Positions 1 through 64,000 of a stretch of 64,000 nt of DNA are shown in pieces (within the stretch, counting starts at the first letter, position 1; each line of letters begins with the position of its first letter). Where the stretch lies: NCBI RefSeq assembly GCF_964204645.1, contig NC_134031.1, forward strand, positions 15,745,307-15,809,306, given 5' to 3'. Position numbers and translations under genes: made by a program. The notes below the pieces were generated by a model. That model made no database searches. It was not told the origin of the DNA and saw nothing but the letters and a program-made list of their open reading frames with translations. Source of the stretch: Tubulanus polymorphus (taxonomy: Eukaryota > Nemertea > Palaeonemertea > Tubulaniformes > Tubulanidae).

Positions 1-184
1 TAACTCCAATGTTCCTAAAGAGTGGAGGCTTCGGTCTCCATGAAACAGATTTGTAGTACATGTAATTGTTGTCCTATAGTTGATTCGTCTATATAAACGC
101 TGTTGAGCACTCTGTGAATACGTGTAGTTCGACATTGATTATCATTATACATATATTTACATATAATTAATACGTAAAGCTTAC

Positions 185-3100
185 CGATTACTTCCACCTG
201 TATCCGTGGTAGCGCCATACAGTCATTACTCGTGGCGACGTCGGTGACGAATTTCTTGATGTATTCGTCGCAGGTTTTCGTCAACGACGCGTCCGCGAAC
301 CCGCTCGCGAACGATCGAATACCTACGACGAGATAATGATAAAGAGAGAGAGAGATGCAGCGAACACCGCATTAACCCTTTAATCGCGAATCGCTACATC
401 GGCGGACGACGTACCTATACAATTCATCGCGTTCAAATTGTCGGCTAGGTAATTAGAACAAGCTTCGGCCGCGCGGACCATCTTCAACCGCATCGCCATT
501 TTATAAACAGATTTGATATCGTGCTCTTCTACTTCGAGTCTGAAAGTCAAAAATAGAAAAAGTTGCAATGAAAAAATATTAGGATGCGGGAGACATGAAT
601 ATAGTTTTATGGACTTAGATAAATTCATCATTTTATGGTCCGATATCTATTAATGATTTAATGCGCTGTTATTCTACGAGATATACGATCAAAAGTAAGG
701 TCTTGAGTAATCGGCCATAAATCTAGCATAAAATCGCTTGCCACCGTTCAGCTGCGCTCGGCTAGAATATAAACGATCCGCCTAACTACCACAAGCCGAC
801 AGCCTTTAGAGTTAGACAGATTTTTCCGAACTACATGCCACTGAAGATGTATTTTCTGTTTTTTACAAATGTAAACACCTGATCAATAAGGTAAGTTAAT
901 GTGGCAAACATATATACATCATACGACCCGCGTTTATAGGCCAAGGTGAAGGAAAGAAGGTGAAGGTGTGATTTCAAGGTTGTTTACTCAAATGAGGTCA
1001 ATTACAGATTTCAACGGAACAGATTTTTTGCGAGTGTGATTCTAAGAAAAATTGCAGAAATACACTTCCCCCCATTTAGAGATTCCCGAGTTTTCCATGG
1101 TTTAACACAAAATTTACCGAGTGAATCTTCAGGCAAATGGGCAAATTTCCTCTTTAAGAAAATGCTACAATTCTTTCATTCTTTTGCGAATCACATATCA
1201 ATAAATGGACTTCCACAATTCAACAAATGAGCTTTCCCTGATTTCTTACAGATACTTCTGACTTCCCGAGGAGCTTTCCAGGTCGATGGCCACCCTGCAA
1301 ACGGCACACGGAAACTTTCCAGGATAGGTGCCAAAAATGCGACGAAACCACGATCGTTATTTTGATTGTAAGCCAATATTCCGATCGAGTTATCTCCTCT
1401 CAGCTCTCTCTCGAGATCTCAAGAGAAATATCTCGGTTATATTTACACACTCCGTGTAATAAATACCTAGACAGTTAGACAGTTATATATGTATAGTTGA
1501 GCTTTCTGCATTAAACAAAACGTCAAAACGGTTGCTAACAAATTATGACGAGTTACCAAAAATATGCTTCGGCGGAAAATGATCGCATTCCGAAAAAATG
1601 TTTTTCGTATAAATGTCGTTTTCGAAATCCGCTGAAGTACAGATGTGCGTAGTTTATTTTCGTAGATTCATTGGCGAAAAAATGAAATTCACTCGGTTTT
1701 GAATGATGAACACTTCAATGCACCAAGTATTAACTAGAATAGCGCTTTAATACCGAGGTGTATCTGTCTACCGTCCTCGAACTACCCAGACCCACTTACA
1801 ACAATAACGCTAATACCGCCTTCCCACTCAAGTATATCAGTGTCTACATTCCCCAAACTAAACACAGCAGCCCTACTATCATAAAATATTGCGCGTCGGG
1901 GTGTAGACAGGTAGAACTTCAGAACAATGGGATCACTGCAGTACAAAATGATTCAGAATTTTATGCAGAATTGGTAAGGACTGAATTATCTGATCAAACC
2001 CGTAGCCTGGATCCTCCAAGGGGGGAAGGTGCAATATAAACTACAAGTGGACCGAATCAGCATTTTTTGAGCTTATGGCCTACAACCCTAGTTTTGAATT
2101 CGACGTTTTCTAACAGAAAATACATACATTATATAGATGTACATGTATTCGAAACTCATGAATAAAACGTATTTCAACAGAAATAGGAACGATCTTTTTC
2201 TTTCAAGGGGACGCACCAACTCTGGTTATGGACCTGCTGATTATATAGAAGTTCCAACCCTACACTCGGATCGCAGGAAACCAACAACACAGGACCCATC
2301 GGGAATCCGCAATTCCCTGATATTTCCTTGACCTTAACCAAATTATGAAATATCTTCAGTGTTGGGCGTTTCTTCTCAAGAGGTTGCGTTCCTCATGCCT
2401 TTGGTATCCAGCTAGAGCAAAAAGATACCAAATATTTATATTCCCCACCTCACCCCCCTGACTTCAAAATCAGATTCAGAATCCCCTGGTTTTCGCCGAC
2501 TGCCTAAGAAGAACCGTTGGCTACAATGCTCTATTATACTCACTTGCCAGTGTAGACGTAATTGACGAGCACGTCGAAGTGTTTATAGTCGAAGTTGTTG
2601 AGTTTGTAATGCGAGTTCGGAACGCTTTCGTCCAGCGAAAACAGCTCCATCAGATACCGGCTCGACGACGCGAGCACGGCTTTGTGCGCGCAGATCTCGT
2701 GCGAGCCGACCTCCAGCGTCACGTCGCAGTACTGTCCGTTTTTGCGCAGCGTGTTCAAACACTGCAGTATGTCGGAGTGGTGTCGTTGGTCTTGAAACGT
2801 CAATTTCGTGACGACGGCGTTTTTGCGTTCGGTGTGCGCCGCGCCGTCGACCTCCGCGTCGTCGTCGTCGCCGTTCATCATTTGCGACGTTCCGTTTTTC
2901 AGGTGGTTCATCTTGAATTCGGCCGGTTCGTTCAACGACGACATCTTACAACTGTTCATCAAGATTTCTGCGAAGACAAGAGTTTTAAATACATTAGAAA
3001 TAACGAAAACGAACATCTTTTCATTAAACAGCAAAACATTTCTATTTCTATTTACTACAGGGGCCAGTTGCACAGTTGCGACTCAAGTCCAAAAGTGGTC

Positions 3101-4127
3101 TCAAATCGTACTGACTGGTCTTAAGTTTTTAGATTGGCTATAGAACAAAGTTGGTCTTAAGACTGGTCTTAAGTCTAAGCCATGACTATGCAAGCGGCCC
3201 TGGGTCTCTACAGATCGGTCATTCCTGGATATGAGGATTTTTCAAGGAGAAAGTTCACAAATTTCAAGAAGTGTCCGCATCACTTTCATATCCCAATTAC
3301 AATAGACTCCTCCTAAATCAGTACTGTTTATCTTGGTATTTGATGGTTTTGTAAGCTAATTTTTCATCCTTTACACTAGCTAAACTTGGCATCTAATTTG
3401 GTAATCACCTGAACAGGGTACACATAAATCCTGGTCCCATCTTTATCAATTTAGGTGTAGGTTAGCTACAGGTTAGCTGTACAACTACAAACATTTCTAA
3501 TTGCCTTTTTCCCAAAGTTGAAGGAATTTTAAGAGGGTCCCTACAGATCAGTCATTCCAGAATTCAAGGACTTTTCAGAATTTTCAAGGAGAAAATTTCA
3601 AATTTCGAGGAGCGACTGCATCACTATCATATCGGCAGTAGACTCCTCCTAAATTGGTACTGTTTATGATCAGTGTTTTAATATTTTTTTCCAAAAAAAA
3701 AAAATGTTCATATTTCTGTCATAATTTTCGATTTTTTTATCAGCGAAAAGCTAGTCGTCTTTTCACTTAATTTGAACTCGATTCAACTCAAAATTGCAGC
3801 ACTTTCTTTTTTCCACGGTCCTTCCAAGATTTATGCGCGCAGACGAATAATGAAAATTTCAAAACTTTTCCCCCTACCTTTTTAAAGCACCTGTTTAGGA
3901 AACCTGTTTTTCTGTCCCTTCTTTCGCCCTTCAATTATTTTTCCGGCAAAAAAATCCTCCCAGTAATTTTGAAAAAAAAAGCCTAGTAATATCCATTAAT
4001 TCCGCTTATTTTTTAATGCGTACATATGAAACATACGAACGAATGACAAATTGCTTTATCGAAATACGAGCAGAAATATACGCTCTAGATTCGATTCAAA
4101 TATTCAGATTCAAATATTCGATTCATA

Positions 4128-4200
<73 letters not shown>

Positions 4201-5021
4201 CGCTTCGCAGTTGCCCCGATCACGATCACGCGGTTCATTCCGGGAAAAGATACCGATGAGAAATGTACGAATCCTGACCTTTCGGATACGGGAAACATCT
4301 AATTTCTTCTTTAAGACGCGTGTTCTATATCAGGGTGCCTACAGATCAGTCGTTCCAGAATTCAAGGAGTTTTCAAGGAGAAAATTTCAAATTCGAGGAG
4401 TGTACGGATCACTTTCATATCCCAATTACTGCAGACTCCTCCTAAATCGGTACTGTTTATCTCAGTAAACTATTTAATTCAGTGGATTGACTGTAGTGAA
4501 CCGATATAAATCTGAATATAGTTAACGAATAAAAACCCACAGTGGATTTGTCGAAAACGTTTATTACCTAAACAGTTGCGAGGTTAATTCTAAACCTCAC
4601 AATAAATCGATAAATTCTTGTGTTCCCTGATGATGTGGTTAGAATAACCTCGAAACTATTAGGAAATAAACTACTGTGGGTTTTTTATCTTTCAATGGAA
4701 TCTGTGTGTATAATAACTAGGCCGAAAACCTAAAAAAATTCCAATCGCCTATTTCTCAAAATTCAAGGACTCTACAAGGAGTTTTTGGCATTTCGCTCAA
4801 ATTCGAGGATATTCAAGCACCTCTAAAATAATTTTCTCGGATAAGAAGGAGTTTGCGAGGAGTCGTAGGGACCCTGTATATAAACGACGCGCTCGCGTTC
4901 CCCCGGAAAAATCAACCGCGACGATAACCAACCTACCTTCCGAATTCTGCCTTTTGACTGGAGGAGGAAACGGAAAATAGGTCATATCCTCGGTCCTGGT
5001 GTAAAACCGCGACGCGGACAT
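185..5021 (-). CDS. IVNS1ABP: IVNS1ABP-like BTB/BACK(-kelch) protein, 5' part, truncated by window edge
   Basis: Minus-strand exons are 4937-5021 (tentative first), 2544-2967, 415-539 and 185-322; the rest, including any kelch repeats, lies off the left edge. The 2544-2967 exon encodes a BTB core ([14 protein letters not shown], then [16 protein letters not shown] and LVNYVYTGK). The next two encode the start of the BACK helices ([17 protein letters not shown], then [13 protein letters not shown]). This order and wording match NS1-binding protein, a BTB-kelch family known for CUL3 adaptor and actin-linked roles; the function here is inferred. Phases agree at each junction. Exon 4937-5021 (starts [13 protein letters not shown]) has a good donor and joins in frame to the acceptor at 2967, but an internal ATG at 2959 could also be the start. 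The orthologue call is firm for the BTB-BACK part and untested for the missing kelch part. Confidence 0.82.
540..2543 (-). other. intron of the BTB gene with repeat debris
   Basis: This intron separates the BTB and BACK exons. No coding signal is visible. At about 2290-2480 it carries a fragment rich in 'ccctgatttccc'-type motifs that recurs around 9790-10100 and 61790-62010, so it is probably an old dispersed repeat. Confidence 0.6.
3060..3203. repeat. MITE-like element, GGGGCCAGTTG family, copy 1
   Basis: About 140 bp of imperfect palindrome that begins with ggggccagttgcacag and ends near gactatgcaagcggccc. The middle is made of 'agtggtcttaa / actggtcttaagt' inverted motifs. Related copies lie near 8270, 16335, 36157, 45365, 47472 and 56671. 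No coding capacity; probably a non-autonomous DNA element. Confidence 0.7.
3203..4462. repeat. three copies of a ~130 bp dispersed repeat
   Basis: Copies at about 3203-3334, 3536-3671 and 4332-4462 share 'ctacagatca/gtcattcc', 'caaggagaaa.tttcaaatt' and 'gactcctcctaaat.gtactgtttat'. A related inverted end appears at about 4740-4880. The stretch lies in the first intron of the BTB gene. It looks like repeated insertion or local duplication of one element. Confidence 0.65.
4137..4197. repeat. (TA)n microsatellite
   Basis: An almost pure TA dinucleotide run of about 60 bp with one early interruption. It creates a spurious open reading frame of Tyr-Ile repeats. Confidence 0.95.
4529..4698. repeat. 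hairpin element resembling a Penelope-type pseudo-LTR
   Basis: Starts with a 'gttaacgaataaaaacccacag' type motif and ends with the inverted 'ctactgtgggttttttatc'. Inside are 'tgcgaggttaattctaaac', 'ctgatgatgtggttag' and 'aacctcgaaac' motifs, forming a large imperfect hairpin. The same edge motif occurs near 6191-6431, 30680 and 32470. Assignment to Penelope-like elements rests on the shared edges and the GIY-YIG fragment near 31750. Confidence 0.5.
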
Positions 5022-5605
5022 AATCCGAAATTATCGCCGGCTCCGATCGACGACGACGATTTAGTCGTTAACAGTCGGAAAACGTTCTCCATTAATGCCG
5101 CAAAGTCAAACAGTTTCGTCTGTCAATAGCAATAGAAATGTTGTAAACCTCAAATGCCAACCAGTTCTAGCATCTAGTCAATTACTCAATAGAAGGTCTA
5201 CGTGTTGAGTAACTAAGCGATAAAAACACAAACAACTCGAGTGTCGAACAGACGTTCTCGCGAAATTCGAGTCCGGAACGAGTATATTTCCACGTTCGAT
5301 CAACTCACACACTCAACTCAACTCACGACACGCCGGTATTACGCAAAATAAAATTTCGTTTATCGATCTTCTTTTATCAACAACGCTGGAAATTCATTTT
5401 CCGTAAAATGCCGAATAGCTCTTCGCCCACAGAACCTATAGAACTAGCCGACGAGAGAGAGAGAAAGAGAGTATACGAACCGCGAAACGTATAAACTTAA
5501 CCTTGATCGTAAATGAATAGCTTTGTCAGCGGCGTTTCAATGCGAATATGAATATTTTCACGCACGTGAACATAAAGTTAAACAAAAATGTCCATACTTA
5601 TGAAT

Positions 5606-5618
5606 ATATATATATAAA

Positions 5619-5661
<43 letters not shown>
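5606..5661. repeat. (TA)n microsatellite
   Basis: TA dinucleotide run of about 55 bp with small interruptions at its left end. Confidence 0.9.
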
Positions 5662-5662
<1 letters not shown>

Positions 5663-6190
5663 TAACGATTTCCACGATTATGTTACGCGTTAAATAAACG
5701 TTCTCGTCGTTCCTTCCAGTCTGTGACGCTCTCTTCTCGTCAAATTAACATTCGATGATTGATAGATCGTTAAATATTTGATAAAGCGATATAAAAAAAC
5801 CGGTGTCTCTCTACGTACGCGCGCGCGCAATCTGACGACTTATGAATATTCCTGACGTTTTGTTGTTAAACGCATAATTCAAGGCGACGACGCAATTATC
5901 ATGTGGTCGTAATCGCATTGCCGAGGTTGAATAGAATTCGCACTTAATGCGGAACCGCTAAAAATGAAGTTCAGCAGGGGGCCGGTGAAATCTCTTCGGC
6001 GTAACCCCAGTAAGAAATTATTCTTAAGTCCTATTCGGATCATTCTAAATTTCGTTATATCCGACTTCGTTATAACGAGGTTCCGATGCGGCAGGAAAAA
6101 ACCTTTTCGAAAAAATTTTCTCGAGTTCGCCTTCCGTTCCAATATATCAAATTATGACAAACTGATCAACAGGAGACAAGTAGGCCTAAT

Positions 6191-6431
6191 AGGATAAAAA
6201 CCTACTATGTACGAATTAAAAGAATTTCAAAATCGAGAATATATTTATTCAAAAAATCTAAAATGAAATACACGACGTTTCGATCTCACCCTAGAGATCA
6301 TCGTCAGGTGTGGTGATCTCTAGGGTGAGATCGAATCGTCGTGTATTTCATTATAGATTTTTTGAATAAATAAATTCTCGATTTCTAAAATTCAAATTCT
6401 TTTAATTTGTACACAGTGGGTTTTTATCTTA
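6191..6431. repeat. large hairpin repeat, ~115 bp arms (Penelope pseudo-LTR-like)
   Basis: The left arm begins ggataaaaacctactatgta and the right arm ends cacagtgggtttttatct. The arms pair through 'atttattcaaaaaatctaaa', 'atacacgacg' and 'gatctctagggtgagatcg' around a loop near 6310. The motif 'gatcgaaacgtcg' with an adjacent 'gacgatgat' is typical of Penelope-like element termini. The same right edge recurs at 32428-32520 and 22680-22740. Confidence 0.7.
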
Positions 6432-6929
6432 TCATCCGTTCTCCAAGTTTGAGTGTGATAATCGTTCTAACAAGTAGGCCTGTTCTTTAGAAAGTCAAAA
6501 GTCCAAAAGACGGTCGTTAGGGCCTAGTAATTCGGTCACCTCTAATAGATAAATAGACAGGGAACTCGCGAGCTTTTCCAGGAACGAAGATGACAACAAT
6601 CTATCCCCCTTTGACTGGTTCTTTTTTGACGTAAATAAATCCCAGGGGCCCACTTCGTGACGTTCGTCGACAAACCGGGACGAATTTGAATAGGACCGAC
6701 GAAGTAACAGGACTATAGAATTAACGTAACATAAACCTTTCAAACCGATCAGTCTAGAGAACCGTGCCGGTCGATATTTCACCGAACTACTTCATATATT
6801 TACTACGTGTAAATGTCGACTCGAAATCGTTTTAGAGGCCACGGCGTAAACAATGAAAATAAGAACGGCTTCTCCGGAAAACCGGCTGAATCTAGTTTAA
6901 ATTCAGAAGACATTCTACGCTGGAAATCA

Positions 6930-6978
6930 GCGGATATATATATATATCTATGTATATCTATATATATATCTATGTATA

Positions 6979-7049
<71 letters not shown>

Positions 7050-7050
7050 A
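6930..7050. repeat. (TA)n microsatellite with TATC interruptions
   Basis: About 120 bp of TA repeats, with 'tctatgta' interruptions in the first third and pure TA after that. Confidence 0.95.
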
Positions 7051-8269
7051 GAGAAAACCTAGGCGATGCATCCACCAAAATTATTATGACGTATGTTCAT
7101 AAACAAAAGAGTGTTGATAGATTGATGGTTTAATTCGGGATACAAATGCCTGACGAATAACAGGCTGCACTCTTTAGTGTAGTTGCCGTAAACCGAACAA
7201 CAATTTTCGTGGAAAGAAACCTTATAATTTCACAAAACATATTTCTGTTGATATATTCATAGATCATGATATTTCTTTCGATCATCTATTTATTACATAC
7301 GCATTAGGGGAGGGGAGAGGCATCAGTGCAATTGCGTACTGTAATACTAAATGTATATGAAAGAATGGCCGATTTTGCGTACAGAGGGGGAGGGGGGTTG
7401 AAAAAGTCAAATTTCATGCGTACGTAATAAATCATTGATCCCCTACGTAAGATTGTGCCAGTACCACGAGGGGTATATAGAATACTTCAACGAGAATGGT
7501 AGTTCATTGCCCTGATCGTAGTTAAGGCGTTGATAGCAAGCAAATAAAACGCTGTTTCTAAAACCTATACATACCTTATAATACTAAATTCGAGACGCTA
7601 AGTGTGTGTGTGGCCGGTATCCGTTAAGCGCTAACTATCGAACGAATTGTCTAAACGCCGTTGGCCGAAAGTACATCGTCGAGCAACAAAGACCTGGAAG
7701 AGAACGATAAAAACGAATTACTAAATGCTGAAATCCTCGACGAGTCTCGAAAACCGAAAGAAAACCTCGATTCTCTCGTATCGCCCGATAGAAATCGATT
7801 ATGTGAACATCGCGTTTCTCACGTTTACAGTTCTGACCGTCGACAGCGCGAAACAAGTATCCGATCGTTCGTCTGCCGTGCGGGCGTCTGCCGTACAAAC
7901 GCGATACTGACCGCGATCAATAAATCGCGTAATCAATCGATACGTTCGCGAAACCCGATTTATCGCCGCCATAGACAACAATCAATAACGAAGTCAATTG
8001 GCGAGTTATCGCGCGCGCTGGATGAACTTCGAACTGAACCGCTCGAATCCTAACGTAACCAGTTCTTAAGTCTATTATCGAGATCATTATTCGAAACGAT
8101 CAAAGGCGGCCAAGTCTCAGCCGTTTCGCTTCGAGAGTCAGTAGTTTATACGACCAGGGTCGATATTAAAGCGCGTTCTTCTAGAGACTTTGAGAGCTTG
8201 AAATGTCAAAGCGGGCTGGATGAAAACAACCATACCGGTATATTGATTCAGACGGCACGCTTAACAACA

Positions 8270-8510
8270 GGGGCAAGTTGCAGGAATCACGGCTTAAGAT
8301 GATTTTAACACCATGTTAGTTCTTTGGCCAAACGAACGACTTAAAACCAGTCTGAAGATTTACGACTTAAAAGTCACGTCAACTAGTTTTGCAAACATTA
8401 CTTAAGTCCGAAAGCAGTCCTTATTCATACAGGCGGCTTTCAATTGTTGGATCGGCAGTGGAGAACTAAGATGGTCTAGGACCTATCATGACTCCTGCAA
8501 CTGGCCCCTG
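8270..8510. repeat. MITE-like element, GGGGCCAGTTG family, diverged long copy
   Basis: Begins 'aggggcaagttgcagg' and ends 'cctgcaactggcccctgg', so the termini are inverted. Interior motifs such as 'ttaaaaccagtctgaag' and 'ggtctaggac' match the shorter copies loosely. Confidence 0.6.
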
Positions 8511-8552
8511 GTGGTGGTTCTACAGCCAATCCTATCCTAAGCCTTAAGATTT

Positions 8553-8714
8553 ATGACATCTGAACACGAGTCACAACCGCGAATGAGATCAGAGTACTGG
8601 ATTGACCATCAGATTCAGTGGTTAATCGAAGAAATTAGGCGCACGCCTAATATGACCATAGATGAATATCAGGCGCAGTCAAATTTACTTCAGATGAATC
8701 AAGCAGTAGTGAAG
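8553..8714 (+). CDS. possible single exon, unrecognised
   Basis: An open frame from ATG encodes about 54 residues (RSEYWIDHQIQWLIEEIRR is typical of it), rich in charged and helix-forming residues. It is followed by an AAG|GTGCAT possible donor. I find no partner exon and recognise no family. It may be a chance frame or part of a decayed transposase. Confidence 0.2.
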
Positions 8715-9059
8715 GTGCATTGTTGTTGTTGTTGTTATTGATACAGAAGTCACTTCTCACTGTGTAAAGCAATAATGGCGTTCAATAGCTAACTTAGCAC
8801 AGGCGGTTATTATAGTTGCCATGGTTATATGATTCGACGGAGACAACGGAAATGAACTGATCTCGACGTTTACAGATCGTCTCAGTTCATTAGCAACTCT
8901 TTAATTAACCGATAAGAACTATATAAGCGTACTACACTAAAACTCGTTCGACCTGAAGCGAATGGCATCGACAGTCGCGGCGATCGTGATTCACTGAAAA
9001 GAACGAGGCGCCCGTTGTGTCACTAGCAATGATCCCACTAGATGGCGTGACTATCGGTG

Positions 9060-9290
9060 CAAATTCAGTTCAAAATCGAGTTTATTTCTGATGAACTTTC
9101 ATCGTCATTTTGGTTAAAAATTGAGTTCATTTTTTATGAACTTTCATCGTCATTTTGGTTCAAAATTGAATTTGACATTCTTTTTTAACTTCATTGTGAT
9201 TTTGGTTCAAAATTGAGTTCATTTCTGATGAACTTTTCATTGTGATTTCGGTTCGAAATTCAGTTCATTTCTGATGAACTTTCATCCCAA
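9060..9290. repeat. minisatellite, ~47 bp unit, about five copies
   Basis: Units contain 'ggttcaaaattgagttcat', 'tctgatgaactttcatcg' and 'tcattttggtt' and repeat with small length changes. Relatives of the unit occur near 11460 and 39660, so the array probably grew inside a dispersed element. Confidence 0.75.
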
Positions 9291-12200
9291 ATTTTAGCCT
9301 CCCACATATCAACACATTTCAGAGTCGTCATCTGTAAACCTGGTGAATCCTCGCTCGCCACAGTTGAACCTCCAATGTCGAACGTAGCGCGCTCATTGAA
9401 ATCGGATTGAGGCTCGAATAACCGAAAATACTACTGCCTCCAACTGCCCGTGTCTGATTGCATCTCGAGAGCCTCGCGACGCGTCAACCAACCCCGAAAA
9501 CGTCATGGATCCGTTCCTCTACGATCGCGACGTAGTCATTGACAACCGGAGCGATCAATTCAGTTACATCGGTTACCAGCGTTCGTTCGTCAACCGCAGC
9601 GAGATGAAAATAGTCTTCGTCGTCGTTGCCACATAAATACCACAGCAGCGGAAATCCTATTGACAGCGGGCTTTTTGCGCATGACGTTTTTATATCTAAT
9701 ACCAGAATAGAAAGTCAGAGCCATTCGCGCTCTTAATCCTATTGTCCAATGGTCGATTTATCATAAATCTACGTAAACAAACTAAAACCCTTGTAACAAC
9801 CGGGAGGTTGAATCAGCAGGATTCCTTATCCTAGAGATCAGGAATACAAAAGAGCCTGATATTTCCTTGATTTTCCCTCGATCAGAAAATCCTTGCGATG
9901 GGGGCTGTTTCTTATCAAGAGGTTCTTTGAGCCATTCGTCACCGGCGAGAACCGAAAGCTTCGACAAGACACAAAATAGCCCGACTTGCCCTGGTTTTCA
10001 AGAAAAAGATTCCCTGATTTTCCCTATAGCTGAAAAATTTATCGATTGGAATGCCCTGATTTTCCCTATGCTTAGGAACCCTCCAAAAAAAAGCAGTTGA
10101 ACCCTACAAATCAGACGCGTCCAATTGTTCTTAGCGTTTCGGAATGGTCGAACCCGGCAGCTATTGTCGATACTAGCGTCAACGGCGAGTAGAGAAACCG
10201 ATGACCAAAACATGCAAGATTGACGCAGCATCCTCGTCGTAATAACTACAACCCAGCCGAAGGCTTCGGCCGGTTACAGAATGGAATTCCATAACATTCA
10301 CAACATTCGTCGTCTATATGCAAATACAAGTGTGTAACTAGATCGAGCGCAAATGTCAATTTGAACTGTCACTCAGTTGGTCATCGCTGTTTCTGACATC
10401 AACGTCGTACGTCAAAATCTCTCAGCCATATTGATGTCGTTCGACACGACTCGCCGGTTCGACGAAAATAAAAATTGACGGTTCCAAAAAACTATGGATA
10501 TCTGATGCCGACGAGTGTAGGTAAAAACCCCACAAGATAAAATTCACCCCCCCCCCCACGCTGGTCTTTATAGGAAGTGACATGATTGACACAGGAAGTG
10601 GTTTCATTAAGAAATATATATTGTTTAAAACTGACGATAAAATATCTACATATATGTATTCCAGTTACTTGAATACATACATGTAGATATTTATTATTAT
10701 CATTACTTCTATAATTATTATAATTTTTTCAGGTGCAGTGACCTGTACAGCCTCCAGGCTTTCACGGCTTCTTTCATTTAACTGTTATTTCTCTTCACTA
10801 TTGTCGTTATTAAATCTTGTACTTTAAGTTAAATGAAAAATAAATTATTAATATCATTAGACAACGTGGACTTTCCACCTGTAACCAAATCCGACAACCG
10901 TTGGGAACTTATTTTAAACGCCGGCAGATTACGCGCGGATATTTTCTCCAATCTCCGATCGAAACTAATCACACCGCGACGACGTGGACAAACTATATAA
11001 AACCACTCAATAATTGTCGTCTTTATTTCACTGATGCGGTTAATGAGAGATATTAGAAATAGTCGTAGCAACTGACGACGACACGCAATAGAGATCGATG
11101 TTTTAGTTCGTACACACCCAGTAGTTAAAAGCTATACTCAGGTGCAGACAGTTAACCGAAATCATTCTAAACACAACCTTCTGATTTACGCTCTACCTTG
11201 TATTCGGTTTTTACGTTTTTTTTACGTTTTTAACGCGCGCCGGCGTTGCCGAAGGGAGATAAACAAGCTTCAATTCGTTTTTATTATGAATCGATGAGAC
11301 AGGCATCGCGTAGGTGAAGCACCTCCAGCCAGCAGGGTTTTGTACGCGATCAAAGTTCCACAGTTGATTCACGTGGAATCTGTTCTATATATCGGGAGGT
11401 GCAACGCCAGGTTTTCCCACCAGATGGCGTGACAAAAACTCAGTCTTACGTTATCAAAATAAGTTAATTTTCAATGAACTTCAAATTGCATTTTCAGGCT
11501 CCCGAATCCACACATTATCATATGGACCCAACAAATATACTTTAAATTCATTTTTCTACTCTTACGTCGGTGTAGTTTCCATAATATTTGATCTAATTAA
11601 GAGAAAAGTTCATTCGGATTTCATTGAAATGTAGAAGAAATTGAATGCGAACGACCGAGTAACTACTAGCGACACCTGGCGGAACCTTGCTTGCCACAGG
11701 AGCGTCGGTAGTTCCCCATTGTTAGGCGTGTAAGGTCACGGTGCGCTGATAGAACAACACTTCCTGGAAATAACTGAACTGAGCTACATGTTACACAGTT
11801 GTCAGCTTGTTCAGAATAAGGGCTTCAGGAAATAATCTGCGTCGGCCTTTTTATCACCAACTAGTCACTGATCCACATTCCAAAGACCATATCATCAACG
11901 TGTTAGTCGATTATATATCCGACTCATGTCTGATTGAATTCCACTTTGAAGTTTATCACGGCGCAGTATTATTATATCTATCACAAGAAATATCTAGCTC
12001 AGGGGCAGGAGAGATATACCAATCATACAATCATTTGATACTGTTCAATACAAGCACACGCACACGTCTCATGTACAGTAGTATGTGCAAATCGGAAATG
12101 AACGCGACCATCAAAGGTGATAGGAGGGGGGAATGACGAATGTACGATTGCTGATCTCTGGTGTGAGGGCTATCAGTGAGCTCTAGTGGTTTGTTGCCAT

Positions 12201-13506
12201 GTGATTCCGGTGAACGCGAATAGCTTTTGCGATCGAAAATTAGCCGCGCATCGAAGTCCTGTAGTTATGAATGAGTAGAACGACAGCTCCTGGTGAGCCG
12301 CCTCGAGTTCATGTATCGTAGAAATCATAATCGTTCAAAAAATACCTTTTTCTAGTTGGCTGGCTATACTACAATAGACTGCACTACCCACGGAGCCGAT
12401 CGTCTCGGATTATCCCGTGCCTCGGGCTAAAGATTCGACATTTTCTTACTGACAACCCGCTGTCACCCCAACTACCCGAGAATACACTGGTCTCAAGAAA
12501 TACATTGGCCCGCAAACGGAGTGTACTGTAGTAACACCATCGGAACTGAGCAGGCATCTAAATTGTTCCCTACTTATATACCGCAAAAAAAACCAGTAAT
12601 AAGTGGGAAAGTAAACAATATCGACGGGAATTCGGTCGAAATCTAAAGCACACGCGCGGAATCGGTCGGTCTATTGGCGGTAGCTGAACAAACATGACAC
12701 TACCATACTGGCACCTCCATACCATGTAAGATATAGATAGTTAGATAGATAGAAAGTGCAGCGTTCGTTCTCAATATCGTTCATGTTGCCATGGGGATCA
12801 TAAAAGTCGCGGCTTATGGAATGCATTCATTGTTACAATAATTCAGCGACGTAACAACCTCAAGGCCGGGAATCGGTACCATAAAATCTAATGTCAATTT
12901 GCGGGGCCAGAGACTGTAAACGCCAGAAACTATCGCACCAGAGGCAGCAATATTCACCGACCTGACTTTTACAGTCGACATTGATTTAAGCTTTACAGTT
13001 CAGTTAGTTATGAATATCGCCGTATTCCTGCTAGAATCAGCACAAACGGCGAGCAGATGATCATAAGAGTTAAAACGCTCGCTCTTATTGTACCGTTCAA
13101 GCTGACAGCGCGGATAATATACAGAAGGCAGATACCACGTACATGTCACAGGCAGGCGCAGTACGCAGGAGACCGTCGCAATTAAATTTAGACTCAATTT
13201 CCACTTCTGACATGAAACTATAATGCAGTAGCAATCAATTACAGAATTCATTCTAATTAATAAGTTAATTAGCCTATGTTGTCGTCGTATAAACCAGACA
13301 GCCTAATGTTAAACTCAACAAATCGTGTATTAGTCCGGACTTTGCTGGGACTAACATTAATGATGCATCCTAACAACAACTTACTTCAGTAAATTGAAAA
13401 TAGAAGGGGCTCTCAAGTCAAAAATTATGGCGACTTCATTAATAGTCCTATGATGTTTTCCCCTTGATGACGTCAAGCAAGATTGACTGTTGTCAGTAAG
13501 ATGGCC

Positions 13507-13542
13507 GTGGTTTAGTTTCACGATCGGATATTTTCACAAACC
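13507..13542 (+). repeat. dispersed repeat, inverted partner at 21119-21154
   Basis: A 36 bp stretch starting gtggtttagtttcacgatcg is repeated exactly in inverted orientation at 21119-21154. The two flank the TPR-SGNH gene 7.6 kb apart. Confidence 0.8.
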
Positions 13543-14938
13543 GTGTGATTTTATATAGAGCGTCACGACCGTCTGATAATGATCCTTAACAACCAATTTT
13601 TTATCGGAACTTTATAGCGGATAAATAAACAATATGAACACAAGGTATTTCGACATGATATTTTGAATTTATTCGCAGTTCATATTTAGCGCCATTCTCG
13701 CGAGATTATCAGCAACCCGGAAATAAAATCCAAGTCCATCGCCAAACCCGTGTGTAGGCATATGGGCTAGACGAAACATTAGCTAACAAATATTCTCTGA
13801 TGTAATGTACTTATTAAGTCAGTAAGAATTAATCACACTTATATGCTTAATTCAAATAGGTTAGATTATTCAATTTTGTGTTATTGATGGATTGTGTATA
13901 TTATTCAATGACGCGCCACGTACCGGTACTGGTCAACGTGTCAACGACGAATAATAGCCAAATCATAGGACAAAAGATTGGTGCGACCATGAGTTGACCT
14001 TTTGACAACGGTGGTGTATGCCAAATATTTCTAAACGTTTCGCACTATTCAAAAAGACCATTCAAAAATTCCTATTGTCACAAAAAGAGAAGGGAATACC
14101 GAGTCACACTCACAGGGCAAAGACTGAGAGGAGGGTATTTCTTGAATTTCTATAAAAATCCACATCATCATTCGATTGATGCACACTGTTTTCTACGGCA
14201 TACTATGAAATTAAACTACATTCAACGATTTTTTCTTCACGTCGGTGTCTGGCTGAAAACTGATGTAAATATATTATTCATTGTCAACCTACCTTTTCTG
14301 TAAAATTTAGTCGTTTTTTCGGCATGCTTTTCACTCGAATCCTCTTCTTCAACTACAGATATGACGTCATGGTGTCATTGATGTTAATATTGACCTACAG
14401 ATGGCGCCACGTTCCGGTCATAATCTCAAATTTTTTTCATATATCCGATTTACGACTTAATTCCAAACAGTGTATTTCTTATATTCTCCGACAGATCACT
14501 TCACCTTTATCTTTGTTCTGAATAAACTATTTACTTTCTCAAGTTCCTGACTCTAATTTATGACAGATATCAAAATAAATATCGTTTTTCACACTTAACA
14601 GAAATCCGAGAGCAACACGAACTCGTTCCTCTGTTACATAGTGATTTAAAGTGAAAAGTCTTAGATTTTGGAAAGAAAAACCACATGTAACTACAGGAGA
14701 CGATCATTAAATCAATCGAACTAGAACACTATAAAACTAGAAAACAAGACCGATGCTATATTCATATAATACAGAACATTACAAGACAAGATTTCAACAA
14801 GTCAAATAATAACACTATGATCTTTATATATAGAAATAAAACAAATTATTGTTATAAAAATATACAAATTGTTAATGTAATATTACAATTATCAATCTAG
14901 TTGAATTCTTAAACAGAGTGATAACAGAATTTATAGAG

Positions 14939-14944
14939 TTTATT
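14939..14944 (-). terminator. polyadenylation signal AATAAA of the TPR-SGNH gene
   Basis: On the minus strand AATAAA lies about 24 bases after the TAG stop at 14970-14968, a plausible poly(A) signal implying a very short 3' UTR. Confidence 0.55.
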
Positions 14945-14967
14945 GATCAGCTAGCTTCACTTCAAGA

Positions 14968-17900
14968 CTAAAACGCATTCTGCAGGAGCTCCAAATAAGC
15001 AGGATGAAGATGAGTGTCATCAAATTCTGAAATAAATAAGAAAAAGTAACCTCAAAATTGATGTAATTTGAGCGGCACACATGTAGAATCTAAATTCAGC
15101 TCAACGAACCATAGATCGATTTCAAAGAACCTGCAGGTTTTAATAAATCTTTCTCAATGTCTAACCACTTCAAGGTGCCATGTTTTTCGACTCTACGTCT
15201 TAAAGCTTGGTTGAATCGAACGACAATCGGCCTGAATTAAAACGAAGAATTACATTTCAAAAGTCAAAAAGATGGATGCAAAAGTTTGATGGAATATTCA
15301 GTACCTGGTTACATCGATCACCGGTGCGATTGGATGAACGTAAATTTTCCATCTATATTCAATTTGAAGATTGTCTAATACCTTGATATAAATGTCTATC
15401 AAACATTCCATTGCTTCCTCCAGACTCTGAAAGGCAATGAGAAAATATTTCGTAAAACCATTGCCGCAGGCTACATTTCTGCACCCGAAAGAGCGATACG
15501 GGTACTTACATCGTAATAACACTTTTGCACGCACGTTGTCAAAGATTCTCTACAGTCAATTTCACCGAAATTCACGACGACTAAAGCGTTATTCGGTATG
15601 ACTTTGATCGCTGTAAAGAAGCCTTCTCTGGTATACAGCTTTTCCTCATGCCGTAAATGCCATATCTTCGTTCCAGTTGACAGAACGGGGTGCACTGTAA
15701 CAGGAGTACCCTTTTTTAACAAGAAAAGAAAATCCCCTATTAATAGAATACCGGTGATTTTTGAAATTCTACAGTTGAAGGTTAGTAGTTCTCACCTTAC
15801 AAAGCAGCTTCTGCCAGGCAGGAGTAATACAATGGCTGTCACTTAGAAAATAAAGGAAATTCTGAGAGTTCAAATCACTGCAGTTAATAACATCCGGCGG
15901 ACACTGTTTCATAACGAGTTGAATGCAACGGAAATAGGCAGCTTCATTTCGAATTGCTGTTTTGTGAAGATCTCGTCCCGGCCATAGGTGTTCTGTAAAT
16001 GGATATCGAAGATAAAGAAAGGTGTTCTGTAAATGGATATCAATGATAAATTAAGCTGTTCCGTAAATGGTTATCAAAGATAAAGAAACAATGTCTCTAA
16101 CCCTCACGAGAATCTAGCAGTTCTTACCCAAAATTGACATTAATTTTTGGACAATTCGCAAAGCTCCGTTGACGTAGAATATCTTCACCGACGTGAACAG
16201 AATGGCCGTAAAGAAGATTTCAATATTACCATATGGACGTTCACTACTGGTATTCGTGTTATCTTCGTACTGCAAACCTGCAGGGTATAATTATAGGTCC
16301 GTTCATAAAGTATGTACGGTATGCAAAATATTCAGGGGCCAGTAACACAGTCAAGACTTAAGTCCAAAAGTGGTCTTAAATCTTAAGACTGGTCTTAAGT
16401 TGTTAGATTGGCTATAGAACTAAGTTGGTCTTAGACTGTTCTTAAGTCAAAGCCATGACTATGCAACCGGCCCCAGCTGATTTTCTACCACTTCTTTTCA
16501 CAAACACAATTCGAGCATTATGTTATGTTAGGGAGACGAGGCCTGTTAATGCGTTATATGACACAAATCTAAAAATCTTAATTCAAATATTCTGAGCATT
16601 TGAGATTTGCTTTTCGAAAGTTTACAAGAATTTCAAGGGAAACGTACAATTCCATAAGTAGATATCCTCAGGTACAGTTTCAATTATGTTTAGATACTGT
16701 TCTAGTAGTTGTTGTTGGTGAGGCTGATGGACAGATGACGCGAGAGATTGAGTTTTCAACTGCGTCTTCATGAACTGAATGCACGCTCCGTGTTTTCCTT
16801 TCAACTGAAATGAGCAGAATTCATAATTTCTATTCTACACGCTCAAAATTTGGCTTCTTAGTTTATATTCATTTTTGCGACACGTACCTCAAGCAGATGC
16901 ATATAAGCGAGCAAAATGATAAGATCGTTTGGATCGCACTGAACAGCTTTGAATAGAATCTTCTCCGCTTCATTCGTCGCTGATTAGAAAAATTTAAAAA
17001 TTTATTCATTTCGATGTTTCGTCATAATGCTACACGAATAACCACAGCATTTTATACAAAGCATTTCACTTACCTCCATAGTTATACAACACTTCGTAAA
17101 GGACAAACAATGCTGCAGATTGTCTACCGATAATACTATAAGAGACCATTTACAATCAAATTACATATAATCCATGGGGAAGGGGTTCGATTAAGGGTCA
17201 AGGGACACGATGCCCACTTGGTGATGAAATGCTCGACCATCTGAAAATCTTGATACTGACGAGGCAAGTTTTTGAGCTGCACATTTGTTTACAGTGGATT
17301 CATATATAAAAATATTCAGACAATCCATCGAAGTGTCTTAAAAATAACTGGATTGCGTCTACGGACAATGAATGAAAAGTGGATGCAATAGCCTGCCAGG
17401 ACCCAAGTCCCAAATGGGATAGAAATTGACCAATTCTTCCGATATGACTGATACATGTTAGAGTGTTAAAATGGCCGGGGTAATAATACCAGAAAATATA
17501 AAGCATTCTTAGTAGCTTTGCTGGATTTAGCGCTATATAAGACACATATTATTATTATTATTATATCATATATAAGAATATTTGATATCAAACGAAATCA
17601 TCAATTTATATTGTGAGCTTTTTAATCGTATTGAAGCCAGTGAATCAAAAGTACTGGATACATACTTTTCAAGAATTTCAACTCCGCCGGGTTTCTGCAC
17701 CAGCTTACACAATACAACAGGAATCCTCGTGTCAGCTGAAAATAGAAATTAAGCCATCTACCAACATCCATTGTGGCTCGAGCGACAATCTTGAAACTAA
17801 ACTAACGTTAGATTATGGAACAGGGGCGGATCTCGGGGTAAATCTGAGGGTCTTCTCAGAATTCTAGGGGCACACCGAAAAGAAAAGGGCACTGATAACA

Positions 17901-20662
17901 CACCGTGCACAGCGGGCGAGGCTAACACTGCTTCAGCGCGAAGCCCTTCTGGGGGGTCTGAGGCCCCCTCCAAGACAATTTTGAGATTCCAGCACCGATT
18001 TGAAGCCATTTCCTGCATTTTGAGATTTTGAGTCATGAAACTGTTTTGCGAGCAAAATTTTTTGGGGCACTTAAGAGAAATTTTGAGGGTCTTCCAGAAG
18101 ACATGTAAGACCCATAAGATCCGCGCCTGTGGAATCTACCCAGCGTAGTACCTCTATCAAGCATCATCGCTGTGGTCGTAAGTTGTATTGACAGGAACAG
18201 TTTTTCATGGTGTGAAGAGATCAAGTCCGCGTATCTTACTGCAGCAGTTGCATGGTATGTATATTGTTGCATAACATTATGATAATGAATGATTGCCTTA
18301 TCCCGCATTCCCTGCAGTTCGTACGACTGAGCCAAAGCACACTGCAAGCGGATAAAATCATTAAGATGCTTCAGTGGTGTTGGAACAGCAGCTACTGTGA
18401 AAGCTGCAGCAATAATTTACTGAATGACATTTTCTTTCTTTGAATACTAAGTTTTTGTCGAAATTGAAGTAAATTCGCCACGGCAACATATTAGAACCTG
18501 TTAAAAATCAGCAATTGGCCACAGCAATCAAAAACTGCTTCCAACACCCCTTTATTCCTCAAAATGCGATATGTGTATAACAAAATGCTCACGAGTACCG
18601 CGTTCATACCTTAACATCGAACTGATCATTTCTGGGAAGATTTTTCATTTCATTTTCATAAATATCTGCGAATATTTTCTCGGATTTCGCAGCATTTTCT
18701 AACATCAAAAAACACTTCCCCAACCTACAAAACAAACAAGGCTGGATTCAGAGGAGGGTTTTGGAGGTCTAGACCCCACCGCCTTCCCATTGCCTTTTTT
18801 GTGAACTAAGCCGTATGTCAACTCCACAAACAATATATTCTTCAGATATTTCGAAATAATCATCAATACCTGAAAATTTAATTCTCATCTTCTCGGAATA
18901 TTGCATCTTTTGAAATGTATTTTTGTAAAATTTCGAAACGAGAAGGCTCTCTTAGACTTCCCTGCTAATTACCACTGCCGCTCTGGTAGGAACTTAAGTG
19001 GTACTTCTGATCCACCCTCTGCATTGACTCTTACATATCGATGGTTTTCAACAAAATGAAATACACGCGGAGTGCCTTCTTACTTTATTCGATGAAATAC
19101 ACTGCACGATTTCAGCTTTTTGAGCATTTTTGCATATTTCACAGCGACATCAGGACGTTTCACCGTTAGGAAGATATCAACTGGAAGGAAATTTGAATAA
19201 AATGAAAGTATGAGAACTCAACTTCACGCATTAAAACTATGATAGACTGTATTGGGATTCTTACCCATTCGTTCAAGAGCTTGAACATTAGTGGGATCTG
19301 ACTGGATAACAGTCTGGTATAGCGTGACAGCAGATTTCGTGTTTCCAGACTTCAATTCTGTGGCAGCTTTTTCACAAATTCTCTTCACCCTAGGAATTAA
19401 TGAATGTTCTTCTTAGACACCTGCCCACCCAACAGAATAATGAATCAACCAATGAATGATTTTTTATTCATTTCTCTGCACGATAAATGCTAATAGGATT
19501 AAATACCTGGCGCAATCAAATGATTTACTGTTAGATTGTTGTGGTCCGGATACTTTTTCATTGATGATGATATACAAATCTTCTCTATTTTTCAGCAGAG
19601 ACGTAATCTCTCTGTCTAAATCTAGATAGACTCTAAAATATACATTTCAGTATCCAATTTGATGAGCGAAAAATAGCCGTATTGACAACTTCGGTCATGA
19701 AAAAGAAGCATGATTTTCCATTCATACCCTTTAGAATTCTTCAGTTGAATATCGTTTACTTGAGTTGAACGAAGATGTTCAGCACCGGAATTCATGTACA
19801 ACTGAAAACAATATTGAAATTTATTAACAAAAACTTGTCGTGTTGTAAAAGCTGACTATGAGACGAAATTGGCCAACCTTGATAAGATCTCTAAGACTCC
19901 CTTTGTCACTTTTATGCCATTCGATAATACTTGTAGATGATTCACCATCTCCAGGCACATAATGCAAATAAAACTTCAATTTACTGCAACAACAAGTAAT
20001 CGTTCAAGTTTTGAAGACCAGGGGGGGGGCAGTTGCTCAAGAGTTGGTTAAAGATAACTGGAGGATAAATACCGTGTAACAATGAACTTTTAATTGTCAC
20101 TAGGTCAACTATCTACTTGTTAGCCCTAACCTACTTTTGAGGAACTGACCGCCTGTACTTTTGGTCATAAAACATCATTAGTTAGTAATGGGCGATAGGA
20201 ACGTACCTCTCGAGACCTTTCGTTTTCTCCGAAGGTGGTTTAACATTAGTGGATTCTTTCAGTTTCAGGAAGATGTCTTCTCGATTTTTCAAGTTGGATG
20301 AAACATCTAAATCCAGATCCAGCAATGTCCTGAAAGCAATTTCATACGATTAGATAGAAATTTCTTAATGAATCGTGGTTGAAAATACAGACAACGGTTC
20401 CACCAATTTTACCCCTTAGAATTAAATACTTGTATATCTCGAAATGCAGTCAGTAATTCTTTTTTCACTTTATCCGTAGTTGTAGAACTTATGAATTGCT
20501 GAAAGTAAACAGAGTCAACAGCTTTATGGAAAAAGAATTATAGACAGGGATTTAATAAAAGGCGAAACTAACCGTTATAACATCACTCAGAGTGCCTTTT
20601 TTACTTCTGTCCCATTCAAAAACCTGAGTACAAGCCTCATAGTGCACATAAAACTTCAGCAT
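14968..20662 (-). CDS. beta-grasp(x2)-TPR-SGNH hydrolase protein
   Basis: Twenty minus-strand exons: 20662(20665)-20573, 20498-20413, 20329-20207, 19983-19878, 19801-19728, 19632-19507, 19389-19265, 19180-19084, 18724-18610, 18341-18152, 17735-17666, 17135-17074, 16979-16888, 16804-16648, 16277-16128, 15992-15796, 15710-15510, 15426-15305, 15231-15131, 15026-14968. All phases agree, giving 780 residues from ATG 20662. Residues 1-82 and 100-182 are two copies of an LKFYxHY, EWxxSxKGxLxDxI, DIQxxNSKG, LDLD, LKNRED module that looks ubiquitin-like. Residues about 200-480 are TPR-type helices (AVTLYQTVIQSDPTNVQAL). The C-terminus is SGNH-like: nucleophile Ser607 in LSDSHC, a VNFGEIDCRE block (669-675) and Asp764/His767 in FDDTHLHP. 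No signal peptide is visible, so it is probably cytosolic; substrate unknown. The 5' end is unsure: the exon could be internal, with ATGGCGGAC at 21397-21389 as a first exon (MAD). Confidence 0.8.
15987..16085. repeat. three-fold ~35 bp tandem repeat carrying a splice acceptor
   Basis: The unit 'gtgttctgtaaatggatatc..gataaagaaag' occurs about three times. On the minus strand each unit reads as a ccatttacagAAC-like acceptor, and the copy at the exon edge is the one used at 15992. The other copies could act as cryptic acceptors. Confidence 0.7.
16335..16474. repeat. MITE-like element, GGGGCCAGTTG family, intronic copy
   Basis: Starts 'ggggccagtaacacagtc' and ends 'gactatgcaaccggcccc' within an intron of the TPR-SGNH gene. 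It is close in sequence to the copies at 47472 and 56671. Confidence 0.75.
17377..17560 (-). repeat. SINE 3' region with GCGCTATATAA...(ATT)n tail
   Basis: Holds 'gccggggtaataatacc', 'gcgctatataagac' and a run of att. The same tail motif occurs at 57590-57690 and, shorter, near 32390. It is a common form of SINE 3' end. It lies in the intron after exon 17735-17666. Confidence 0.5.
20022..20150. repeat. MITE-like element, CTCAAAAGTTGGTTAA family, copy 1
   Basis: Shares 'gctcaagagttggttaaag', 'taaccg/ggataa' and the inverted 'cctacttttgaggaactg' end with copies at 48706-48832 and 53911-54033. It lies within an intron of the TPR-SGNH gene. Confidence 0.65.
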
Positions 20663-20719
20663 CTTCTGTGTATAGAGAATCAAATGTTTACAGTTTGCCA
20701 AGTGAGTGAAAGGTGGAAA

Positions 20720-20773
20720 CATGATGATGATGATGATGATGATGATGACGATGATGATGATGACGATGATAAT
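20720..20773. repeat. (ATG)n trinucleotide repeat
   Basis: About 54 bp of atg/acg triplets near the 5' end of the TPR-SGNH gene. It produces spurious poly-Met and poly-Ile frames. Confidence 0.9.
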
Positions 20774-23034
20774 GAGTGATGCCAAACACTTAAGGTTTTC
20801 TCATCCTTTTCCATTCTTTATAGTGTATAGTGGACTAGTTGCAGAAGGGGCAGTCTTATTTTATGAAGCTGATATCAAATTCATATGTCATAAGCACATG
20901 CCCACCAACGGTGACATAATAGTCATGGCTCATATTGCATATTAGAGGGCAAGTATGGTCGGGGACTAGAGGGAGTCGAGGTACCGTATGGGGAATAAAG
21001 ACAAATTTAACATTAAATTAGGAAGTAGGCTAAATTTTAGTTAGTAACCTAATCGTTGGTGTAAGCTTTTTATAATCGGATGGGCTTATACCAACGAACA
21101 AAAGGTATAAGACTATGTGGTTTGTGAAAATATCCGATCGTGAAACTAAACCACAGTCAGGTTGGGTTACTGACTTGACTAGCTAAGCCTAAAGAGCAAG
21201 AGGGTTGTATTAAAAACATCGTTTAGGGATATATGATTTTTGTCAGTTGTAGGTAAGTATCTAATCTGGTAATTTTGAATAAACTTGAACGTCAGGATCA
21301 AGTTTCATGTCGTATACATAATGAGTTTGCGTTGTAAGGCTCGCTAATCACGGCCGATCAATTTTTGTTGAGTTCATATTCGTGGTACGTCCGCCATGTT
21401 GAAGTCATGTGACTTTAAACGTATTGCCTAAAATCCGGATTAGACCGTTACAAGTTGAGCATAAAACGCGGACCTGGGTAAAACAGATTTGTCATGCCCG
21501 GACACGGCGGGCTCTCGAAGAGATTGAACGAGGTAATATACTGTGTCTGGTTCTCTGCTGTCAGGCCGTGCCACCGAACAAATCATCTGGGCTGCATCAA
21601 CAGGGACTTGACACAAAAGGATTTTAACCCCAGTATCCTAGGTACTATATATAAAAAGACTTTTTATGTACAGTAAGTACCAAGGTTCTGGGGTCAAAAT
21701 CCGTGTCCTAGTCCCTGTGGCTGCAACCAGCTATTTTGAAAAATCCGTCGTTAGGTGTATCTCGATCTTGTGACCTCTCGATCTTGAAGACTAGAGAAAA
21801 TCGACACAAGACCAAAGAAAAGTGCAATAAAACACCGAATAGTTTCTTTTTTCTCAGATAATTTTTAATAGTCTTTAATCACCAACTCTAAAGATCACGT
21901 CAGTAAATTGATGTCAGTATTTATAAAACAGTGTGAACGCGATTGTTAAACGCTTAGTCGTCATATTAGTCAGTCAAGGTGAAATATGCTGATTTAAATC
22001 TATATGTTTATATTAATTCTATGGTTTAGACATATCGAGCTTAAAACTATATGTGTTTTCAATAAAAAACTCAGTGTTTTCTATTACCCGTAAACATTTC
22101 ACATTTACAACAACACACTGCTATTTTCTTTTATGTACATCAATAGTAACGCGATAACAAAATATATTCTGAATTAATCTTCTTAAAATACATCTAGCAT
22201 TTACTTTCATTCAACAAAATTAAAACCCACTATATAAACTATATGCAATGGGATACCCGCAGTGCTACTGTGGCAATCCAGGATTCCACGTATGACAGGC
22301 GAGGATCCGCCAGGTTCGCTAGTAGATAGTTGGTCGTCCGTATTCGATTTCTCCTTACGTTTTGATTAAATCTGAATGAACCCCTTAAATGAATCAATCA
22401 TTTATGAAAAATATGCCGATATCCGAGTAGAAGAATGAAAGTTGTGTATATTTGGTGAGTGCTGTGATAAGATTCAGGAGTATGATAGATTCAGTTCAAA
22501 GTTTTGACAATGGACGACCTACTGCTCGTCACGCTACCGGCTGGGATAGCTGGTTATGCGGGTTCCCTATTTCAAAGATTAAAAGCGAATCATTGCCTAA
22601 CGAAATTTATTTTATCAGTCTATCAAAACGGAGTCGATTTTAACGAATCTCTTTTTAATATTTTGAATTTATTGAAATACATCTAGTGGGTTTTAATCCT
22701 TATCTATTCTCAACGTCTGCGTGAAATTGGCTTTTTCATTCACTTTTAATCTCACGCCATTTTAGCGCCGCGTTATCAGACTAGAATTGCGGAACCTTTT
22801 TGTAGCGGATTCTCGTTCTCGGATTATATCTATTTTAATACTTGGTACCAAAAACCGCGGTTTAAGTTTGTTATTCTTATTTATTGTAATTTTTTGCGTT
22901 CATTTCTGGCTGGTAATAATCGTATAGTTTGTCGTGGCAGAAATCAGGATCTTCGCAGCGAGCGAAGTTTTTTCGTAATAGCGCTATAAAAAAACCCTTT
23001 GTCATCATCATTCCTTCAATCATGTTCTTCAATT
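20774..23034. other. spacer between TPR-SGNH gene and repeat-precursor gene
   Basis: No gene is defended here. The stretch contains the inverted 36 bp repeat at 21119-21154 and, at 22680-22740, a fragment of the hairpin repeat edge (catctagtgggttttaatcc). At 21389-21397 (minus) an ATGGCGGAC in good context might be the first exon of the TPR-SGNH gene. An AATAAA on the minus strand at 22885-22880, about 150 bp past the next stop codon, may serve the repeat precursor. Confidence 0.5.
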
Positions 23035-25458
23035 TCATTTTATGAATATTTCGGGTGATTTTGATTCCACCAGTTCCGGTTGACGTTCAAAAGCTTTCCG
23101 TTTTCGCCTAGCCCGAAATTCAGGTGACATTGATTCCACTAATTCTGGTTGGAGTTCGGGAGCATTCCGTCTCCGCCTGGTGCGAAATTCTGGTGACATT
23201 GATTCCACTAATTCTGGTTGGAGTTCAGGAGCATTTCGTCTTCGCCTGACCCGAAATTCTGGTGACATTGATTCCACTAATTCTGGTTGGAGTTCGGGAG
23301 CATTCCGTCTCCGCCTGGCGCGAAATTCTGGTGACATTGATTCCACTAATTCCGGTTGGAGTTCGGGAGCATTCCGTCTCCGCCTGGTGCGAAATTCTGG
23401 TGACATTGATTCCACTAATTCTGGTTGGAGTTCGGGAGCATTCCGTCTCCGCCTGGCGCGAAATTCTGGTGACATTAATTCCACTAATTCTGGTTGGAGT
23501 TCGGGAGCATTCCGTCTCCGCCTGGTGCGAAATTCTGGTGACATTGATTCCACTAATTCTGGTTGGAGTTCGGGAGCATTCCGTCTCCGCCTGGCGCGAA
23601 ATTCTGGTGACATTGATTCCACTAATTCCGGTTGGAGTTCGGGAGCATTCCTTCTGCGCCTGGCGCGAAATTCTGGTGACATTGATTCCACAAATTCTGG
23701 TTGGAGTTCGGGAGCATTCCGTCTCCGCCTAACCCGAAATTCTGGTGACATTAATTCCACTAATTCTGTTTGGAGTTCGGGAGCATTCCGTCTCCGCCTA
23801 ACCCGAAATTCTGGTGACATTGATTCCACTAATTCTGGTTGGAGTTCGGGAGCATCCCGTCTCCGCCTGGCGCGAAATTCTGTTGACATTGATTCCACTA
23901 ATTCTGGTTGGAGTTCGGGAGCATCCCGTCTCCGCCTGGCGCGAAATTCTGTTGACATTGATTCCACTAATTCTGGTTGGAGTTCAGGAGCATTCCGTCT
24001 CAGCCTGGCCCGAAATTCGGGTGACATTGATTCCACTAATTCCGGTTGGAGTTCAGGAGCATACCGTCTCCGCCTGACCCGAAATTCGGGTGACATTGAT
24101 TCCACTAATTCTGGTTGGAGTTCAGGAGCATTCCGTTTCAGCCTGGCCCGAAACTCACCTATCAATTCAGGCTCAATTACCGGTGCATTCCGAGCCACTC
24201 TCGAGCGGAACTCGGTCCTGATCTCGGGGGAGCTGTCTGTATCGACCAGTTCTGTCGAGCTATGACGTTTTCTCCTGTGCAATTCAGGCGATTTTTCCGA
24301 TGGATCGGAATATGTAAATTCGGGTTCTAATTCAGGCGTATCGCGGCGCCTTCGTCTCGTTTGGTGATAGAGTTCCGGAGAATAGATTATTTCCGGTTGT
24401 TGTCCACTTACAAATCGTATTTTTCTAGCAAATTCTGGTAGATATTCTGTATACAAACTACGTCTATCCCTCCGCGATCCTTTTGATTCAACGGCTTGCA
24501 GTTCAGCGATATTTTCTTCGCGTTTATCGACTGACTTGAGTTTTCCAACAGATCCATTTAGGTTTTTCTTCAACTTTCTGAGCTTAGCCACAAACTCTTG
24601 CGTCTTTCTGGACGCGGGATTAAGAACGGTGAGGTTAGTCCCCGATCGCGCGTGTCTCATTCGATTTCTCCCGATCTTCGTCACAAATTTCTTCACACCT
24701 GAAATCGATGCTTCGTGTACATTCTTTTGATTTGTCAACATCGTCTGGCCGCTCGTCTGGCTGTTTGTCTGGATGACGAAATCTAAACGTTTTCGCGATT
24801 GCAACCGATTTCTACCGAGCAGCTCTGGCAACAAATGACGACGGTGACCGCCAGTCATTTTGCTACTCTTCGAGTCGTATTTCTCTTTCGTTTCGCCATT
24901 AACTGCAAGTGACAAAAAAACCTCAAACTTAGTATTCTAAATGGCCACACCCGGTTTTTGACGTGTTAATGATGAGATTGTAAGCAGAGCACTCAGTATA
25001 CCAGCTAAGCCTGACTGGTCCCCGCCGCTTAATTCAAAGCAGAAACCCTCTAACAACTGAATCAATCGCCATATACTCAAAGGAGTAGTGATCGGCGCAT
25101 GGGATTGGATTAGAATCCAGGTTCCAAGTTCAATATCCAAGGGTATCTAGGTTTACAGCATTATGGACATCCCATTTTGTCAAATTTTCTTACGGAATTT
25201 GTTTTACCCGAAATGACAGTTGGCGGTGTTGTTGAATCTAAATTGTTGTTGATCAAAATTAAGAAAACATTTTTGTCTAAATTTTAAATGACGTAGCAGA
25301 ATACATAAAACAATTACGCATGTTGTTTCATGTTTCATGTTGAGTGTTCTATCCATATAACGGAAATCGAAATTTTGTTCGTACTTACCACATGTAAGAA
25401 TCAACAACACCAATGCAGAGACGCTGAATATCCAAGACTTCAATCCCGTATTAACCAT
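23035..25458 (-). CDS. secreted multi-copy repeat precursor with tetrabasic sites
   Basis: Two minus-strand exons: 25458-25389 and 24902-23035, joined at phase 1, giving 645 residues. Exon 1 is almost exactly a signal peptide (MVNTGLKSWIFSVSALVLL, then ILTC), with cleavage likely near residue 26. After about 190 lysine/arginine-rich residues come degenerate units (TPELEPEF.., SPELHRRKR, NAPVIEPEL) and then fifteen 23-residue units with consensus NAPELQPELVESMSPEFRA plus RRRR, and a decayed last unit (KAFERQPELVE). RRRR, RLKR and RRKR are furin/proprotein convertase-type sites, so mature 19-residue acidic peptides could be released. No Gly precedes the basic sites, so amidation is not expected. 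Alternatives are an unprocessed charged structural or matrix protein. I know no named family for it. Confidence 0.8.
23098..24132 (-). repeat. coding 69 bp tandem array, 15 units
   Basis: Fifteen near-identical 69 bp units encode the 23-residue peptide repeat. Differences are mostly single-base (for example SMSPEF to SMSTEF in two adjacent units, and ELVES to ELVEL in two). Such homogeneity suggests recent unequal exchange or gene conversion. The unit length is a multiple of three, which also leaves a long antisense open frame. Confidence 0.95.
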
Positions 25459-28318
25459 TTTTCAGACTTTGTGATTCGTCTTGTCAGCTGTAAAATACAC
25501 AAATGAATCGTGAACACGAGTCAGTTCTCGTTTTATATAGAATGTCGGAGATTTTTTCCTTTCGTCCGCTTCGTTTTGCATCGCGTATTTTTTGTACCAA
25601 AGTCGACCGACAGCGCGTTGTCCGGACCGCCTCCATCAGTTTGGAAGTTCACATAAAAAATTTCAGTTATTATGATAATAAACATATGGATAGATAGACT
25701 AATTAGGCGACTAGTCAAAACAAAAGGCAGTCTGTATAAATGATCTAGTGTTAATAACAAATACTGTCTAACATCATATGGTTCTTACTAGAAAAGAAGA
25801 TCGGATTTGAAAATGTTTAAATTCTCCTGTGTATGAGATTATTCTTATGCAAGCAGTTTAAAAACTTGTCTTTCGTGTTTCGTGTCGTAGAAATATTGCC
25901 AAAACAAATAGTCAACAAACATCATAAATAAATCACGAGGAAATAATGGTTACGTAAAATTGGAAGTTAGTCAAGAATGAAATGAATTTCTGATACGGAA
26001 TGTCATCCACTTTATGGGACGAAATAAAATTGATCTATCTAGGATTTTTGCGTTTACGTTAAATGGTCAAACCTTTAGAAAGGCAAGCGACAAGGAGAAA
26101 TTGAAATGCCATCGTTTTCGAAAGTATCAAATCTTTTAAAAAGTTTAAAGACATTTCTTTATAAATGAATAATGATTAACGTAATGTTCTTACCTTATAT
26201 TTTAGTTTTAAAATCCCGTTTTTTTCTTGAACACTCCCTAAAGGCTTAGTCGATTAAACTTATATGAACAAAATTGTTCTCAATAATTGTGCGATGGTAT
26301 CTGCCGATTTGCCGGGGGTGGTGTGATGCGTGGGAGTGTTTCGTGAGCAATGGGTCATGATTTATCCGTCTGATTTGACTAACACATTCCTCATCGGGTT
26401 GAACTAAACTTTTGAATTACCTGAAAGCCATTCCTAGAAAACGAGTTTTCATTCTCAAAAGAGGAAGAGGCCTTCATCCATCAACTGAACAATGGTACAA
26501 AACCGATTCATCGCAAATACAATCAAAATCTTTCCAGACAGTTTTCGAAACTTTAATGTGTACAACAACTCATAGCCCATTTGCCTACTGACCACAAAGG
26601 ACCAAAGGCGACCTGGATATTTTTGGGAATAGGAAATTTATTTGAATGATAATTTACATATAAAAGGATGATTGAGTGTATTTCTAGAAGTGTCGGCTTC
26701 GAAGCAAACAGAATTTCACGATAATGCCCCACTTCAGAAAGCTGATAGAAGGTTCCCGCGTCTCCGCGCACGTGCACTCGCTCTCGTCTGCACTTTCGTG
26801 ACCTTTGCGTTCTCTCCGCGATATCGTTACATCATAATGTTCCACGAATGTTGCTCTAGATAGGCTACTGACGACGTGAAGATTAATGATCGCACGATGC
26901 CCCATTGGCGATCTAAACATCTTAAATGAATCAATGGAATGCATTTCTCATAAATTACATATCATTCGATGCTGACATCTCCTCCTTAACATATTTCTCG
27001 TTACAAAACACGACTAGAGGTATTTCGGGTTGCACTGGGGCCCTAGTAATATATTCCATCTTTCCAAAACTTTTCCGAAATATTTCATAAGGCGGGTGTG
27101 AGACGTGCTCGGATTAGTGTGGTAAAACTTCGCGTTTGTAAATAATCGAATCCGGATTGTTCTCTCGCTTCTGTTATGGCATTCTTTTTACTTATGAGGT
27201 GCCAAAGATATTCTGGAATCTGACAAGCAAAACCGACGAGAACAAACTAAAACAACATTCCAAACTATCCGTCAATTAATTTGATCTATCGGCAGCAAGT
27301 AAAACATTTTTGGAGAATTTTCCAGTAGGAATTTTTCCGATGATAATACAATAATATTTACGATCAATTCAAGGATAGAATAGCGCACCTCCCCAAACCC
27401 TGCGTCATCAGTTGAAAATGAAACTGTAACAAAAATTCTAGAACCTTTTCTAGGGTTGTTTGCAAAAGATTTTTAATTGTAATCTGGTCTAAAACTGACA
27501 CTATGCTATGCCGTTTTTCATGGATGGAAGAATGTAACCTACATGATAATATTCTACATTTTGCTTCTAATTCCCGCTCATGTGAATGGTTCTTAACCCT
27601 GGAAACAGTTAAGACCCAAAAAATTTAACAAAACCCAGACCGCTCTCGACATGTCTCCCCTAAATCAAGTGTCCTTGTTGCTCCCTGCTCACGGTTAGAC
27701 ATTTCATTCATTATTTGCAGGACAGGTATAACTAATCATCGAGGATCCTGCGTTTGATCATACGTAGTAGAAGCGTCTCAGGGGCGTAGTGATTAAACTA
27801 CTGTTTAAGAAATTATTCATCATTGATAAGAATTCTAATAATTAAACTCTGACTGTGATAAAGTTTGAAACACTTCATAGCTAGCAACCAAAATTGCCAA
27901 TAACAGCTTTCAACAATTTCAAACTTTCAACAATGTACTCTATTTGGATACGTGTATTATCTGACGGTTGAAGAATTATTCTCAACTCATCGAAGTTTAA
28001 CAGTTCAAGGGCGATGAACAAATGGAATTTTTTCGAAGTCGTCAGCGTATTTTAAATTCAATGCACCGTATGGTTGATTGAAAAGTTAGAATTCATTTTT
28101 ACTAGTAGGATAAATTAGGAACGAGGAAAGAAACATGGAGAGTTAATAATCTAATTTGGTAGAGAAATATTCCTTAATTGATTCAATTAATTAAATGGAA
28201 GACAGTGTACGGTACTGATGATCGATTTTTCTAAACGACCGTCTTGCCACCGGCTGAGCGCGATTGTCAGAGATGAACAGTTTTAAGATCTGATATACAG
28301 CAATATTTTTGTGGCCGC
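25459..28318. other. spacer upstream of repeat precursor
   Basis: Apart from the TATA box at 25531-25540, I see no coding exon or clear repeat. The stretch is AT-rich with scattered short frames that resemble nothing known. Any 5' untranslated exon of the repeat precursor would lie at its left end; a 'tgtgtattttacag' acceptor-like site about 40 bp before the ATG hints at one. Confidence 0.45.
25531..25540 (-). promoter_or_regulatory. TATA box of the repeat-precursor gene
   Basis: The minus strand reads CTATATAAAA about 75-80 bases before the ATG at 25458, placing transcription start near 25505. A TATA promoter directly before a signal-peptide exon fits a highly or tissue-specifically expressed secretory gene (inference). 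Confidence 0.5.
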
Positions 28319-29172
28319 TCAAGACGATTTCTTTTCGAAAATCAAATTCTGCAATTCTTTTCTGATTTCTTTGCCCGTCATCAGATACAGGTAGAGATTA
28401 AACGAATAGTTTATCAACAAAATATCGGCGAGGGCGGCGAAAATGTTTGCTGATTGTGGATTTGTTCCGACGAAAGCGTTTATTAAAGCAGCAGGGAATG
28501 TTGTAACCATGAAGAAGATACACAGTAGCAGAACCAACCTGGTTACCTGGTTTGAGTATCTCGATGCTCGGGTTGTTTCCGATTTAACTTTTTTTCTGAA
28601 TAAAGCGATAGAAGTTATTGCGGACATGATAGTTAACGCAATAAACGGGGCTATGCAGATGATGATAGACGACAGCAAAGGCTGGCTAAATGCGGGCCCA
28701 TTTCTAATACAACCGTTGTCACTAACGTCGATAGTTACGAATAAAAAACTATGAATCAGCGCTAGGAAGCAGATAACGGAGAAGCAGAGTTTAGAAGCGG
28801 TAGTCGGGTTCCAGAAACGAGGACCTCTAAACGGAAAACAAACGACACACATTCGCTCGGTAGCTACGAGAACTAGCGTCCATGGACTGCTCGAAAGGCC
28901 AACTGTTACATAATACTCAAAAAACATACATTGAATTCGTGTTGACGGTTTGATCAGTAATTTCCTCCCATAAAATGCATAAGATATAAAGTTGATGTAT
29001 CTCATCGTATAATTGAGGAGAACCGAAGTGTCGCAGACGGCTAGTTGAACGAACATACGACTGAAAGAACGTCGCCATAGTTTACGTTGCCGCATCACTA
29101 CTACGATCAGCAGATTACCGATGAATCCTAGAATAAAACAAAGACTGACGATTGTGAGAAACAAGAAATTAA
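28319..29172 (-). CDS. rhodopsin-type (class A) orphan GPCR, seven-helix exon
   Basis: One exon encodes about 284 residues covering all seven helices. TM1 carries GFIGNLLIVVVM; TM2 carries LAVCDTSVLL (the usual Asp). Cys in IQCMFFEYY and Cys in the DNGCIRN loop form the conserved disulphide pair. ATERMCVVCFPF replaces E/DRY with ERM after TM3. TM6 carries FFMVTTFPAA (no Trp of CWxP), and TM7 carries NYSFNLYLYL in place of NPxxY. The frame ends in TGA. Translation upstream meets a stop, and an AAAG|TTAATTTC acceptor at 29172 opens the exon at phase 1, so the extracellular N-terminus is on an exon I could not find. The general form suggests a peptide receptor of the FMRFamide/orphan invertebrate kind; the ligand is unknown. 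Confidence 0.8.
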
Positions 29173-30640
29173 CTTTAATAAATTATTTGACGCCTGCGAA
29201 AAAATGAAGAATTTCTGGGATAAGCTAATGTGGAATTGCAAATTTGAAATCGAAGTTTTAAGAAATTTGGGGAATTATGAGATTTGGCGATGATACAGTC
29301 TTCGACTGGTCTAATTAAAAAAAAATTGTCAACTTGTGACCGACTTCGATTCACTTTTGCTCTAAGCTGGTCTGCAACTTCATTGCCTCCATGGTTGAAG
29401 AAAGAGCTCTTCTGATGTCTGCTTCATCATGACTTCGAGCATATCGTGTAGCCAGCCGGCCCGGTCCCGGGGCCCGGTTTGGCTGTCACTCGATATCCTA
29501 GACTTGAGTCTGGGTTGACATCGTCATTTAAATAACTTATTCATGTTATTCTGTATGAATTACCCATGTGTCTTGTATTTTGTATTTTCTTATTCTAAAA
29601 TTTGTAACTTTATTGAATTTTGGAATTTCATCCCGGAATTTCAATGTAATAAGGATCAATAAAGTATTGAATTGAATTGTCACCTTATACACATGCCATC
29701 AGTGGACGCGGAGCCGTATATGACAGCTATGCTATTATAGATTGCTAATCTCATGAAACCTGCATACCCCTAATATCGAACATATTTTCTAAAACATTTG
29801 AATATTGAAATTATTTGTTTACACGTTTTTATATAGACCGCTTGTAGCCGCCGATGAAATTCACGCCGGCCCTACTCAGATCGTAGATAGCTTCGTCATT
29901 CCACTAGCATCCCCATGTCAGGGTCTGACTTTTATATCAGACTTCCAAATCGTGTATACATCCGCCATTTAACCGAATAATCCGATTTACTTATCATTTC
30001 TATTTATGCCTGCCGCTCCTGATATAATCATACATCCTTTACTATTACAATACCTCTTAACATGATATTCAATGCAATATAACATTTCGACGTTCAAATA
30101 GAGGTCATTATATAATCACAGGGAGCCATTCTACATCTTTATCAATAATATTTTGCCAAATAGCTTGTATGTGTACACATAAACCTGTGACGTTTTGCAC
30201 ATCGATTTACGGTTGTCGTTTGTAAAATGACGCTGAATGGTTAACATTGTTTAAGTTTCATAATGGTAACGTTTTATAAGGCGTCAAAAAACCATAGATA
30301 AGTTCCGTTTATCGTAGTTGCAGCCAGTACGATGGACATGTAGATGATAGTGGGATTAGTGCGGTTCTGAGGAACTGAAGTTGCAGCCATTGCGTCGACC
30401 AATCAGACTATGCTCTCAATTAAAGCTAATTACTGAAACTATATATTGAAAGCTATGTAGATTTCACAAGCGTCCACGCCTTCTTTCATACGACCTTAGA
30501 TTCCACACTCAGTGTTGTTTGTACATGAATCTATCATAGCAGTTTCTATAAGAAAAACTTACAATGACTTTCCTCAAAGCTCAGAATTTTAAAAAAACCA
30601 CTTTTGAAGATAACAATTTTTAATGAATTCATATGATATA
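29173..30640. other. spacer with a retroelement 3' tail
   Basis: No exon is recognised, although the GPCR N-terminal exon may hide here. A stretch at about 29510-29690 ends 'caataaagtattgaattgaatt', the same tail found at 36700-36727, which marks two 3' ends of one LINE or SINE family in plus orientation. Confidence 0.5.
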
Positions 30641-30646
30641 ATCTTG

Positions 30647-30920
30647 ACTGCAGTGAACTGATATAAATCTCAGTGTAGAGTTAACGAATAAAACCCACAA
30701 TTACTTCTGTAAAAACAGTTTATTGCCTTACAGTTTCGCGGTTCAAACTAAACCTCATCTTCAGAGGAACAAGAAATACAATTTTCCCAAGTTTTTCATA
30801 GGTGATTTCTCAATCTTCCCAAATGGAAAATGGGGTCTTCAAAAAAATGAACATATATCATACAATCAACACAAAAGTATTTTTGTTCCTCTGAAGATGA
30901 GGTTTAGTTTTTGAAAAATT
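30647..30920. repeat. Penelope-type pseudo-LTR fragment
   Basis: Begins 'actgcagtgaactgatataa' with 'gttaacgaataaaacccaca', continues with 'cagtttcgcggttcaaac' and 'taaacctcatcttcagagg', and ends with the inverted 'cctctgaagatgaggttta'. The same left edge occurs near 4490. Resolution into intact units is not possible by eye. Confidence 0.55.
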
Positions 30921-31195
30921 TTGAAATAATATTCCCAGTTTGGAAATATTTGGGAATTTGAGACATTTTTCTCTAATCAGGGAACTAATATTCGGGAAAT
31001 TCATTTTCATTTCACATATTGCATTTGCCAAGGGGAACTCTGTTCAGCAATTTCTCTTTAGAATCACCTTTTTCAATGTTGATTTTTCAATTTTCCTAGA
31101 TGGAAAATGAGGTCTTCAAAAAAATGAACATATATCATACAATCAACATTGGGAATCTTTAATTCATGTAACTGTAGCAACCATAATATTGCTCA

Positions 31196-32100
31196 TCAGG
31201 TAATTGAGTAAACAGGTAGTACTGTGTAAGTTAATTGATCTTGGTAAGAAATTTCGAGTTTTCCGCAACTAGTGTATAGAGTAGCTTTATCAGGTAAATG
31301 GGTAAACATATGTAACGAGAGAAATCCCACAATAACGAAGCCAAGATTGAAAAATTCTATATCAGAATGATTATATTTGAGGAGCAACGTTACGGCTAAC
31401 AACTGTTAGCCATCATCAGGCGTACTGAGAACAAAATAAAATAACAGGATATTTATACAAGAATATGACAAATGATAAAGATTAAAGGATTAAGATTAAA
31501 ATAATTAAATAACAAAAACCGGAACACTAAGGAAAGAAAACAAAGAAGGCAAACGACAAACTATAGGGGATGTAGTGCGAGATTAAAGTAATCTAAAAAC
31601 AGAGCCCAGAGGGTTCAAAGGCAGACAAACTAAGGGGTAATCAGACAAAAACTAAAGGCAAGAACATCAAAGGGATAATCAAGGAATGAGTGAGGGAGGG
31701 AGTGAGTGAGTGGAAGTGTCAAACGGAGGAAAACAAGCTAACGGGGTTAGAATAATGGGGGTACAAGGGAAGCGAGAAATTTAGAGATCAATATATTGTG
31801 AGGAGAAAAACCGTTATTCAAATTAACACATTTATCCACATTTTCAATAATAAGGGCAGATTCCATAATGTGACGTTTGGTTTTATCGGGACAGGGAAAG
31901 ATTATAGCGGCATTATCAAAATTAAAATTATGACTAGTTTCATAAACGTGATTAGAATTTTTGACGTCATTTTTATGTTCTCTGAGGCGCTTGTTCAAAT
32001 CACGCCCAGTTTTACCAATATATATTTTATTACAGACTTTACAAGGTATTTTGTATACACCAATGTTCAAATGTTTCGTTTTGCAGGAATTGTGAGTTAA
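31196..32100 (-). mobile_element. Penelope-like element, 3' fragment with GIY-YIG endonuclease
   Basis: The minus-strand frame 32070-31747 encodes a GIY-YIG domain: GVYKIPCKVCNKIYIGKTGR, then DLNKRLREHK and a downstream Glu in HIMESALI. This C-terminal endonuclease marks Penelope-like retroelements. The reverse transcriptase is absent, so this is a 5'-truncated copy. The stop is followed by non-coding sequence and a terminal-repeat-like block at about 31380-31430 with 'gcctgatgatggctaac' and 'gttagccgtaacg'. It cannot move on its own. Confidence 0.8.
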
Positions 32101-32192
32101 GTTATGACAAAGTTTATTATTGTAAGTGAAAACGAGTTACCGGGGGTAAACAGGTAGTACTGTGTAGGGTAATTAATCTTAGTATGAAATTA

Positions 32193-32520
32193 CGAGAATT
32201 TATTTATTCAAAAAATCTAAAATTCGGCGAACGTGCATTTGAGACATTTGCACCTACAGTGTGGAACTCCCTTCCGCAACCTCTCCGTGATATTGACTCT
32301 CTGCCAGCATTCAAAGCACAGCTCAAGACATTTCTGTCCAAGTCATCATCTTCGTCTGGAGAGCACCTTTGATAATAGTCCTGCTATTACAAGGCGCTAT
32401 AGAAATTTACAATCCTATCCTATCCTATCTCGATTTGAAATTTCTAAATTATTCTTTTGATTTGTATACATGGTGGGTTTTTATCTTATTATCCGTTCAC
32501 CACGTTTGAGTGTGGTAATT
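32193..32520 (+). mobile_element. composite: LINE C-terminal fragment inside a hairpin-repeat edge
   Basis: The frame 32184-32372 contains FGERAFETFAPTVWNSLP and a following LRDID..AFKAQLKTFLS, the C-terminal end commonly seen in CR1/L2-like LINE reverse transcriptases, ended by a 'tcctatcctatcctat' tail. It is bounded by 'gaatttatttattcaaaaaa' on the left and the 'ggtgggtttttatctta' edge on the right, both belonging to the hairpin repeat at 6191-6431. It looks like one element landing in another. Confidence 0.6.
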
Positions 32521-32699
32521 TTACTATTTTCAGAGTGTATTTTATTTAACTTTCGGGCAATAATTGAAAACTGATAGATCGTCAATGCGGAGCTGCCATT
32601 GTGTGAGCTCGTGTAGCATCGCTTCTGTCGGTAATTAGATTGATTGATTGATTGATTTTATTTTCATAGAACATAGTTTAGTATAATAATTTATCTTAC

Positions 32700-35680
32700 A
32701 AAATACCACAATGAACTATGAACTATGAAGGACTCGTCCAGAGCCTGAAGGTGGGGGCGATTTATGCTAGCAAGCGACTTTCCTACAAGATCAGAAATGA
32801 CATAAGCGTATTTAAAGAGGGTAAATTCGAATCCTGTTTTATAGAAATAATTTCTAAAACCGGAAAAAACGCTAGAAATATTATTGTTGGAGAACTATAT
32901 AGAATACCGGGAACTAGCGAATCTGATTTTTTGTTAGATTATCAAGGCATACTAGAAAAAATAAATCACGAAAGAAAAGATATAATCATTGGGATGGACC
33001 AAAACTTGGACCTCATCAAATCTGAAACCCACAGAAACACTGCTAGATTTCTTGATTTGAATCTCTCCTATGAAGTAATACCAACAATACTACGTCCAAC
33101 TAGAATCACACATAATACAGCCACCCTCATTTATAATATATATATAAGCTCAAAACTAACTGACCATTATAGATCATGCATCATCACAACTGACCTATCA
33201 GAACATCTGCCCTGTTATATATCAATTAAAGATAGGAACTACAAAATGAAAACAAAGGAAACTAAATTATTTCGAAGATTCAATCGAAGCAACTTAACCA
33301 ATATTAATAATGAACTCTCTGAAATTGATTGGGCTGTAATTGAAAACATGAACAGCGATGATGGGTATAGCTTTTTAATTGAAAAGCTCACTCCATCTTT
33401 AGATAGACATGCCCCCCCGACTGAAAGGAAAATTGGGCATATAAGGCTAAACAAAAATGATACCTTGTTTCTCCGCAGCGGCCGGGTCATTTTTGTAAAA
33501 TATGATAAAATTAATAAACAGTTCATTTCTATAGCGGCCGGGTCTGTTATGGTAAAATTGATCACGATTTAAAAAAAAGTAATGTATAGGGTAGATAGGC
33601 GGCCGGCCGGGTCAACATTTAAGCTCAGCAGAGCGGAGAAACAAGGTATCAATTTTTTTAGCCTAAAGATAGACGAACCATGGATGACACATGGTCTACT
33701 AACATCGTCAAAAAAGTGTGATCGTTTATATCGTAAGGTACTTGGTGCTCCAAAAAGTGATCCAAAATACGTAAGATATCTTAATTATCGAAATCAGTTG
33801 AATTATTTAAGAAGAAGAGCAAAGCATAGTTATTATGCGAATAAGAAACTTAGTTTTAGAAATAACAGTAGAAAGTTATGGGATTTACTAAAGACCACCA
33901 TAGGCAAACATAATGACAAATCATCTACTATTGAAAATTTTTCGCATTTCAGCGTGATAATCGCCGTCCCCAAAATTGATGGAAAAATTGAAAAAGACCA
34001 CAAAAAAATTAGTGACTCACTGTCTTTGTTTTTTAGTCATATAGGAAAAGAGTATGCCACTAAAGTCCCAACTTCTAAGCATTCATTTCAAGAATACCTC
34101 AATATCCATAACAATATTAACATTTTCTTTAGACCCACTGACACTAATGAGATCATTTCTTTAGTGAAATAATTACCAAATAAAAGTAGTACTGGTTTCG
34201 TTAACATTAGCAATAATCTCCTAAAACAAGTAATTTATACTATAGGCCTATGTGATCCGTTATGTACAATATTTAACAATTCATTAAGAGATGGCGTAGT
34301 ACCCAAATTAATGAAAATTGCAGAAGTTATTCCTATCCACAAAGGTGATGATAAATCCCAAGCAACTAACTACAGGCCTATCTCACTTTTACCCGTAATA
34401 TCTAAAATACTAGAAAAAATAGTTCACAACAGGCTATATAACTTTTTTTATTACGAACAACTTACTCTACAGCAGCCAATATGGGTACAGAGAAAATCAT
34501 TCAACTGCTCAAGCAATACTTGAATTAACCGGAAATATAATTAGTAGCTTCGACAATGGTAATAACACAATTGGAGTCTTCCTTGATCTGTCTAAAGCGT
34601 TTGACTCGCTCGATGTCCCAACGTTGATATACAAATTAGATAAGTATGGAATAAGCGGAATTCCATTGCAATGGTTGAAAAGTTACCTCAGTGAAAGGAG
34701 AATGTATGTAAAGGTCAACGGAATCAAATCAAATCTAACTAAAGTCGAATACGGAATTCCTCAAGGCTCTATACTCGGACCACTGCTTTTTCTTATATAT
34801 GTTAACGATGCCCATCAAGTTTTAAAATCCTGTAAAAGTATATTATTCGCAGACGAGACTAGCATATATATTACCGGAAAGAATCTTAACACTATTTTAG
34901 ATCTTCTGAAAGATGACCTATCTACACTGATCGATTGGTTCCATGCTAACAAATAAACAGTCAATTTCAGGAAAACTAATTGCATGATTTTTAGGCCCAG
35001 AAGTAAAAGTTTCCAAACAGATATAGATCTCATATTTGGTACTGAGAAAATAAGATCAGTAAAACAGTGTAAATTTTTAGGAGTACTTATTGATGAAAAT
35101 CTATCTTGTGAACAACAATTCAAACAAATCTGTTCAAAAATCAATAGAAACTTGTATTTATTAAGAAGAATAAAAAAATTTATACCTGCTTGGAGTAAGA
35201 AACTGCTGTATTATGGCTATATACATACACATTTATCTTATGCAGTGACATCGTGGGGCACTCTTCTCTCAAAAAAGCAAATAGACACCATTTTCAAATT
35301 GCAGAAAAGGGCAATCAGATATATCGATAACAGACGCTATAATGCCCCCACATCACACTTATTTAGAAAATATGATATAATAAAATTTGAAGACATAATA
35401 AATTTAGACCTCGCAAAAATTGGCTACAAATACTTCGAAGGAAAATTGCCCACCCCGAGCATTGTTCCAACATAACCAAGTAAACCACATACATAACACA
35501 AGATCAAGAAATTATCCACAATCTGCCCGTCACAAAACGAATATGTTCAATAAATCGTTTCTTAACAAAGTTCCAGTCATTTTGCAAACAATCGATAACA
35601 CAATCAGAAAATCTCCATCAATTCATTCATTCACCAGGCTCTACAAAAAACAGCTCATCAATAGATATTGAATATTCATC
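32700..35680 (+). mobile_element. decayed non-LTR retrotransposon (LINE, CR1/L2-like)
   Basis: Successive plus-strand frames show an APE-type endonuclease region (IIVGELYRIPGTSESDF, IIIGMDQNLDL, and TTDLSEHLPCY where SDHxP is usual). A reverse transcriptase follows: VIPIHKGDDK, NYRPISLLPVISKILE, FLDLSKAFDSLD, GIPQGSILGPLLFLIYVND and ILFADETSIY where FADD is usual. The C-terminus has LGVLIDENLSCEQQ and WGTLLSKKQID. Breaks are an inserted element at 33459-33650, a stop near 34170, a frame change near 34480 and a stop at about 34954. The change at the catalytic FADD motif and the breaks make it inactive. The 5' end is not defined; a (GATT)n run lies at 32636-32656. Confidence 0.88.
33459..33650. 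mobile_element. 192 bp inverted-repeat insertion nested in the LINE
   Basis: Perfect 18 bp inverted termini GATACCTTGTTTCTCCGC at 33459-33476 and 33633-33650 enclose sequence with repeated 'cggccgggtc' motifs. It interrupts the LINE frame between its endonuclease and reverse transcriptase. No coding capacity. It may be a MITE, or a snap-back rearrangement of local sequence. Confidence 0.6.
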
Positions 35681-36156
35681 CCGTCCCCCTAAAATATTCT
35701 ATCATGGTATGTTTATGTTATATAATAGTTATTGTAGTATAATTACCATTGTATGTTGTATGTTGTTTTGAAAATAGCTTACCATAGATAAACCTTATGA
35801 TATTGACATTTGTATCTTTGTCATCATCATCCATTTCATAGTCACCGGGGCTCGTCCACTCTGTTCAGAGCTACAGCCTTAGAAAAGCATGAGCGGCATC
35901 CAAATGAAGAAAAATTCAAGAGAGGTACTTTAAGTCACATCACAAAGGACACTAGATATCTAAACCAAGAAGCTGTCTATCGGCCTTGATGGGTTGAAAT
36001 AGAAAAGAAATGTTTCAATGTCAGCATCAGAAAAAATACATTAAATATCCGAAAGAGAAAGGAAAGATAGATTTGTAGACTGAAGCAGTACGCAATATAA
36101 ATGCAATGCCGCCAATAGATCATTTTAGAGAGCCCTACTGTCAGATTCTGTGTCCC

Positions 36157-36268
36157 AGGGGCCGGTTCCATAGTCATGGCTTAGACAAGACAATGTTAGT
36201 TCTATAGCCAATATAACAACTTAAGACCAATCTTAAGACTTAAGCCCGACTTTTGGAACTGGCCCCCT
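36157..36268. repeat. MITE-like element, GGGGCCAGTTG family
   Basis: Begins 'aggggccggttccatagtc' and ends 'ggaactggccccc'; the middle has 'cttaagaccaatcttaag'. It is the family in opposite orientation. Confidence 0.7.
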
Positions 36269-36741
36269 GGAACGTAAAGATAAGAACTTCAGCACGATTT
36301 TAATAATTTCTGTTTCTGTGTACGAAAACATAACGCAAGCTAACACACGCCAAATTGGGTAAAATTCTATAGAAAAAGCCCGTGGCTTAAAGGGTAATTA
36401 TTGCAGCATCCTAGACTTGCATCAGAAATATGAAGCAAATCTGCTGTTTCGATTATTTGGATCATCTTATTTTGTGGTATCGATGATTCGTGGATTTTTT
36501 ATTAACAAAATTGTCTCGGCAAGCCTCCGGACTCGGAACGCGCAGTAATCGTCGATTCGCCTCAGCGATTTTTTAGCTATACAAAGTTCAAGTAAAATTA
36601 AATTTATTTCAAATTTTGTATATATTTGTTTCCATAATTATGTATATAGTGTTTACTTAATTGTATTTTTAACCAATGCGTGGTTTTCTTCTATACGTAC
36701 GGAACAATAAAGTATTGAATTGAATTGGACGCCAGCCTTAC

Positions 36742-36913
36742 ACGCGACGTTTTGACAATCTCGAGAACAACCACTTCCTGTCAATTTTGACAGATCGGAT
36801 AAAAATTTGTTCACGTTTTTATCGCCTAAATACGCTTTGAATGTTGATATCGCTGCTATTAATGAGGTGAATAGGTTTGAGAAAAATAAACAATGTTCAG
36901 AACCGACTGTCAA
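36742..36913 (-). CDS. orphan candidate exon, unrecognised
   Basis: On the minus strand a pyrimidine-rich 'gaaattcttccag' acceptor opens a 172 bp frame that closes at a CGT|GTAAGG donor. It would encode 57 residues: SLIAAISTFKAYLGDKN, FLSDLSKLTGSG and CSRDCQNVA follow a hydrophobic LFFSNLF stretch. Splice sites and CpG content look like a true exon, but I find no partner exon and know no family. It could be a remnant of a gene broken by nearby retroelements. Confidence 0.35.
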
Positions 36914-37019
36914 CTGGAAGAATTTCATCATCAAGAAAGAACTCGGATGATCATTTAATTCTGCTCACTGACTTGTCAATGTTGTTGGCCCGTTGTTGGC
37001 GTTGGATCTTCAATCTTGG

Positions 37020-37420
37020 ATTGGAACCCCCCATCCCTGGCCAGACGGCTGTAGCCTCTGCTGTAGTACCATCCTCCCCGGGATTCGAACCTGATGGCAT
37101 CGAGACCCGGTACGAAACCCTGCCACACTAGACCGAGTGCGCGGCTACACGCGCAGCTTAGATGATGTCATCATCAGCCAATCAGACCCTGTTGTATTTT
37201 AGCCCGTGTTTTCCCATTTATAGTTCTTCCGTGAAATTTACCTCAGCAATTATACAACAAGCAATCTGATTGGTGCCGCAAGTTTTCGTACAGCAAAGCT
37301 GCGCATGAACCTGCGCACCCTGTGTAGTGTGGCAAGGGTTCGTGCTGTGGCTGAGGAGTCTAGCGATGCCATCAGGTTCGAATCCCTGCCGAGGGAGGAT
37401 GCTGTAGCACAGGCACTTGA
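37020..37420. repeat. two tRNA-derived SINE copies in inverted orientation
   Basis: A minus-strand copy (about 37050-37160) and a plus-strand copy (about 37318-37420) both hold a pol III B-box (ggttcgaatcc) after 'gatgccatca' and before 'gaggatg.t'. The upstream A-box-like part reads 'tagtgtggca'. They do not fold as a real tRNA. Confidence 0.55.
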
Positions 37421-38440
37421 ATATGGGTGTTGTTGGTGTGTTGAAAATGATGAAATTTACTTTTAATCTACGATAAAACAATCACCGGCCGGGTTAGCCG
37501 CCTGAAATAATGTATTTGTTTTGGCCGTTTGTTTTACCAGGCCTTTGATTAGCCTAAATGTCTATTTCAACTTCATAGCACATCTGTTGGCCTAACTCGG
37601 TCAGTTCATATGTGATAAAAGTCTTATAAGTCTGAATACCAGACGTTACGGTCCCCTTCTACCTTGTTTGAGGAACAACCAGGGGCGTTGGAAGCAATTT
37701 TTGATTGCCGCGGCCAAATGCCGATTTTGGACTAAATATTGCCGCGGCGAATTTACTTCATTTCTTCAAAAATGTGGTATTCAAGAAAAAAAAACATTCA
37801 GTAAATTATTGCCGCGGCTGCAGTCACTGCACTTCCAACGCCACTGTCAACGGCTAGATGCTAGGCCATGATTACTCAATGGCTGTGCATGCACTCGTCA
37901 TCCATCTCTGTACTTATGCAAAAGCAGGAAATGCACCTATCTCCGACCGTAATGCTTAAATCTACCTACAATTATCAGAACGGCTGATGCGAACACAAGA
38001 GCGCTCATGCCACGCCATCTGGTGGTTGTACAGCCGGCGAAAAATCAATTTTATTGCCAGATATAAACTTTACCGGTGCCAAAAAGGTGTGTCTAAAGAT
38101 CATCTAGAATTGAAATTCTGGGCGCTCCGCATATTTCAGGATAAAAATTGAATCCTCGGAACCAACTTCGACAATCGTCGGCGGTGTTCGACTGGCCCGA
38201 TATTTGCGGGTAGATTTAAGCTAAGGATCATTTCCTGCCTTTTTGTATAGTATAGTAGAATAGATTGATTAGGCCTATACCAGTGAACAAAAATAAACCA
38301 ATTCAGATTGTACTAGTGGTATTGACTGGCTTAGGTTTGAGATTGGACCGTGATAAGAATACGTCTCTAAGAAATTAAACTTTATATAGAGACATAGTCT
38401 TGATATGTATTTGATGATTTCAGATGTTTCGGACGTAAGA

Positions 38441-52150
<13,710 letters not shown>

Positions 52151-53910
52151 CGGCTCCGCGGCCTAGTAGATGTTCATTGTGTCATAGAAAAAAAAACGCT
52201 GATTTTCATTGTGTCGTTTACAAAAACCTGCAAAAGTTCTCTTAAAGATCAGCAGACGCTATAAATCCAGTCACAATCAATTTAGACTAGACACTGTCTA
52301 TGAAGTGTATTTTAAAGACCAGAAATAAGTGAACATTGAACAAAACAAATTTGTTAACCTGTTAACCAGGGTAGGATAAAATGTTTCCACCCATCTCGGG
52401 TGCGAGCATTTAATTCAAAAAGTCTGCGTAACAGATTTCGATTGTTGGATCTTCGTAATAGAGTGGGTGTTTTATATACGCTAAATCCTGTAATCTGATT
52501 GGTAGATATTTGAAATAAATTGACAGTTGAAAATCATCGGAACTTGTCTGGAGCGATACTACATAACGATGTCTCTGATAGCTAGATATTAGATTCAAAA
52601 TTTGAATTAGCGTCTGCTGGTCGATAGGACACGAAGGGTTTCAAAAATGTCCTAGTCTCCTCTGTAGTAATAGGGAGTGGCAATCTGCATAGTTAATGTG
52701 CATACATGTACAATCGCTATACTGTATATACCTGGTATAAATAAGTTATACATGAACGCACTCATTTGTGTAAATGCTCACATGTGCATGTGCATCTCAC
52801 ATGCACATGTGCGTGTACTGTTATTGATGCTTGATCGTTCACAAGATCTCATTATCCGGCTACAGATGTTCATATGGTATAAAACATAACCATCATTGTT
52901 CATGCTAATTCACATTCATTGTATTATATTGAAATAGTTAATATACACGGCCCACACTGCAGAGCGAGTGTGAAGTTTAAAATGTGTGCTGGATGTAAAA
53001 ATTTGTTTCAAATTTCGTGTTCACACATTTTGCTTACTCGGTGTGCGTTCGGAAGAGGAATGCAAACGAAACAGCTATATTTCTGTCTAAAAACATGTTC
53101 AATAATGGACGTGAAGGGAATTCTGAAAATTGTGAAATCTAGCTTGTCTGTGCTCTAGCAGGACCTGAATTCATGCAGCAGCTGCTATATGCTGTCTGTA
53201 TCTACCTGTCTGACTGTCAACTAACAGACCTGAGCATGACTACTATTGCTAGTAGTTTCTACTCTTTTTAAGAGCTCATCTACTCCCATACCAATACTCT
53301 CAAAATCACAATAATGTCTAGCTCATTTTCGATAGATACTATTTGCTATGTCTAATTACTCTCGCAAAAAAAAAAAACTGAAATCAGAGGTATCAGGTAG
53401 TCAGGTCTGGACTGACTATCTATCCCCGTACTTACAAAACTAATGAATGTCTGTTGATAGGTACAGGCAGCTGATTGATGCCTGCGACAATCTAATCTGA
53501 AATGATGATCTGAATTGGTCGGATCTGAGTGGATTGAATGGATTCGGTGGATTTCCTGCTATCTACTAGCGGTACACATAATACTAATAAGTACCCTGTA
53601 TTCACGTCGAACTGTGCATTGCTGATATATCGTACAATATATGCTGTGTATATTTTATTCGCGTAGCTGCTTTGAAAAATATGATAAAAGATTTTCCGTA
53701 AAACATTCCATATCTAATAGGTATATACATGAGATGATGATAAAAGTAATTGAATAAGTAATACTAAGTATTCTGCATGTGTTCGTGAAATCACCTAAAT
53801 TACACTTAAGTTAATGTTGAACTGTAGTTCCTTTATTGTGTATGTAATTAAGTAAAATGCAGTGAATTATTCTTCGAGATTGAAAAATTACTGAAATACT
53901 AAGTAGCGGT

Positions 53911-54033
53911 AGGTTGTTCCAAAAATGTGGTCAGAGTTAACCAGTGGAAAGTTGACTGTCACAATTAAAACTTCTGTTACTTAAGGCATATCTACCTGTA
54001 CCGGTTAACTCCAACTTTTGAGCAACTGACCCG
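53911..54033. repeat. MITE-like element, CTCAAAAGTTGGTTAA family, copy 3
   Basis: Interior 'gtcagagttaaccagtgga' and right end 'ccaacttttgagcaactgac' match the copies at 20022 and 48706. Confidence 0.6.
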
Positions 54034-54586
54034 AGGTTGTTAGCTATTTTTTTCAGGCAAAGCCAGTCTTACATGTCGTATACCTAAGGAGCATCATTAA
54101 AAACTTTCGAGCACAGATCGATTGACGCTTGCTAAGCTCATCAGTACCGATAAAGGCCGATTATCAAAAGTGGAAATTTTCATTAGAATATGTACATATT
54201 GTAATACTTTGTAATATAATGTAATGTTTTCAGGGTAGCTACACAGAGTAGTGTTACATTTAGTTATCCACGTTAGACACTTGTATTTTTGATTGGAGAG
54301 ACACATTGTGTTCCAATCATTTTCGATAATTTTGTCGAGGAAATCGATGTTATTTCCTTCACGGGTGCATTTTATGTTTTTAGTTCTAGAAGTTGTAGAA
54401 TTCTGTGATATAAATTCCGCGTTCAAGATTAGAACATTGCTGGTAATTCTGCGTTAGCGAGGGAGGCTTAGGGAAAGCCTCCCCTTACTCGTAGCGATAG
54501 GTGTAAGAATCAGAAAGTTGATTAAACCACTCATCTCGGTTGTATATTAATTTCTAATCTCTGGCTATCTGTTTAAACTGACCGAG

Positions 54587-54882
54587 TTAACCCTTTCAGT
54601 GCGTCTACACCGCAGTGCGGTGTGTGAATCGGTGATGAATTTTGCTAGTACACCCCACTGCGGTGTATTGATTTAATTAGTAATTAGTAATTATCTCTAT
54701 TGAAAGATGGCAGCACCTGTCAAACATAATGAAATATTAGTAACTAAAGATACACTGCACGGCGGTGTTGAGGCACTACAGTGGTATTACCGTTATTCAA
54801 AATACTAAGGTGGAATTTTTCAAAATTTCTGAATCATCTCCAGCGCTATAGGGTATTGATTAGTCAGCACTGAAAGGGTTAA
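54587..54882. repeat. TTAA-flanked MITE, CCCTTTCAGTGC family, best copy
   Basis: TTAACCCTTTCAGTGCG at the left and GCACTGAAAGGGTTAA at the right are near-perfect inverted termini with TTAA at both edges. The interior carries 'acaccgcagtgcggtgtgtg' and a second 'caccccactgcggtgta'. Confidence 0.85.
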
Positions 54883-56562
54883 AGCCACGGACATTAAGTT
54901 CAGTAGCATCAGTTTTATCTTCGGGAAGAACCATCAACAAATCTTCGTGTAAATATTATTTCATTACTTCTCTAGTCATTTGTGCATATCGTACATAGCT
55001 GTATGTATCGTATATTCTGTAATGTATTTGCACATCTTTCATTTTCGTCTGAAGTTGATGGTTTATCGATAACTTCAGTATTTTTCCACCATGTTCCAAC
55101 GTATTTTTTGTCATGCAGAGAAACAATCAGTTTGCAGCTCTCAGTTGACGTAACATAGTATTGCATTTAAACATCTGAATTCTATGACTCAGTCAAGAGA
55201 TAAATTTAATTGAAATGCGATTACTGAATTGAAGTCGAACTGGTGCCAGGACTCCTCATGACTTGTTTGATATAGTAACCAGTATATTGAGTGCATAGAT
55301 TTGGATTTCAATTCTGTGCACTGGTAGAAAGAATAGTTGCGAAGAAAATAATTATTCAGTTAGAGTATTGTGTATACCGGTATATCGTAATTTGAAATCG
55401 ATAATTTACAATAAGATTAACCAGTAACTAGAATTCAAATCCGAGATAATTTTTGTAGTTCTTTAGGATCAAATCCTATGTGTTGATTTATTCAGATACA
55501 ATATAAAATATAGAAGATGATATGATATAAGTATTGAGTAGAGTGTTTATTCTAAGTGAAAATTTTGGGGCCATGTTTGTCGTTACAAGGTGGTGTTCCA
55601 TTCCGCAGTTTTGACGAAATCTTTAAAAGAATCAAGTTTGCCTTGTATGACATCAATTGCAGCCAAATCGTTATATGTTTGAGGTTAGATTTTTGTGATC
55701 ACCGATACCACTGCCTTTTAACTAAATTGACCGCAAGACTATTCGTACATTGCGCAGATGATGTACAGAGATTCAATGCTTAAAAGTAGATGTATATATA
55801 TTATGTACAGCGATATAAGTGTATAGTGTTTATGTTAACGTGTGGTATTTGTACATGTGTATTTTCCACTCTGAGTTAAAAGCGCTTCTCGTAGCTTTTG
55901 TAAAATGGTAAGAATAAATCGTCAATGTCAGAATATCAACAATGAAATTGTCGTCAAGTTTGTGCATGCTGTAATACATTGTTGTTGTTTAATAACAATC
56001 GGAAATCAAGATTAAGAAACTTTTTCTGTTTTTCTGTTGCTCTTTGATTTCCTCTTGTTGTTTGAGACAACAAATCAAAATTAAGAAACGAATGTATTTA
56101 AGCGTAATATTGATCATAACGATAAACAGTAACATTTGTAAAGCGCCTATTTCATCGTGTCCAATGTTCAGCGGTGCATGAGCCGAGTTGTTATAGGTCG
56201 TAAGAAAGCTACAGTGGAACCTCCATACAACGAACTTCACGGGACCAGAAAATATGTTCGTTATAATATATATATTATATATATATATAATATATATGTT
56301 GGAGATACTGAGGCGCTAATCCAATGCAAACACTTATGAACTGTGAATATATTAAGTGTGAATATATAAATTTTATTGGATGGAATATGGAAAGACGGAC
56401 CGTAGAAACAACGTATATTAAAAATAATAACAAAATGATTACATGATTTGAGGAATGTTTACAGTGCGTGTATAGAAAAAATGGTTTAACAAAAAGTGCC
56501 AAGTAAAAATCCTAGATCGATCACAGAATAGTGGGAATAATTAGAACATTTACAGATGATCA

Positions 56563-56900
56563 GGATCCAGTTCCGAAGTTCCGCGTGAAATTTGACTGTC
56601 GAGTTAAAACATTGAAAATCAACTAATCTTAACCCTGAGTTAACTTAAACTCGCAACTGTGGAACCAACTCCAGAGGCTAGTTGCACAGTCGTGGCTTAA
56701 GTCCAAAAGTGGTCTTGAATCTTAGGACTGTCTTAAGTTGTTAGATTGGTTATAGAACTAAGTTGGTCTTAGGCTGGTCTTAAGTCTAAACCATGACTAT
56801 GCAAGCAGCCCCTGGACCCGCAGTTGTGAGTTTGAGTTAGTTCATTTGCAATGAGTTAACCCAGGACTCAAATCTTGACTCACAACTGTGGAACTGGACC
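56563..56900. repeat. cluster of three short inverted-repeat elements
   Basis: Order: a TGGACCCAGTTCC-type element (56563-56672), a GGGGCCAGTTG-family copy (56671-56815), and another TGGACCCAGTTCC-type element (56813-56900) ending 'cacaactgtggaactggacc'. The 60265-60376 element belongs to the same second family. They abut with almost no spacer. Confidence 0.65.
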
Positions 56901-57088
56901 CAGTATAACATCTAGGCTCGGATTTATCGTAATCAAAAATACAAGATCGATATAAACCAAAACCAATCCTTACTTCATGCAGATCACATCGGAAATTTTC
57001 ACCATTATCAGCCGAGACAGATCATTTTACATAATCAAGTAGAGAACATAAAAGAAATATGAAAGGAAATGATGCACGAGTCGTAGAA

Positions 57089-60000
57089 TTAATCGTAGAA
57101 CGTGTTGTCCTCGGATGGTGGCGTGATTTTAGCTTTCGCTTCGAAGAGCTCTTTGATTAAACTCGATTTCTCTTGTTCCAGTTTTAAAATGCGACTCGCT
57201 TGTTCAGAGAGATCCTGAAATGAAACGATAGCCGTAATTTAGAAACATCGTTTAAAATGTCCGTTCGCAAATTGAGCGTCTATTGAAGAAACTCGCCTGG
57301 TTGAACTGTTTGATAAGTTCAGCGTTAGTCAGAGATGCAGACGGTATATCGACGTGAAAACCAAAACCCTGGAAAATCAAACAAGTCTGGAATTAGTGGT
57401 CACATCGTAAACATATATTAACAGTCGACCTCAGTTAAGTCATCATCATTACTTAAAAGTCTTCACTATTTTGATTACCTATTTGTGTATTCTAGTTCAC
57501 TTTACTAGATAAGCAGTCAATTCTCCCCAGGGAGAGATGACTGATACATGAATCTTGGAGTAATCCAAATGATTACTCCAAGCATGAATAGAGTTTAAGG
57601 CTGGGGTAATAACACCAAGCTTGGAGCGCATTTGAACAGACTCTAGTTTGGATACCTGCGCTATATAAATGACAATTATCATTATTATTAATTCAATAAG
57701 TCATCAACATGCTATGACAACTTTTACTGTTTGTGACTGGCAAGTAAGAAGAAGGTAAGTACGTTGGTTGATTATGCACGTACCTTTTCAGAACTTCGAA
57801 TCAAACATATCAGTTTCTGGTTGACTTCTTCAATCTGCGCCGTTTGAAATGTCATTCGTTCTTGTTGAGCTTCTATCGAGAACGGCAACTCCTGTCATAA
57901 TATATGGTATACAATGAACCCGCGACGCTCAACCAAAGACATCGTTTTAAAACCCTTTCAGTGCGTCTACACCGCAGTGCGGTGTATAAATCTGTGATTG
58001 ACTTTGCTAGTACACCGCACTGCAGATGCAATTTGTAGAAGTTTTTATCTCTAATGAAAGATGGCAGCACCTGTCAAACACAGTTAGATATAAGTAACTA
58101 ACGATAGAGGCATTATTTATAGCTGATGCCTCTTATTTGATGCACTAGGCTGGAGTTATTTTCAAATTTTCAAATTATCTCTCGCACTTGAGCGTATTAA
58201 TTAGTCAGCACCAAAATTGTTTTAAGAACATATTTCCAGTTGATACTAACGAGTTGTTGGTTTTTAGATAGAGTTTGCTGTCGTTCTTGCACGTTCGTGA
58301 TCTGATGTTTGTACCAATCGCGAGCTTCTTCGACGACCTGTAATCCCTGAATGAGAATATCGCGTTCCTGTTCCAACTGTTTCATCTTCTTGACCTAGAA
58401 TCATTGCGCAAAAATCGATCTCATAGTAAGATTCTTACGGTGTCACCTTATTCTTACCGTAACCTAGACTAATTTCACCAGTCTTAGTTTGTCTCAGTAA
58501 CAGTGTTTTCAATAAGAAATTAACAAGCCAGGTCCCTTTGAAAAACAGGAATAATATGTCACAGTCCCGGAAAGCTGGTTTGAAAAAACAGGCGGGTCCT
58601 TTACAAACGACAGACGGTTCTGGGACCTGGGACCTGGCTCTTATTGAAAACACTGAGTAAGGTGAGGTTTTTACAGTCGATTGAATACGAAGATCGCTAA
58701 ACTACAGTCAAACTCACTTAATTCGTATTTGTTGGAATGATCATTACAGGGGCAGATCCAGGCTGGACGGGGGGTTCATCTCATATACTCGGTTATTTTA
58801 ACAATTTCTCTGTACTGTGTTATAGGCCTATATTGCGAAGCGCAGCAATTATCTTATAGATCCGCGTCATATAAGAAAATATGTCATATATCATTATTAT
58901 TATAGCCACTTCATTACTCGTGGAAGGCCGCAAATACTGCATATTACTGCTTTAAGAAGTGATGTGGACTATTGTCATCTGATCGGTGTCGGGTGGAACT
59001 TTTCACACGTGATTTTCAAAAGGGCGCACTTGATCAGAAAAGGGGGGTTCGGACCCCCCAAACCCCCCACTGGATCCACGCCTGCATTATCAAAATGATA
59101 ACTTCGACTAATCCGATGACGATTACTGGGTAAGTGAGTTTCACCGTTCACTCTACTTACGAAATTAAAGTCGACGCCATTTTGTAACGTATGCCGCCGT
59201 GGCTCTCTCATCTTCTTATACGCGACTTTATGAACGGGACTCGTACTCTGACTATTCTCGGGTCGGACGGGACTTGTATTCGCCGCTCGTATATTCCCTG
59301 CCGAGTGTTGCCGATAATTCGGTTTGTTTTCGGTCGTAGTTCGTCCGCTGCCTCGCAGTTGCGAGTCACTTCGCGATTGTCGGATGTTAGTCGCGTCCGG
59401 TTTCGAAGGAGGCGGCGATATATTTTCGTGATAACTGCTGCGTTTATAATCCTGAGCTGTCGTTAATTCGGATTGGCTCCGATCCCTGAATACAGAACGA
59501 TCCTGTTGCTGCTGCTGCTGCTGCGTTTGAGTGAAATTCCTAGCGCTACCGGTCGACAAAACGCTGTTAGTCCGACCGTGAACATTCTCGAAGGTTTGGC
59601 CCGGAGCCGTGTTGCTGTAATTTGGTTGTTGAAACCGGCTCGAACCGGTACCGTACGGAATATCGCTGACGCTGTTACGTTGAAACTTCGTCGAATCCGC
59701 CGCAGCCGGCCCCGATCCGGATATTTTCGTCGGCGAACGGTGTGCCCCGCCGCGTCGGATCGCGTTATCGTCCTGGCTCGCTCGTAACGGTGCCGGCGTC
59801 GGGAAGAACTTTGACGGCAGTTTATTTTGAAGATATCGATCTCCGGGCAGTGGGAAATTGATGTCGAAATTTCCGGATGCATTGCGTATTTCTGAAAGTA
59901 AGTTCAAAACAAACTGAAATTATTGATATCATTGCTATTTTTCTGCCCTACACAGTGTTGGATATTACTCTAAGGCACTTAGGTACTTTAGAAAGTACAT

Positions 60001-61194
60001 TTACAATCCTTAAGGCGATAAAAGTAAATTTTATCCATTAAAATACAGGTAGGCCCATGTAACATTTTGAATATAACTTGATAAGCCATAAAGGCTATGC
60101 TTAAAAAGATAAGTCTTGAGAGCACTGAAAATACAATTAAGATTTTCTATCGTCTTTAAATCAGTAGGTAAAGCATTGCGAACAAGGACCAAAAACTCTA
60201 ACGATCTTACTTTCACAAAGTTTCAATCTATTGTATGGATTTAGTCAGTAAGCTGTCAGTAACCTGGACCCAGTTCCAGTCGTGAGTTGGAGTTACTCTG
60301 AGTAAAAGTAAGTTCATTTTCGATGAGTTAACTCAATTTGAGTCAAAGTCAAATCAGAACTCTGGAACTGGACCCTGGATATTTAAGCCCATCGGTTTGT
60401 AAAAGCTTACCACCAACGATTAGGCAACTAACTACAGGTCGTATAGAGTAGGCTCCAGTCTAGTACCTAGCCGTTGTTCGTTGTAGGGGAACCCGTAACA
60501 ACAACTATTATTCAGACTATTAGTAGGCCCTACCTGATGAATCAAGGATTGTTGGGTCGCTTTGCGTCCTTTGGCGTTTAATGATAGTTGGTTCTCTCTG
60601 AGGTAGCTGCTGCTGGTGCTGCTGCTGATCAGATCTCGGAAATCCCTGTAAAACGAACTTCTTCTCTGATCTATAAACCGGTTGATGATTATTCGTAGAC
60701 GTTGCTCTCTGAGGCTCGGTAGGACCCGGTTGCCCTTGCTGCGGATGCACAGTCGCTGTCGCTGTCGGGTTTTTACGCGGAGAACTACGTAACTGATTAC
60801 TACTCGGCTGCCGCTGTTCCCCGCTTTCCGCAGCCGCCTTCTTCGGGTTATTTGGCGCGCCTTCCGAATCCGAACTATAACTCTTCGGTCGAGATTTTTT
60901 CACTGGGCTTTTTTCGTTTCGTATATAATTCGTTTTCAGAAGGGCGATTTTTAACCCGGTGACGAAACGATCGAAGCTCAGCTTGCCGCTTCTAGGGGTG
61001 ATTTGTCTGAGAGAATCGAGCACGCCCTCCGGTAGACCTTCCTCATTCCCGTGCCAGTACAGCTGGATATCGGTCAGCTTAATGAATCCCGTATTTTTCT
61101 CGTCCAAAATGTCGAATAACATCCTCAACGATTTGACGAATTGTTCGGGAAGTCCGTCGATATTCCTGGTAGGTCTGTAAGAATTTAAATCCAT
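57089..61194 (-). CDS. SAPCD2: suppressor APC domain-containing protein 2 (SAPCD2)
   Basis: Six minus-strand exons: 61194-60534, 59891-59161, 58394-58251, 57891-57784, 57368-57297, 57214-57089; 613 residues (human about 394). Residues about 10-92 form the suppressor-APC domain with an EF-hand-like start (LPEQFVKSLRMLFDILDEKN, then EGVLDSLRQITPRSGKL). A long disordered Ser/Gln-rich middle (poly-Gln near TQTQQQQQQQ) separates it from a C-terminal coiled coil (VKKMKQLEQERDILIQGLQ, ARDWYKHQI, LEQEKSSLIKELFEAK), the order seen in SAPCD2. Vertebrate SAPCD2 acts at the cortex in spindle orientation; the role here is inferred. The intron after exon 57368-57297 uses a GC donor (CAG|GCGAGT); the nearby GT would break the frame. 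The extra length lies in the middle region. Confidence 0.93.
57580..57690 (-). repeat. SINE 3' region with GCGCTATATAA tail
   Basis: Contains 'ggctggggtaataacacc', 'tgcgctatataaatga' and an (ATT)n tail. It is the same family as 17377-17560 and lies in a SAPCD2 intron. Confidence 0.5.
57946..58225. repeat. TTAA MITE, CCCTTTCAGTGC family, decayed right end
   Basis: Left end TTAAAACCCTTTCAGTGCG is intact. The right end 'gcaccaaaattgttttaa' has lost the match, and one internal palindrome is truncated. It lies in a SAPCD2 intron. Confidence 0.7.
58395..59160. other. SAPCD2 intron, no gene
   Basis: No exon is visible. Near 58760-58800 and 59040-59085 are 'ggcaggatcc..ctgga' and 'ggggggttcggacccccc' motifs, similar in tone to the fragment near 17820-18130, probably another dispersed repeat. 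Confidence 0.4.
60265..60376. repeat. inverted-repeat element, TGGACCCAGTTCC family
   Basis: Left 'ctggacccagttccagtcgt', right 'ctctggaactggaccctgg'; inner 'gttactctgagt' and 'gagttaactc'. It lies in the large SAPCD2 intron. Confidence 0.7.
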
Positions 61195-61473
61195 TTCGAT
61201 GACCTAATTGAGTCAAAATAAGGAGAAATTAAACCGAGATTTGTTGTAAAAAACATAGAAATGTCAAAATTGTGGAGCCGAATGAATCTCGGAGTTCGAA
61301 ATAACTGGAGCGCTCCCTTTATAGGAGCGCTCCAATTTTGCCATCGGTTCGAATCCGTTTTACTGATTAACATTAACGTACACTATGGAAACACAAAATT
61401 ATGCTTGACGAAAGCCAGGTTCAATTGATCCGCATTCGAAAACTACTCCAACAATAAACATCATTTTGATCTA

Positions 61474-63522
61474 TCATTTATCTTTTATTAAACTTAGAAA
61501 TTCCGAATTTACGGCGAATAATTTCATCATATCAGTTTCTAATGGATGTAAATCTCCAGCTATGACTAGTGAATGTAATGGTCCGCCGATATCTACATGT
61601 TGCATCTGTTCTAAAGTCCCGGCACATAATTTTTGAGCGTCGGTTCCAACTCTCGCTAAACCGATACATGCCGTATTTTCATCGAGCACTGAAAAAAAAA
61701 ATTTCCTTATATAACAGTCAAAGTTGCTTAAACTCGCCATTGGATAATTCATGGCATCATCTAAATCATCATTATCTTTTAATCCCAATTCGTACAGTAG
61801 AGCAGGTTTTATTTGACTTGCTTTTGCCCTGACTATTTATTCCCCGACATGCACGTTGTTTTCCCTGACCTGATCTGCTAAGAATCATACCTAAGAAACT
61901 GTTTGATTTTAAGCGCGATCTAATTAGCGTTCTTAACAAATTTCCCTGACTTCCCCCTGATTTTTAGCCTTTTTTTAAGAAATTCCATGGAGAAAGCGTT
62001 CCTTGCTGATAGGTGTTTGTGTTGGTAGGTTTTACTTAACATTTTACTTCTATTAGTTTTATGCTTTTCAATGTTGTCGAGTAGAGAACAAATGTTCGCG
62101 TCTCATACTTACCTTTCTCATCACCGGATTGTTTTCTATTTCGTATGATTTCTAGCAGTTGTTCGGACGCTCGATTTACTGTCAAATATCGCGGCGGTTC
62201 GTAGATCTTCCGACCCCTGAAAGGAAAAAAAATGAAAACTATCATAGAAATATAGAACGGAACTGGTCCCTACACCCGTTATTATTCATACAAACCTCAT
62301 CATATTTTCTACAGTCTGTTCTTTCACTTTGATGTCTGAATTAAAGAATTATTTGTTAAATGAACTTCAACTGCACATTTTGAATTTGCAATGATTCACC
62401 TATTTTCATACCTACCCAATAGACATAGCGTGTGCATGCCTGACGATTTGTTTTTCATGATCTTATCGTAAAAACTTTCCGGCTTCCAATTCTCTTCCCA
62501 AAATACGATCGACACTGTTTCTCCGAAATTGTATAACTTGAAAATATGAATGCGGAATGAAAAGAATAGAAATCATATTATTTGGTCAACTATGTACAAT
62601 TAGTCTACCTTGAGATGTGGCCTACCTGCAAACCGCAACATCCAACTGCATTCATTATAGACGCATTATGAATGACTTTGTATTTGATATTTTTCTCTGT
62701 AGCTCTGATTATTAGATCTGAATGAGTAGTAGCCCTACAAAAATGAGCAAACAACTTCATACTCAGTTAACTAGTTAAGCCATCTCTTATTTCAATTTCT
62801 TATCAGACATACCCTAAAGGATCTCCGACTACCAAGAAAGCTACATCTTCTTTATCGGCATTATCTAGCAAGGTGTCTGAAATATTCAAAGAAAGAAGCA
62901 AGAAGAATTAAGAGATAAGTTCACAAGGATCTAGCAAAACTCATTAAGAAATTTCTGCCTTTATTTAAATACCCGAATCTTGTTCAACCATATCTCTGTC
63001 CGCCAGAATCACTTCTCTGCCGTAAAATTCCTCCTACAACGATATTGATTCCTATCTTTAGTGAATCTGTTAAGTGGTGAGAAGTTGAGATTTCAAAGCA
63101 AGCATATGTCGACGCATCGACATCTACATTTGTTACTGCATCTGGACCGCGATTGCGTGTATAACATTGCAGGGCGGTGCAAATAGGTGGTGCATAAAGG
63201 ACTGATGCAGCAGAACATATCCCATGGATCATCTCCTGGCTGCAGTTGTTCAGTCAACAACTGTTCTCAGGAAGAAGGAGTTTCGGAACAGATTTATGGA
63301 AGACAGGCTCTGAACATACTCAACTGAAGCCGAAACCGAATGATGCATATGATGCCGATGGGGAAAAGTCAATGAAAGATTTTTTACCAAAGCTTCTTTT
63401 CCGACGGTAAGAATTGACGTATACGCTTCTAAATACACTCTACTGGCTCCCTTCACTACGTTTAAACCCTTCACCGTGATATCATCGACATCTCCTAATC
63501 CTAAACCTATCAAATAAAACAT
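61474..63522 (-). CDS. DPH5: diphthine methyl ester synthase (DPH5)
   Basis: Eight minus-strand exons: 63522-63388, 63033-62973, 62876-62813, 62734-62626, 62536-62416, 62335-62296, 62216-62113, 61688-61474; 282 residues (human 285). It starts [20 protein letters not shown]; the SAM-pocket blocks follow ([41 protein letters not shown]), then [19 protein letters not shown] and [22 protein letters not shown]. The enzyme methylates the histidine-derived side chain of elongation factor 2 in diphthamide synthesis in the cytosol. An in-frame ATG 27 codons upstream (63603) would extend the N-terminus, but the family start is the one chosen. AATAAA occurs inside the last codons (61489-61484). The stop is 280 bp from the SAPCD2 start. 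Confidence 0.97.
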
Positions 63523-63707
63523 TTCGCTCAAATTTTTCGCATTAAATTTCTCTTTTGGTCTACGACCTTGAGAGGGGTAGCTCCGAAAATATCTCAGAGC
63601 CATCTGTTAAAATCGATCGCCGGTAGGCGGTGCACCGAGCGATTTATGGACGTAGTGATGAATTAAAATGACGAAATAATTTGAACTTTTCAGTGAATTT
63701 GTCAATC
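63523..63707. promoter_or_regulatory. bidirectional promoter region, DPH5 / CDK9
   Basis: Only 185 bp separate the two divergent start codons. The middle is CpG-containing ('atcgatcgccggtaggcg') with no TATA box. A 'ttgaacttttcag' site 14 bp before the CDK9 ATG could be an acceptor, which would place the CDK9 promoter further left, inside DPH5. Confidence 0.55.
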
Positions 63708-63811
63708 ATGAGTAGCAATATAGCTAGTAAATTAGAGGATTGTGATTTCCCTTATTGCAGAGATGTGACTGTGTATGAAAAAATCGCGAAAATCGGCCAA
63801 GGAACGTTTGG
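63708..63811 (+). CDS. CDK9: cyclin-dependent kinase 9, first coding exon
   Basis: ATG at 63708 opens 34 codons plus two bases up to a GG|GTAGGT donor. The exon reads CDFPYCRDVTVYEKIAKIGQ then GTFG, the N-terminal start of the CDK9 catalytic domain with the Gly-rich loop GQGTFG. CDK9 is the P-TEFb kinase that phosphorylates RNA polymerase II for elongation. The rest of the gene lies beyond the right edge. Phase 2 at the donor fits a following Glu-Val. A CDK12/13-type kinase is less likely because the FPYC..VTVYEK wording is that of CDK9. Confidence 0.9.
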
Positions 63812-63890
63812 GTAGGTCACTACCTACTTCTCTTTCTAGTTTCTTGTCTTCATCAATTACTCAATAATGGTCAATATCATCCCCAGATCA

Positions 63891-63891
<1 letters not shown>

Positions 63892-63940
<49 letters not shown>

Positions 63941-63941
63941 A
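63892..63941. repeat. (CAT)n trinucleotide repeat
   Basis: About 16 cat triplets in the first CDK9 intron. Confidence 0.95.
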
Positions 63942-64000
63942 ATCAATATCACGGATGAATAGAGGCATGTGTAGGCCTAAAATTGGTGTCCGGCTCGTTT

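Follow-up and report, generated by a model that had tools for sequence, protein, structure and literature searches.

A candidate multi-peptide precursor: a two-exon gene with 15 near-identical 23-residue units

Within the 64,000-nucleotide stretch of DNA analysed here (the window), a two-exon gene on the minus strand (25458-23035) encodes, by a splice model read from the sequence, a product of 645 amino acids which, we think with fair probability, is a secreted polyprotein cut into 15 near-identical acidic peptides and their relatives, these being probably signalling peptides. Among the readings weighed, a secreted multi-peptide precursor is the most economical, and the points that we count for it and against it are given below together with the alternatives on which they bear.

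Gene structure and repeat array

The features of the gene are collected in Table 1. The ATG at 25458 stands in an A-rich context, the stop codon ends at 23035, and the intact chain is about 73 kDa, with its sole cysteine lying within the signal peptide. The signal exon joins the second exon in frame over a GT-AG phase-1 intron, and this we count in favour of a precursor. The first-pass annotation had placed the ATG, the donor, the start of exon 2 and the end of the gene exactly to the base, and the TATA-like element, signal-peptide exon and phase-1 intron that it described are all present at the sequence level. The N-terminus has the makings of a signal peptide, with Lys at position 7, the hydrophobic core IFSVSALVLLILTCV (9-residue mean hydropathy up to 3.3) and V-N-G ahead of the likely cut, which would probably fall after ...CVNG by the -3/-1 rule for signal-peptide cut sites. 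In exon 2, the 256 codons ahead of the first full unit are all open, which has a chance of about 1e-7 at the local base composition.

Table 1. Features of the gene and of its repeat array (positions in the window)
Feature	Positions	Strand	Remarks
TATA-box-like element TATATAA	25533..25539	-	starts at 25539, 81 bases upstream of the ATG
Exon 1, coding; MVNTGLKSWIFSVSALVLLILTC plus the first base of the next codon; predicted signal peptide	25389..25458	-	
Predicted intron, 486 bases, GT-AG, phase 1	24903..25388	-	donor GT at 25388
Exon 2, coding, stop included; begins VNGETKEKY...	23035..24902	-	
Four degenerate units	24133..24459	-	between basic sites, limits set by eye
Degenerate unit SLYTEY...YHQT-RRRRR	within 24133..24459	-	
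Degenerate unit DTPELEPEFTYSDPSEKSPELH-RRKR	within 24133..24459	-	
Degenerate unit HSSTELVDTDSSPEIRTEFRS-RVAR	within 24133..24459	-	
Degenerate unit NAPVIEPELIGEFRA-RLKR	within 24133..24459	-	
15 complete 23-residue units NAPELQPELVESMSPEFRA-RRRR	23098..24132	-	69 bases each
C-terminal degenerate unit KAFERQPELVESKSPEIFIK and stop	23035..23097	-	without terminal basic run
AATAAA polyadenylation-signal-like hexamer	22880..22885	-	150 bases beyond the stop codon

Tandem Repeats Finder reported a single array (23050-24153; period 69, 16 copies, 93% matches, 0% indels), and the 15 near-identical tandem units described earlier were recovered as such, the commonest form being NAPELQPELVESMSPEFRARRRR. 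The residues that vary among these units are 1 (N/D/Y), 7 (P/T), 9 (L/F), 12 (S/L), 15 (P/T) and 19 (A/V/T), so that of the variable positions first proposed 1, 12 and 19 hold, 14 does not, and 7, 9 and 15 are to be added. The basic run varies at residues 21 (L once) and 22 (K once); the tetrabasic edges had been recognized correctly as RRRR, RLKR or RRKR, with the RLRR of one unit missing from that list.

The four degenerate units upstream of the full ones differ in length. The diverged units keep PEL/PEF, SPE and a basic edge, which again counts for a precursor, and when two units are laid out in fours (N-APEL-QPEL-VESM-SPEF-RVRR-RR and D-TPEL-EPEF-TYSD-PSEK-SPEL-HR), a constant core of PEL, PE[LF] and SPE[FLI] emerges. 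Between residues 27 and 280, PE[LF] was observed 7 times against 0.14 expected from composition shuffles and SPE 3 times against 0.11, from which we take the upstream degenerate units, annotated from the start as carrying the same motifs, to be real.

The DNA is identical between units 8 and 12 and between units 9 and 11, a sign of recent turnover of the array and a further point in favour of a precursor. Differences in unit DNA averaged 4.1 at distance 1, compared with 6.0 for the single pair at distance 14; on average, resemblance thus falls off slightly with distance along the array, the pattern that unequal exchange would produce. Unequal crossing-over or gene conversion, combined with selection on the peptide, may be what keeps the copies similar. 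Within the set of 15 units we counted 10 synonymous and 11 nonsynonymous distinct codon changes (N/S 0.36, P=0.0185), with a pairwise pN/pS of 0.27; the test supports constraint, and the synonymous bias is counted in favour of a precursor. In the other five frames, N/S was 1.14 to 1.25 in three, 0.75 in one and 0.36 in one, the last (P=0.0215) being an antisense frame which is open. This equally low value means that the test does not by itself single out the coding strand, and we count it against the precursor; the choice of coding strand rests on the splice sites, on the signal exon and on the open stretch ahead of the array.

Copy number, relatives and genomic setting

The whole protein was searched against its own genome (267.8 Mb in 77 contigs, the window lying on contig C7), which returned 33 rows: the gene itself, two from the opposite strand of the gene and 30 from other places, 4 without an internal stop and 26 with stops (E below 0.001 in seven of the 26). 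The four stop-free matches (L023, L025, L026, L027) proved on reading to be satellite-like repeats. The stop-bearing rows were distributed as 17 with loci of their own (L006-L022), one in L025 and eight left unread, and all 17 of the former were tandem arrays with a period of 23 or 69 bases. These arrays are found in contigs C2, C6, C8, C10, C11 and C15; their consensus units differ and their matching frames carry stops. The satellite period of 69 equals the length of the coding repeat, and the shared 23/69-base period is probably coincidence plus search selection. The 193-aa N-terminal part matched its own locus and one further place (E 4.98, with a stop). Because the other matches examined were satellite arrays, the gene appears, going by those matches, to be single-copy in its genome.

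It is conceivable that the gene itself is a satellite-like repeat open by chance, or a coding array without selection, since, with a period of 69 bases, a frame that is open stays so from unit to unit (393 codons in one antisense frame) and the genome holds many arrays of the same periods. We nevertheless regard this as very improbable, keeping in mind the signal exon and splice sites, the length of open sequence before the first full unit, the presence of the same motifs in the diverged units and the synonymous excess, though the last is equalled in one antisense frame. Moreover, the array matches elsewhere bear stops in the matching frame.

Searches of Pfam and NCBIfam gave nothing over cut-off (best sub-threshold Pfam model DUF2205, E 0.097), and neither the PDB sequence search nor the viral and prokaryote contigs yielded a match. 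One phage record did match (E 4e-18, 38.3% identity) and was rejected as a relative; its matching frame is opposite in strand to an annotated hypothetical protein, and we therefore put the match down to chance and biased composition. No believable relative was thus found among the Pfam, NCBIfam, PDB, phage, viral and prokaryote collections and the own genome, and the want of a homologue that would show conservation is counted against the precursor. The novelty claimed at first pass stands with respect to these collections; as they are not a broad animal set, the failure to find relatives there is a poor guide to novelty within the animals. No description of the peptide was found in the literature searched, from which supplements were excluded and subscription papers mostly so. 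Multi-copy precursors evolve fast and their homology becomes hard to detect at growing distance, according to PMC11087051.

In the neighbourhood of the gene, about 3 kb from it, a 287-aa open frame (28319-29182, minus strand) encodes a divergent class A GPCR (Pfam 7tm_1, E 4.9e-12; Srw, Srsx and Srg models also above their cut-offs), an adjacency that may be chance. Retroelement remains occupy 31747-35475, with a GIY-YIG domain frame (31747-32136, minus) and a reverse transcriptase frame (34423-34956, plus), and, judged by eye, the adjoining open frames seem to belong to the same LINE. Many short frames at 15298-20800 (minus) are, by eye, possibly exons belonging to a single larger gene that includes TPR-like parts; four of these frames were compared with Pfam, none exceeding the cut-off, and the sole PDB match, at 18033-18416, was to an engineered TPR protein (E 0.0085). 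At 41257-41347, a 46-base sequence is repeated perfectly in tandem, in two copies. Frames with a BTB domain (2540-3082, minus), a kinesin DUF3694 domain (41699-42223, plus) and a SAPC2 N-terminal domain (60520-61203, minus) are conserved neighbours useful for synteny.

Elsewhere in the genome, the insect odorant-receptor family had only 3 matches, the best of them in an uninterrupted 386-aa frame; such uninterrupted frames are known for gustatory-receptor-like genes of other animals, and an insect origin is not supported. COX1 had no match in the genome, while 8 of 14 control genomes matched, so that no mitochondrial marker was obtained, and the STING family had none in this genome or in the control genomes. 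A neurophysin search found two loci, the first of which has beside it a vasotocin exon (a signal-like segment followed by CFVRNCPPG-G-KR); PMC7181382 lists this peptide for the annelid Platynereis. At the second locus (L029, G000:C2:16103728-16103934), a motif scan found no classical nonapeptide exon in about 9.5 kb upstream, and this locus may be a diverged vasotocin-related precursor. In PMC8557429, two vasotocin-related precursors are reported in nemerteans, phoronids and some brachiopods, a single one appearing to be the rule in annelids and molluscs; L029 without a classical nonapeptide exon would fit some of the nemerteans described there, without being proof. Going by these findings, the animal is a bilaterian and most likely belongs to the spiralians.

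Predicted processing and alternative uses of the chain

On the reading we prefer, removal of the signal peptide would be followed by cutting after each R-X-[KR]-R by a furin-like or prohormone convertase and by trimming of the arginines by a carboxypeptidase. The products would be 15 peptides of 19 residues, nearly identical, acidic and without amidation (NAPELQPELVESMSPEFR[A/V/T] and its variants), along with about five diverged relatives. The 19-mers may be shortened to end in SPEF or SPEFR (17-19 residues), the candidate product forms being NAPELQPELVESMSPEF, ...SPEFR and ...SPEFR[A/V/T]. The commonest 19-mer has a pI of 4.09 and is without cysteine, in line with the acidic peptides announced by the first-pass annotation.

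Of the 20 unit starts considered (those of the 15 full units, of the 4 diverged ones and of the tail), 19 follow R-X-[KR]-R and the remaining one follows R-X-X-R, the boundaries of the diverged units having been picked by eye, partly for their basic residues. Within residues 27-280, R-X-[KR]-R occurred 5 times against 0.94 in shuffles (P=0.001). The furin-type consensus R-X-[KR]-R tolerates RLRR and RRKR, the forms produced by the changes in the full-unit basic run, L at P3 in unit 2 and K at P2 in unit 15, respectively; in the abstract of PMC9036578, the cleavage consensus is given as Arg-X-X-Arg. The product carries repeated similar peptides between putative convertase sites, and cleavage of the precursor is likely.

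Two patterns described in PMC8557429 were also considered. At least 5 dibasic sites spaced 5-25 aa, the pattern of a spiralian secretome screen, are present in the precursor, but also in 674 of 1,000 composition shuffles, because the protein is so arginine-rich; the pattern therefore adds nothing here, and we count its frequency in shuffles against the precursor. The amidation pattern given there (Gly before a basic site, repeated) is absent from the precursor, which agrees with the lack of an amidation Gly noted at the outset and is likewise counted against it.

The chief alternative, which we consider unlikely, is a structural protein that is secreted and charge-patterned but stays uncut, for instance of mucus, cuticle, tube or shell matrix; in it, the alternation of acidic PELQPELVESMSPEF blocks with RARRRR blocks would hold the chains together by charge. 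The composition of the mature chain (17.4% R, 14.2% E), the regular 23-aa period and the AlphaFold helices of low confidence across the PEFRARRRR stretch fit such a protein, and the possibility that a 23-aa unit with acidic and basic blocks in alternation is a structural motif is counted against the precursor. The same AlphaFold model, made from the single sequence without an alignment, has a mean pLDDT of 50.2 and no confident fold, which is counted for the precursor. Against a structural protein stand the fit of the unit edges to a protease consensus and the diverged units, which vary in length yet keep basic edges and PEL/SPE. In addition, a secreted chain in which R-X-[KR]-R sites are so numerous would be expected to encounter furin on its passage through the Golgi.

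If the peptides served in defence or were surface-active (antimicrobial, or of mucus), the precursor would be cleaved alike and the use would differ. Many-copy layouts do occur among defence peptides too; however, most antimicrobial peptides are cationic, whereas the 19-mer is acidic and has no cysteine, and we hold this use to be improbable. Released peptides would most likely act as secreted signals, and a neuropeptide or hormone role is the leading, although unproven, use. Cumulatively, the interpretation as a multi-peptide precursor agrees with the anatomy of the gene, whereas cleavage, expression and function stay inferred.

Comparison with known precursors

Pedal peptide/orcokinin-type precursors have a signal peptide, no amidation and basic cleavage sites, typically KR. 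By analogy theirs is the closest layout, a single precursor containing numerous, almost identical copies of a short peptide alongside variants, and many copies without an amidation site, as found here, while the sites differ, being tetrabasic here instead of the typical KR. Membership by sequence is not supported: a three-copy repeat of the starfish SMP peptide, the sole family member compared, gave no local alignment with the precursor at E<=100. According to PMC5656890, the SMP precursor contains 12 copies of a 16-residue peptide and 7 copies of three related ones.

The lineage-specific spiralian proneuropeptides ND peptide, AxxxDF and LKFL, set beside the precursor by their description in PMC8557429 and not by sequence, are likely from the same large animal group, and the precursor could be identical with one of them; they come from a screen of transcriptomes by dibasic or amidation patterns, of which the dibasic repeat is found here too. 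Cnidarian multi-copy precursors also combine several peptide copies with processing sites (PMC11087051, PMC7523074), but the present genome, with its neurophysin loci and vasotocin exon, is bilaterian. A tandem RFamide query, run with no positive control, found no match in the genome, and a sea anemone origin is not supported.

We tentatively raise the possibility, clearly more doubtful than the precursor reading itself, that the peptides represent an undescribed unamidated spiralian signalling-peptide family with the core xPELxPE[LF]...SPE[FLI], about 20 copies per precursor, tetrabasic cutting of furin type and a receptor of its own, possibly an orphan class A GPCR. From the diverged units it can be seen which residues stay constant, namely PEL, PE[LF], SPE and the basic edge. 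As an apparently single-copy gene with 15 near-identical peptides lacking an amidation site, it would stand out as a candidate for peptidomics and for pairing with a receptor.
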